Part shown: in pieces, positions 1-64,000 of the stretch
Numbering within the stretch: position 1 is the first letter of the stretch
Layout of the letters: each line of letters opens with the position of its first letter
Assembly (NCBI GenBank): GCA_027923505.1
Contig: BROI01000026.1
Location: forward strand, 360,662 to 424,661
Source of the DNA: Mayamaea pseudoterrestris
Lineage: Eukaryota > Bacillariophyta > Bacillariophyceae > Sellaphorales > Sellaphoraceae
Length of the DNA: 64,000 nt
Direction of reading: 5' to 3'
Notes under the pieces: generated by a model
What the model saw: the letters and a program-made list of their open reading frames with translations, nothing else
Told to the model about the DNA's origin: nothing
Databases searched by the model: none
Translations under genes and position numbers: made by a program

Positions 1-1256
1 AGGTGCCCAAAAAACACCAGAATGGTGCCAACATCATCATTCAGGCTGTGCTACAAGATGGTAGGCTTGGCTGGTGTCTCACGGGATGGCAATGTATTTG
101 GTGACAACTTGTCACCAGTCTCAGCCCGCAGATGCCGTGACATTCAAACGCCCCTACAGCAAGCCCTTTAGGTGCCCAAATTACACCAGAATGGTGCCAA
201 CATTATTATTCAGGCTGCGCTACAAGATGGTAGGCTTGGCTGGTGTCTCAGGGGATGGCAATGTATTTGGTGACAACTTGTCACCAGTCTCAGCCCGCAG
301 ATGCCGTGACATTCAAACGCCCCTACAGCAAGCCCTGTAGGTGCCCGAAATACACCAGAATGGTGCCAACATCCATATTCAAGCTGCGCTACAAGATGGT
401 AGGCTTGGCTGGTGTTTCAGGGAATGGCAATGTATTTGGTGACAACTTGTCACCAGTCTCAGCCCGCAGATGCCGTGACATTCAAACGCCCCTACAGCAA
501 GCCCTGTAGGTGCCCAAAAAACACCAGAATGGTGCCAACATCATCATTCAGGCTGTGCTACAAGATGGTAGGCTTGGCTGGTGTCTCACGGGATGGCAAT
601 GTATTTGGTGACAACTTGTCACCAGTCTCAGCCCGCAGATGCCGTGACATTCAAACGCCCCTACAGCGAGCCCTGTAGGTGCCCAAAATACACCAGAATG
701 GTGCCAACATCATTATTTAGGCTGCGCTACAAGATGGTAGGCTTGGCTGGTGTCTCAAGGGTTGGTAATGTATTTGGTGACAACTTGTCACCAGTCTCAG
801 CCCGCAGATGCCGTGACATTCAAACACCCCTACAGCAAGCCCTGTAGGTGCCCAAAATACACCAGAATGGTGCCAACATCATTATTCAGGCTGCGCTACA
901 AGATGGTAGGCTTGGCTGGTGTCTCAGGGGATGGCAATGTATTTGGTGACAACTTGTCACCAGTCTCAGCCCGCAGATGCCGTGACATTCAAACGCCCCT
1001 ACAGCAAGCCCTGTAGGTGCCCAAAATACACCAGAATGGTGCCAACATCATCATTCAGGCTGCGCTACAAGATGGTAGGCCTGGCTGGTGTCTCACAGAA
1101 TGGCAATGTATTTGGTGACAACTTGTCACCAGTCTCAGCCCGCTGATGCCATGACATTCAAACGCCCCTACAGCAAGCCCTGTAGGTGCCCAAAATACAA
1201 TAGAATGGTGCCAACATTATTATTCAGGCTGCGCTACAAGATGGTAGGCTTGGCTG

Positions 1257-1428
1257 GTGTCTTTGACTGTCACCCAGCGCAATTTGGTGACAACGTCACC
1301 CTCAGCTCACAAGATGGGGCTTGGCCTCAGCGCGAGACACTACAGCAAGCCCTGTAGGTGCCCTAATTACACAAGAATGGTACCAACATCATTATTCAGG
1401 CTGCGCTACAAGATGGTAGGCTTGGCTG
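1257..1428 (+). repeat. Chimeric 172-bp unit in the 169-bp array
   Basis: The flanks of this unit match the array, but the central ~80 bp (about 1261-1340) are unlike the consensus. The replaced core still holds a shortened palindrome, GGTGACAACGTCACC (1286-1300), at the expected place. It is either a very old unit or a patch from another subfamily. Confidence 0.8.
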
Positions 1429-4400
1429 GTGTCTCCAGGGATGGCAATGTATTTGGTGACAACTTGTCACCAGTCTCAGCCCGCAAATGCCATGACATTC
1501 AAACGCCCCTACAGCAAGCCCTGTAGGTGCCCAAAATACACCAGGAAGGTGACAACATCCTTATTCAGGCTGCGCTACAAGATGGTAGGCTTGGCGGATG
1601 CCTCAGGGGACGGCAATGTATTTGGTGACAACTTGTCACCAGTCTCAGCCCAAAGATGCCGTGACATTCAAATGCCCCTACAGCAAGCCCTGTAGGTGCC
1701 CAAAATACACCAGAATGGTGCCAACATCATTATTACGGCTGCGCTACAAGATGGCAGGCTTGGCTGGTGTCTCACATGATGGTAATGTATTTGGTGACAA
1801 ATTGTCACCAGTCTCAGCCCGCAGATGCCGTGACATTCAAACGCCCCTACAGCAAGCCCTATAGGTGCCCAAAATACACTGGAATGGTGCCAACATTATA
1901 ATTTAGGCTGCGCTACAAGATGGTAGGCTTGGCTGGTGTCTCAGGGGATGGCAATGTATTTGGTGACAACTTGTCCCCATTCTCAGTCCGCAGATGACAT
2001 GACATTCAAACGCCCCTACAGCAAGCCCTGTAGGTGCCCAAAATACACCAGAATGGTGCCAACATCATTATTCAGGCTGCGCTACAAGATGGTAGGCTTG
2101 GCTGGTGTCTCAGGGGATGGCAATGTAATTGGTGACAACTTGTCACCAGTCTCAGCCCGCAAATGCCATGACATTCAAACGCCCCTACAGCAAGCCCTGT
2201 AGGTGCCCAAAATACACCAGAATGGTGCCAGCATCATTATTCAGGCTGCGCTACAAGATGGTAGGCTTGGCTGGTGTCTCAGGGGATGGCAATGTATTTG
2301 GTGACAACTTGTCACCAGTCTCAGCCCGCAAATGCCAGGACATTCAAACGCCCCTACAGCAAGCCCTGTAGGTGCCCAAAATACACCAGAATGGTGCCAA
2401 CATCATTATTCAGGCTGCGCTACAAGATGGTAGGCTTGGCTGGTGTCTCAGGGGATGGCAAATGTATTTGGTGACAACTTGTCACCAATCTAAGCCCGCA
2501 GATGCCGTGACATTCAAACGCCCCTACAGCAAGCCCTGTAGGTGCCCAAAATACACCAGAATGGTGCCAACATCATTATTCAGGCTGCGCTACAAGATGG
2601 TAGGCTTGGCTGGTGTCTCAGGGGATGGCAATGTATTTGGTGACAACTTGTCACCAGTCTCAGCCCGCAGATGCCATGACATTCAAACGCCCCTACAGCA
2701 AGCCCTGTAGGTGCCCCAAACTACACCAGAATGGTGCCTTCACTATTGTTAAGGCTGCGCTACAAGATGGTAGGCTTGGCTGTTGTCTCATGGGGTGGCG
2801 AAAGTATTTGGTGACAACTTGTCACCAGTCTCAGCCCGCAGATGCCGTGACATTCAAACGCCCTACAGCAAGCCCTGTCACGTTACACCAGAATGGTGCC
2901 AGCATCATTATTCAGGCTGCGCTACAAGATGGTAGGCTTGGCTGGTGTCTCAGGGGATGGCAAAGTATTTGGTGACAACTTGTCACCAGTCTCAGCCCGC
3001 AGATGCCGTGACATTCAAACGCCCCTACAGCAAGCCCTGTAGGTGCCTAATTATACCAGAATGGTGCCAACATCATTATTCAGGCTGCGCTACAAATGAT
3101 AGGCTTGGCTGGTGTCTCAGGGGATGGCAATGTATTTGGTGACAACTTGTCACCAGTCTCAGCCCGCAGATGCCGTGACATTCAAACGCCCCTACAGCAA
3201 GCCCTGTAGGTGCCCAAAATACACCAGAATGGTGCCAACATCATTATTCAGGCTGCGCTACAAGATGGTAGGCTTGGCTGGTGTCTCAGGGGATGCAATG
3301 TATTTGGTGACAACTTGTCACCAGTCTCAGCCCGCGGATGCCGTGACATTCAAACGCTCCTACAGCAAGCCCTGTGGGGTGCCCAAAATACACCAGAATG
3401 GTGCCAACATCATTATTCAGGCTGCGCTACAAGATGGTAGGCTTGGCTGGTGTCTCAGGGGATGGCAATGTATTTGGTGACAACTTGTCACCAGTCTCAG
3501 CCCGCAGATGCCGTGACATTCAAACGCCCCTACAGCAAGCCCTGTAGGTCGCGAAATACACCAGAATGGTGCCAGCATCATTATTCAGGCTGCGCTACAA
3601 GATGGTAGGCTTGGCTGGTGTCTCAGGGGATGGCAATGTATTTGGTGACAACTTGTCACCAGTCTCAGCCCGCAGATGCCGTGACATTCAAACGCCCCTA
3701 CAGCAAGCCCTGTAGATGCCCAAAATACACCAGAATGGTGCCAACATCATTATTCAGGCTGCGCTACAAGATGGTAGGCTTGGCTGGTGTCTCAGGGGAT
3801 GGCAATGTTTTGGTGACAACTTGTCACCAGTCTCAGCCCGCAGATGCCGTGACATTCAAACGCCCCTACAGCAAGCCCTGTAGGTGCCCAAAATACACCA
3901 GAATGGTGCCAACATCATTATTCAGGCTGCGCTACAAGATGGTATGCTTGGCTGGTGTCTCAGGGGATGGCAATGTATTTGGTGACAACTTGTCACCAGT
4001 CTCAGCCCGCAGATGCCTTGACATTCAAACGCCCCTACAGCAAGCCCTGTAGGTGCCCAAAATACACCAGAATGGTGCCAACATCATTATTCAGGCTGCG
4101 CTACAAGATGGTAGGCTTGGCTGGTGTCTCAGTGGATGGCAATGTATTTGGTGACAACTTGTCACCAGTCTCAGCCCGCAGATGCCGTGACATTCAAACA
4201 CCCCTACAGCAAGCCCTGTAGGTGCCCAAAATACACCAGAATGGTGCCAACATTATTATTCAGGCTGCGCTACAAGATGGTAGGCTTGGCTGGTGTCTCA
4301 GGGGTTAGCAATGTATTAGGTGACAACTTGTCACCAGTCTCAGCCCGCAGATGCCGTGACATTCAAACACCCCTACAGCAAGCCCTGTAGGGTGCCCAAA

Positions 4401-7400
4401 ATACACCAGAAGGTGCCAACATCATTATTCAGGCTGCGCTACAAGATGGTAGGCCTGGCTGGTGTCTCAGGGATGGCAATGTATTTGGTGACAACTTGTA
4501 ACAGTCTCAGCCCGCAGATGCCGTGACATTCAAACGCCCCTACAGCAAGCCCTGTATGCGCCCAAAATACACCAGAATGGTGCCAACATCATTATTCCGG
4601 CTGCGCTACAAGATGGTAGGCTTGGCGGTGTCTCAGGGGGATGGCAATGTATTTGGTGACAACTTGTCACCAGTCTCAGCCCGCAGATGCCGTGACATTC
4701 AAACGCCCCTACAGCAAGCCCTGTAGGTCCAAAATACACCAGAATGGTGCCTCCATCATTATTCAGGCTGCGCTACAAGATGGTAGGCTTGGCTGGTGTC
4801 TCAGGGGATTGCAATGTATTTGGTGACAACTTGTCACCAGTCTCAGCCCGCAGATGCCGTGACATTCAAACGCCCCTACAGCAAGCCCTGTAGGTGCCCA
4901 AAATACACCAGAATGGTGCCAACATCATTATTCAGGCTGCGCTACAAGATGGTAGGCTTGGCTGGTGTCTCAGGGGATGGCAATGTATTTGGTGACAACT
5001 TGTCACCAGTCTCAGCCCGCAGATGCCGTGACATTCAAACGCCCCTACAGCAAGCCCTGTAGGTGCCCAAAATACACCAGAATGGTGCCAACATCATTAT
5101 TCAGGCTGCGCTACAAGATGGTAGGCTTGGCTGGTGTCTCAGTTGATGGCAATGTTATTGGTGACAACTTGTCACCAGTCTCAGCCCGCAGATGCCGTGA
5201 CATTCAAACGCCCCTACAGCAAGCCCTGTTGGTGCCCAAAATACACCAGAATGGTGCCAACATCATTATTCAGGCTGCGCTACAAGATGGTAGGCTTGGC
5301 TGGTGTCTCAGGGGATGGCAATGTATTTGGTGACAACTTGTCACCAGTCTCAGCCCGCAGATGCCGTGACATTCAAACGCCCCTACAGCAAGCCCTGTAG
5401 GTGCCCAAAATACACCAGAATGGTGCCAACATCATTATTCAGGCTGCGCTACAAGATGGTAGGCTTGGCTGGTGTCTCACGGGATGGCAATGTATTTGGT
5501 GACAACTTGTCACCAGTCTCAGCCCGCAGATGCCGTGACATTCAAACGCCCCTACAGCAAGCCCTGTAGGTGCCCAAAATACACCAGAATGGTGCCAACA
5601 TCATTATTCAGGCTGCGCTACAAGATGGTAGGCTTGGCTGGTGTCTCAGGGGATGGCAATGTATTTGGTGACAACTTGTCACCAGTCTCAGCCCGCAGAT
5701 GCCGTGACATTCAAACGCCCCTACAGCAAGCCCTGTAGGTGCCCAAAATACACCAGAATGGTGCCAACATCATTATTCAGGCTGCGCTACAAAATGGTAG
5801 GCTTGGCTGGTGTCTCAGGGTGTGGCAATGTATTTGGTGACAACTTGTCACCAGTCTCAGCCCGCAGATGCCGTGACATTCAAACGCCCTACAGCTAGCC
5901 CTGTAGGTGCCCACAGTACACCAGAATGGTGCCAACATCATATTAAGGCTGCGCTACAAGATGGTAGGCTTGGCTGGTGTCTCAGGGGATGGCAATGTAT
6001 TTGGTGACAACTTGTCACCAGTCTCAGCCCGCAGATGCCGTGACATTCAAACGCCCCTACAGCAAGCCCTGTAGGTGCCCAAAATACACCAGAATGGTGC
6101 CAACATCATCATTCAGGCTGCGCTACAAGATGGTAGGCTTGGCTGGTGTCTCAGTTGATGGCAATGTATTTGGTGACAACTTGTCACCAGTCTCAGCCCG
6201 CAGATGCCGTGACATTCAAACGCCCCTACAGCAAGCCCTGTAGGTGCCCAAAATACACCAGAATGGTGCCAACATCATTATTCAGGCTGCGCTACAAGAT
6301 GGTAGGCTTGGCTGGTGTCTCAGGGGATGGCAATGTATTTGGTGACAACTTGTCACCAGTCTCAGCCCCCAGATGCCGTGACATTCAAACGCCCCCTACA
6401 GCAAGCCCTGTAGGTGCCCAAAATACACCAGAATGGTGCCAACATCATTAATCAGGCTGCGCTACAAGATGGTAGGCTTGGCTGGTGTCTCAGGGGATGG
6501 CAATGTATTTGGTGACAACTTGTCACCAGTCTCAGCCGGCAGATGCCGTGACATTCAAACGCCCCTACAGCAAGCCCTGTAGGTGCCCAAAATACACCAG
6601 AATGGTGCCAACATCATCATTCAGGCTGCGCTACAAGATGGTAGGCTTGGCTGGTGTCTCAGTTGATGGCAATGTATTTGGTGACAACTCGTCACCAGTC
6701 TCAGCCCGCAGATGCCGTGACATTCAAATGCCCCTACAGCAAGCCCTGTAGGTGCCCAAAATACACCAGAATGGTGCCAACATCATTTTAGGCTGTTCTA
6801 AAAAATGGTAGGCTTGGCTGGTGTCTCAGGGGTTAGCAATGTATTAGGTGACAACTTGTCACCAGTCTCAGCCCGCAGATGCCGTGACATTCAAACGCCC
6901 CTACAGCAAGCCCTGTAGGTACCCAAAATACACCAGAATGGTGCCAACATCTCTATTCAGGCTGCGCTACAAAATGGTAGGCTTGGCTGGTGTCTCAGGG
7001 GATGGCAATGTATTTGGTGACAACTTGTCACCAGTCTCAGCCCGCAGATGCCGTGACATTCAAACGCCCCTACAGCAAGCCCTGTAGGTGCCCAAAATAC
7101 ACCAGAATGGTGCCAACATCATCATTCAGGCTGCGCTACAAGATGGTAGGCTTGGCTGGTGTCTCACGGGATGGCAATGTATTTGGTGACAACTTGTCAC
7201 CAGTCTCAGCCGGCAGATGCCGTGACATTCAAACGCCCCTACAGCAAGCCCTGTAGGTGCCCAAAATACACCAGAATGGTGCCAACATCATTATTCAGGC
7301 TGCGCTACAAGATGGTAGGCTTAGCAATGTCTCAGGGCCGCAATATACGGATGGTAATGTATTTGGTGACAACTTGTCACCAGTCTCAGCCCGCAGATGC

Positions 7401-9838
7401 CGTGACATTCAAACGCCCCTACAGCAAGCCCTGTAGGTGCCCAAAATACACCAGAATGGTGCCAACATCATTATTCAGGCTGCGCTACAAGATGGTAGGC
7501 TTGGCTGGTGTCTCAGGGGATGGCAATGTATTTGGTGACAACTTGTCACCAGTCTCAGCCCGCAGATGCGGTGACTTTCAAATGCCCCTACAGCAAGCCC
7601 TGTAGGTGCCCAAAAAACACTAGAATGGTGCCAACATCATCATTCAGGCTGCGCTACAAGATGGTAGGCTTGGCTGGTGTCTCAGGGGATGGCAATGTAT
7701 TTGGTGACAACTTGTCACCAGTCTCAGCCCGCAGATGCCGTGACATTCAAACGCCCCTACAGCAAGCCCTGTAGGTGCCCAAAATACACCAGAATGGTGC
7801 CAACATCATCATTCAGGCTGCGCTACAAGATGGTAGGCTTGGCTGGTGTCTCAGGGGATGGCAATGTATTTGGTGACAACTTGTCACCAGTCTCAGCCCG
7901 CAGATGCTGGACATTCAAACGCCCCTACAGCAAGCCCTGTAGGTGCCCAAAATACACCAGAATGGTGCCAACATCATTATTCAGGCTGCGCTACAAGATG
8001 GTAGGCTTGGCTGGTGTCTCAGGGGATGGCAATGTATTTGGTGACAACTTGTCACCAGTCTCAGCCCGCAGATGCCATGACATTCAAACGCTCCGCAAAG
8101 CCCTGTAGGTGCCCAAAATACACCAGAATGGTGCCAACATTATTATTCAGGCTGCGCTACAAGATGGTAGACTTGGCTGGTGTCTCAGGGATGGCAATGT
8201 ATTTGGTGACAACTTGTCACCAGTCTCAGCCCCGCAGATGCCGTGACATTCAAACTCAGCCCCTACAGCAAGCCCTGTAGGTGCCCAAAATACACCAGAA
8301 TGGTGCCAACATCATTATCTCAGGCTGCGCTACAAGATGGTAGGCTTGGCTGGTGTCTCAGGGGATGGCAATGTATTTGGTGACAACTTGTCACCAGTCT
8401 CAGCCCGCAGATGCCGTGACATTCAAACGCCCCTACAGCAAGCCCTGTAGGTGCCCAAAATACACCAGAATGGTGCCAACATCATTATTCAGGCTGCGCT
8501 ACAAGATGGTAGGCTTGGCTGGTGTCTCAGGGGATGGCAATGTATTTGGTGACAACTTGTCACCAGTCTCAGCCCACAGATGCCTTGACATTCAAACACC
8601 AGAATGGTGCCAAAATCATTATTCCAGCTTCGCTACAAGATGGTAGGCTTGGCTGGTGTCTCAGGGGATGGCAATGTATTTGGTGACAACTTGTCTCCAG
8701 TCTCAGCCGGCAGTGGCCATGATATTCAAAGGCCCCTACAGCAAGCCCTTTAGGTGCCCAAATAATACCAGAATGGTGCCAACATCATTATTCAGGCTGC
8801 GCTACAAGATGGTAGGCTTGGTTGGTGTCTCAGGGGATGGCAATGTATTTGGTGACAACTTGTCACCAGTCTCAGCCCGCAGATGCCGTGACATTCAAAC
8901 GCCCCTACAGCAAGCCCTGTAGGTGCCCAAAATACACCAGAATGGTGCCAACATCATTATTCAGGCTGCGCTACAAGATGGTAGGCTTGGCTGGTGTCTC
9001 AGGGATGGCAATGTATTTGGTGACAACTTGTCACCAGTCTCAGCCTGCAGATGCCGTGACATTAACAAACACCCTACAGCAAGCCCTGTAGGTGCCCAAA
9101 ATACACCAGAATGGTGCCAACATCATTATTCAGGCTGCGCTACAAGATGGTAGGCTTGGCTGGTGTCTCAGGGGATGGCAATGTATTTGGTGACAACTTG
9201 TCACCAGTCTCAGCCCGCAGATGCCGTGACATTCAAACGCCCCTACAGCAAGCCCTGTAGGTGCCCAAAATACACCAGAATGGTGCCAACATCATTATTC
9301 AGGCTGCGCTACAAGATGGTAGGCTTGGCTGGTGTCTCAGGGGATGGCAATGTATTTGGTGACAACTTGTCACCAGTCTCAGCCCGCAGATGCCGTGACA
9401 TTCAAACGCCCCTACAGCAAGCCCTGTAGGTGCCCAAAATACACCAGAATGGTGCCAACATCATTATTCAGGCTGCGCTACAAGATGGTAGGCTTGGCTG
9501 GTGTCTCAGGGGATGGCAATGTATTTGGTGACAACTTGTCACCAGTCTCAGCCCGCAGATGCCGTGACATTCAAACGCCCCTACAGCAAGCCCTGTAGGT
9601 GCCCAAAATACACCAGAATGGTGCCAACATCCTTATTCCGGCTGCGCTACAAGATGGTAGGCTTGGCTGGTGTCTCAGGGGATGGCAATGTATTTGGTGA
9701 CAACTTGTCACCAGTCTCAGCCCGCAGATGCCGTGACATTCAAACGCCCCTACAGCAAGCCCTGTAGGTGCCCAAAATACACCAGAATGGTGCCAACATC
9801 ATTATTCAGGCTGCGCTACAAGATGGTAGGCTTGGCTG

Positions 9839-10060
9839 GTGTCAGACATTGCGGATGACATCTTGTCCGAGTCTCAGCCCGACCAGCCCTCCAAGGCATG
9901 GCCAATGTATTTTGGGGACGGGTACTTGTCACCAGTCTCAGCCCCCAGATGCCGTGACATTCAAATGCCCCCTACAGCAAGCCCTGTAGGTGCCCAAAAT
10001 ACACCAGAATGGTGCCAACATCATTATTCAGGCTGCGCTACAAGATGGTAGGCTTGGTTG
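9839..10060 (+). repeat. Aberrant ~222-bp unit with ~53 bp extra sequence
   Basis: The distance between consensus landmarks here is about 391 bp over two units instead of 338. The extra segment (about 9842-9920) partly resembles a scrambled unit. The usual palindrome is lost on its left side, leaving only the right half around ACTTGTCACC. Confidence 0.75.
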
Positions 10061-11626
10061 GTGTCTCAGGGGATGGCAATGTATTTGGTGACAACTTGTC
10101 ACCAGTCTCAGCCCGCAGATGCCGTGACATTCAAACGCCCCTACAGCAAGCCCTGTAGGTGCCCAAAATACACCAGAATGGTGCCAACATCATTATTCCG
10201 GCTGCGCTACAAGATGGTAGGCTTGGCGGGTGTGTCAGGGGATGGCAATGTATTTGGTGACAACTTGTCACCAGTCTCAGCCCGCAGATGCCGTGACATT
10301 CAAACGCCCCTATACAGCAAGCCCTGTAGATGCCCAAAATACACCAGAATGGTGACAACATCCTTATTCCGGCTGCGCTACAAAATGGTAGGCTTGGCTG
10401 GTGTCTCAGGGGATGGCAATGTATTTGGTGACAACTTGTCACCAGTCTCAGCCCGCAGGTGCCTTGACATTCAAACACCCCTACATCAGGTCCTGTAGAT
10501 GCCCAAAATACACCAGAATGGTGACAACATCCTTATTCCGGCTGCGCTACAAAATGGTAGGCTTGGCTGGTGTCTCAGGGGATGGCAATGTATTTGGTGA
10601 CAACTTGTCACCAGTCTCAGCCCGCAGGTGCCTTGACATTCAAACACCCCTACATCAGGTCCTGTAGGTGCCCATATTACACCAGACTGGTGCCTACATC
10701 ATTATTTAGGATGCGCTACAAGATGGTAGGCTTGGTTGGTGTCTCAGGAGACTGCAATGTGATTGGTGACAACTTGTCACCAGTCTCAGCCCGCAGATGC
10801 GGTGACTTTCAAATGCCCCTACAGCAAGCCCTGTAGGTGCCCAAAATACACCAGAATGGTGCCATCATCATTAGTAAGGCTGCGCTACATGATGGTAAGC
10901 TTGGCTGGTATCTCAGGGGATGACAATGTATTTGGTGACAACTTGTCACCAGTCTCAGCCTGCAGATGCTGTGACATTCAAACGCCCCCACAGCAAGCCC
11001 TGTAGGTGCCCAAAATACACCAGAATGGTGCCAACATCATTATGCAGGCTACGCTACAAGATGGTAGGCTTGGCTGGTGTCTCAGGGGATGGCAATGTAT
11101 TTGGTGACAACTTGTCACCAGTCTCAGCCCACAGATGCTGAGACATTCAAGCGCCCCTACAGCAAGCCCTGTAGGTGCCCAAAATACACCAGAATGGTGC
11201 CAACATCAATATTCAGGCTGCGCTACAAGATGGTAGGCTTGGCTGGTGTCTCAGGGGATGGCAATGTATTTGGTGACAACTTGTCACCAGTCTCAGCCCG
11301 CAGATGCCGTGACATTCAAACGCCCCTACAGCAAGCCCTGTAGGTGCCCAAAATACACCAGAAGGGTGCCAACATCATTATTCAGGCTGCGCTACAAGAT
11401 GGTAGGCTTGGCTGGTGTCTCAGGGGATGGCAATGTATTTGGTGACAACTTGTCACCAGTCTCAGCCCGCAGATGCCATGACATTCAAACGCCCCTACAG
11501 CAAGCCCTGTAGATGCCCAAAATACACCGGAATGGTGCCAACATCATCATTTAGGTTGTGGTAAAAAATGATAGGCTTGGCTGGTGTCTCAGGGGATGGC
11601 AATGTATTTGGTGACAACTTGTCACC

Positions 11627-11701
11627 TGTTCCTGGTAAAACAGGAGTAGATACCCTGTATTCCGTGCGACTGTATGTCACACAGCTGCAGCGGCAGCACC
11701 C
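11627..11701. other. 75-bp unique spacer between two satellite families
   Basis: Sequence between the end of the 169-bp array and the first recognisable 353-bp unit. It matches neither family and shows no convincing reading frame. Confidence 0.6.
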
Positions 11702-14297
11702 AGGCAGGAAGCAGTGACTTGTTTGAATGATCAATGATGCACTGAAGCCTCCTTCAGGAAGTGGTGGGAGCCTGGTTGGTGTTTGGCAGTCAACTGGTGT
11801 GTTTGTGTTCAAACTGTCTCTGGTGCACTGGCCAGAGCCTGGCCAGAGCGTGGTGCCTGAATCCATTCTTGGGATGTAGAACTGATGCTTACATATATTT
11901 TTGAGCTTCTGCGCATGAATGGATTATTCCAAGTGCTTGTGGGTGCCAGAGCAGTGGCATATAGCAGAAACAATGGCTAGGCCCATCATTTTATAATTCA
12001 TAAAACATTGAAATGGAGACTATACCAATCCATGGCGCCCTTCCACAACCATGGCAGGACACCATTGGCTTGTTTGACTGATCATTGATCCACTGAAGCC
12101 TCCTTCAGCAAGTGGTGGAAGCCTGGTTGGTGTTTGGCAGTCAACTGGTGTGTTTGTTTTAATACAGTTTTTGGAGCATTGGCCAGAGCTTGGCCAGAGC
12201 TTGGTGCCTGAAATCAATTCTTGGGATGTAGAACAGTCACTAACATTTATATTTTGGGTTTCTGCGCAACAATGAATCATTCCAAGTGCTTGTGGGTGCC
12301 AGAGCAAGTGGCATATAGCAGGAACAATGGGTAGGCCCATCATTTTATGGTTCATAAAACAATGAAATGGAGACTATATCAATCCATGGCGCCCTTCCAC
12401 TACCAAAGCAGGACAGCAGTGGCTTGTTTAACTGATCAATGATGCACTGAAGCCTCCTTCAGCAAGTGGTGGGAGTCTGGTTGGTGTTTGGCAGTCACCT
12501 GGTGCGGTCGTTTTCACACAGTCTCTGGAGCATTGGCCAGAGCTTGGCCAGAGCTTGGTGCCTGAAATCCAGTATTGGCATGTAGAACAGTCACTAACAT
12601 TTATATTTCGGGTTTCTGCGCAAGAATGGATCATTCCAAGTGCTTGTGGGTGCCAGAGCAAGTGGCATATAGCAGGAACAATGGCTAGGCCCATCATTTT
12701 ATGGTTCATAAAACAATGAAATGGAGACTATACTGTGCCATGGCGCCCTTCCAGTAACATAGCAGGACAGCAGTGGCTTGTTTGATTGATTAATGATGCA
12801 CTGAAGCCTCCTTCCGCAAGTGGTGGAAGCCTGGTTGGTTTTTGGCAGTCAGCTGGTGTGGTCGTTTTCACACAGTCTCTGGAGCATTGGCCAGAGCTTG
12901 GCCAGAGCTTCGTGCCTGAAATCCATTGTTGGGATGTAGAACAGTCACTAACATTTATATTTTGGGTTTCTGCGCAAGAATGGATCATTCCAAGTGCTTG
13001 TGGGTGCCAGAGCAAGTGGCATATAGCAGGAACAATGAATAGGCCCATCATTTTATGGTTCATAAAACAATGAAATGGAGACTATATCAATCCATGGCGC
13101 CCTTCCACTACCATGGCAGGACAGCATTGGCGTGTTTGACTGATCAATGATGCACTGAAGCCTCCTTCAGCAAGTGGTGGGAGCCTGGTTGGTGTTTGGC
13201 AGTCACCTGGTGCGGTCGTTTTCACACAGTCTCTGGAGCATTGGCCAGAGCTTGGCTTGAGTGTGGTACCTGAAATCCAGTATTGGCATGTAGAACAGTC
13301 ACTTACATATATGTTTGGGTTTCTGCGCAAGAATGGATTATTCCAAGTGCTTGTGGGTGCCAGAGCAAGTGGCACATAGCAGGAACAATGGCTAGGCCCA
13401 TCATTTTATGGTTCATAAAACAATGAAATGGAGACTATATCAATCCATGGCGCCCTTCCACTACCATGGCAGGACAGCAGTGGCTTGTTTGACTGATCAA
13501 TGATGCACTGAAGCCTCCTTCCGCAAGTGGTGGAAGCCTGGTTGGTTTTTGGCAGTCAGCTGGTGTGGTCGTTTTCACACAGTCTCTGGAGCATTGGCCA
13601 GAGCTTGGCCAGAGCTTGGTGCCTGAAATCCATTCTTGGGATGTAGAACAGTCACTAACATTTATATTTCGGGTTCCTGCGCAAGAATGGATCATTCCAA
13701 GTGCTTGTGGGTGCCAGAGCAAGTGGCATATAGCAGGAACAATGGCTAGGCCCATCATTTTATGGTTCATAAAACAATGAAATGGAGACTATACTGTGCC
13801 ATGGCGCCCTTCCACAACCATGGCAGGACAGCATTGGCTTGTTTGACTGATCAATGATGCACTGAAGCCTCCTTCAGCAAGTGGTGGGAGCCTGGTTGGT
13901 GTTTGGCAGTCACCTGGTGCGGTCGTTTTCACACAGTCTCTGGAGCATTGGCCAGAGCTTGGCTTGAGTGTGGTACCTGAAATCCAGTATTGGCATGTAG
14001 AACAGTCACTTACATATATGTTTGGGTTTCTGCGCAAGAATGAATCATTCCAAGTGCTTGTGGGTGCCAGAGCAAGTGGCACATAGCAGGAACAATGGCT
14101 AGGCCCATCATTTTATGGTTCATAAAACAATGAAATGGAGACTATATCAATCCATGGCGCCCTTCCACTACCATGGCAGGACAGCAGTGGCTTGTTTGAC
14201 TGATCAATGATGCACTGAAGCCTCCTTCAGCAAGTGGTGAAAGCCTGGTTGGTGTTTGGCAGTCAGCTGGTGTAGTCGTTTTCACACAGTCTCTGGT
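11702..14297 (+). repeat. 353/354-bp satellite array, about seven units
   Basis: The landmark AAATGGAGACTAT recurs at about 12011, 12365, 12719, 13073, 13426, 13780 and 14133, so the period is 353-354 bp. Units contain the short direct repeat CCAGAGCTTGG twice and end near GGTTCATAAAACAATG. The family has no clear similarity to the 169-bp satellite, and its period is about twice a nucleosome repeat. The last unit is cut at about 14297, where it joins a 169-bp unit. Open frames of ~95-110 codons on the minus strand recur with the unit and are not genes. Confidence 0.95.
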
Positions 14298-14593
14298 GCC
14301 CAAAATACACCAGAATGGTGCCAACATCATTATTCAAGCAGCGTTACAAGATGGTAGGCTTGGCTGGTGTCTCAGGGGATGGCAATGTATTTGGTGACAA
14401 CTTGTCACCAGTCTCAGCCCGCAGATGCCATGACATTCAAACAGACTTACAGCAGGCCCTGTAGGTGCCCAAAATACACCAGAATGGTGCCAACATCATT
14501 GTTAAGGCTGCGCTACAAAACGGTAGGCTTGGCTGGTGTATCAGGGGCTGGCAATGTGACTGGTGAGATGTTCTCACCAGTCTCAGCCCGCAG
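14298..14593 (+). repeat. Two further 169-bp alpha-type units
   Basis: The sequence returns to the 169-bp family in the same orientation as the first array. The second copy is diverged and carries GGTGAGATGTTCTCACC (14562-14578), an intermediate between the alpha and beta palindromes. It ends at about 14593 against the ~180-bp family. Confidence 0.9.
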
Positions 14594-14850
14594 AGGTTAC
14601 TGTGTGGATGTTGCCCTCCCAAACAACTGATGCTACACATGAGCTGTGAATGATGGTTATGCACCAATCTCTCTGCATACATGTCTCCAAGCATAGCCAA
14701 AACAGAATTCATGGAGTAAGACTATTGGAAGTAGTCTTTGAAGGCCGTACACTGTAGTACCATGGAGGTGGTTACTGTTACTGTGTGGACCTCTGCTTTC
14801 CCAAACAGCTGATGCTACACACAGTCTACTGAGCAACCAACATCAACTAT
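14594..14850 (+). repeat. ~180-bp repeat family, left pair
   Basis: GATGCTACACA occurs at about 14630 and 14811, and GTTACTGTGTGGA is repeated ahead of each, giving a period near 181 bp. Related copies in the same orientation lie at 15980-16330, beyond the inverted beta array. Confidence 0.75.
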
Positions 14851-15979
14851 ATTTGTAGCACACGTGAAATAAGGATGTTAGCACCCATCTAGCTTGATTT
14901 GGGTGAACACATGGCTCTAGGTATGGGCATTTGTAAATTACGGCATCTACTGGCTGAGGCTGGTAAGAACTTCTCACCAATCACATTACAGTCTACCAAG
15001 GGACCGGCCAGGCAAAACTTCTTGTAGCGCACCTGAAATAAGGATGTTAGCACCATTCTAGCTTGATTTGGGCAAACAAGTGGCTCTAGGCATGGGCTTT
15101 TGAAAATAACCGCATCTGCTAGGTGAGACTGGCGACAAGTTGTCACCAATCACATTGCCATCTACTGAGCCACAAGCCAGTCAAATTTTCTTGTAGCGCA
15201 CTTGATATAGGGATGTTAGCACCATTTCAGGTTAATTTGGGCATACACATGGCTCTAGGTATGGGCATTTGAAATTTATGGCACCTGTTGGCTGAGACTG
15301 GTGAGAATTTCTCACCAGCCACATTGCAGTCAACTGAGGACCAGCCAGGCAAATTTTCTTGTAGCGCACCTAAAATAAGGATGTTAGCACCATTGTGGCT
15401 TGATTTGGGCACACACATGGCTCTATGTATGGGCGATTAAAAATTACGGCATCTGTTGGCTGAGACTGGTGACAAGTTGTCACCAATCACATTACAGTCT
15501 ACCAAGGGACCCTCCAGTCAAATTTGCTTGTAGCGCACCTGAAATAAGGATGTTAGCACCATTCTGGCTTGATTTGGTAATATACGTGGCTCTTGGTATG
15601 GGCCTTTGGAAATTACGGCATCTGCTGGCTGAGACTGGTGAGAACTTCTCACCAGTCACATTGCAGTCACCCGAGGGACCAGCCAGTCATATTTTCTTGT
15701 AGCGCACCTGAAATAAGGATGTTAGCACCATTCTGGCTTGATTTGGTAATACACGTGGCTCTTGGTATGGGCCTTTGGAAATTACGGCATCTGCTGGCTG
15801 AGACTGGTGAGAATTTCTCACCAGTCACATTGCAGTCAACCGAGGGACCAGCCAGTCATATTTTCTTGTAGTGCACCTAAAATAAGGAGGTTAGCACCAT
15901 TCTGGCTTGATTTGGTCATACACATGGCTCTAGGTATGGGCAATTGAAAATTACGGCATCTGCTGGCTGAGACTGGTGA
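14851..15979 (-). repeat. Inverted array of a diverged 169-bp subfamily (beta), 6-7 units
   Basis: The landmark TGGCTCTAGG or a close variant recurs at 14912, 15081, 15250, 15418, 15587, 15756 and 15925, a period of 168-169 bp. The reverse complement of a unit aligns with the alpha satellite through CCAGAATGGTGCTAACATC, GTGCGCTACAAGA, the palindrome, and CAGTCTCAGCC...GCAGATGCCGT. It is thus the same family in opposite orientation and strongly diverged. The array is cut inside a palindrome at 15975-15979. Confidence 0.9.
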
Positions 15980-16330
15980 TTAGTATGGAGCTGTTTACTG
16001 TTTGGATGTCTGCCCTACCATGCAAGTGATGCTACACATGAGCTGGGAATGATTGTTATGCACCAATCTTACCTATATGGGTCCTTAAGCACAGCCAGAG
16101 AAAAGTTCATGAAACAAGACTATTGGGGGTAGTCTTTGAAGGCCACACACTGTAGCATCATGGAGTTGGTTACTGTGTGGACCTCTGTCCTCCCAAACAA
16201 CTTATGCTACACGTGAGTCGGGAATGATTGTTATGCTGCAATCTCATCACATGTTTGTTCCTAAGCATAGCCAGATCAGGATTCATAGAACAAGACTATT
16301 CGGGCAGGTCTATTCTCATAACTTGAAGGA
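15980..16330 (+). repeat. ~180-bp repeat family, right pair
   Basis: Two copies with ATGCTACAC at about 16028 and 16205, plus shared GTAGTCTTTGAAGGCC and CATAGCCAGA segments. They are collinear with the left pair at 14594-14850, so the family appears to be interrupted by the beta array. Confidence 0.75.
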
Positions 16331-16441
16331 TTAGCATGACTGCCTGGTTTGTTGACGTTGATAACCTAACCAATACCTTGGTGGAAGGTGGCAATCCTTC
16401 AAAGGATGGGGATGGCCAAAGTTCTGTGTGCGCTGCTGGCC

Positions 16442-16465
16442 GCTGCTGCTGCTGCTGCTGCTGCT
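16442..16465 (+). repeat. (GCT)8 microsatellite
   Basis: Eight perfect GCT triplets in non-coding sequence between the satellites and the first gene. No gene is supported around it. Confidence 0.95.
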
Positions 16466-16565
16466 TTTGGATGACATACTGTTGCACAGAATACACCATA
16501 TTATCTACTCCTCTTTCACTGGAAGAAACGAGTTGACTGAATGCCCCCGCAGCATTCCATGTCTA

Positions 16566-16735
16566 CATCCAAATTACATATGAATGGTGCCAAAATCAAT
16601 ATTCAGGCTGTGCTACAAGATGGTATGCCTGGTGAGTGTCTCTGTTGTGGATGGCAATGTGACTGATGATAACTTCTCACCAGTCTCAGCCCGCAGATGC
16701 CTTGACATGCAAATGTCCATGCATCAACCTTGCTG
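16566..16735 (+). repeat. Solitary diverged 169-bp-type unit
   Basis: A single relic in alpha orientation. It keeps ATGAATGGTGCCAAAATCA, GCTGTGCTACAAGATGGTA and CACCAGTCTCAGCCCGCAGA. Its palindrome has decayed to GATGATAACTTCTCACC, with only the right half intact. The remaining sequence to the first gene at 17072 (about 335 bp) shows nothing else I can support. Confidence 0.85.
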
Positions 16736-17071
16736 TGCTAGCTGATGAGTTCAAAATATCACTGGTGTCCTTCTTCTGTCATTTTCACCACACTAAGCAC
16801 GTAAGCAGGCAAAGGCGCATGAATACTGTTGCCAAAAGAACACCAACATGGCAATAAGCACAGAGATGGGAAGTTTGTCAAGGAAATTCATTTTGAATCA
16901 TCAATGGGATGCAATTCAAAGCATGGATCTCTTAACAGTATCTACCAGAAGATGCAAGACATTATTCATACAGTCTGAAGTAAGTCAGCAGACCTACCGG
17001 TACTAACATTTCCGTTGCGCGCGCACGCCGTGCCTCATCGGCAAACCTCCGTCGCACAAACCACCTTCGAC

Positions 17072-18187
17072 ATGACCATGGCGTCCTCGAGCAACAATAC
17101 ACCAGCGAAACCGCCAGTGGACGATACCATGGACGAAGCTTCGATTCGCTCGCCTCTGCAGAAAGTTTCGGACAATCAACTTGAAGCAGATGACGGATCC
17201 GAGGAAAGCAGCAGCATGCGCAAACGTAGCAAGACTGACGATGAGCAGCAGCAAGATCAACCAGTAGTACCAGCCATTGTTCTCGATTATCCGACGGACA
17301 TGAACATTCCATCGCGCGAACTAATAAAGGAAATTTACAATGAAGCCATGAAAAAGCCGCATGGCGAGCAGCGCTTAGTTACCGAGTTTGGTTTGCTTTC
17401 GTTCCAAGACGTGCTGCTTCCAGCGATTGCACAGGAGGAGGAGCGAGCCGTCAAGCGTTTGCAAAGCATTGTCCAGCGCGATTATCCGGAACTGACTTTA
17501 GCCGTTGCTACTTGTCGCAAGGCAATCTATGATAGTGTTTTTGCCGGCATGAAGGCGGCGGAAGCCTCTCGCGCCAAGCGAATGATCGTTGAGCAGGAAC
17601 GCGAGCAACAATGGCTTGAGCAGCAACAGCAGGAGGAAGCGCTGAAACAACTTCAGCTGCAGAAGCAAGCGGAGAAACAAAAGAAAGACTATGATGATCG
17701 ACGTATTGAGGTCTTGTACGATGCTCGGAAGAACTACGCCTTCAATCAAGACCTCTTTCGCGAGACGGCATACTTGCTCAGCGAACTGCCAAAGCTTCAA
17801 AAGGAGCTCAAGTCATGGAAGCAGGCGGAGGAAGAATTGAAGCAACGGGAAGCTGCATTGGACGTACTCGATAACACTTTGGCTGAGAAGGAAAAGGATA
17901 CGGACGAAAACAAGAACACGAATAAAGCAAACACTCCAAATGACAAGCCACTCGAAGAGATTGCAGCCGCCATTCACAGCGTCAAGGCTTCGTCGATTCA
18001 AATTCAAATGATGCTGGAGAATGTTTCAAGCATTGCCAAGGAGTCGGACGAGGTTCGAAAGGTACTCTACCGGCAGTATCGCCAGGAGCATCAGTTTCAT
18101 GGGTACCATGGCGCGACCGATCCCAAGGGGCTTCTCTTTGCCTTGTCGCAAAGTCAGCAAAACTCTCAGGATGAGCCGGATGATTGA
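17072..18187 (+). CDS. Coiled-coil protein of unknown function
   Basis: A single-exon protein of about 371 residues that I do not recognise. The first ~70 residues are acidic and low in complexity, including a short basic stretch MRKRSK that could be a nuclear signal. A region around residues 75-170 looks folded. It is followed by a Q/E/K-rich segment (roughly 175-215, with Q runs) and further charged helices, which predict a long coiled coil. The C-terminus is Q/D-rich. The frame is open upstream of 17072 but without an ATG; ATGs at 17072 and 17078 both fit, the second in the favourable context ACCATGGC. It ends 58 bp from the convergent signal peptidase gene. A structural or nuclear scaffold role is possible but unproven. 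Confidence 0.8.
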   Translation: MTMASSSNNTPAKPPVDDTMDEASIRSPLQKVSDNQLEADDGSEESSSMRKRSKTDDEQQQDQPVVPAIVLDYPTDMNIPSRELIKEIYNEAMKKPHGEQRLVTEFGLLSFQDVLLPAIAQEEERAVKRLQSIVQRDYPELTLAVATCRKAIYDSVFAGMKAAEASRAKRMIVEQEREQQWLEQQQQEEALKQLQLQKQAEKQKKDYDDRRIEVLYDARKNYAFNQDLFRETAYLLSELPKLQKELKSWKQAEEELKQREAALDVLDNTLAEKEKDTDENKNTNKANTPNDKPLEEIAAAIHSVKASSIQIQMMLENVSSIAKESDEVRKVLYRQYRQEHQFHGYHGATDPKGLLFALSQSQQNSQDEPDD

Positions 18188-18245
18188 ATTATATAAAGCT
18201 TTAGTAGTTATTTCTTCATTTTTATACAATAGTTTGTACAGCTTA

Positions 18246-18974
18246 CTATAGCCAGGACGCTCTTGGTCGTCCCTTGTCGTCCAACTCTGTGGTCGTTTGT
18301 ATTTGCCCCATTCTCGTCGGCGGCCAAAGCACATACTCGGCAACACCGACTAGCAATCCTTTACTGATTGGTCCAATTTGTCGACTATCGCGTGAGTTGG
18401 CCTTATTGTCGCCTTCCACATACAATGAATAGGGTGGGACCTGCTGCAATTTGCCTGGCCATGCTTTCGGTCTCACCAATTGTCCACCGACACCGACGAG
18501 CCGCTTGACGCAGAGTTTGCTTGGAATACCGGCATCTGGATCCTTGTAGACGACGACTTGTCCATTCAAGGCGACTGGAGGATTGGAGTAGACTCGGGCG
18601 TGCTGCTCGTTGCCAATGCCGTGGAGCGATTCGTAGCGAATCAGTCTGGCGCGGTCCTTGCTTTGGTCGTCGTGATTGCCACTAACATCAAAGATTATGT
18701 TCCAAAGAGTTTCTGGAATAATTCCAAAGTCTGATTTGCGAATGAACAATACATCGCCGTCGCGCAGGGTCGGCTCCATGCTGCTGCCATGGACGCGGCA
18801 GGTGCTGAACAAGCAGTCGCGCGCCCAAACCACGATGGGAACGGTTGCGATTGCTGATGACCAAAGGTAAGGACTATTTGATGAAGAGGCGGCTGTTCTG
18901 TAGTATCGTGACATATGAATATAGATTATAGTAGAGAAAGAAGGGAGGCGAAAAGTGATGGTTTCGGCCGCCAT
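18246..18974 (-). CDS. Mitochondrial inner-membrane signal peptidase, IMP2-like (S26 family)
   Basis: A 242-residue serine protease of the type I signal peptidase family. The IMP complex removes sorting signals from proteins on the outer face of the mitochondrial inner membrane. A hydrophobic segment lies at about residues 38-52. The nucleophile motif GSSMEPTL places the catalytic Ser near residue 65, and CVKRLVGVGG places the general-base Lys near 157. The C-terminal box with DSRQIGPI and the ending VLWPP match IMP2/IMMP2L-type proteins. It starts in the context CACATGGCGG only 42 bp from the divergent small membrane protein gene, so the two probably share a promoter. A plastid location cannot be excluded. 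Confidence 0.85.
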   Translation of the reverse strand: MAAETITFRLPSFSTIIYIHMSRYYRTAASSSNSPYLWSSAIATVPIVVWARDCLFSTCRVHGSSMEPTLRDGDVLFIRKSDFGIIPETLWNIIFDVSGNHDDQSKDRARLIRYESLHGIGNEQHARVYSNPPVALNGQVVVYKDPDAGIPSKLCVKRLVGVGGQLVRPKAWPGKLQQVPPYSLYVEGDNKANSRDSRQIGPISKGLLVGVAEYVLWPPTRMGQIQTTTELDDKGRPRASWL

Positions 18975-19015
18975 GTGCGCGACGGAACATTATTTCGACG
19001 ATCATCGCACCGGTT

Positions 19016-19402
19016 ATGAAAGATCAACGCTGCGACATGATCTCTTGCTCATCTCGTCTCCAGCAACATGAATTCACTCGAGGCGCCTTTGACTCTCGTC
19101 GCCAACTTTCTAACATGATTATCAATACTGCAACAATCATATTAACTCTAGTCGTAGTCACATTATTTGCCGTCTTTGGTTTGAAGATAATGCGGAGTTT
19201 TGCGTTGCAGATTGCGCAGGAAAACCACGACGCCATGGCGGCACTCGATCAGCAGGAGGAGCAAGTGCGACTCAAGAAGGAGCGAGCGGCCGATGCGGCG
19301 GCTGCCACGGCCTTTGCCAAAATACAACCAATTGTTACAAAAACGTCGAATGCAGATGCAGCAAAAGTAGATTCTGGTGTAGCGGATGTTTCCTTGGTGT
19401 AG
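19016..19402 (+). CDS. Small single-pass membrane protein, unknown
   Basis: Up to 128 residues. A strong hydrophobic segment (IILTLVVVTLFAVFGLKI, about residues 41-58) follows a polar N-terminus and is followed by a charged, Ala-rich helical tail. I do not recognise a family. An in-frame ATG at 19115 would start the protein just before the membrane segment and may be the true start; the longer form begins only 42 bp from the divergent peptidase start. The size and the one-helix plus charged-tail layout resemble small accessory subunits of organellar membrane complexes, but this is only an impression. Confidence 0.6.
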   Translation: MKDQRCDMISCSSRLQQHEFTRGAFDSRRQLSNMIINTATIILTLVVVTLFAVFGLKIMRSFALQIAQENHDAMAALDQQEEQVRLKKERAADAAAATAFAKIQPIVTKTSNADAAKVDSGVADVSLV

Positions 19403-19566
19403 CTGCACGCCATTACTTGCTGAAAGCTGCAATTGCTGCGAAACTTGCTTTCTTGATGCGTCACTGCACCCTGCAGTACATACTATATGTTAATACTTGA
19501 ACATTCTAAACTATCAATTTATACAATGCGAATAGCATTTACTCAGTTGTAGTGAGTTACAGCGTG

Positions 19567-22500
19567 CTATAACGCCGGCAGAGTCGTTCGACAGATGGGA
19601 CACTCCATTTTGATCTCCATCCACTGTATCAAGCAGTCTCGATGAAACAGGTGGTTGCATGGAGCCAGCATGTAGTGTGAGCGATTACAAGCATCAATGC
19701 CGTCGTAGCAAATGCTGCAGTCAAGTGTGCAGGCTTGCGCAGGCGGAACTGGTTGCGTCACGACGGTTTCAGCCGTCATGGTGCTTGACGTTTCGGATCG
19801 CCACCGCAGGCCTCGCAAGCGATTGCGAGTGGTGGGAGCAGTTGCGTGTCGGGCGCGCGCTGGTAGAGGATCGGAGGCTTGGACGGGCGCGTCCTTGTCG
19901 AAGGAGATGGGCGACGAGCCGCGATGGTCTTCCTCAATTGATTCGGGTTTCGGAGTGACTGGGCTGCTTGGTGGAAGCATGGATGCTGGTAGCGGGCGAT
20001 TGTAGTCGAATTTGGGAGGTAGGAATCGGGCCGGTATCATGAAGCGAGCACCATACTTGCCTTGAGCAACGAGTATTGCTGTTTGCACTGCAACCCAACC
20101 GATCAAAAGCTCGCACATGACAGGATCAGTTGGACTGTCAGGGTAAACTTCCTTCAAGAAATTGTTTGGCAGGCCGAAAATGTACAATGGAGCGACAAGT
20201 CTCGTCAAGCTCATGCCGTAGACGTAGTATTTGTGCAAGGGTTTCTTTGTCTCTGTTATCACATTCAAAACAATCTGTGGCACCCAGAATGAATACAGGA
20301 GCAGGGCATATAAGGTGCGGTACTTTTCGCCAACGTAAAACGCGAGAAAGAATGAAGAGAACAGTGTAATGTAGAAGCGGAGATGTAAGACCGCAACTTG
20401 TCGCCTCAACGCCTCCTGACTTTGCCCACCTCCGTTGCTGTTGTTGCGTGCTTGGATTATCATCGCCATGTACTAGAAATAACAGAGTATCAGTGAGATA
20501 GGGATTCAACTTAAAGAGCCTAGTCCCAACATCATGTGTTACCTTCATTTCAATGACGCAAAAGATGAGCAGTTTGAAAAAGGCGACACTGGCAAACGCT
20601 GCAAACAGTGGGGTCATGGCAAGGCTCAAGTAAATGTGCGCCAAGCACACCAAAGCATCAATCACTGTTTGCCATCCGACGCACAGCAGAGAAACTTTCG
20701 TTGCCGCAGACTGACTTTGTGAGTAAAGTAGCTGACGAAGCAGTATCAAAATTTGCGTCAGACAGACAAGCATCATGTAAAAACTGTAGTTGATCGCTTT
20801 GCTTGTCGTTGCATCCCAGTCGGTACGAATGGCCGTCGCATTCAAATTTGCACTAAAGTGACAGTTGCGCGACTCAATAACGCCAACCATGGACATGACC
20901 ACAGCTTGGTCTTGAAGCAGCTTGGCGCGCTCCCTGGCCGACAAGCTCGATGCTCGTGATCGTGAACTGCGTTTCGTATCCACCGCCTTTTCTGAACCTG
21001 CGTCGTCACGGGCTAGAAAGGGATTCAAAAGCCTGGCTTCCTTGAGCCGGCGCAGCACCAAGTTGCGCCATGCGCCCAAGGTCCACTCTACTTCTTGCAC
21101 ATTCATGTTGATTTCAAATTCACAATCCAGTGCATTCGCTTCCAGAACTTGTTCGCGAGGCGGCATGCGACGAGCGGCTGGCGTCTTTGTTTTTCGAATA
21201 CTCTCGTGCTGATCATCGCGCGTGAATGGATACGGCAGAACAACGTCGGACCAAGGAGGCAAAATGACATTAGTCATGTTGCTAGTATTAGCGATCGTTA
21301 CATTTTCGCTTTCTGTTGAAATCTCACTCTGCGCTTGGTTGACAATTAATGGCAACTCCAATAGCTTTCGATCCATTAACTCTGGTGATTTTAGCAGCCA
21401 TTTCCGCGCCCGTTTCCTCACTGTTTTCGGTTGCTGTCTATAGAGCGCTTCGGCATCTTGCCTCACCAGTGTCATGTCCGCCGCATCCATGTTACTCAAC
21501 GCTTCCTGCAAACGTCGTCGCTGGTGTTTACTTGCCACGCCAACCTCCTTGCTTATTGTCGCGTTACTACCGCTACTAGTACTACTTCCAATCACTAGCA
21601 CGCTCCGTCTCACGTCAGTATTCGCCACGAGCGAAAGTCGTCCAATCCCATGCACCAAGACACCCTTGACGCGGAGCAAGACATCCTGGCGCGTCGAGTA
21701 GCCTTGCGCATGATCCGAATCGTAGAGCTTGACAAAGCCATCCACCAGAGACAGTTCGCGCAGCGTTGGTATCTTGCGTGAAAATAGTTGAAAGGCCACG
21801 CGACCAGATGCGCGGGTAAGTGTGACGGAAGTGTTGCGGTGCTGTACTGGTGCAGTCATTGTAACGCTTGCTGCTGCATTGGCAACTCCCAAGACGGCTT
21901 CAGTTGTGGCTCTGGAGACTGCTGCCGTGGGTTCTTCAGTTGGTTCAGGCGGATACGTCTTTCCCGAGGCATCGACAGTCACTTGCTCAAATCTATTGGA
22001 AGTAAAATTGTGATCATCTCGCATCAATACTTGTTGATTGTGCGGCAGTACAAAGACTCCGATCGATGTATCATTCGTTTCTTTAAGTCGTTGCAGCATT
22101 GTAGATTCCAGCGAGATGGCGTCCAGTGTCATTGGTTCCATCAATCGTGCCGGCGTCGACGCATTCTGTAGAGGCGAGGCAGAAAGATCGCTCGCACCTT
22201 CAGCACTAGCCATGTGATTCCTCGACCACTGTCCTCTGTAGAATCCAGTCGTGTTCCATGGATAGTGAAAAACCTTTTGGTCCTCGGCTGCATCATGCTG
22301 CTGCTCGTTTATTGTTAACGGTGGTTGCTGCTGCGAAAAGGTTGATGGACGCGACTCGTCGGCCGTGGCTGCGCCGGGAAATTCGTCTTTCGTCAAACCT
22401 TCGGTGGATGACAACGGCGGCTCTTCGGCTGCTGCTGAATCTAGTTCTTTCTGCGCCCATTGGAGTACTTGCTGTTGCATATCAATATTTTGATTCTTTT

Positions 22501-22987
22501 TTATCAATGCATGAAACCGAACATCATTTTGTACAATGCTTTGAATCGATGCATCCTGTTTTTGTCGCGCAGCAAATACACGTGGCTCTAGCATGAGCGC
22601 CTCCAGCCGGCTCGGTCCATTTTGTTGTTGTGAACGCAATCGTTGATTTGCTTCGTCGTGGTCGCCGTCCATGACCAATAGCATGAGCAGAAACATGATG
22701 AGGACGCGAATCGTTCGCTGCCGTCGCTCGGCTTCGCGCCACTCCTCCGTGGTGCGAAACTGCAGTGGCGGCGTATTGTTATTAGTGATTGCTGCTGCAG
22801 CATTATTAGTAGTTGCATTTGCATTCGCAGGCGGCGGAGGAAGGCGCGCCATGGTAGGAAGATTGTTATTGTTGGCAGCAGCAGCTACGAGTGGTATGCG
22901 AATGTCATCGTCCTCATCCAAGTCTACTTCATTGTCGTCAAAGTCTTCAATATCGAGTAGTGGACCTCCCGCCGTAGATTCCAGCAT
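19567..22987 (-). CDS. Tul1/FLY-like transmembrane RING E3 ubiquitin ligase
   Basis: Two exons, 22987-20543 and 20472-19567, encode about 1,116 residues. The 70-nt intron has AAG|GTAACA at its donor and TTTCTAG|TAC at its acceptor, and the frame continues in phase 0 through VIEMK-YMAMI. The N-terminus is acidic with a first hydrophobic segment near residues 95-105. A long, probably lumenal, region follows, then a bundle of transmembrane helices from about residue 730 to 960. A C-terminal RING-H2 has CSIC, CNHLFH, RDC and CPIC in the right order. This layout matches yeast Tul1 (Dsc complex) and plant FLY proteins, which ubiquitinate membrane proteins in the Golgi/endomembrane system. The Q/P-rich N-terminal 130 residues are poorly conserved in character. 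Confidence 0.82.
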
Positions 22988-23065
22988 TTTCTATGATATA
23001 ATTAGTCAATAGTGCAGCAGTTGGACGACGCAATGGGCAAGTCGCCGATTCAAAGATGAATCCGA

Positions 23066-23469
23066 CGCTACGAATTGCGTTTCGACTGGCTAAAATTCGG
23101 CAAAATTCGCCTTCAGGCGGCACGAAGCAACATAATGTTGCTTCGCTTGACGCTACCGAAAATCACTCATCCACGACCAACATGGCGGCCATGCCAGCCT
23201 TTACAGCTCTATACTACTCTATACTAGTTATCTATCAGTATTTTATCCATGTAAATGTAGCAGTTAGAGCATGGAGGATCCATTTTTGCCTCTTGTTTGT
23301 TCGTTCCATTGGAACTGCCACGCCGTCAGATAAAGATCCGGGTTCTGGTGCGATTTTTGTGGTTCGACGCGTAGACGCGCGTAGCGAAACGAGGCTGCAA
23401 AAAGTCGCTTCGTGCCGCCTGAAGGCAAATTTTGCCGAATTTTAGCCAGTCGAAACGCAATTCGTAGCG
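23066..23469. mobile_element. MITE-like element, 404 bp with 63-bp terminal inverted repeats
   Basis: The left arm (23066-23128) and right arm (23407-23469) are reverse complements with one mismatch that I can see (TTCGCC against TTTGCC, a CpG change). Both ends begin CGCTACGAATTGCG. Just inside the left arm is a 21-nt palindrome (23124-23144). No transposase is encoded. No clear target-site duplication is visible, so the exact ends could be a few bases off. It lies between the divergent starts of the E3 ligase and LeuRS genes. The small plus-strand frame inside it is not a convincing gene. Confidence 0.8.
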
Positions 23470-23848
23470 CGTTGCACCATGGTGAAGTCTGTCGTTCGTG
23501 ACTCGCTTGATCCTTAACGCTAACTCTTGAAAGTGGTGGGGTTATGAGCGCATCACTGACGCGGTTGCGCAGCGCGGGTCGACGACCATGACGAATGATG
23601 CTATTGCTGCCGAGCCATCACTCGATCATTCGATTGAAAGAATCTACTTGCCGTCGTTATTCTCGAGCTGAAGCTGCAGCGCCTCTGTATTCTGTCAGTG
23701 ACTTGTAAATCGGCGGGCGAGAAACTGTACGGATCGATTGATAGACTCGCGATATCTTTGCTGTCAAAGAACCAACGAACAATTCAACAGCAAGGCCAAG
23801 CGACAGCATATTCTGTACCAAAAGAGACGTCTCGATAGAAGTAAAAGA

Positions 23849-26566
23849 ATGAAAGCGACAACCATCATGGTGGCGATGAGTGTCATGCGCCTTTCCAAGG
23901 CTTTTTCGCCAGCTGGGGTGCGACGCTCGTTCCTTGCGCAAGCATCAGTTTCGTCGTCGTCATCATTGGCAGCGACAACTAGACTCTACTCTTCTACTTC
24001 GACTACATCGACAACGACCGAATCATATAGTAATACAACGACTACTACTTCTAATGCTTCACTCCAGCCTCCATCCGCATATCCATTCACTCAAGTGGAA
24101 GCCAAGTGGCAAGCCTACTGGGCCAAGCACCAAACCTTCCAAACACCAGAACGCGACGCGACCAAACCCAAAAAGTACGTGCTCGACATGTTTCCCTATC
24201 CCTCCGGCGCCGGTTTGCACGTTGGACATCCGGAGGGATACACGGCGAGCGACATTATGGCGCGATACTGGCGCATGAAGGGCTACCAGGTGCTGCATCC
24301 GATTGGATGGGACTCGTTCGGCTTGCCGGCGGAGCAGTTTGCCATTCAAACCGGCGCCAAGCCGGCGGAAACGACGGCGGCGAACATTGCCAACTTTAAG
24401 CGGCAGTTAAAGAAACTGGGCTTCTCGTACGATTGGGACAAGGAACTGGCCACGACGGATGTGGAATATGTCAAGTGGACGCAGTGGATCTTTCTGCAAC
24501 TGTACAAGAAAGGTTTGGCGCAGCAATCAAGTGTGACTGTGAACTGGTGTCCCGCGTTGGGAACTGTCTTGGCCAATGAGGAAGTCATTAATGGCTTGTC
24601 GGAGCGAGGATCGCACCCCGTGCAGCGGTTGCCACTGCGGCAGTGGGTTTTAAAAATTACCGACTACGCGGATCGACTCGAGGCGGGCTTGGAGGGGCTC
24701 GGTTGGCCGGCGGGAACCGTCACGGCGCAGAAACAATGGATTGGCAAAAGTTTTGGAACAAACATTCAGTTTGCCGTGGTCAATGAAAATGGAAGCGACA
24801 GTGACAATGTGATTGGCGTCTTTACCACGCGCGCCGATACGCTCATGGGTGTCACCTACGTGACGCTGGCGCCGGAACATCCACTCGTCTCCAAAATTAC
24901 AACGCCAGAGCTACAAGACACTGTGAATGCCTACGTTACAGAAACATCGTCGCGATCCGATATGGATCGGACCGCCGCCAAGGAAAAGACGGGTCTTTTC
25001 ACGGGAGCGCATGCAAAGCATCCATTGACGGGCGAACGTGTACCCATTTGGGTCGGTGACTATGTTCTCGGATCCTACGGAACGGGTGCCGTCATGGCAG
25101 TGCCGGCGCATGATGCGCGCGACTTTGAGTTTGCGCGCAAGTTTGATTTAGATATCAAGTGGGTCGTGGAGCCAAAGGATGGATCGGAATGGAACCGAGA
25201 TGAAGCATTCACCGAGCACGGCAAGTGCGTGAGCAGCGGCGAATTTGATGGACTCGCGACGGAGGAAGCCAAGAAGGCAGTCACCAAGAGACTCATGGAG
25301 ATGAACATGGGTGGATCGCAAATTACCTACAAACTCCGCGACTGGGTCTTTTCTCGCCAACGCTACTGGGGCGAACCCATACCCATATACTTTCCCATCA
25401 AGTTTGCAGATGGAGTAGATCCAACGGCCGTAACGGATCCGAATTTGGAAGAAATGACAATCTGCTACGACCAGCCAATACCAGTTGATGCATCCGAGCT
25501 GCCACTGAAACTGCCAGAGATGGATAATTTCCAACCAGGCGATGACCCAGCCGGATGCTTAGCGCGAGCAAAGGAATGGCGTTTCTTTCAAAAGGACGGC
25601 ACGTGGTTTGCACGTGAGACAAACACCATGCCGCAATGGGCAGGTAGCTGCTGGTACTACCTGCGATTCACGGACACAAACAACAATGAGGAAGCGTTTA
25701 GCGCCAAGGCTGACGCTGACTGGCTCCCAGTCGACCTCTACGTGGGTGGTGCGGAGCATGCAGTGTTGCATCTTCTATACGCTCGGTTTTGGCATCAAGT
25801 CTTGTTCGATCTGGGACATACTAAACATAAGGAGCCGTTTACCAAACTGATTCACCAGGGAATGATTCTTGGTAGCGACGGCGAAAAAATGTCAAAGAGT
25901 CGAGGGAATGTTGTTAATCCAGACGATATTGTAACAACAAGCGGTGGAGACGCTCTCCGTCTATACGAAATGTTTATGGGGCCTCTTGACGCTGTCAAAC
26001 CGTGGCAGACAAGCCAAGTTTCTGGTGTTGTTCGATTTATGAACAAGGCTTACAACGTAATTAGAACAGCGATAGCGACAAAGAATGCAGACATGAGCAA
26101 TGAGACACTTCGACTGATGCACAAGACCATGAAAAAGGTCACGGAAGATATTGATTCCATGTCCTTTAACACTGCTATCTCGGCGCTGATGGTGTTTACA
26201 AATCATCTTCAATCACTTGGCGATAATGTGCCATTAGAAGCTGCGGAGAAGCTTGCACTTATGGTTTCCCCATTTGCGCCGCATTTTGGTGAGGAGTGCT
26301 GGAGCTTGCTTGGCAACCAAGAGTCTCTCGCCTACCATCCATGGATCGATTACAATGAAGAGCTGTGTATAGACAATGAGATAGCAATGGGAGTTCAGGT
26401 AAACGGCAAGACTCGCGGCGAAATCATGATCGCCCGAGATGCTGATCAAGTGACGGCCATGACTGCTGCGCAAGCGATTGAAAAAATAAAAGCGCAGCTG
26501 GACGGGAAAGATATAAAGAAAATTATATACGTTCCAGGAAGGATTCTTAACATAATAGCGAAGTAA
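23849..26566 (+). CDS. Leucyl-tRNA synthetase, bacterial type, organelle-targeted
   Basis: Charges tRNA-Leu with leucine. Starting at the first ATG (23849) the protein has 905 residues, single exon. Residues 1-80 form a targeting leader: a hydrophobic start (TIMVAMSVM), an AF-type motif (SKAFSPAG), then Ser/Thr-rich sequence, which suggests plastid import and possibly dual plastid/mitochondrial targeting. The class I signatures are HVGH at about 124-127 within PYPSGAGLHVGHPEG, and KMSKS at about 680. The editing (CP1) domain with its threonine-rich region lies between, and an anticodon-binding C-terminus ends in a bacterial-style small domain (PGRILNIIAK). The frame is open further upstream but lacks an ATG. 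A separate eukaryotic-type cytosolic enzyme would be expected elsewhere. Confidence 0.95.
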   Translation: MKATTIMVAMSVMRLSKAFSPAGVRRSFLAQASVSSSSSLAATTRLYSSTSTTSTTTESYSNTTTTTSNASLQPPSAYPFTQVEAKWQAYWAKHQTFQTPERDATKPKKYVLDMFPYPSGAGLHVGHPEGYTASDIMARYWRMKGYQVLHPIGWDSFGLPAEQFAIQTGAKPAETTAANIANFKRQLKKLGFSYDWDKELATTDVEYVKWTQWIFLQLYKKGLAQQSSVTVNWCPALGTVLANEEVINGLSERGSHPVQRLPLRQWVLKITDYADRLEAGLEGLGWPAGTVTAQKQWIGKSFGTNIQFAVVNENGSDSDNVIGVFTTRADTLMGVTYVTLAPEHPLVSKITTPELQDTVNAYVTETSSRSDMDRTAAKEKTGLFTGAHAKHPLTGERVPIWVGDYVLGSYGTGAVMAVPAHDARDFEFARKFDLDIKWVVEPKDGSEWNRDEAFTEHGKCVSSGEFDGLATEEAKKAVTKRLMEMNMGGSQITYKLRDWVFSRQRYWGEPIPIYFPIKFADGVDPTAVTDPNLEEMTICYDQPIPVDASELPLKLPEMDNFQPGDDPAGCLARAKEWRFFQKDGTWFARETNTMPQWAGSCWYYLRFTDTNNNEEAFSAKADADWLPVDLYVGGAEHAVLHLLYARFWHQVLFDLGHTKHKEPFTKLIHQGMILGSDGEKMSKSRGNVVNPDDIVTTSGGDALRLYEMFMGPLDAVKPWQTSQVSGVVRFMNKAYNVIRTAIATKNADMSNETLRLMHKTMKKVTEDIDSMSFNTAISALMVFTNHLQSLGDNVPLEAAEKLALMVSPFAPHFGEECWSLLGNQESLAYHPWIDYNEELCIDNEIAMGVQVNGKTRGEIMIARDADQVTAMTAAQAIEKIKAQLDGKDIKKIIYVPGRILNIIAK

Positions 26567-26646
26567 GTTACAGTTTACGCTATCTCCTCTTAAAGCGGAA
26601 AAAGTTTCCGATTTGGTCTTGCCGCAATCACGCGAATAACATCCTT

Positions 26647-28461
26647 CTATATTTCTGGCACGATATTCAGTATAACCTGCTTCACCGTTTGCTTCTGCGA
26701 CCCGCTGTGCATCAAACAAAAATTGACAAGCGAGGTCAGCAGTCGATCATGGTCCGCTAGAGGCTTCTTGTTCTCTGCGCATTCCATGAGGCGGAGAACA
26801 ATGTCTATGGCATTTGTACGTGAAATTTCTGTCTCGGGTCCGACCGAGCCGAGTAGGATGGAGATGCAATCGAGGTACGGCGATGATAGTAGCAAACTAG
26901 ATTGATTCATTGCAGATGCAGATACAGGATGTGCAGTCAAGGTCAGATGCAGCAGCAGCTCCGAGATTTGCAGATGAAAAGCAGGTTCTGTTGCGTTTCG
27001 CTCAAGAACTTGCTGTATTCGGCAGAGATGCGTGGAAGAAAGTTCCGATGAATTTGGATCTGAATGGTTGTGCACCAGACACATACGAAATGTTTCGCAT
27101 GCCGCGACAGTGAGCTTGTCTGCGCTGATGCTGCTGCAGCTGTCGTTTACAGCGATCGGGTCAGCGATGACATGTGCCAACGCCTTTATTAAAGTTTCAT
27201 AGACAGTATTCTGGTCGTCATCACCTATTGACTCATGCGTTATAAGTGCAGATAGAGTCTGACAAGCCTGGCATTGAATCTCTGGTCCATCGTGACGATT
27301 GCGCAGAATTTCCAGCAGCACGTGCGGCAATGGCAATTCCTCAGCGCCGTTGGCCGATTGTTTTATGAAACTCCGCCCCCAGTCGCAGGTTGCCAAGCAT
27401 CGCATGGTGCGAATTGAGCGTCGTCGAATATCCTCGTCCCGCTCATTCTGCAACACGTCAAGCAGTCTGGGGACGAGCCATACCTGCTGTATCAGCAGCC
27501 CGGGTGGCCGCTCAATGTCTGCCTTTGACGTCCAAGCAGCCACCATAGTGCCAACGACAGACATGGCTTGTCGTCGAATTGTTATGTTGCTACTGGCCGG
27601 CGATCTTTGCTGTTGCTGTTGCAGATTGTTATTTAAAACCTTCGTCGTCGTCTTCGTCCCTCTTCTCTGCAGCATATATTGAAGGGCTTGCCAAGTCTCT
27701 GGACTTGATTCCGCCATGCTACGCCCAAGCCTATCCACCGTGGCCCAATTCCAGAGTACGTTCGAAGCTGCTTCCATCATCGTCAGTGATGCTTCTTGCT
27801 GTTTCCGACAATCCAGAACCATCTCGAGCAAATGATTGTGCATATACTCCTTGTCCGTATCACTCGCTCGATTGGACAGGTCTTTGATCAACCCGATCAA
27901 AGATAATCTCATCGTGTTGTCGATGAATCGAGGTGCTGATTGTGTTGATGAGTTTAAGATCCAAAATTGTGATAGCCAAGTGACAAGATTGGTCGAACGT
28001 ATGAGATACTTTTTGATAGTTGATTGTTTTACTTGCGCCCATAGTCGGAAAATCTGCACAATAGACTGCAACTGCGTATCATGTTCATGCTGCTCGAGTA
28101 TTAAAGCCTTTCGCGCAAGGAACTTCCAGGCCTGCAGATACCAAGGTAAATAGTTGATCAATTGCGAAAAGGATTGCTCTCGTCGTTCCTGCGATGAACC
28201 GGTCCATAGCATGCAGAGACAATCGCAAACGCCAGTAATTATGTGTACATTGATACATTCTGTTGATTGCTGAAGGTCGTAGCTCAGTTGCCACGATAAT
28301 TTTCGGTCCAGCTGCTGCTCCAATCCGACATGACATCGACTTGTGATCGAGTCGTCGTCGTCCGTTCTAGACAAGAGCTTTCGGAGCGATCGAAAAGCAT
28401 TCATCCGCTCCTGTGGATATTGATCATAACAAATTTCTGGTTGAAAGAGGCGAGACCGCAT
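26647..28461 (-). CDS. ARM/HEAT-like helical repeat protein, probably organellar
   Basis: Up to 604 residues, rich in Leu, Arg and Gln, with many amphipathic helices; segments such as RRRSIRTMRCLA and IQCQACQTLSALI resemble armadillo repeats. I do not recognise a specific family. A second in-frame ATG at 28404 (residue 20) begins MNAFRSLRKLLSR, which looks like a mitochondrial presequence and may be the real start. Alternatively, the sequence CTCTTTCAACCAG just upstream resembles a splice acceptor and CATCGTGAGT near 28530-28540 a donor, so one or more 5' exons could lie in 28535-28850. The gene is convergent with LeuRS (80 bp between stops). Confidence 0.65.
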   Translation of the reverse strand: MRSRLFQPEICYDQYPQERMNAFRSLRKLLSRTDDDDSITSRCHVGLEQQLDRKLSWQLSYDLQQSTECINVHIITGVCDCLCMLWTGSSQERREQSFSQLINYLPWYLQAWKFLARKALILEQHEHDTQLQSIVQIFRLWAQVKQSTIKKYLIRSTNLVTWLSQFWILNSSTQSAPRFIDNTMRLSLIGLIKDLSNRASDTDKEYMHNHLLEMVLDCRKQQEASLTMMEAASNVLWNWATVDRLGRSMAESSPETWQALQYMLQRRGTKTTTKVLNNNLQQQQQRSPASSNITIRRQAMSVVGTMVAAWTSKADIERPPGLLIQQVWLVPRLLDVLQNERDEDIRRRSIRTMRCLATCDWGRSFIKQSANGAEELPLPHVLLEILRNRHDGPEIQCQACQTLSALITHESIGDDDQNTVYETLIKALAHVIADPIAVNDSCSSISADKLTVAACETFRMCLVHNHSDPNSSELSSTHLCRIQQVLERNATEPAFHLQISELLLHLTLTAHPVSASAMNQSSLLLSSPYLDCISILLGSVGPETEISRTNAIDIVLRLMECAENKKPLADHDRLLTSLVNFCLMHSGSQKQTVKQVILNIVPEI

Positions 28462-28826
28462 TTGTGAGTCGGTCTTTTCAGTTAAATCTATCGCAGTCTC
28501 CTATCAAGCAGCATCATTCATCTCGTAAGTTACTCACGATGCATCAAGTGCCCCATCATGACGACCTGCTGATCTCCTCTCGAATGGTTCATTCGTTCTG
28601 ATGCTCTTATCTCCATTGGATAGTCAATATAGCAATCAGCTGCTTCAAAGTCGCCGTTGATCCTCCCATAATCCTGCATTTTTTCGAATCGCAAAATGTG
28701 ACGCCCATGGTCGTTACCTTGGTCGGCAAGGTCGGCTGGCGCTTCGAAGTATCCTTCCGGTACTCGATGACGTAGAACACGATTTGGTTTTGCGCGTTCA
28801 TCGCGAAACGTTTCACTCGCTCCACC
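28462..28826. other. Divergent intergenic region with possible unannotated 5' exon
   Basis: Between the helical-repeat gene and glycerate kinase. The minus strand has two overlapping open frames here (about 77 and 106 codons), one starting in a good context (GCCATGGTGG, near 28825). A GTGAGT donor-like site follows. I cannot decide whether this is promoter, 5' exon or a small gene. Confidence 0.35.
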
Positions 28827-30527
28827 ATGGCAGCAACCATTCCTTGTCATGCAGCAAGAATTAGCATGAGAGCTCTTTCCTCTCTACAATGGTTTCTGGC
28901 AGCATCATCGATATGTCGCATTGATGGTTTCAGCTTCAGTAGCACCAAAAAGTACCAAAGACGCCCGGCCATTCGGTGTCGTCGGCATGATGGTCCATCG
29001 GCATATCATCCATTTTCTACTTTTCCAAGATGCTTTTCTACAACATCGATTTCATTTTCGAGTAAAGAACAAACTCCTGAAGAGTCTAGAATGACTCGCG
29101 ACTGTCTCAATATTCTACAATCAGCAATACGCGCCGTTGATCCAGCTACTGCCATTCGAACGCACCTTCAAAAGCATGACGCATCCAACAAGAGCTTCAA
29201 GATCGGCGATCGACTGTACGATTTAGATAGCTATGAACAAATATTATTAATTGGTTTCGGCAAGGCGTCATCGGCCATGGCAGTTGCCGTCTTGGAGCAG
29301 CTACAGCAAAACGATATTGAGATTAACAGAATATCCGGCCTCATCATTGTCAAGGATGGTCATGCAACATTCCAAGAGCAAGAGACTTTGGCGCGATACA
29401 ATGTAATAGTACGAGAAACTGGTCATCCAATTCCTGATCAGCGCTCCGTGGATGCATCCAACGAGTTGCTGGAGCTCGTAACTAGGGTTGACCACCAACA
29501 CACGTCGAGGCGCTTGATTCTGGCCTGCATTAGCGGCGGCGGATCATCCCTCTTTTGCGCGCCGCAGCCGCCGCTAACATTAACAGACTTGCAGGATACG
29601 AACCAGGTGTTGCTTCAATCCGGATGGCCCATTCAGGACATGAACGTTTTGCGCAAACGACTTGAACGAGGCAAGGGAGGTCGATTGGCGCAAGCATCTT
29701 TGGCTGCAACATCAAATGGCAATAGCGACATGGTGAGCTTGATTTTGAGCGACGTTTTGGGCGATCCGTTGGATTTGATCGCCAGTGGACCGACTGTGCC
29801 CGATGGTAGTACGTGGGCGGATGCGTGGAGACTTGTGCAGGAGCGACTTTCGCCTTCGCAGAGACTAGCACTACCAACTAGCGTCAAAGATTTGCTTCAA
29901 AAGGGCATGGATGGCGAGCTGCCAAATTCGCCTTCGAATGACGATCCATTCTTTGAACGCTGCCATAATGTTTTGGTTGGTAACAACGAGGCAGCCGTCA
30001 TGGCGGCGGCCGCGAAAGCCATGGAGCTTGGCTACCAACCACTAGTACTTGGCACGCGCGTTACTGGTGAGGCCAGTCATGTCGCCAGGACTTTGGTGAA
30101 CGTGGCGCAGCATGTTCGACAAGGTCCGCCTGCCTACAACTTGGCGCATCCTCCGGCAGCTCTAATTTGTGGAGGAGAAACGACAGTCACGATACCGCAA
30201 GGCTGCACGGGCTTGGGTGGGCGCAACCAGGAAATGGCTTTAGCAGCGGCGCTGGCATTGAAGGAGGCTAAACTGCGACAGATTGTTTTCTCAAGCGTTG
30301 GTACCGATGGAACGGACGGGCCGACTGATGCCGCTGGCGCGATTGTGGACGGCAATACAATCGACAGGTTAAGAGGCGATGCGGCGCAAGCGTTAGCAAA
30401 CCATGATGCGTACACCTACCTTGCGCAGACCGACGATAATGGTTTGTCCCCGCTTGTAAAAACTGGTCCTACGGGTACAAATGTTGCGGATGTTACCGTC
30501 ATACTTATTGACAGCAAGGAAGGTTGA
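28827..30527 (+). CDS. Glycerate 2-kinase (MOFRL/GLYCTK type)
   Basis: A 566-residue enzyme that phosphorylates D-glycerate, giving 2-phosphoglycerate in the family's usual reaction; in algae this fits the photorespiratory or serine-glycerate route. The start has the context ACCATGGC. Residues 1-90 look like an organellar leader (ARISMRALSSLQWFLAASS, then basic and Ser-rich). The N-terminal DUF4147 domain shows LIGFGKASSAMA, ISGGGSSLF, LERGKGGRLAQ and LSDVLGDPLDLIASGPTVPD. The C-terminal MOFRL domain shows GGETTV, GLGGRNQEMAL and GTDGTDGPTDAAGA. The gene is single-exon and ends 17 bp from the convergent NSUN2-like gene. Plastid-type GLYK kinases (which make 3-phosphoglycerate) are a different fold, so this is not that enzyme. 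Confidence 0.93.
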   Translation: MAATIPCHAARISMRALSSLQWFLAASSICRIDGFSFSSTKKYQRRPAIRCRRHDGPSAYHPFSTFPRCFSTTSISFSSKEQTPEESRMTRDCLNILQSAIRAVDPATAIRTHLQKHDASNKSFKIGDRLYDLDSYEQILLIGFGKASSAMAVAVLEQLQQNDIEINRISGLIIVKDGHATFQEQETLARYNVIVRETGHPIPDQRSVDASNELLELVTRVDHQHTSRRLILACISGGGSSLFCAPQPPLTLTDLQDTNQVLLQSGWPIQDMNVLRKRLERGKGGRLAQASLAATSNGNSDMVSLILSDVLGDPLDLIASGPTVPDGSTWADAWRLVQERLSPSQRLALPTSVKDLLQKGMDGELPNSPSNDDPFFERCHNVLVGNNEAAVMAAAAKAMELGYQPLVLGTRVTGEASHVARTLVNVAQHVRQGPPAYNLAHPPAALICGGETTVTIPQGCTGLGGRNQEMALAAALALKEAKLRQIVFSSVGTDGTDGPTDAAGAIVDGNTIDRLRGDAAQALANHDAYTYLAQTDDNGLSPLVKTGPTGTNVADVTVILIDSKEG

Positions 30528-30544
30528 CTATTACAAATGACAAT

Positions 30545-32878
30545 CTACTTGCTATAGGCATCGAGGGCGGCGAGCTTGGTCTTCATAATATCTTTTTCTA
30601 CCTTGGCAACCATCCCATCGACGCTATCACCACGGCACTTCCACATGGCAAGAATCATCTTCTCGCCATGGCGCTCCGCAAATCCATCCAAAATGATTAT
30701 AAAAGATCCAGTTGTCAGCTCCTTCATTTCATCATGGAAATTCGAGGAGAACGCCGATAAGTGAGTGGTCTCCTTTTGGTTTAAGCAAATGTCAAAGTCT
30801 TCCCGAGAAACCACGAATTTTCGCTTGGACATGAAGGGCGCAAGAAAGTGTGCACCCTCTTGGCACAAACGATACGAGACTTCGCTGAACTTGGAATTCC
30901 GAGTAAATCCTTTTAGTCCAGTGTTAATCATAGTGAGTTTCGTTTGAAACCCTTGGTCAATAATTTCCTTTACAGTAGGCGCAACGTAGTAAATAATCTT
31001 GGCATCACCCGTTGCCCTTGTCATGTACAAGTCGCGACGAAACCCAGGCAACGTCAAACCATAAAAGTCAATTATTGCATTTATCACATCGTCATCGACA
31101 GGCGAAAAATCATCCTTTCTAAATTCTGTAACGGCTTTTCCATCCTTTCCCCTGACTGGTCCACGAATTGGCTTGTTCTCGTCGTCAAGCATGTCGAGAT
31201 CTGCATCGTCATCACCCGCGTCATCTTCCTGTGGCGCGCCAACATCATCCTCGTCATCCTCAACTGGCGCGACATCATCCGTCTTGACTCGCTTCGCAGC
31301 AGGACTTGTTGCTTCAGCCGTCGCTTCATTGACAGCTCTACGATCCCTCGCACTCATAATATCCTTCTTCCGGAGCAAGGCAATGAAGAAACCCCCCGTG
31401 TCGTTATCTTGCGGAAATGCTCGAATACATCGTTCCAAGTGAAAAGACTTTGCTTCGTCCTCCGTCGGTGAGAAAGCGCTTGGGCGAACCCTCTTCTTCA
31501 TATCATCGGGCACATCATCATGTGTTTCGAAGAACGACAATCCAGCAGACTTGGCCATTTCCAAAATCGCAGCATCGTCCGCCATGCATGTTGGCTCATA
31601 CTTGACACGGTTGGGTACAACGGGAAACGGAGCAGGCGTCTTTTCATCCGCCGGTGCCTCGGCAGATGCAGCACCCTCATCCGCCTCAGCAGACTCCTTT
31701 TGCTTGGCTTCCCACTCCTTCTTTCGCTCCTGCACCTTGGCGCAAGTCTTTTTGTACTCGTTCATCATGTCGCGCCGACTCTTGGGTTCGCAAAAGACCT
31801 TCCAATCCGACATGCCTGGTCGCGTTCTAAAGCCATTCAAACTGATTACCATTAACTCGAGCTTTCCTTCCGACCGTCGCAGCAACTCGGCGACAACAGC
31901 TTCATTCTCAATCGGATTGAACGAGCACGTCGAGTAGCACAAGTGACCTCCCACCTTTAATAGTTGCGCACACGCCTTCCATGAGATATCCACTTGCAAC
32001 GAATGCATTCCAAACGCTGCCAATTGACTCCATCGCTTCCATATCCCAATATTCTTTCGCGTCGTGGCATCGCCACTGCACGGCACATCACACAGAATGG
32101 AATCAAACTGCAGTGGCGCCGCCGGAAAGAACTGCGCGTTGCAGTTGGTAATCATGCAGACTGGATTGTTGTGCAGTATGCGTCGCAGCTGCGTCACCAG
32201 CATGTGCGCGCGCTGCCAATTGGCGTCGTTGGCCACCATGAAACCGTTTGGTCCCAGCGCCTCCAGCAACTGCGACGCCTTGCTGCCCGGTGCGGCGCAC
32301 AAGTCGGCCACGCAGTGTGACGGTTGCACGTTTAGCACGACGGGTGGAATCATGCTGACCGTTTCCTGCCGCGAAATGAAGCCAGCGTCCGTCTTTTCCT
32401 TGAGCCAGTGGTGCAGCTTCTCTAGTGCCGGATGCTTGCGAATCGTGGTGCGATCCAAACTAAACTGGTAGGCGCCCGGCAGGAACGGAATGGCTTGAAT
32501 GACCGGTTTCGTCGAGTTTTCGGCCTTGCATTCCAAAGCGAGCTGTTCGATTTCTCCTTTGATATGCTGCTGAATATTGATTGGAACGTCCTTGGCGATG
32601 CGAAAGGAGGCTGGCAGTGCCGATCCAATTGTTTTGCGCCACAGCAAGCGCTCATTGTTGCGTTCCTCGTGCGTCTCACACGCAATTAGCCTGCTACTTG
32701 TCTCATCATCATATCTACTATTAAACAATCCTTGAGCAGCATAGTAGGCTTCAAACTTGAAGTTTCCTTGGTCGACAACGGTGCTCACGTAGTTTCTTCC
32801 TCCGTCCTGTTGCTGATGGTCTTTGCCTTTGCCGTGTGGACGACGGTCCTTCTTGCTGCGGTTCCACTTTTTTGCCAT
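30545..32878 (-). CDS. RNA cytosine-5 methyltransferase, NSUN2/Trm4 type
   Basis: A 777-residue enzyme expected to methylate cytosine C5 in tRNA (family targets include positions 34 and 48-50). The lysine-rich start MAKKWNRSKKDRR may act as a nuclear or nucleolar signal. The AdoMet loop ADLCAAPGSK is at about 191-200. The two catalytic cysteines lie in PCSGD (266-270) and YSTCSFNPIENE (about 315-326), as expected for the NOL1/NOP2/Sun family. An acidic stretch of about 40 residues with a KRVK cluster sits near residue 530-570. The last ~180 residues resemble the Trm4 C-terminal extension. Single exon, start context GGCAAAAAAGTGG after the ATG. The 5' neighbour is the divergent trpD-like gene. 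Confidence 0.93.
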   Translation of the reverse strand: MAKKWNRSKKDRRPHGKGKDHQQQDGGRNYVSTVVDQGNFKFEAYYAAQGLFNSRYDDETSSRLIACETHEERNNERLLWRKTIGSALPASFRIAKDVPINIQQHIKGEIEQLALECKAENSTKPVIQAIPFLPGAYQFSLDRTTIRKHPALEKLHHWLKEKTDAGFISRQETVSMIPPVVLNVQPSHCVADLCAAPGSKASQLLEALGPNGFMVANDANWQRAHMLVTQLRRILHNNPVCMITNCNAQFFPAAPLQFDSILCDVPCSGDATTRKNIGIWKRWSQLAAFGMHSLQVDISWKACAQLLKVGGHLCYSTCSFNPIENEAVVAELLRRSEGKLELMVISLNGFRTRPGMSDWKVFCEPKSRRDMMNEYKKTCAKVQERKKEWEAKQKESAEADEGAASAEAPADEKTPAPFPVVPNRVKYEPTCMADDAAILEMAKSAGLSFFETHDDVPDDMKKRVRPSAFSPTEDEAKSFHLERCIRAFPQDNDTGGFFIALLRKKDIMSARDRRAVNEATAEATSPAAKRVKTDDVAPVEDDEDDVGAPQEDDAGDDDADLDMLDDENKPIRGPVRGKDGKAVTEFRKDDFSPVDDDVINAIIDFYGLTLPGFRRDLYMTRATGDAKIIYYVAPTVKEIIDQGFQTKLTMINTGLKGFTRNSKFSEVSYRLCQEGAHFLAPFMSKRKFVVSREDFDICLNQKETTHLSAFSSNFHDEMKELTTGSFIIILDGFAERHGEKMILAMWKCRGDSVDGMVAKVEKDIMKTKLAALDAYSK

Positions 32879-33234
32879 GCTGTGAATTTAAAGCCGAATT
32901 TATGATTCACTGTCTGCTTTACTCAGACGAGGCGATACAATTTACTTTGCTTACTGGACAGACTACCCGATCTGCTTTTGAATGTGAAGATCCTCATTTT
33001 CGAAGCAATGAAGGGCTGTGACAAAATGTCGCAGCGAGAATTAATGGGAGAAAAGACTTCAACTTCTTGTCTGCTTGACTGGACGACGTTCATCAACCTT
33101 CTTGCCGACGGTAAGCATCATACTTTCCAATTCTCTGAATCCTGATATTGGACTATTCTATAAATACTTCGAGTGTCTTGGCAGCGAACGCTTCGCTGCT
33201 TGCACCAATCATTATTATATCATCATATCACATT
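32879..33234. promoter_or_regulatory. Divergent promoter region between NSUN2-like and trpD-like genes
   Basis: About 356 bp separating two divergent starts. I see no coding frame with an ATG that I would trust and no clear binding motif; it must hold both promoters. Confidence 0.45.
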
Positions 33235-34326
33235 ATGTCGGCATCATCAGCTTCACTGAAACAATACATTGACATTTTAATCCAAGGCGATCGACCGTTG
33301 ACCGCCGACGAAACGCAATCCGCCTTTGACGTGTTGCTTTCCGGATCCGCGGATGACATTCACGTGGGAGCGTTGCTATGCCTGCTGCGGGCGCGTCGCG
33401 AGACACCGTCGGAGATTTGCGGCATGGTGCGCGCCATGCACCAACACTGCGTTCCCGTACACATTCCAGACACCAAGCTGCTCGACATTGTCGGCACGGG
33501 CGGTGACGGCGCAGATACCTTTAACGTGAGTACCTGCAGCGTGGTGCTCGCGGCGGCGTGTGGATGCGTCGTGGCCAAGATTGGCAATCGATCTGTGAGC
33601 AGCGCCTGCGGCAGCGCCGACGTACTGGAAAAGCTTGGCATACGCGTCGACATGTTGGCGAACCAAGTGCAGGATTGCGTCAATCAAGTGGGGATTGCCT
33701 TTATGTATGCGCCCATGCACCATCCCGCCATGGCGCAGGTGGCTCCCGTCCGCAAGCGGTTAGGCGTACGCACCTGCTTCAACGTGATTGGGCCAATGAC
33801 TAATCCGGCCGGAGCGCAGCATGTGATTATTGGAGTCTTTCATCCGGAACTAGTGTCCTTGGTGGCGGCAACCTTGCAGGAGATTGGCCGCGTCGATCAT
33901 GCCGTCATTATTCATGGGTGTGGACTGGATGAGATTTCACCACTTGGACCAAGTACGATTGTCGAGATTAAGAACATTGCGGAAGCAGGGCAACCAAAAA
34001 TTTACACGGAAACGAGTTACGTGTTTGATCCCGAATCTGTTGGTATTGTGCGCTGCGACATGGAAGACTTGAAGGGTGGTGGTCCCGATGAGAATGCCTA
34101 CATTTTTCGGCAAGTGCTGGAGGGAGGTACGCATACGGATGCCAAGCGAGACGCCATCATTTTGAACGCTGGGGTTGGATGCTACGTATATGGTTTGGTG
34201 GATTCCATTGAATCTGGCTGTATACTAGCGAGAGAGACTTTGGAAGCTGGCAAGGCCATTGAGAAGCTGGACGCTTGGATAGCTGCCAGTAATTGGATTG
34301 TCTCAGGCGACAGTGAAACACCATGA
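33235..34326 (+). CDS. trpD: Anthranilate phosphoribosyltransferase (tryptophan synthesis)
   Basis: Transfers the phosphoribosyl group of PRPP to anthranilate, the second step of tryptophan synthesis. From the ATG at 33235 the protein has 363 residues, close to the usual bacterial length (~340). The PRPP loop GTGGDGADTFNVST, the AKIGNRSVSSACGSADVLE segment (in place of the common KHGNR) and the NVIGPMTNPA motif are all present. The frame is open for 29 codons upstream without a good targeting leader and the upstream initiation codon there is an ATG at 33148; if used, it would add a hydrophobic N-terminus (LAPIIIISSYHI) that could serve as a signal peptide for plastid import. I could not decide between the two. 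Confidence 0.92.
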   Translation: MSASSASLKQYIDILIQGDRPLTADETQSAFDVLLSGSADDIHVGALLCLLRARRETPSEICGMVRAMHQHCVPVHIPDTKLLDIVGTGGDGADTFNVSTCSVVLAAACGCVVAKIGNRSVSSACGSADVLEKLGIRVDMLANQVQDCVNQVGIAFMYAPMHHPAMAQVAPVRKRLGVRTCFNVIGPMTNPAGAQHVIIGVFHPELVSLVAATLQEIGRVDHAVIIHGCGLDEISPLGPSTIVEIKNIAEAGQPKIYTETSYVFDPESVGIVRCDMEDLKGGGPDENAYIFRQVLEGGTHTDAKRDAIILNAGVGCYVYGLVDSIESGCILARETLEAGKAIEKLDAWIAASNWIVSGDSETP

Positions 34327-34378
34327 TAGCGATATTAAACTGCACTATAGTAGGACAGCCATATGTATGTATGTTGTG

Positions 34379-34702
34379 CTAGGACTTTACACCCAAATCC
34401 TTGCGTATTTCTTTCAAAAATGCTTCCATGAAACCAGCAAACCCTCGCGTCGGCGGCACTGGCGGTCCTGATCGCGCTGCAGTACCTACATTATTATTCA
34501 TTGCCGAGGTACTACCAACGGCTTGCATCTTGCTCAGCTCCTCGAACGCCTTGTTGAACGACTCGGTGCCAGTCTTGTGGAACTCTTGTATTTTCGAGTC
34601 GCTGCGAATGGCAAACGTTTGAAAAGTTTTCGAGTTGGACAGACCCTTGATGATGATTTCATTGGCAATGTAGTTTGCCACCCGCTGCACAAATTGATTC
34701 AT
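34379..34702 (-). CDS. Small conserved-looking protein, unknown
   Basis: 107 residues. The N-terminal half (FVQRVANYIANEIIIKGL) is helical and amphipathic. A polar middle follows, and the C-terminus has a Pro-rich turn (SGPPVPPTRG) and a final amphipathic helix (FMEAFLKEIRKDL). I do not recognise it. The codon pattern and the compact helix-linker-helix design make it credible as a gene, and it fills the place between the convergent trpD-like gene (52 bp) and the divergent methyltransferase-like gene. A membrane-associated organellar role is conceivable only. Confidence 0.65.
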   Translation of the reverse strand: MNQFVQRVANYIANEIIIKGLSNSKTFQTFAIRSDSKIQEFHKTGTESFNKAFEELSKMQAVGSTSAMNNNVGTAARSGPPVPPTRGFAGFMEAFLKEIRKDLGVKS

Positions 34703-34948
34703 AATATGACGTTGAATGTATAGTAGCCACAGGACTCTTGCTGCTTTGAAAGAAGTGGAGGTGGAAAAAAGTCGTCAAAAATGGCAGCGAAAAGGACGGC
34801 GATTTTGATAGCGATACGACAGTAGAATATCGTACCGGTACTTGAGCTCGACGAAGCAAACCAAAGGCTGCAACACACCATGGCAGTCAAACGTCCGTTC
34901 CATGCTAAACAAAAGAGCAGCAGCCAGCACTAATAGCGACGCAACAGC

Positions 34949-35983
34949 ATGGAATGGAGAATATACAATCCATCTCTATTTCCTGTCACGATTCAGCCAG
35001 GCGACATGGCGTACTTTCGTCCAGCGTCGGCGGAGCCTGGCGTTCGCGGAAAGTGTTTACCAGTGAATAATGACGACGAAAGCCATGCCACGAACTCAGA
35101 GTATGTGACACTTGAAGTAGAAACGACGGCGACTTCAAATAGTAATGCCGCAACGAAGAAACGAGTCAAACGGAAGCGACTGCTGCCAGTCTACCAATCG
35201 CCCACGTTGCAGTCAAGCAACAGCAACAACAACAATAAAACGTTGATTCTAGTCACGCCGCAAACGATGCACTATCGACACTTGGCAGCGTCGCAAACAT
35301 ATGCGAGCGACGGCGTCCTTGAGATTGGCTGCTCCACCGGCATGACTTCCCAAATAATATGGAGAATGCGGCCGGTATCGTGGGTTGGTTTCGACACGGG
35401 GTTGGAAATGGTGCAGACGACGCGACAAAAGTTACAGCAGCAGCATTCATCAACAACAACAAGTAGCAATAAAAATTACACTTGCATTCAGATTGACGCG
35501 TTGAAAGAATCTAGTCGCGCCAAGCGAGAAGCAACGCGCCACGGACCAGTCTCGCTCGTCTTAATGGACATTGGAGGCAACCGCGACTTAAGGAGCGTCA
35601 TTGACATGCTGCAGTGGGTCTTGGCGAGTTTGAATCCCGACAAATCACTGCGCATGGTCATTATCAAGAGTGAAGAATTGACGGATGCACTTTGCGGCGA
35701 GGCGAACGATGATGGAGTCGTGCCGCATGGAGCGGACTGGTTTATCCAGCAGTTGCAGGAATCAGTTCAAACGTTGCAACGAAAACGCGAATTGCTTCCA
35801 TCCCATCCGCTCCAAGCGCCCATGCGACAAAGTCCACTGGATGCTTCCGTCATGATTTGTCGCTACCACAATTACCACGCTTCGGGCTGTTTTAAGGGTG
35901 TTGATTGTCCCCATGATCATGCGCACTGCCACTGGTGCGGCGCGCCGGGACATGTGGCGACGACTTGTCCACAGCTAGTGTAG
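34949..35983 (+). CDS. Class I methyltransferase-like protein with CCCH and CCHC zinc fingers
   Basis: 344 residues, single exon. After a small N-terminal domain and a basic linker (KKRVKRKRLLP, about residue 69-80), a Rossmann-type region begins with VLEIGCSTGMTSQII, a good match to AdoMet motif I, continuing with VGFDTGLEMV and VLMDIGGNRD. The last ~45 residues hold two metal-binding motifs: a C-x9-C-x5-C-x3-H finger (CRYHNYHASGC...CPHDH) and a canonical C-x2-C-x4-H-x4-C knuckle (CHWCGAPGHVATTC). Such fingers bind RNA, so an RNA methyltransferase is the natural guess. Substrate and family are unknown to me. It is divergent from the small 107-residue gene (247 bp) and convergent with the bZIP gene. 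Confidence 0.8.
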   Translation: MEWRIYNPSLFPVTIQPGDMAYFRPASAEPGVRGKCLPVNNDDESHATNSEYVTLEVETTATSNSNAATKKRVKRKRLLPVYQSPTLQSSNSNNNNKTLILVTPQTMHYRHLAASQTYASDGVLEIGCSTGMTSQIIWRMRPVSWVGFDTGLEMVQTTRQKLQQQHSSTTTSSNKNYTCIQIDALKESSRAKREATRHGPVSLVLMDIGGNRDLRSVIDMLQWVLASLNPDKSLRMVIIKSEELTDALCGEANDDGVVPHGADWFIQQLQESVQTLQRKRELLPSHPLQAPMRQSPLDASVMICRYHNYHASGCFKGVDCPHDHAHCHWCGAPGHVATTCPQLV

Positions 35984-36158
35984 GTTGAATAGTCATCTAG
36001 GAGCTAGTAAAAGCTGACGTTCTAGTGCAATTTTGTAATCTATATGTATGAAACCATGACAAATAATTGAAAAGACGCTTCCACTTCATTCCGTGCGTTG
36101 ACATTTTCACATTCAGCAAGCAAAAAATCTCAACCCATGCAACAGTCTGCAAGCTGGC

Positions 36159-37065
36159 CTAACCAATAGTGGTAGCTGGTGCAAGCTGCTCCAACGACAC
36201 CGAGCTACTGCCCGAGGACTGTTCCGTCAAGCCGTCTCCAAACGATTCCTCCAAAGTAGTCCACGACACCGACTGAAAGGTTGCGGCATTGGCGACAAAC
36301 TGAATATAGACCAAACCCCTCATGAGCGAATGAATTTGTTCGTCAACAACCAAAAGCTCCACAGTCACCAATGCTCCATCATTGCCGTCCAATGCCACAC
36401 CGTTTGCCAAACCAATCACATTGTAGGAAAACTTGGCGAGGCTCGACGGACCATGTTCGTCGACAATGCGCTTGGCAATGTCGTCGTCAAACTTGCGCAT
36501 TCGAAGCGTCTCCTTCAAACCTTCATTTTCGCGCAACGACTTGCTGTCAGTACTATCCTCTTGCGTATTCTTTGGGTGCTGCGAGTCGTCAACTTTTCCA
36601 TTTGACGCAACGTCATTGTCGGCAGGGCGTGTACTGTGTTCACTGTCATCCACGAGCGGAACCGACGGCGATGAGGATCCATCCATTGCTGTGTTCGTCA
36701 TTGCCAATGACCGAATCCGTTTCTCACGCGTCTGAAACAAGTCAATGACAATGTCGCGTCGCTTACGTTCCAGCTCGCGCCGCTGCAGCAACTCTTCTAG
36801 TTGTCGCTCCTTTTCGACGAGTTCATCGTAGCGATGCTTCTTGCGGACGCGGGTGGCTCGCGCATGCTCGCGGTTGCGCGTGCGCGTCAGCTCGTGTCGC
36901 TCCTCCTCGTTGAGTTCGTCGCGCTTGCGACCCCGCTGGGGGTGCGACAAGAGAGCAGATGCTACCTTGTCCTTGTGAACTGCGGAAGGAGATGTAGTGT
37001 TCGTGGTGGGTGGCGTGGAGGGAGCCGCTCGTGAAACTTGCTGCGTATTCAAAGCCTGCACTGTA

Positions 37066-37096
<31 letters not shown>

Positions 37097-37673
37097 GCTG
37101 CATGGCAAGCAAGGTCGGCGATGGCTGATGAAAACCGTTCCCCATGTTGCGAGAGAATGAAAAATTTGGATTGCCTTGCAGATGAAGCAAATTTGTAAAG
37201 GACGCCAAGCTTGGCGATGTCAAGAGGCTTTGAGGAATTCCAGCTTGCGTCTGAAAACCAAGCGAAGCCAACGAGTTCATGGAAATGCCTCGAAAGTCGT
37301 TTCCCATGAAAATCTCAGACCGTTCGCTTCCATTAGAGTTTCCCTTGGGCGGCTTGCTCGAATCGCTGCTGTCTCCGGATCGAAACCCAAGCAAGGCTGT
37401 AGCCAGTAGCTCTTCCGAGCCTGCAGAAAGTTGCGGCTGATCAACGTTCGTGCTCATTGTCGACTTGTGTGAGAGTGCGAATGGATGATGTAACGAATCG
37501 ATAAGCATCGTCGACAAATCGTGTTCCGAAACGAACCCATTTTTACTTAACGAACCGAACCCACATTTGGCGCGTCGATGTCGCAGCCAATGACGTCGTC
37601 GATGATGACGCGCTTGTGGATGCGAAGAGTCAGAAGCGCACAGATTGTGAGTAACGGTACGATCGTACATCAC
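36159..37673 (-). CDS. bZIP transcription factor
   Basis: Up to 504 residues. The basic region NREHARATRVRKK (about residues 265-278) has the N-x7-R signature; the first zipper leucine follows at the right distance and one more heptad is leucine, after which the zipper becomes charged, so the dimerisation helix is short. Upstream is a glutamine tract of about 12 residues encoded by CAG/CAA-type triplets (complement at 37063-37100). Downstream, an acidic linker leads to a folded C-terminal domain of about 100 residues that I do not recognise. An in-frame ATG at 37457 (residue 73) gives a more typical acidic N-terminus and may be the true start. It is one of only two neighbouring genes on the same strand. 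Confidence 0.85.
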
Positions 37674-37916
37674 AGGATCCGGTTTGGTTTGCTTGCGGTA
37701 CTATGTTTGATCTCTTGCTAGTAGTTAGATGACTATAGCAATCTTTAAGAGCAACAGAAAGCGAGCCATCTCAAAGACAGTTTTGTCCATGAAAATCATA
37801 AATTGCATTTAAGTGATGCGTTCAAAGTTCACAAGCAAGCCGTGCAAGTATCAGAACAATTCACATCTGTTCAAAGGGCTGCTCGTTTCAAGTGTTCTAC
37901 AGTGCATACATGCCTG

Positions 37917-39131
37917 TTACGTCAGAAATACACTCCAACCTGTATTGCCATCGACCCAATCGTCGTCTTGTAGCGATGTAAGCCAATCGGGCGTTTCCGA
38001 TGGTGCATGTATATCTTTGTCAGGGTCTACACAACACCAGACAGAGTTTGTGAGCAAGTTCGAGTGCCACGTTTTTGCATCATGACCTTCCATGCGCATG
38101 TTTGGATCAGGATGCAGCATGGGCTCGATCAATCGCTGCCACGCCAGAGGCAAGGCAGAATCCGCAAACAGTAGCTGCCGTCGCCGGCTTTTCGCCAGAT
38201 TGCCCTTGGCTCCATTCGTCGTGGCGTAGTCGGTGACTTTCTCGACGACCAAAGCTTCACTCGCGGCATGAAAGGGTGACGCGCCTTGGGCGAGGCAGTA
38301 TAGAATGCAGCCAAACGACCAAACGTCAGTGGCTTTTGTCAAGGTGTGGGCCGGCGCCCCTCTTATAGTTTCTGGACTAGCATATTCGCAAGTTCCTCGC
38401 ATAACGACTTGCTGCCCTTCATGACTTGAGGTTGTTTCGTCGCTGCAATGGTCGACTTGTAAAGTACTTGTTGGAGTTGATGTCGTCGCCATGTCAATGG
38501 CACATCCAAAGTCGCATAGTTTCACATGCCCTCGATCCGTCAGTAGAACGTTGGACGGCGACAAGTCGGCGTGAATAATGTTGCGCGAGTGAATCTCCTG
38601 CAGCGCCAATAGAATCTCGCGTCCATAGGTTGCCGCCATTGCGAGCCAGTCTTGGCGCGAACGATGCGATTGAATCAGTTGCAAGAGTGTTCCACCAGTC
38701 AAGCATTCCATGACCAAGTACAAGCACTCTTGGTCGTGAAAGGATGCCCACAAGTCGACAATATGATTCAAGCCTTTCATTTTTAGCAGTATCACTTGCT
38801 CCTGCACGACTTGCTCCTGTAGAAATGGTTGCTTGCAAAGTGATGCCTTGTCAAACACTTTCATGGCAACCTTGCGATTCGTCGCCTTGTGCTTGCAGTA
38901 GATGACGCGTCCAAAGGATCCCTGGCCAATGACTGGGCCGACGAGAAAGTCGCTAGTGGAGAGCGACATGCTTTCATGAAACAAGCAGCAGTAATACGCG
39001 ATGGCTGGTGCATGCATCAAGTAGTGAAGGAATTGCTCGTCATGGCCGAACGTCGAAAGGTGATGTGCGCGTCGGAGCGGTTTCCGTTTAAAACCGATGC
39101 GACAAGAGATGGTTTTTACTCCGTTCACCAT
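37917..39131 (-). CDS. Serine/threonine protein kinase with altered catalytic loop
   Basis: The frame spans 404 codons; the kinase domain begins almost at the internal ATG at 38969, giving a 350-residue protein that is nearly all catalytic domain. The glycine loop GQGSFGRV, the VAMK lysine, the DFG motif (CDFGCAID) and the APE-like box (YASPETIRG) are present. The catalytic loop reads IHADLSPSNVLL: the aspartate and the asparagine are kept, but the usual HRD arginine is Ala and the K of DLKPEN is Ser. The overall layout resembles PDK1/AGC-like or other single-domain kinases; I cannot place it in a family. The acidic substitution pattern suggests unusual regulation or reduced activity. Confidence 0.85.
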   Translation of the reverse strand: MVNGVKTISCRIGFKRKPLRRAHHLSTFGHDEQFLHYLMHAPAIAYYCCLFHESMSLSTSDFLVGPVIGQGSFGRVIYCKHKATNRKVAMKVFDKASLCKQPFLQEQVVQEQVILLKMKGLNHIVDLWASFHDQECLYLVMECLTGGTLLQLIQSHRSRQDWLAMAATYGREILLALQEIHSRNIIHADLSPSNVLLTDRGHVKLCDFGCAIDMATTSTPTSTLQVDHCSDETTSSHEGQQVVMRGTCEYASPETIRGAPAHTLTKATDVWSFGCILYCLAQGASPFHAASEALVVEKVTDYATTNGAKGNLAKSRRRQLLFADSALPLAWQRLIEPMLHPDPNMRMEGHDAKTWHSNLLTNSVWCCVDPDKDIHAPSETPDWLTSLQDDDWVDGNTGWSVFLT

Positions 39132-39331
39132 TGCGAGTCATCTCACCATGGACGCAGCATTCATCCAAGTTTCTTGCTGTCGTGCTCCCTTAGTGCTGTA
39201 GTCACTCAAGCTAATCTCACTTAAATAGAGAACTTAATTAGCCATTCACTCGTCCATGGTTTCAGGCGCGTCTCTTTTAATCCCGACGAGCCACCAATAT
39301 ACTCGCGCATTCCTCCTCCATCAAGTCTATC

Positions 39332-42300
39332 ATGAGTCGATCATCATTCAAAGCTTCCAACTCGTCCAATTCGCTGGAGGCGCGCACTTTACAACTGTCA
39401 GCGTTGGAAGCTCGACGACAAAGTAAGCGGCAGCGAGTCCAGGAGCTCTTTGACCAAATTAATATACTCAAGCGTGAGATGAATGACACAAACGAGGAAC
39501 TTGGAGATTTGGATCAAGAGATTGAACTATTAGAGTCGCAGATTGAAGAACAAGCCAATGGTTTGCAAATAATCAAGCAAGAGCCGCTCGTCAAGCAAGA
39601 AGCGTTGACGCAGCATGAGCAACGAGAGGACTCGCTCACGTACACGCAAGCGGACGACGTGCTGACGGATCCGTCGACCTTGATGACCATGACGACGAAT
39701 GATCAACATCTCACGGAACCAGTCGACGATGAACTGGAATACTTGCAAAATCTACAGGAGGAGGAGCCAGACTTGACGCAGCATGTACCTTTCGCCGCGG
39801 CCAGGCCATCATCGAGGGCTGGGTCGATTGGACAGCTTCAAATTGTTTCCAACAAGTCAACGCGGCCAGTAGCAGCATTGGCGGCGGCAACGGCGACACT
39901 TATTGGTCTCAGCGATCAAGAGAATAATAGTATGAATACCAAGCTTGCCGCGAAACGAACCATTGGAACACTGGATGCCTTTGTTGTGCGACAGCAGCAG
40001 CAACAAGCAACAAACCTGTCGTCTTCCGACCGTTTACAAAACCGGCAATCAGCAGCATTGCAGCAGCAGCAAAGACAAGTGCAAGCCCCGCCACCAGCAA
40101 ACAGAGCTACCACCACATATCCATGGACGCAAACCATTCATCAGTTACTGCAAAATACCTTTCGCATTCAACAGTTCCGAGAGCACCAGGAGGAAATTAT
40201 AAACGCAACGCTCAGCGGCGAAAATGTCTTTGTCATTATGCGAACGGGCGGCGGAAAGAGTTTGACGTATCAACTACCAGCCTTGTATGAAGGACGCGGC
40301 ATGGGTCATTCAAATAGTCCTCGCAAAGTTACCATTGTCATTTCGCCACTGCTTTCGCTCATTACCGATCAGGAGGAGCAAATGAATGAGTTTGTGCCAA
40401 TCTCGGCCGTTTCCTTCACCAGTGGACTTGCCGGAGGAAACACGGAGCATGCCCGGCGATGGAACTTGGTGAGAGATCCAAAGGCTGGTGTTTGCTTAAT
40501 ATTTGTCACGCCGGAAAAGGTGAGCAAGTCGAACCGACTGCAGAATGAACTTCAAAAACTCTTTGATGCCGGCCGGCTTGGTCGCATTGTTGTCGACGAA
40601 TCACATTGTGCCAGTCAGTGGGGACACGACTTTCGACCCGACTATGCCCAGCTGGGCGTTCTCAAGAGCCACTTCCCGTCAATACCGATCATTGCCGTGA
40701 CGGCAACGGCGTCTGACAAGGTTCGCGACGATGTATGCCGCATACTGCGACTTGGAAGTAACTATCGCTTCTTTCGCTCCACGGCGCACCGACCGAACTT
40801 GCACTACTCGATTCGAGCCAAAAGAGATGGAAAGGAAACGATTGTCACGGACATGGCGGCCTTTATCAAGGAGAAGCATCCACGGCACGCTGGTATCGTC
40901 TATACCTTTTCACGAAAGGACGCTGACAATGTAGCCGATGCCTTGTGCAGCTTTGGCGTCGTTGCTCGATCGTATCACAGTGATGTAACTCCAAAGAATA
41001 AGGATCTCATTCATCGAAGTTGGATGAGAAATGAGACGCAGGTTGTCGTCGCAACGATTGCTTTTGGTTTAGGCATCAACAAACCGGACGTGTACGTTAT
41101 GCTCAGAGCAGTTGACGAATGCTCATCATTCACATCTCACCGACTGACTTTATATATTGCAGGAGGTTTGTTCTGCATCACACCATTTCCAAGACACTGG
41201 ATGGTAAGGCGCACTCGCTCATACGTTTTGGTACATTATTTCTTCTCATTGTTTCGCTCGTTTATTCTTGATAGCCTACTACCAAGAGGCTGGACGCGCT
41301 GGCCGTGACGGACAAGACGCCGATTGTGTGCTATACTATAGTCCCAAGGTAAGCTTGTCTGATATGTGTTTACTTGAAATCGACGATTCACTCGTTTACC
41401 AGTAATGTTGTTTATTTTGCTAGGATGTGGTGAGAATGCTAAAAATGGTACATGGCAGCAGTGGCGAAAATTTGCTTTGGCCGATGATTCGATACGCACA
41501 GGCGGGAGGCAACGAAGAGATTTGCCGAGCAGTCATCTTGGCTCACTTGAACGAACCGATCATGGACGTCGACGAACTTTTCAGACGATTTGATGGTGTA
41601 ATCAATGAACCGCGAGACGTTGGTCTCCACTGTAAAACTGTTACTCAGCTGCTGCAAATTCGCCAGCAGGAAGGAAATGATCTGACGCTCGCACAGCTTG
41701 TCAAAGAGTGGCGGTCTAAATCGACGAACGCCCCGCAATGGTATGTCGCTTTGTCACCTGATTTTCCTCGGCTTGACGGATATAATTACTTCTGCTAACT
41801 CCATTACTGGTATTTTTTGTAGCATAAAGGACAATCCGCCAAACAAAGATGGGCTTTCGGTCGAAGACTGCGAGCGAATTGTTATCTCAATGATCTTGGA
41901 GAACATATTCGCTCCTCACGTTGTATGGGGTGCCTACGAGTAAGATTTTGGCACAAATATAAAGTATTCACGACACTTCTTGTGTACTAACGCTTTTGTT
42001 ATGGCTTCAGCTCTATTGTGTATCTGCGTGTGGGCGACAAAGGGTTCCGTCTCCTTGGATCGCCAAACCCCAAAATTGTGATTCGCTTTCCCAAGAAAGA
42101 AACAAATACAGCCAGCGCTGAAGCTAAAAGCACCACAAAGAAAGCCAGGCAAACTATAACTGACGACGATGGGTGGTTAGCGACGAAATCGAAAGCTACG
42201 AAGCGAAAGGCCGCGGCGGCAAAGGTTGCGAAGAAGGGCAAGAAGCCAGCTACGCGGAAGAAGCAAAAGGCAGCGCCGAAATCAAGAAAACCAAAATCCC

Positions 42301-42470
42301 TTGTCTCAAAGAAGAAAGGCGCAGCTAATTCATCGGAAATAATCGAACTATCATCTGATGACGAGTCCACCAGTCGGCCAAGTGTGAGGGGACAGCCAGT
42401 AGAAGAAGATGCCCTCTGGCACGACGACACCGAATCAGAAGGAAGTGATTCTGAGTTTGAATTTAAATAG
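39332..42470 (+). CDS. RecQ-family DNA helicase
   Basis: Six exons: 39332-41091, 41163-41203, 41275-41348, 41424-41740, 41823-41939 and 42011-42470, giving about 922 residues. Four of the five introns are 71-75 nt. All fit GT-AG and restore the conserved strand-exchange region ([20 protein letters not shown], then RAGRDGQ). The N-terminus (~260 residues) holds a coiled coil and low-complexity Gln-rich sequence. The core has Walker A TGGGKS near residue 305 and the DESH box near 421. A RecQ-C-terminal/winged-helix region follows. The tail is Lys-rich and ends with [10 protein letters not shown], a typical SUMO-interaction motif. It unwinds DNA in repair and recombination. The gene is convergent with the aminopeptidase (26 bp). 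Confidence 0.92.
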
Positions 42471-42496
42471 ACCTATTATCATATAGTTATATAAAT

Positions 42497-45400
42497 TTAC
42501 TTTAGTCCTCTGGACACAATCTCAAAGAGATCGTCACTTAATTTAAGCGAAGTAAGCTTCTCAAGTTCGGTTTTCATCAGCTGCGCTCGCTTCTCGTCGT
42601 ATCTCTTCCACTGGATCAGGTTGGTTGCCAATCGGCTACTAATCTGAGGATTTAGCTTATCGAGCTCAACGAGAATCTCGCCGAGAAACTTGTAACCATC
42701 ACCACTTTCGGCGTGAAAGGCGGCACTATTCATAGCAAAAGCGCCGACTAGAGACCTACATCTGTTCGGATTCTTCAATGTAAAATCGGGGTGCTTCAGC
42801 AACACTCTCACGCGGTGAAGGACGTCATCCAAATCGGCTAGGGCCTGGACTGAAAACCATTTGTTAAGTACGAGAGCATCGCCAGCGGCATCGTCGTAAA
42901 AAATTTTCATGGCGTCGTCTCTTGCCTGTGCTCCTCGACCATCCATCGATGCTAGCGCGTTTAGCCCTGCCATCTTGTCAGTCATGCCTTTGGCCGCTTG
43001 GAAGTGATTCATTGCAAGCGCAGCAGCAGCTTCTTGCTCCTCATCAGTCTCACAAATACAGCAAAGATACTCAAGAAGCACATTGCGAAGGCGCCGCCGT
43101 CCGATTGCCTCGGCGTCAACTTTAAACTCCTCGTTCGAAAGTACATCAGCAGTCATTTGGTCGTATAAAGCCTTTAGCTCCTTTCCGAAGCGCCTCGCAA
43201 TCGCTTTCTTCACTTCGCCCCGCGCCTTATGAAGCCCAATCGGATCAACAACTACCATATCTTCCGCCAAAGTGGACTCAGATGGAAGGATAAGATTGTA
43301 GGCCTGAATCGAGTAATCTGCTGCTGCCTTATCCGTCAATGATCGCCCAAAGGCCTCCATGGCATACTCGAGTGTTTTTGCCGACTGCTTTCCTTCCAAG
43401 GTTTGGAAAATCAGGTTTGTGTACAGTATCTGCCCAGCTTCCCATCGATTGAAACCATCCGTATCACGAGCTGCAAGAAATGCAAGTGCCTTTTCATCGA
43501 CAACACCTGAATCAGGTATAAGTTTCACTGGGGCCGAAAAGTCGCGCAGCAACGAAGGCATAACGTCATTTTTGAGACCGTCAAAAGTAAACGTCTGTGT
43601 CGACTCCTTCAATTCCAACACAGTAGTTGGTACCACTTCCTCTCCTGTTACTTTGTCAATTAGCCCAATGCTAACAGGAATCAGAAGTGGACCCCTGGCA
43701 CTGTTACTTTCCTGCGACAGAGTCAAGGTAAATGTACCATCCTCAAAGCTGTGCGTGTATTTGACAGTTGGGGTTCCGGGCGTGCTATACCAACGAGCAA
43801 ACTGACTTAAATCCTTGCCGTTTGCGTCCGCCATAGCAGCCAGAAAATCGTCACATGTCACAGCCGATCCATCGTGGCGTTCAAAGTACAGTTCCATGCC
43901 CTTGTTAAATCCTGCCGGTGTAAGGAGCGTCTGGTACATGCGAATTACTTCCGCACCTTTCGTGTAGACTGTAGCTGTGTAAAAGTTGTCCATAGAAATG
44001 TAGCTTTCGGGACGAATCGGGTGCGACATTGGACCGGCATCCTCGGCAAATTGACGTGCCCGCAAGCCGCGTACATTTTCAATGCGGTTGACAGCCTTGG
44101 AATTCATGTCGCCCGAAAATTCCTGGTCGCGAAAGACGGTGAGGCCTTCCTTGAGCGTCAACTCGAACCACGACTTGCACGTCACACGATTTCCCGTCCA
44201 GTTGTGGAAGTATTCATGGCCAATAACTGACGAGCGAGGAGAGGATAAGGGTATCAAGTGAGTGACTGATCGAGGGATGGCGCGAACGAATGGGCTTTGC
44301 CGATATTCTAAAGCGAGACTATGACGTACCTCCTTCGACTCGTTCAAAGTCTGTATCAGTCGCTGTCTTTTCATCAGCCAAAACATATGCCGTGTTAAAG
44401 ACGTTTAATCCCTTGTTCTCCATCGCTGAATTGGACGAGAGATAAAGCGAAACCAAGTAAGCAAACGACCGACCGTGCAATATCACTGCAACTCCTAGGG
44501 AGCATCTATCGCGACGATCCTTACGTACCTCCCATGTTGAAACTATCCACCGCCACGATATTGTAGAGATCCAAGTCATACTCTAACCCAAACCGATCTT
44601 CGTCCCACTTCATGCTACGCTTGAGTGAATCCATGGCGTAGTGAAGCTTGCCAACGTTATTGGCTTCGCTAAAGAGCTGCAAATCAACCTTGCGTCCCGA
44701 CATTGTAGTAAACGTGTCGGAGATGCTGCCGAGTTTACCAGCCACGGCGGCGAATAGATAGCTGAAGCAACAACAAGAAAAACAACATTTAGTATGCGTT
44801 GTGAGTTACGGGGTTGAAAAGGGTCAAATCGATAGCATCGCTTCTCATATGCAGCAGCATCCATTCATTCTTCTCTCAAATGATCATCATTCTTGACACT
44901 CACCTTGGTTTCGGAAAGGGATCACTCCATACCGCAAAATGCCGACCCTTCTCTTCCATAACACCTTGCTCAAGCAAATTTCCGTTCGATAACAAGACTG
45001 GATAGGCGTCTGCATCCGCTTCCAGTCTCACTCGTTCAAAAACTGCCATGACATCGGGTCGATCCAAGTAGTAGGTGATGCGTCGAAAGCCTTGGGCCTC
45101 GCACTGGGTGCAGTACATTGGCTCGCTGTAGTACAAGCCGGAGAGTTTGGTGTTTTCCTCGGGAATCAGCTCGGACACCATGTCAATGACAAAGTGGTCG
45201 TTGTTGCTGCTGCTAAATAGTGACGAGCGAGGCGTCAGCAAAGTCAGTTTGCCTGGAGTCAGCTTGTAGTCCACGTCTTCGACAAGCTGCTTGCCATTCA
45301 AGTGAATCTGCAACAGCTTGACACTTGTTTCATCGCCATCTAAAACGAGTGGCTCCTCCATCGCGTCATTTTCATATACAGGATTCTGTTTGAAGGAAAG

Positions 45401-45883
45401 CTTGGTAGTGACAGTCGTCTTGCCTTGTCGAATGTCAAAGTCAAGGTTCACCGTCGAGACTGTATATGGCACTGGCTTGTAATCCTTGCGAAAGATTTCC
45501 GTCGGCTGCTGCTTGGTGGCTTCCGCTGCTTCCGCCGTTGCCGAAGAGGAAAGAGCCGTCGTGCTCAGTTGCGACATGGTTCCTCCTCCTCCCCTGTAGC
45601 GACAAACGTTTGATTGCTTGGCTTGCGATAGCTGATGCTTCCAGGAACAAGTCGACGACGACGATGAAACGGATGAGGCTGCTGCTGCTGCGACGCTCCC
45701 AAAGGATCTTTGACGACGACTGCTACTACTTGCAGTTGTCTTGCTAATACCAAAGGCTGCACTCTTGGACTGCTCCGCTGCTACCAATAGCAACGTCAAG
45801 GCTCCCTTGCAAAAGTTCATGGTGCAACTGAATGGATCGAGCGCCATCGACGAGCCAAGATCTTGGCGCGGCGCGTGACTCAT
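42497..45883 (-). CDS. M1 zinc aminopeptidase (PepN type), probably plastid-targeted
   Basis: Four exons: 45883-44904, 44761-44529, 44425-44330 and 44226-42497, about 1,012 residues. Splice sites are GT-AG and reconnect the family motifs across introns. The exopeptidase motif GAMENKG is at about 404-410, and the zinc site HEYFH is at 440-444 with the third ligand Glu at 463 (HExxHx18E). A PepN-like C-terminal helical domain ends the protein. It removes N-terminal residues from peptides. The leader has several possible starts; from the ATG at 45820 a hydrophobic signal ([10 protein letters not shown]) is followed by KSAAFG, a plausible plastid cleavage motif. Length and motif spacing match bacterial PepN, consistent with an organellar origin. 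Confidence 0.93.
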
Positions 45884-46094
45884 TCATGACTGACTGACGT
45901 TGCAGTCACGAGCTGGTGCGAAAGATCCATCGAGTACCGCTAAGACTCTATTCCTTCCACGTGTGGCTGACGCAAAACCATGGCGCGGCGCAGCTGTCGA
46001 ATGCCTTCCGTCATCCTCCTTGTTCTGCTGCATTACACTTCATTCGTAGTATTGCTTCGAGTTTAGACAAACAACTCGTAGGCATTTAGTCAAG
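45884..46094. promoter_or_regulatory. 211-bp divergent promoter with a CACGTG G-box
   Basis: The only region between two divergent starts (aminopeptidase and the plastid-targeted unknown). CACGTG lies at 45958-45963. This hexamer is a classical bHLH/bZIP site; whether it is used here is not shown by the sequence. Confidence 0.45.
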
Positions 46095-47642
46095 ATGAGG
46101 TTCCAGGCTCATCTCTTGGTCGCGGCATGCGCTGCGAAATCCTTCATTTCGACGGCATTTGCACCTTCCGTCTCATTCGTCTCCAAGGCGTCAACGTCTG
46201 CTCGCTACATTTCCTCCTGGACGGACGCTCCAACCACCAGCAGCAGCGAGAGTGATAATGTCAATCCCATTAGCAACGTGCAAGCCTACCTCAAGGAACC
46301 CGGTCCTGTCGAAGCCCGCAACAGTCTCGATGGAACGGTACTTGTTTCGGGACTCGTCAAGACGACGGATCGTACGGACCAAACCTTGTTTGATCAACTG
46401 AACAATGAGGAAAGTATTTTTAGTTTCAGCAAGATTGTCGCCTTTGTCGATGACGCTAGTTTCGCCAAGAAGCGACTGCTCAGTCGAAGCGCCCGATACA
46501 CTGGTTTGCTGGACAAGCTAGACTTTGTGCAGGCAGAAGCCAAGGGTGCATTGCCGACGGTCAGTCAACTGGATGGTGTCAAGAGCTGGGTGGCTTATTT
46601 GGATCAAGAACCAAACATGCTGGAAAAGGTTCATGAGATTGCCAAAATTGCCAAACAGAGTTCCAGCTTGGTTAATGTTGCCATTCTATTAGCTGGAGCG
46701 TCCGAGCTTGATGCGTCCGAATCACTCCAGGCAGTCGAAGCTCTCAAGTCATGCGGCAAGCAGTACACACTCGTCGCCGTAGGTTCGCTCGTCGACACGC
46801 CCCAAGGCAAGGAGGCCTACCAGTTTGAGGAGTTTGGCACGACGGAAGGAATCATTCCATCCACGACGCGCTTCTCGCGCGACGAGTCGTGCCGACTCAT
46901 TTCCGAACTGCTGCAGCTGGAGTGCGGCGTCAATCGGGCATTGTCGTTTGCGGAAATTTATAACGTGAATGCCACTGAAGTGAGACTTGTCAAGGGACTC
47001 CGCGCGGCTGGTTACTCGAGGCCGCAGGAGATTGATCACATGATTCGACTCGGGCCAAAGGTATGTTGTACGAAAGCGCGTTAAAGTCTCGGCTATTCGA
47101 TGCGGACAATTGCTCACACCATCTCATCTTGTATACAGGCCTACGACGAAGCATGCGAAGCTTTCCTCACCAAAAACCCCGACTACGCCAAGGGCTACAC
47201 GAACGACTTGTGGTGGGAGCGCCCCGAGTATGTGGAAGCCCGCAACAAGATGCGCGAGCGCGACGAGGAGGACATTGCGCGCGTCAAGGATGAGCGCACA
47301 TTGGCAGTGGAAAAGGTGGCCAAGGAGTGGGCCAAGCGCGAATACTTTCGACAGAAAATGGCGGGCGCTGTGGAAGCTAGTATCACGGAGGAGGAGTACA
47401 CCAAGAGTGTGTGGGAGCGCGCCATGTTTGAAGGCGACATTCGCTACCGACAAGTGAAAGGAGAACGTTTTGATGAGGTGGAGGCACTGGCTGACTTCAA
47501 GGCGCAGCAGGAGCGCAAGGCGGCAGTCATGTTGAAGCGAGCCAAGCAAGAAATGAAGGACATTCTGGAGGCCGAGGATTTGGTTGGCGAAGACCTGAAA
47601 CCAATTTTGGATGCCGACGCGGAGGAGAAGAAGACTGAATAA
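46095..47642 (+). CDS. Plastid-targeted protein of unknown function
   Basis: Two exons, 46095-47060 and 47139-47642, with a 78-nt intron (CCAAAG|GTATGT, ATACAG|GCCTAC) in phase 0; the product has 489 residues. It begins with a signal peptide (MRFQAHLLVAACAAKSFIST) followed at once by AFAP, a textbook plastid-import motif. The first part (residues ~50-320) contains an alpha/beta-like stretch; the second exon encodes a long, highly charged helical region (Lys/Glu/Arg-rich, with WWERPEY and YFRQKMAG segments), probably coiled coil. I do not recognise a family. A lumenal or stromal structural role is a guess. It converges on the RRM gene with 270 bp between stops. Confidence 0.8.
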
Positions 47643-47912
47643 GCTACAACATACGGTAGTTGCGAAGATTGACGATGCAAATAATAAAATGTTACAAACT
47701 ACCGGTGCGGATTCATTGTTCAATGTTTGCTGTTATCGTCGGTATTTGTTATATCTAATGTATTTCTGTATAGGCCCTCTGAAAGCCAGAGAACCAGCGA
47801 CCCCTAATTTCATCATCATCGTAGTCAGCGTTGCATAAAGTTGGATAGTAGCTTGATGATGCTGTCTGTTGCCCATTGTAAGTACGTACGTACGAAAACG
47901 CGCAATACGATT

Positions 47913-48416
47913 CTAGTACGCCAAGTAAGATTCTCCATTCAATTTGCGGCGAATCGCACGGATGGGACTCGTTTCCATTTCCATCATGGAAGACATGCAT
48001 CCCGTCGATTCATCGCCGAATGACCGTTTGTAGCGATTGCTTATTGGAGCAGGACAAATGGACAGGGCGCGTCCAAGCAACATGCGATTGTTCAACGTTT
48101 GCATGCAAGCTTGAGCGGACCGAGGACTCGCAAAGCAACAAATGGCGTATCCCTCATGAGCAATCAACTGTATCTGCTCCAGCTGCCCAAATGGCATGAG
48201 CAGCTTGACAAGATGCGCCTCGGAAAAGCTTGCATGCAAACCTCGAATGTAGACGGCTGTTTGGAGGTAAGCAGCATTGCCGTTCATATCGTTGTCCATC
48301 ATCGTTGATTGACTCTGATTCGCATCCACTGTAAATAAGACACTCCAAAAGCGATCAATTTCCAATCCAAGTTGGTCTTGGGGCTGCTGATAGAGTCGAT
48401 AGGAGGAGAGCGCCAT
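47913..48416 (-). CDS. RRM-domain RNA-binding protein
   Basis: 167 residues, single exon. One RNA recognition motif spans about residues 52-125, with RNP2 as AVYIRGL and a degenerate RNP1 as GYAICCF, followed by the usual SAQACMQTLNN helix and LLGRALSI strand. The aromatic positions of RNP1 are partly replaced (Ile/Cys), as in TIA1/Nam8-type domains that bind U-rich RNA. Flanking sequences are short and uninformative, with a possible Arg-rich tail (RAIRRKLNG). The start is in the context GCCATGG complement (ACCATGGCGC). It shares the divergent region holding the five TGACGT sites with the SNARE gene. Confidence 0.85.
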   Translation of the reverse strand: MALSSYRLYQQPQDQLGLEIDRFWSVLFTVDANQSQSTMMDNDMNGNAAYLQTAVYIRGLHASFSEAHLVKLLMPFGQLEQIQLIAHEGYAICCFASPRSAQACMQTLNNRMLLGRALSICPAPISNRYKRSFGDESTGCMSSMMEMETSPIRAIRRKLNGESYLAY

Positions 48417-48526
48417 GGTTCAACTGCAAGTGTGTGTGCGATCGGCAATCGAATTTTTATTGGTGGAAGATCGGGCAGGCGCGAGCCGGCGTGTGGTCCC
48501 GGAGCGGAAATTACTCATGCGTCCTA

Positions 48527-48700
48527 TGACGTAATTGACACTGGCACTCGTTTCGTTATATTGCCTTGTGACGTAATTGACACTGGCACTTGTTTCGTGA
48601 AATTGCCTTGTGACGTAACTGACACTGGCACTCGTTTCGTGCAATTGCCTTATGACGTAATTGACACTGGCACTCGTTTCGTACTATTGCCTCGTGACGT
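48527..48700. promoter_or_regulatory. Five TGACGT sites at exact 42-bp spacing (minisatellite)
   Basis: TGACGT starts at 48527, 48569, 48611, 48653 and 48695. Four of the five are extended to TGACGTAA. They sit in a 42-bp tandem unit that also contains TTGACACTGGCACT and CGTTTCGT. The array lies 110 bp from the RRM start and about 150 bp from the SNARE start. TGACGT is the core of bZIP/CRE-type sites, including the CO2/cAMP-responsive elements described for a diatom carbonic anhydrase promoter; a role here is inference. Confidence 0.8.
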
Positions 48701-48851
48701 ATTAGGAAGTCAAACCAATTACGGATCGGGATAATTTGGCAGGCGGAGCAGCGAAATGACCATGACGAGAGGACCAGCGCTCATCCACACTTTTTGCGTC
48801 AAGCCCTTATTGCGAAACAAGAGCTTTGTAGTGTATAAATTGTAGTAGAAG

Positions 48852-49724
48852 ATGGTGAGATTCTGTCCTTGCAGCGAAATGCCTCGGTTTATCACGGGAA
48901 TGAGAGGCGGTACTAGGGCATTTCATTGAATGGATAATGGATTGCTTCCGTTAATTTCCTCTCTTTCGTTCAACTAATTTAATTTTACTCTTAATATCTT
49001 CCAGTCCGACATTCAGTACTGGGATGACACGCTGACAGGCGAGATTGAGGCGATTCAAACGCTCGTTGACAAGATTTCTCCCATTCATGACCATCAGGAA
49101 AAGTTGAATGCCATTGACCGAGCCAAGAAGCGCATGCGTGGAGCGGCCGGCACAAAGCGGTCCTTTAAAATGGAAATTCGATTGGTACAGGATGTCAATT
49201 TGAGACGAAAGTTTGAGTCGAGATTGAATGGACTCGACTCGCAGCTCAAGACTCTACAAGCCGATGTCAAGGCGCTTGAAGCGGAAACGCAAAGAGGCGA
49301 TTTGTTTGGAGGTGGCGGCGCTGATCCGGATGATCCAGAAGCAAATGAAAGGGATGGAGTCAAAGCAGGCGATAAGATGCTTTCGGAAGCGTCCAATCTT
49401 CAAGACAAGACGCAGGATTCGTTGGCGAATACCATGAATATGATTTCCTCCTCCAAGGAAGTCGGTGTAGCTACATTGGAAGAGCTTGAACGGCAGCGAG
49501 ATGTTCTTTATAGTATTGACCGAGAAGTTGATCGAGTTGACGATGGATTGGCGCGAGCAGAAGCTCTTTTAAAGCAGTTTGGGAAGCGAATGGCATCGGA
49601 CCATTTTATCCAATGTTTTGCCCTCTTCAATTGTCTGCTGCTTTGCGGCGTGGTACTCTTTGCGATTATCAAAAAGGGCGGCCTCTCTACTAACAAGGAT
49701 GGAGCGCCAAAAGACCCAGTATAA
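48852..49724 (+). CDS. Qb-SNARE, NPSN/Vti1-like
   Basis: A membrane-fusion protein of about 240 residues. The first exon appears to be the ATG alone (48852-48854), followed by a 150-nt intron (ATG|GTGAGA ... TTCCAG|TCC) and one long exon (49005-49724). Without this the frame has no good ATG until well inside the conserved N-terminal helices. The N-terminal part is a helical bundle; a Glu/Asp- and Gly-rich loop separates it from the SNARE helix (about residues 145-205, with a zero-layer Gln in LEELERQRDVL). A C-terminal anchor (CFALFNCLLLCGVVLFAII) precedes a short tail. The layout matches novel plant SNAREs or Vti1, which act in Golgi, endosome or cell-plate traffic. The first exon is the least certain point. 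Confidence 0.8.
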
Positions 49725-49870
49725 TTTGAAAGGTTTTTTACATGTCAAAAGCCAACGACCTGAGCTACTCGGTTTAGTATACAAATGCACCGACGAGTCG
49801 CCCCAAGGTTTGTGTAAAAAGGTTAACTTTAGAGAAAATGCAACAGATTATTGCTCTGCTTGCATCTTAA

Positions 49871-52800
49871 TTAGGCAGCTACTGATTTGGTTTCATCGTC
49901 ATCCATGTAATTCTCAATAGGAGGGCAAGTGCAGACTAAGTTCCGGTCGCCGTAAACATTGTCGACGCGCCCACATGACGGCCAAAACTTGTTTGCTCGC
50001 ACCCATGGCGCCGGGTACATGGCAACTTCCTTGCTATATGCTCGGTCCCACTTGGTTTTGACGAGGTCGTCCATAGTATGAGGCGCATAAACAAGAGGAG
50101 AATCTTCCAGCTTGACGCGACCGCTGCCAATCTCATCAATCTCGGCGCGAATGGAAAGCATGGCATCACAGAATCGGTCTAATTCCGCCAAGTCCTCCGA
50201 CTCGGTAGGCTCAATCATTAGCGTTCCAGCCACAGGCCATGACATGGTTGGCGAGTGGAAACCATAGTCTTGCAGTCGCTTGGCAACGTCTTCCTCGGTG
50301 ATACCAGTCGCTGCCTTGAGGGGTCGCAAGTCAATGATGAACTCGTGGGCGCACTGTCCATTAGTGCCTGTAAACAAAACATCAAACGCTCCATTCAATC
50401 GAGCAGCCATGTAGTTGGCATTCAGAATGGCGTGTCCAGTTGCTGATTTAAGGCCTTCAGCGCCTAGCATCTTGATGTACATCCACGAAATGGGAAGAAT
50501 CGCGGCCGAGCCAAAGGGCGCTCCGGCAATCGCACCAGTTTTCTTTGGTACACAAAGATCTGACCCACAGAGCTTACCAGAAGCTTGCGGGTCCATGACA
50601 TGCCCTGGAAGGAATGGAGCGAGATGCTCTCGGACACCAATGGAGCCGACACCTAAAGAATATGGGAAAACAGTGTTTCGTGAGTGGCTTCATCAACTCA
50701 TATAACCCATAGCTGTACAGATGCACACATACCTGGTCCACCTCCTCCATGAGGAATACAAAACGTCTTGTGCAGATTCAAGTGGCAAACATCAGCGCCA
50801 ATGAGACCAGGGCTCGTCAAGCCGACTTGCGCATTCATATTGGCACCGTCCATGTAAACTTGTCCACCAGCTTCGTGAATGGCGCCGCAAATCTCCACAA
50901 TCTTTTCTTCAAATACACCAAATGTAGAAGGATATGTCACCATGAAAGCAGCAAGATTGTCATTGTGCTTGGCGATCTTGGCAGTAAGGTCGTCATAATC
51001 AATGTTGCCGCGGTCGTCATTCTCGACCACAATCACCTTCATGCCAGCCATGACAGCAGATGCAGGGTTGGTTCCGTGAGCCGACTTTGGAATAAGGCAG
51101 ATGTTTCTGTGGTTTTGACCAATCGATTCCAAGTAATCCTTGATGGCGAGCAGACCAGCGTACTCGCCCGTGGCTCCAGAGTTGGGTTGAGCGCTAACAG
51201 CCGCAAAGCCAGTTATTTCGGAGAGATCGGTGTTCAAGTCTTCAATCATTTCATGGTAGCCCTTGACTTGATCATGCGGTGCGAATGGATGAATGTGCGC
51301 AAACTCTGGCATGGTGATTGGGATCATTTCGCTCGTAGCGTTCAGCTTCATGGTACATGAACCAAGCGAGATCATGGAGTGGTTCAAAGCAAGATCGCGA
51401 TTCTCAAGCGTCTTCAAGTATCGGAGCATCTGCGTCTCGGAATGATGCATGTTGAAGATGGGATGCGTCAAAATTTCACCCTCGCGAGCATGTGATCGTT
51501 CCATTTGCGTCAATTGGTCGTCCGCCGACAAATCCGCACTCAAAATCTTGAATGCTCCCGAGAGCAGGTTATCAAGATCACATCGTGTAATGCCCTCGCC
51601 CATGGAAATTCCAACTATATGCTCATCAACAATGCGGACATTGGCTCCCACACTGGCAGCTCCAGCCTGTACTAGCGTCGAGTCCATACCCTTGGATGAA
51701 ACGTCAACCGTAAATGTATCAAAGAATGGGCCATCCGAAACCTTGAATCCAGCCTTGGCAATCTCGCGATGGGCGACTCGTGTCAATGCATGAATGCGCC
51801 CAGCAATATCTTGCAGTCCCTTTGGTCCATGGTAGATTGAGTAGGCTGCCGCCATGTTGGCCAAAAGCGCCTGCGCCGTGCAAATGTTGGACGTGGCCTT
51901 GTCACGACGAATGTGCTGCTCACGCGTCTGCATGGCCATGCGCAGGCACGGCTTGCCCTGCGAGTCAACTGTCACTCCAATGATGCGACCAGGCATTTTG
52001 CGCGAGTACTTGTCGGAGGTTGATAGGAAACCTGCATGCGGACCGCCGAAACCCATGGGCACTCCAAACCGTTGAGCCGATCCAACCGCAATGTCGGCTC
52101 CCCAACTCGACGGCGGAGCCAGCTTGACCAGTGCCATGAGATCCGTCGCGGCAATCACCATGGTATCATGCTCGTGAGCGCGCTTGGTGAAGGACTCGTA
52201 CGACTCGCCGCTAGACTCAATGCTTCCGTAAGTATTTGGATACTGGACAATGGCTCCGCAAAAGTCACCAGCCGTAAAGTCAGCCGTCGAGTGATCCCCA
52301 ACAACGACATGAATTCCAAGCGCCGCCGCCCTTGTTTGAATGACACCAATCGTTTGCGGATGAACATCCTGACTCACAAAGAATTTGTCCTTCTTTCCCT
52401 TTTTGCCCTTGAGTGCCATGGTCATTTGCATGGCTTCCGAGGCGGCCGACGACTCGTCCAATAGCGAAGCCACCGCCATGGGGAGGCCCGTCAAGTCCAC
52501 CACTAGAGTCTGAAAGTTGAGCAGCATTTCCAAGCGTCCCTGCGAGATTTCGGCTTGGTAGGGAGTATAGGCCGTGTACCAGCCAGGATTTTCAAGCATG
52601 TTTCGCAGAATGACGGGTGGAGTCTGCGTGTCATAGTAGCCAGCGCCAATGTATGACTTCATGACCTTGTTTTTACTGGCGTATTCCTTGATTTTGTTCA
52701 AAGCTTCCGATTCTGATAATGGTGGTTGGAGGTTGAGAGGCTTGTCTGTCAGAATATTGGCTGGAACGGTGGATTGAATGAGAGCGTCCATGGAATTGAA

Positions 52801-53209
52801 ACCAATCGAAGCGAGCATTGCCTTGGAGTCTTCAGCATTGGGTCCGACTGTAAAAGTGGAGAAAGAAATAGTGAGCTTGCCAGTGCATTATGTAGGCGAA
52901 GGCAGATTTGTTTCTGATCATTGGAGCGAATCGATCACGCCACAGAGCTCATTCAAGCAGTGACTCAGTGACGACAAAGTCGAGCCAAATTACCGTGTAT
53001 GCAAGACGAAAGCTGCTCATCAAAACCAAATTATCTCTACTTTTATCTCAATCAATCATGAACTTACTGTGTCGACGAGCAAAGGTGTCAACCATGTCCA
53101 AGGCGTCGGCACATACGGCCGAGGAGCGAAAGTAGCGAATACAAAGCGTTCGGCTGGGTTTCGCTCCAGCGGCAAACGCGCGTCGCAAGGCAACCGTCTG
53201 GCGAAGCAT
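49871..53209 (-). CDS. Glycine dehydrogenase (decarboxylating), P-protein, mitochondrial
   Basis: Three exons: 53209-53068, 52847-50733 and 50652-49871, about 1,012 residues, the normal size. The first intron (220 nt) interrupts codon 48 and rebuilds ARRHIGPNAED, a conserved start of the P-protein; the second (80 nt) rebuilds GGGGPGVGSIGV. The leader [18 protein letters not shown] is a typical mitochondrial presequence. The PLP-binding lysine lies in [18 protein letters not shown] near residue 740. The enzyme decarboxylates glycine and passes the aminomethyl group to H-protein; in algae this is the main glycine-consuming step of photorespiration. It lies in the same island as the glycerate kinase. 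The gene is convergent with the SNARE gene (146 bp). Confidence 0.96.
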
Positions 53210-53884
53210 GTTAGATGTCGTTGCTCTATGAGTCGTTGTGGTCAAATCGTCACTTGTAGCAGAGTTTTGAGCAGTGAAAAGGAGTGTGATAGCTGCTCAT
53301 CGGCCTCGGTGGTTGGTCAAGGCCATTGTCGGCCTCTCGCGCGCGAATGCTGAACGTGCACCGTCAGCGACGAGAAGTACTCTTTGAGTTATAGTAGAAA
53401 AGCTTGGTGACGATACGACATAGATTTAGCTACGTACCGTTTTAGCCAGTTTTTGGCAGATGCAAGCAGCATATTCAGGATTGACCATACTAATACTGTA
53501 AGTAAATAATTGTGTTACATGAAGTCAACCTCATAATGTTGAGATTATAATATAGGATGGCACTGCGCTAAATATTAATCAAAAACTCTGTAATGTTACT
53601 TCTAAAAGTTAATTGTGGTAGGATAATATATTCGGACATGCTCCACAAGATTAATGGGTACTGCAAGGGAGATAACTTCTTATCTCAAGGGCCTTGACTT
53701 ATCTCCCTTGGAGTACTGCCACTGTGATGTGTATGACATCATGCTTTTGGGCGCATTGACTCTTCATAATGACCGTGCGTTCTGCGACTCACCTGATTGA
53801 GATTTTGCCTACGGTATTCGGTCTGGACTTGTTCAGAGTCAGAACGGTCCCTCCCCCTGTAGCAAATCTCCTATCAAGATATAT
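53210..53884. other. Non-coding region upstream of the P-protein gene
   Basis: About 670 bp that should hold the P-protein promoter close to 53210. Apart from the hairpin-rich element at 53657-53716 I see no gene or repeat; the sequence becomes AT-rich beyond about 53450. Confidence 0.5.
53657..53716. other. Nested inverted repeats, possible switching hairpin
   Basis: GTACTGCAAGGGAGATAA is matched by TTATCTCCCTTGGAGTAC 24 bp further on (one mismatch). The inner part also contains GAGATAACTTCTTATCTC, a smaller hairpin that uses the same left strand, and CAAGGGCCTTG. The left strand can therefore pair with either of two TTATCTC copies. Confidence 0.6.
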
Positions 53885-54335
53885 AGTAGAACTACTTGTC
53901 ACCAAGCTTGTCATCCTCTGTGGCTCTCAGTCTGTCTCCAGCACCTAATCAAGCAGCTTGCCATCATGTGGGGCCCACGCACCACCAAGCTTGTCATCCT
54001 CTGTGGCTACCAGTCTGTCTCCAGCACTCAACCAAGCAGCTTGCCATTAAGTGTGCCATCAAGTGACATAAGCACCACACCCAGTGTGTCACCTAATGCA
54101 AGACCTACTGGTAGTGGTCTTCAGTGCAGCATGTCCCCCTCTGTGGCTCTTAGTCTGTCTCCAGCACTCACCCCAGCAGCTTGCCATCAAGTGTGCTGTC
54201 AAGTGATTCAAGTGACAAGTCCAGTGAGTCACCTAGTGCAGTACCCTGTCTCCTTCCCAGTGCATCACCAAGCTTGGCCTTCCTCTGTGGCTGCCAGCAC
54301 TCACTCCAGCTGTTTGCCATCAAGTAGTGGCCCAA
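53885..54335 (+). repeat. Degenerate repeat with CTCTGTGGCT...CAGTCTGTCTCCAGCAC units
   Basis: A unit containing CCTCTGTGGCT, CAGTCTGTCTCCAGCAC and CAGCTTGCCATCAAGTG recurs near 53918, 53998, 54130 and (partly) 54270, with unequal spacing. Reading frames across it are short and have no recognisable product. It could be a decayed low-complexity gene or simply an old tandem repeat. Confidence 0.6.
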
Positions 54336-54564
54336 CTGCCACCCAGTCAGACCCCAGTCACCGGCACAATGCCTGATAAAAATAGAGTGCACAATCTACA
54401 TGTCATGTATGTAACTTGACATGGTAGTACTTTTCCTTACTCAAGCCAACTTTAAATTACCATTTCACAATAGCATTCCATTGACTGGTGGTGCTTGTGC
54501 GCAAAAGTCACTTTTGCCATGCGTCAATAGGCCATAGCTTTGTAGTATACTCCATCATCTCTTG
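54336..54564. other. Unassigned spacer
   Basis: About 230 bp between two repeats; I see no feature that I can support. Confidence 0.4.
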
Positions 54565-54935
54565 CATCATTTAATGGTTCATAAAACAATCAAATGGAGA
54601 CTAGACCCTGCCAGGGCACCATTCCATTATTATGGCCGGACAGCATTGGCATGATTGACTGATCAATGATGTACTGGAGCCTCCTTCATCAAGCGGTTAG
54701 AGCCTGCTTGGTTATTTGTCAGTCAACTGGTTTATTTTCACACATCCTCTGGGGTATGGCCAGAGCCTGGAGCTTCTAAAATTATGCCATGGTAGTGCAC
54801 ACTAGTCAATTGCTAGATCATTCCATTTATTGGTGGATAGCTGAGCAAGTAGCATAAAGCAGGAACAATGGCTTGGTCCACCATTTCATGGTCCAGAAAA
54901 CAATCAAATGTGCCATGGCGCCATTCCACTAGACC
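54565..54935 (+). repeat. Diverged copy of the 353-bp satellite, 40 kb from the main array
   Basis: It shares GGTTCATAAAACAATC, AAATGGAGACTA, GGACAGCATTGGC, TGACTGATCAATGATG and CAGGAACAATGGCT with the array at 11702-14297, in the same order and orientation, but with many changes and indels. It abuts the left arm of the 21-bp array, which begins at about 54936. Confidence 0.85.
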
Positions 54936-57239
54936 CTGTGAGTTTGGAACCAGCCCTGTGACTCTGGAACTGGTTGTTGCGACTCTAGAACCAATTGTTG
55001 AAAATTTGGAACCAGCCCAAGTAAATTTGGATTAGGATGTAGCAAATTGGAACCAGCCTCTGCGACTCTGGAACCAGTTGTTGCAAATTTGGATCTGGCT
55101 GTTGCAAATTTGAAACCAGCCACAGCAAATTCGGAACCCGTTGTTGTGAATTTGGAACCGGCCCCTGCACCTCTGGAACAGGTTGTTGCAAATTTGGAAC
55201 CAGCCCCTGCACCTCTGGAACCGGTTGTTGCAAATTTGGAACCAGCCCCTGCAACTCTGGAACCGGTTGTTGCGAATTTGGAACCAGCCCCTGCACCTCT
55301 GGATCTGGTTGTTGTGAATTTGGAACTGGTTGTTGCAAATTTGGAACCAGCCCTTGCAAATTTGGAACCAGCCCATGCACCTCTGGAACCGGTTGTTGCG
55401 AATTTGGAACTGGTTGTTGCGAATTTGGAACCAGCCCTTGCGAATTTGGAACCAGTTGTTGCAAATTTGGAACCAGCCCGCGCAACTCTAGAACCAGTTG
55501 TTGCAAATTTTGAAACAGCCCCTGCAACTCTGGAACCAGTTGTTGCAAATTTGGAACCAGCCCCTGCACCCCTGGAACCAGTTGTTTCGAATTTGGAACC
55601 AGCCCCTGCAAATTTGGAACCAGCCCATGCGAATTTGGAACCAGCCCCTGCACCTCTGGAACCGGTTGTTGCAAATTTGGAACTGGTTGTTGCAAATTAG
55701 GAACCAGCCCTTGCGAATTTGGAACTGGTTGTTGCGAATTTGGAACCAGCCCCTGCACCCCTGGAACCGGTTGTTGCGAAATTGGAACCAGCCCCTGTGA
55801 CTCTGGAACAGGTTGTTGCGAATCTGGAACCAGCCCCTGCACCTCTGGAACTGGTTATTGCGAATTTGGAACTGGTTGTTGCGAATTTGGAACCAGCCCC
55901 TGCACCTCTGGAACCGTGAACTGGAACTAGTTATTGCAAATTTGGAACCAGCCCCCACCGACCCTGCAAATTTGGAACCAGCCCCTGCCACTAAGTTTGC
56001 AAATTTGGAACCAGCCCCCTTGCTAATTGGGAACCAGTTGTTGCGAATTTGGAACCAGCCCCCCCCTGAACCACTTGTTGCGAATTTGGAACTGGCAAAA
56101 GGAACCAGCCTGCGACTCTGGAACTGGTTGTTGCAAATTTGGAACCAGCCCCAACGACTCTTGAACAGGTTGTTGCGAATCTGGAACCAGCCCCTGCACC
56201 TCTGGAACTGGTTATTTCGAATTTGGAACTGGTTGTCGTGATGAATTTGGAACCAGCCCCCGCGACTCTGGAACCGGCTGTTGCAAATTTGGAACTAGTC
56301 CCTGCGACTCTGGAACTGGTTGTTGCAAATTTGGAACAGATTGTTTTGAATTAGGAACCATCCCTTGCAAATTTGGAACCGGTTGTTGTGAATTTGGAAC
56401 TGGTTGTTGCGAATTTGGAACCAGCCCCTGCACCTCTGGAACTAGTTGTTGCAAATTTGGAACCAGCCCCTGCAAATTTGGAGCCAGCCCATGCGAATTT
56501 GGAACCAGCCCCTGCTAATTGGAAACCAGTTGTTGCGAATTTTGGACCCAGCCCCCGCGACTCTGGAACTGGTTGTTGCAAATTTGGAACCAGCCCCAAC
56601 GACTCTTGAACCGGTTGTTGCGAATTTGGAACCAGCCCCTGCACCCCTGGAACCGGTTGTTGCAATATTTGTACCAGCCCCTGCAAATTTGGAACCAGCC
56701 CCTGCACCTCTGGAACCAGTTGTTGCAAATTTGGAACTGGTTGTTGCAAATTAGGAACCAGCCCTTGCGACTCTGGAACTGGTTGTTGCGAATTTGGAAC
56801 CAGCCCCGGCACCCCTGGAACCGGTTGTTGCGAATTTGGATCTGGTTGTTGCGAATTTGGAACCAGCCCCTGCAAATTTGGAACCAGTTGTTGCAAATTT
56901 GGAACCAGCCCCTGCACCTCTGGAACTGGTTGTTGCGAATTTGGAACTGGTTGTTGCGAAATTGGAACCAGCCCCTGCGAATTTGGAACCAGTTGTGTGA
57001 ATTTGGAACCAGCCCCTGCAACTCTGGAACCGGTTGTTGCGAATTTGAAACTGGTTGATGCGAATTTGGACCCAGCCACTGCAAATTTGGAACCAGTTGT
57101 TGCAAATTTGGAACCAGCCCCTGCAACTCTGGAACCGGTCGTTGCGAATTTGGAACCAGCCCCTGCACCCCTGGAACCGGTTGTTGCAAATTTGGAACCA
57201 GCCCCTGCGAATTTGGAACCAGCCCCTGCAAATTTGGAA
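54936..57239 (+). repeat. 21-bp repeat array, left arm (heterogeneous)
   Basis: About 110 copies of a 21-bp unit of the type TTTGGAACCAGCCCCTGCAA, in irregular order and with many substitutions. It is the reverse complement of the right arm. Read on the plus strand, the best-preserved frame encodes heptads such as NLEPAPA and NLEPVVA, open for up to about 217 codons (55047-55700) before stops. No start, promoter or non-repeat domain marks a real gene. Confidence 0.92.
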
Positions 57240-60200
57240 GTTCCAAATTCACAAGGGCTGGTTCCAAATTCGCAACAATTGGTTCCAGAGGTGCAGGGGC
57301 TGGTTCCAAATTCGCAACAACCAGATCCAAATTCGCAACAACCGGTTCCAGAGGTGCAGGGGCTGGTTCCAAATTCGCAACAACTGGTTCCAAATTCGCA
57401 GGGGCTGGTGCCAAATTCGCAACAACCAGATCCAAATTCACAACAACCGGTTCCAGAGGTGCAGGGGCTGGTTCCAAATTCGCAACAACTGGTTCCAAAT
57501 TCGCAGGGGCTGGTTCCAAATTTGTTCCAAATTTGCAACAACCAGATCCAAATTCGCAACAACCGGTTCCAGAGGTGCAGGGGCTGGTTCCAAATTCGCA
57601 ACAACTGGTTCCAAATTCGCAGGGGCTGGTTCCAAATTCGCAACAACCAGATCCAAATTCGCAACAACCGGTTCCAGAGGTGCAGGGGCTGGTTCCAAAT
57701 TTGCAACAACTGGTTCCAAATTCGCAGGGGCTGGTTCCAAATTCGCAACAACCAGATCCAAATTCGCAACAACCGGTTCCAGAGGTGCAGGGGCTGGTTC
57801 CAAATTCGCAACAACTGGTTCCAAATTCGCAGGGGCTGGTTCCAAATTTGCAACAACCAGATCCAAATTCGCAACAACCGGTTCCAGAGGTGCAGGGGCT
57901 GGTTCCAAATTCGCAGGGGCTGGTTCCAAATTCGCAACAACCAGATCCAAATTCGCAACAACCGGTTCCAGAGGTGCAGGGGCTGGTTCCAAATTCGCAA
58001 CAACTGGTTCCAAATTCGCAGGGGCTGGTTCCAAATTCGCAACAACCAGATCCAAATTCGCAACAACCGGTTCCAGAGGTGCAGGGGCTGGTTCCAAATT
58101 CGCAACAACTGGTTCCAAATTCGCAGGGGCTGGTTCCAAATTCGCAACAACCGGTTCCAGAGGTGCAGGGGCTGGTTCCAAATTCGCAACAACTGGTTCC
58201 AAATTCGCAGGGGCTGGTTCCAAATTCGCAACAACCAGATCCAAATTCGCAACAACCGGTTCCAGAGGTGCAGGGGCTGGTTCCAAATTCGCAACAACTG
58301 GTTCCAAATTCGCAGGGGCTGGTTCCAAATTCGCAACAACCAGATCCAAATTCGCAACAACCGGTTCCAGAGGTGCAGGGGCTGGTTCCAAATTCGCAAC
58401 AACTGGTTCCAAATTCGCAGGGGCTGGTTCCAAATTCGCAACAACCAGATCCAAATTCGCAACAACCGGTTCCAGAGGTGCAGGGGCTGGTTCCAAATTC
58501 GCAACAACTGGTTCCAAATTCGCAGGGGCTGGTTCCAAATTCGCAACAACCAGATCCAAATTCGCAACAACCGGTTCCAGAGGTGCAGGGGCTGGTTCCA
58601 AATTCGCAACAACTGGTTCCAAATTCGCAGGGGCTGGTTCCAAATTCGCAACAACCAGATCCAAATTCGCAACAACCGGTTCCAGAGGTGCAGGGGCTGG
58701 TTCCAAATTCGCAACAACTGGTTCCAAATTCGCAGGGGCTGGTTCCAAATTCGCAACAACCAGATCCAAATTCGCAACAACCGGTTCCAGAGGTGCAGGG
58801 GCTGGTTCCAAATTCGCAACAACTGGTTCCAAATTCGCAGGGGCTGGTTCCAAATTCGCAACAACCAGATCCAAATTCGCAACAACCGGTTCCAGAGGTG
58901 CAGGGGCTGGTTCCAAATTCGCAACAACTGGTTCCAAATTCGCAGGGGCTGGTTCCAAATTCGCAACAACCAGATCCAAATTCGCAACAACCGGTTCCAG
59001 AGGTGCAGGGGCTGGTTCCAAATTCGCAACAACTGGTTCCAAATTCGCAGGGGCTGGTTCCAAATTCGCAACAACCAGATCCAAATTCGCAACAACCGGT
59101 TCCAGAGGTGCAGGGGCTGGTTCCAAATTCGCAACAACTGGTTCCAAATTCGCAGGGGCTGGTTCCAAATTAGCTCGATCCAGGTCCAAATTCGCAACAA
59201 CCGGTTCCAGAGGTGCAGGGGCTGGTTCCAAATTCGCAACAACTGGTTCCAAATTCGCAGGGGCTGGTTCCAAATTCGCAACAACCAGATCCAAATTCGC
59301 AACAACCGGTTCCAGAGGTGCAGGGGCTGGTTCCAAATTCGCAACAACTGGTTCCAAATTCGCAGGGGCTGGTTCCAAATTCGCAACAACCAGATCCAAA
59401 TTCGCAACAACCGGTTCCAGAGGTGCAGGGGCTGGTTCCAAATTCGCAACAACTGGTTCCAAATTCGCAGGGGCTGGTTCCAAATTCGCAACAACCAGAT
59501 CCAAATTCGCAACAACCGGTTCCAGAGGTGCAGGGGCTGGTTCCAAATTCGCAACAACTGGTTCCAAATTCGCAGGGGCTGGTTCCAAATTCGCAACAAC
59601 CAGATCCAAATTCGCAACAACCGGTTCCAGAGGTGCAGGGGCTGGTTCCAAATTCGCAACAACTGGTTCCAAATTCGCAGGGGCTGGTTCCAAATTCGCA
59701 ACAACCAGATCCAAATTCGCAACAACCGGTTCCAGAGGTGCAGGGGCTGGTTCCAAATTCGCAACAACTGGTTCCAAATTCGCAGGGGCTGGTTCCAAAT
59801 TCGCAACAACCAGATCCAAATTCGCAACAACCGGTTCCAGAGGTGCAGGGGCTGGTTCCAAATTTGCAACAACTGGTTCCAAATTCGCAGGGGCTGGTTC
59901 CAAATTCGCAACAACCAGATCCAAATTCGCAACAACCGGTTCCAGAGGTGCAGGGGCTGGTTCCAAATTCGCAACAACTGGTTCCAAATTCGCAGGGGCT
60001 GGTTCCAAATTCGCAACAACCAGATCCAAATTCGCAACAACCGGTTCCAGAGGTGCAGGGGCTGGTTCCAAATTCGCAACAACTGGTTCCAAATTCGCAG
60101 GGGCTGGTTCCAAATTCGCAACAACCAGATCCAAATTCGCAACAACCGGTTCCAGAGGTGCAGGGGCTGGTTCCAAATTCGCAACAACTGGTTCCAAATT

Positions 60201-62525
60201 CGCAGGGGCTGGTTCCAAATTCGCAACAACCAGATCCAAATTCGCAACAACCGGTTCCAGAGGTGCAGGGGCTGGTTCCAAATTCGCAACAACTGGTTCC
60301 AAATTCGCAGGGGCTGGTTCCAAATTCGCAACAACCAGATCCAAATTCGCAACAACCGGTTCCAGAGGTGCAGGGGCTGGTTCCAAATTCGCAACAACCG
60401 GTTCCAGAGGTGCAGGGGCTGGTTCCAAATTCGCAACAACCAGATCCAAATTCGCAACAACCGGTTCCAGAGGTGCAGGGGCTGGTTCCAAATTCGCAAC
60501 AACTGGTTCCAAATTCGCAGGGGCTGGTTCCAAATTCGCAACAACCAGATCCAAATTCGCAACAACCGGTTCCAGAGGTGCAGGGGCTGGTTCCAAATTC
60601 GCAACAACTGGTTCCAAATTCGCAGGGGCTGGTTCCAAATTCGCAACAACCAGATCCAAATTCGCAACAACCGGTTCCAGAGGTGCAGGGGCTGGTTCCA
60701 AATTCGCAACAACTGGTTCCAAATTCGCAGGGGCTGGTTCCAAATTCGCAACAACCAGATCCAAATTCGCAACAACCGGTTCCAGAGGTGCAGGGGCTGG
60801 TTCCAAATTCGCAACAACTGGTTCCAAATTTGCAGGGGCTGGTTCCAAATTCGCAACAACCAGATCCAAATTTGCAACAACCGGTTCCAGAGGTGCAGGG
60901 GCTGGTTCCAAATTCGCAACAACTGGTTCCAAATTCGCAGGGGCTGGTTCCAAATTCGCAACAACCAGATCCAAATTCGCAACAACCGGTTCCAGAGGTG
61001 CAGGGGCTGGTTCCAAATTCGCAACAACTGGTTCCAAATTCGCAGGGGCTGGTTCCAAATTCGCAACAACCAGATCCAAATTCGCAACAACCGGTTCCAG
61101 AGGTGCAGGGGCTGGTTCCAAATTCGCAACAACTGGTTCCAAATTCGCAGGGGCTGGTTCCAAATTCGCAACAACCAGATCCAAATTCGCAACAACCGGT
61201 TCCAGAGGTGCAGGGGCTGGTTCCAAATTCGCAACAACTGGTTCCAAATTCGCAGGGGCTGGTTCCAAATTCGCAACAACCAGATCCAAATTCGCAACAA
61301 CCGGTTCCAGAGGTGCAGGGGCTGGTTCCAAATTCGCAACAACTGGTTCCAAATTCGCAGGGGCTGGTTCCAAATTCGCAACAACCAGATCCAAATTCGC
61401 AACAACCGGTTCCAGAGGTGCAGGGGCTGGTTCCAAATTCGCAACAACTGGTTCCAAATTCGCAGGGGCTGGTTCCAAATTCGCAACAACCAGATCCAAA
61501 TTCGCAACAACCGGTTCCAGAGGTGCAGGGGCTGGTTCCAAATTCGCAACAACTGGTTCCAAATTCGCAGGGGCTGGTTCCAAATTCGCAACAACCAGAT
61601 CCAAATTTGCAACAACCGGTTCCAGAGGTGCAGGGGCTGGTTCCAAATTTGCAACAACTGGTTCCAAATTCGCAGGGGCTGGTTCCAAATTCGCAACAAC
61701 CAGATCCAAATTCGCAACAACCGGTTCCAGAGGTGCAGGGGCTGGTTCCAAATTCGCAACAACTGGTTCCAAATTCGCAGGGGCTGGTTCCAAATTCGCA
61801 ACAACCAGATCCAAATTCGCAACAACCGGTTCCAGAGGTGCAGGGGCTGGTTCCAAATTCGCAGGGGCTGGTTCCAAATTCGCAACAACCAGATCCAAAT
61901 TCGCAACAACCGGTTCCAGAGGTGCAGGGGCTGGTTCCAAATTCGCAACAACTGGTTCCAAATTCGCAGGGGCTGGTTCCAAATTCGCAACAACCAGATC
62001 CAAATTCGCAACAACCGGTTCCAGAGGTGCAGGGGCTGGTTCCAAATTCGCAACAACTGGTTCCAAATTCGCAGGGGCTGGTTCCAAATTCGCAACAACC
62101 AGATCCAAATTCGCAACAACCGGTTCCAGAGGTGCAGGGGCTGGTTCCAAATTCGCAACAACTGGTTCCAAATTCACAGGGGCTGGTTCCAAATTCGCAA
62201 CAACCAGATCCAAATTCGCAACAACCGGTTCCAGAGGTGCAGGGGCTGGTTCCAAATTCGCAACAACTGGTTCCAAATTCGCAGGGGCTGGTTCCAAATT
62301 CGCAACAACCAGATCCAAATTCGCAACAACCGGTTCCAGAGGTGCAGGGGCTGGTTCCAAATTTGCAACAACTGGTTCCAAATTCGCAGGGGCTGGTTCC
62401 AAATTCGCAACAACCGGTTCCAGAGGTGCAGGGGCTGGTTCCAAATTTGCAACAACCAGATCCAAATTCGCAACAACCGGTTCCAGAGGTGCAGGGGCTG
62501 GTTCCAAATTCGCAACAACTTGTTC
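57240..62525 (-). repeat. 105-bp higher-order repeat array (5 x 21 bp), right arm, about 50 units
   Basis: The unit is 105 bp and consists of five related 21-bp monomers, each ending in a form of GGTTCC or GATCC. Exact 105-bp spacing is seen, for instance AGAGGTGCAGGGG at 58263, 58368 and 58473. Deletions remove whole monomers (near 57900, 58140, 60400, 61860 and 62410), so register is kept. Since 21 and 105 are multiples of 3 and the unit has no stop in any frame, all six frames stay open for kilobases; giant open frames of 1,000-1,900 codons on both strands result and should not be taken as genes without expression data. The orientation is opposite to the left arm. Confidence 0.95.
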
Positions 62526-64000
62526 GTAGTGAAAGGACTTGCAGCGAGGTATTCACTATTATGGTTGCGATTACTGCGGAAGCTTTGCAGCTTCTCTGCA
62601 CAACGCGTTTTCGACGAGACATCCAAGAAGCGTTCTTGTTTTGGAATGTAACCACCACTACCCAGATGTTGAGACTGACCAAGGAGCAACTTGAAGCCCC
62701 CTACTGGGTCGACAGATCCGCCATCAAGCTGGCGTTGGACAACCTGGAAGGCGCGCAACCCGACGGTAAGCGCCCGGCCACGAGCCGGCCGAGGAACCGG
62801 CCGAGAACAAGCAGCCGCCCCCGAGAACGTCTGAAACGACACTAGCACCAGTCTCGTGAACCTTGTCCTCGATGCATGCGAATGGTTTACCATGCCGACG
62901 GACCCCGAACACGAAATGGGCGTTGCTTGATTTAGGCAAGCTCGGCGATACCAAGCGATTCTCGCGGAACAAGAAATCGCGCGAGCGTGAAGAAGGATAC
63001 TACGTGCTCGAGTCAGAAGAAGCAAGCCGAGCCACTTGCCAAGCAACTCGAAAATGAGACCATCAAGGCTGAGAAGGCCAAAAGGAAGAAGATGCCAGGG
63101 GTCGTTTCTCGAACCTCCAAGACGAAACGAGACTATAAGGACTACAAAGCGTTCCAACATCCCACGCGTGGTTGAGTTGGGCGCGTCTACCAAGGCAATC
63201 GCCAAGCTCCATGGCTGTTCTAACGCGTGCTTCGACAGCAAGTACGTACCAGTCACGGAAGAAGAGAAATTAGAATTCGAGAATCAGCAAGTCTTCATGT
63301 ACCTGCGTTTCGCAATTGTCTGGAGTCCCTGGACATCAGTCGCTCCTGATGAAGTACGGCGACAAGTCTGACGCTCAAGGCGTCTATCGCGAACTCGCGA
63401 CCAAGTTTGGTTTCGGCGAGTTAGCTACCATCAGCGAGCGAACTGCAAGCCAGCTTGCGACGATTCGCCCTAGATTCGACCTGGACGAAAGGACACTACA
63501 AGTTCTAAACTACATCGAACAGCTCATGAAGAATCTCGAAGAGTTCCGTCCTGGAGTGACGGATGACAAGAAAAAAGTACTACTGGCTCCGAGCTGCAGT
63601 GGAAGGCGGCAGAGATTTCGGCCCCACATGCCGACGTTCGGCCCGCACTTGCATTTGAACGACGACGCATCATCAGTGCACATGGTGACCCAGACGCCGT
63701 CGTCACTGAAGATTATGACTGTCTTTTCGACATGTTGTCGCAGCAGGCTCTGCGTCGACAACAAGACGCCAAGTTGAATAAGGGCGAAGAACGCCGACCG
63801 CCAAGCGAACAACGCGAACACTTCGGACAAGGACGTGGTAATGGACGCTGGTTCCGGTCGTGGCGGAGGAACGCGGCGGCCAAAGTGGACTCGGCGGTGG
63901 ACGACGGTGGGCGGTTCCCAAGTGAGCCGTGGTTCCGGAGGACGGCGGCTCTTCCGCGCCACTACCAGCAGCCGGTACGCAAGCGCATCGGGAACGATTC
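62526..64000 (+). pseudogene. Retrotransposon gag-like fragment (Ty1/copia, CoDi type), frame-broken, partial
   Basis: Unique sequence after the array. Pieces in different frames resemble the gag region of diatom copia-like elements: a piece at about 63240-63300 with VPVTEEEKLEFENQQVFMYL, a piece at 63340-63580 with KSDAQGVYRELATKFGF and TDDKKKVLL, and a continuation from about 63590 in another frame with QWKAAEISAPHAD and an Arg/Gly-rich tail. Frame changes near 63310-63330 and 63585 and stops near 62840-63180 suggest decay. No protease, integrase, reverse transcriptase or LTR is in the window. The identification rests on general pattern and is tentative. Confidence 0.45.

Follow-up and report, generated by a model that had tools for sequence, protein, structure and literature searches.

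The 169-bp satellite of Mayamaea pseudoterrestris contains a short palindrome, the recent arm mutations of which are mostly one-sided and uncompensated, and a single haplotype in which both arms are altered together. We propose, with a probability of roughly 0.5, that this haplotype (the G/C form) is the product of quasipalindrome template switching, an already known process, and subsequently spread. Over longer times, symmetry is apparently kept in two satellites, through copying, constraint or both.

The window, that is, the whole stretch of 64,000 nucleotides analysed, contains the following satellite block and neighbouring features.

1-11626, + strand: alpha satellite array, 169-bp unit, about 68.7 head-to-tail homogeneous copies with 91% matches (TRF); most units with GGTGACAACTTGTCACC (TRF, pattern matches, nhmmer units).
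1207-1378, + strand: diverged or chimeric unit with a 15-bp shortened palindrome of 6-bp arms, GGTGACAACGTCACC.
11703-14296, + strand: separate 354-bp tandem array of 7.3 copies, which splits the satellite block (TRF).
14317-14596, + strand: 1.7 alpha units, the second with the G/C form and extended arms on an alpha background.
14822-15982, - strand: beta (diverged) satellite array, inverted relative to alpha (nhmmer; 14853-15979 and 6.7 copies by TRF).
16586-16729, + strand: isolated degenerate satellite unit with the asymmetric site GATGATAACTTCTCACC (nhmmer).

An ORF scan detected no reading frame of 200 aa or more in window positions 1-17000, and satellite arrays were found on at least 32 of 41 contigs. 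The element is a satellite family of 169-bp units, scattered through the genome and lacking long reading frames. Some junctions hinted that arrays start or stop at the palindrome, but array ends were not concentrated there: 18 of 72 fall in columns 64-105 compared with 17.9 expected, and many ends pile up at the model edges, so that the palindrome was rejected as a start or end point of arrays.

By pattern search, the window has 65 copies of the perfect palindrome GGTGACAANTTGTCACC, and 100 shuffles gave none. The site is ungapped in 75 of the 80 annotated units, 68 of which are symmetric, and is gapped, shifted or incomplete in the other five, in agreement with the earlier note that the palindrome is present in nearly every unit. 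The chimeric unit was also said to keep it; it does, but in shortened form with two T missing, and the present model places this unit at the coordinates listed above. In the 30.6-Mb genome we counted 7,725 perfect sites, and 8,731 when up to one mismatch was allowed, hence 1,006 with exactly one mismatch. The paired G/C form GGTGAGAANTTCTCACC is present at 60 genome sites, and one-sided C-to-G or G-to-C versions of pair 3 at 24. Several asymmetric sites have been amplified, namely GGTGATAACTTGTCACC, GGTGACAACAAGTCACC and AGTGACAACTTGTCACC with 19, 12 and 8 copies among 575, and T/G is found at pair 3 in 44 of 575.

The inverted beta array contains six complete sites.

14962-14978, + strand: GGTAAGAACTTCTCACC, asymmetric, A/C at pair 5.
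15131-15147, + strand: GGCGACAAGTTGTCACC, asymmetric, C/A at pair 6.
15300-15316, + strand: G/C form GGTGAGAATTTCTCACC (pattern match).
15468-15484, + strand: C/G form GGTGACAAGTTGTCACC, in which the flank AATC leaves the pairing unextended.
15637-15653, + strand: G/C form GGTGAGAACTTCTCACC, 12-bp arms (GACT...AGTC).
15806-15822, + strand: G/C form GGTGAGAATTTCTCACC, 12-bp arms.

The five sites from 15131 onwards lie where they had been reported. Symmetry is not kept throughout this array as had been claimed, since two of the six sites, at 15131 and at 14962, are asymmetric, the latter being absent from the earlier listing. On the alpha background, the G/C form with extended arms is found as GACTGGTGAGATGTTCTCACCAGTC at 14558-14582, where the innermost pair is broken.

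We examined covariation of the arms in 276 distinct units from loci picked independently of the palindrome. Pair 3 was the sole covarying pair, with 18 of 20 double changes complementary (permutation p<=0.0005). The other eight pairs showed 154 one-sided changes and two doubles, neither of them complementary. Genome-wide, doubles at pairs 1, 2, 4, 7 and 8 with the remaining arm positions intact numbered 5, 0, 0, 0 and 3, respectively, and one was complementary. The proposal that the two arms change together thus fails as a general rule, with eight pairs changing independently. The centre base does not vary freely either: it is C in 449 of 462 C/G units and is mixed only in the G/C form (C in 18, G in 13 and A in 3 of 34 units).

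Instead of a set of independent changes, the G/C form is one linked haplotype according to both linkage and nearest-relative comparisons. The G/C state goes together with 75C in 20 of 27 distinct units (r2 0.41), less so with 85G (9 of 27, r2 0.17), and shows hardly any linkage to the rest of the unit (r2 <=0.13). 75C lengthens the pairing in this haplotype from 9 to 12 bp, and perfect 12-bp arms are found in 17 of 34 G/C units compared with 2 of 444 C/G units. Among 580 allele pairs 3-9 bp apart, 82G with 88C (r2 0.55) has the third-strongest linkage; as the top two pairs are unrelated to the palindrome, local linkage alone can reach this strength. Strong short haplotypes are indeed present elsewhere in the unit (109C-117C, r2 0.89; 37A-43A, r2 0.65).

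In a tree built without columns 71-100, from a sample in which G/C loci were over-represented, the G/C units do not group together, requiring 20 changes for 27 tips against a shuffled mean of 26.4, and the origins of the G/C form are uncountable because of this scatter. Short-tract shuffling was not supported as its cause: mean linkage, 0.157 at 0-4 bp, stays near 0.09-0.12 over all greater distances. A large homoplasy excess of the haplotype was likewise rejected: its ratio of 0.78 is unexceptional among 47 minor alleles, which have a median of 0.68 and include 12 with a value at least as high. The only G/C site whose left flank is alpha-like has additional variants in common with G/C units next to it in its array and is probably not independent. 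Judged from linkage and nearest relatives, these data argue for a haplotype of one or few origins. The earlier note had held that independent change of the arm positions, or derivation of both forms from a single event, would speak against its own reading, and this is largely what we found, except that pair 3 covaries and the number of origins stays uncounted.

The clearest units indicate how both arms may have been altered. Over the 124 columns compared outside columns 70-100, the alpha unit C2:1880064 differs from its nearest C/G unit by 2.4%; inside, exactly six letters differ, 73G, 74A, 75C, 82G, 85G and 88C, five of which are those expected from copying the right arm with 88C. L074/957-1101, likewise an alpha unit, has the identical six changes with 3.5% difference outside, and C5:1109462 has the same six and two more with 7.8%. 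In all three units, 73G, 74A, 75C and 82G complement 97C, 96T, 95G and 88C. L074/450-618 (2.9% outside) carries 82G, 85G and 88C without 73G-75C, that is, the inner part only, unextended. One-sided 88C units, the proposed substrate, are present in alpha arrays. From these counts, the linkage and the reverse-complement match, we infer a template switch, its direction and its spread. For the symmetry, the earlier note had offered two causes, selection or copying. Copying is favoured, because in the clearest units the letters changed in left arm, flank and centre are the reverse complement of the unit's own right arm; a dimeric protein site is possible.

In this model, the satellite unit contains a long-standing 17-bp inverted repeat with a single central base. 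During DNA synthesis, an imperfect inverted repeat would fold back, and the left arm would be rewritten with the right arm carrying G88C as template. This single step could yield 82G, the outward extension of pairing (73G, 74A, 75C) and, optionally, an inverted centre (C to G). The G/C form is present on the alpha, the beta and a third subfamily background, which it would then have reached through amplification and exchange or through repeated events. Arm homogenisation and spacer inversion through template switching are described in yeast (PMC8604942), and template switching has been proposed to give rise to compensatory stem changes (PMC8794818). The clearest units resemble quasipalindrome template-switch mutations in that one arm is the reverse complement of the other, substitutions are clustered, pairing is extended outward and the centre is inverted. 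Unlike these mutations, the satellite case is read from sequence patterns within a satellite, has a one-base spacer and shows the inverted centre in under half of the G/C units.

Several observations count against this model, including the unextended arms of L074/450-618, the strength that local linkage alone can reach and the scatter of the G/C units on the tree. Template switching would be expected at every pair, and the 154 one-sided changes without a complementary double at the other pairs mean that it is rare or that pair 3 is favoured. Where the centre of G/C units is C or A, the spacer was not simply inverted, or several events took place. Clean comparisons are few because close C/G relatives are lacking for the majority of G/C units (the nearest is 9-14% away outside the site, and 32% in one case), and this counts against a template switch, as does the possibility that alpha units gained the G/C patch from beta units by conversion. 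Three pair-3 T/A sites in the sample and one A/T site, all without full extension, need another cause, either two mutations or selection.

A second satellite, which the window was not found to contain, carries palindromes of 27 bp. Its two subtypes differ at three pairs, all three compensated, and possible one-sided intermediates are present (C/T at pair 2 in 4 of 30 units, C/C at pair 10 in 2 of 30). This evidence, new with respect to the earlier note, speaks for symmetry maintained over the long term. Among the other tandem repeats in satellite loci, only this 348-bp satellite has palindromes with arms over 7 bp, and its flanks have no detectable homology to alpha. The two satellites share a design: each nucleosome-length unit or half-unit has one palindrome, with a single base between arms of 9-14 bp. 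A single palindrome common to all satellites of the clusters was ruled out, as palindromes with arms reaching 7 bp are absent from several of them.

In both satellites, the arms are 1.4-4 times less variable than the rest (2.0% versus 8.0% in alpha-like units, 8.3% versus 11.6% in beta-like units, and 4.5-7.2% versus about 14% in the second satellite). Copying alone is insufficient for the lower variation in alpha-like units, and the pattern suggests some constraint on the arms besides copying, possibly by a dimeric binding protein. In alpha-like units, the ten 17-bp windows with the highest conservation start at 78-87, in a block that extends about 10 bp beyond the right arm and is off-centre from the dyad; the palindrome window itself ranks 11 of 153 in alpha-like and 31 of 153 in beta-like units.

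It is conceivable, though rather unlikely, that a homodimeric DNA-binding protein selects the symmetry. Such a candidate would bind two half-sites with a one-base spacer, reading GGTGA and AA base by base and tolerating several bases at pair 3 if the halves match; sites of this design occur in two satellites. A 228 kb sample enriched for palindrome loci contains 39 perfect palindromes (arms of 10 bp or longer, centre of 0-3 bases); 38 belong to these two satellites, and 37 of those 38 have a one-base centre. The low arm variation in both is consistent with this explanation, and the compensated pairs and possible intermediates of the second satellite would fit stepwise change. However, asymmetric sites amplify, a tolerant position has no need to match in both halves, and the conserved block is not centred on the dyad, which leaves the dimeric protein suggested in the earlier note a possible reading only. 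That one such protein of changing specificity reads the palindromes of both satellites while their half-sites co-evolve, in a CENP-B-like role with a symmetric site and perhaps as a heterochromatin or segregation factor, is unlikely. The CENP-B box is a 17-bp protein site in satellite DNA. The palindrome resembles it in being about 17 bp long, occurring once per unit and varying less than its surroundings; unlike the box, it is symmetric, and the two are unrelated in sequence. In the open literature we noticed no satellite-binding factor for this lineage, in a search not aimed at one, and found no paper that joins satellite DNA palindromes, compensatory change and conserved protein binding.

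Pure descent, in which the founder palindrome was a chance feature or came from another element and the two forms are old subfamily haplotypes without copying or function, is a doubtful explanation. It would accommodate the link to the flanking 75C, the tolerated asymmetric sites, the eight pairs without covariation and the similarly strong short haplotypes elsewhere in the unit, but leaves unexplained the complementarity of the changed letters to the other arm in the clearest units, the three out of three compensated pairs between the subtypes of the second satellite and the lower arm variation.

It is very unlikely that the site works as a DNA cruciform or hairpin, for instance in centromeric or heterochromatic DNA, and that pairing itself is under selection. 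Perfect pairing is retained despite sequence change in two satellites with nucleosome-length periods, and dyad symmetry and non-B DNA are discussed for the centromeres of some species. In contrast, the majority of one-mismatch sites are uncompensated, several satellites in the same clusters have no such palindrome, and the clusters are scattered, several separate ones lying on some contigs. This position does not support the satellite as a centromere marker, though it may still be one, as contigs do not equal chromosomes. Compared by sequence and position, the family is like nucleosome-length centromeric satellites with dyad symmetry in its 169-bp unit, tandem arrays, subfamilies and one short inverted repeat per unit, and unlike them in its wide dispersal and its single short palindrome with arms of 8-9 bp.

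That the site forms a hairpin in a small transcript or in a satellite ribozyme is highly improbable, although an RNA hairpin had been raised earlier: the arm pairing is compatible with an RNA stem and T/G at pair 3 would equal a U-G wobble, but two + strand units fold no more stably than shuffles (z -0.54), window positions 1-16500 gave no Rfam match at gathering scores, and an RNA loop needs more than a one-base centre, unless inner pairs open.

Compensatory changes are frequently regarded as the strongest proof that a stem or symmetric site is functional. In this satellite, most arm changes across many near-identical copies are one-sided, and one haplotype alters both arms as arm-to-arm copying would. 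Such satellites are a good natural test bed for selection on symmetry versus template-switch mutation. If one protein does read the two palindromic satellites, it would be a satellite-binding factor in this lineage.

The window forms the right end of contig C26 in a 30.6 Mb genome of 41 contigs, and its satellite arrays are arranged as follows.

1-11626: 169-bp satellite (alpha subfamily), head-to-tail, 68.7 copies
11703-14296: a different 354-bp array, following the alpha array
after the 354-bp array: alpha remnant of 1.7 units
14853-15979: diverged satellite array (beta subfamily), inverted

A 17-bp inverted repeat is present in most units, its 8-bp arms (9 bp counting the next pair) surrounding a single central base. 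Perfect sites number 65 in the window and none in shuffled sequence, confirming the palindrome described in the earlier note. Genome-wide pattern counts gave 7,725 perfect sites, rising to 8,731 when one mismatch is allowed, from which we estimate a total of about 1.5 Mb of satellite; among the matches listed, it lies on at least 32 of the 41 contigs, some of which carry it at several separate places. Pieces of yet another tandem repeat, its period ~176 bp, are present at 14597-14820 and 15985-16313 and also beside satellite arrays at several other loci. Near the contig end, a stretch sharing ~80% identity with portions of the 354-bp unit (54565-54910) adjoins a long array of 21/42/105-bp units (54977-62519), in which several frames are open and the orientation flips near 57240, the left units being the reverse complement of the right ones. 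On contig C11, similarity scores recur at a 5,248-bp offset between 139950-144062 (locus L070) and 145198-149310 (L069), which suggests a recent duplication within the satellite array.

The earlier note had held that the two arms change together, symmetry being kept by selection or a copying mechanism. Besides the window, 76 loci were fetched; the first 73 of these and the window were merged into 44 segments, from which the unit was modelled. The model picked out 655 units, with an ungapped site in 575. The palindrome occupies model columns 77-93 with its centre at 85, pair i joins columns 85-i and 85+i, and pair 3 is 82/88. Across the 575 units, pair 3 was changed on one side in 73 and on both sides in 40, with 37 of those 40 complementary, and the remaining eight of nine pairs together showed 206 one-sided and 2 double changes, none complementary; asymmetric sites get amplified too. 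Because some loci had been fetched for pair-3 variants, the count was redone on 276 distinct units from the window and from loci found purely by similarity: pair 3 had 50 one-sided and 20 double changes, 18 complementary (permutation p≤0.0005), and the other eight had 154 one-sided and 2 double, 0 complementary (p 0.21 to 1). Whole-genome pattern counts agree, with the form changed in both arms at pair 3 (G/C, 82G with 88C, instead of the usual C/G) at 60 places, one-sided C-to-G or G-to-C changes at 24, and T/A, A/T and T/T at 2, 1 and 1. Genome-wide doubles at the five other pairs searched (1, 2, 4, 7 and 8) numbered 5, 0, 0, 0 and 3. One was complementary, the sole such case found outside pair 3: an alpha unit with a pair-8 change (AGTGACAAGTTGTCACT) at L075 (C17:139580-139770). 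A strongly diverged unit at L076 (C9:919790-919975) has A/T at pair 3, so that all four Watson-Crick pairs are represented there. Joint arm change is limited here to one pair and essentially one haplotype, and one-sided changes dominate the rest of the arms. Nor is symmetry kept across the examples first put forward: the site at 15131 is asymmetric, as is one at 14962 missing from that list.

The left flank TGACT accompanies 23 of 34 G/C units versus 7 of 462 C/G units. Linkage to the G/C state is strong for 75C (r2 0.41), moderate for 85G (0.17) and weak outside columns 73-88 (at most 0.13), and this linked flank argues for one or few origins. The 82G-88C linkage itself (r2 0.55) ranks third of 580 allele pairs 3-9 bp apart, the top two being unrelated to the palindrome. 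The G/C form is seen against alpha, beta and third-subfamily backgrounds, and its units are scattered on a tree built on the rest of the unit (20 changes over 27 tips). The number of origins is uncertain, because other minor alleles are scattered too and the sample is enriched for G/C units.

Perfect 12-bp arms were found in 17 of 34 G/C units versus 2 of 444 C/G units. The unit at C2:1880064 is alpha outside the site, where it differs by 2.4% from the nearest C/G unit; inside, it differs by exactly 73G, 74A, 75C, 82G, 85G and 88C. The identical six letters occur at L074/957-1101 (3.5% divergence outside) and, with two more, at C5:1109462 (7.8%). Units with one-sided 88C occur within alpha arrays. 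The G/C form most likely arose by arm-to-arm copying followed by spread: an alpha unit would have gained 88C on its right arm, the right side (85-97) would have been copied back across 73-85 to give exactly the other five letters, including the inverted centre, and the copied haplotype would then have spread. From these letters we infer template switching between inverted-repeat arms, which is described in yeast (PMC8604942) and has been proposed as the origin of compensatory changes in RNA stems (PMC8794818). In beta, four G/C units (C26:376222, C1:2210469, C1:2210301 and C27:102252), 9-13% from the nearest C/G unit outside the site, differ from it inside by 75C, 82G, 85G and 88C and by a further two or three letters. 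The centre is A in another three, and the unit at C26:375549 lacks 75C. Two observations count against a simple copying picture: L074/450-618 has 82G, 85G and 88C without outward extension, and the centre in the third subfamily is mostly C, so that there the switch may have halted before the spacer or a separate event may have occurred.

Another satellite, made of ~174-bp half-units in a 348-bp dimer, is present in 7 of 43 non-window segments; it occupies L009 1-1600 (C1:2208876-2210475) and related loci on C1, C2, C3, C18 and C27. It had no match in the window at E 1e-4, and no homology of its flanks to alpha was detected. Each half-unit type contains a palindrome of 27-29 bp with a one-base centre, AGCAGATCCAACAA-g-TTGTTGGATCTGCT or GCACATTCAACCA-t-TGGTTGAATGTGC. 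The two halves are ~64% identical overall (105/163 aligned), and their palindromes have three differing pairs, each of them compensated (pair 2 A/T to C/G, pair 7 C/G to T/A, pair 10 G/C to C/G). One-sided forms, C/T at pair 2 (4/30 units) and C/C at pair 10 (2/30), may be intermediates. Over 23 distinct rows, pairing holds in 89.0% of cells versus 82.6% when shuffled, and 25 cells are changed on both sides versus 12.1 (0/500 shuffles as high). As relatedness inflates such counts, these 25 cells go back to a single split between two subtypes and do not stand for 25 separate events; in the same rows there was no excess of pairs with two-sided change (3 vs 3.1 shuffled) or of further pair types (8 vs 10.1).

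Variation is lower in the arms than in the remaining columns for alpha-like units (2.0% vs 8.0%), beta-like units (8.3% vs 11.6%) and the second satellite (4.5-7.2% vs ~14%). The ten most conserved windows of alpha-like units start at columns 78-87, so the conserved block extends beyond the right arm, and the palindrome's own window ranks 11th of 153 in alpha-like and 31st of 153 in beta-like units. The 228 kb scanned, a sample partly picked for such sites, hold 39 perfect palindromes whose arms reach 10 bp or more. Of these, 38 lie in the two satellites; the sole other is CGAAGCAACAT-a-ATGTTGCTTCG at 23123 of the window. Some constraint on the arms is plausible from these patterns, a putative dimeric binding protein being its simplest candidate source, and the symmetry that two satellites have kept over the long term allows for selection alongside copying.
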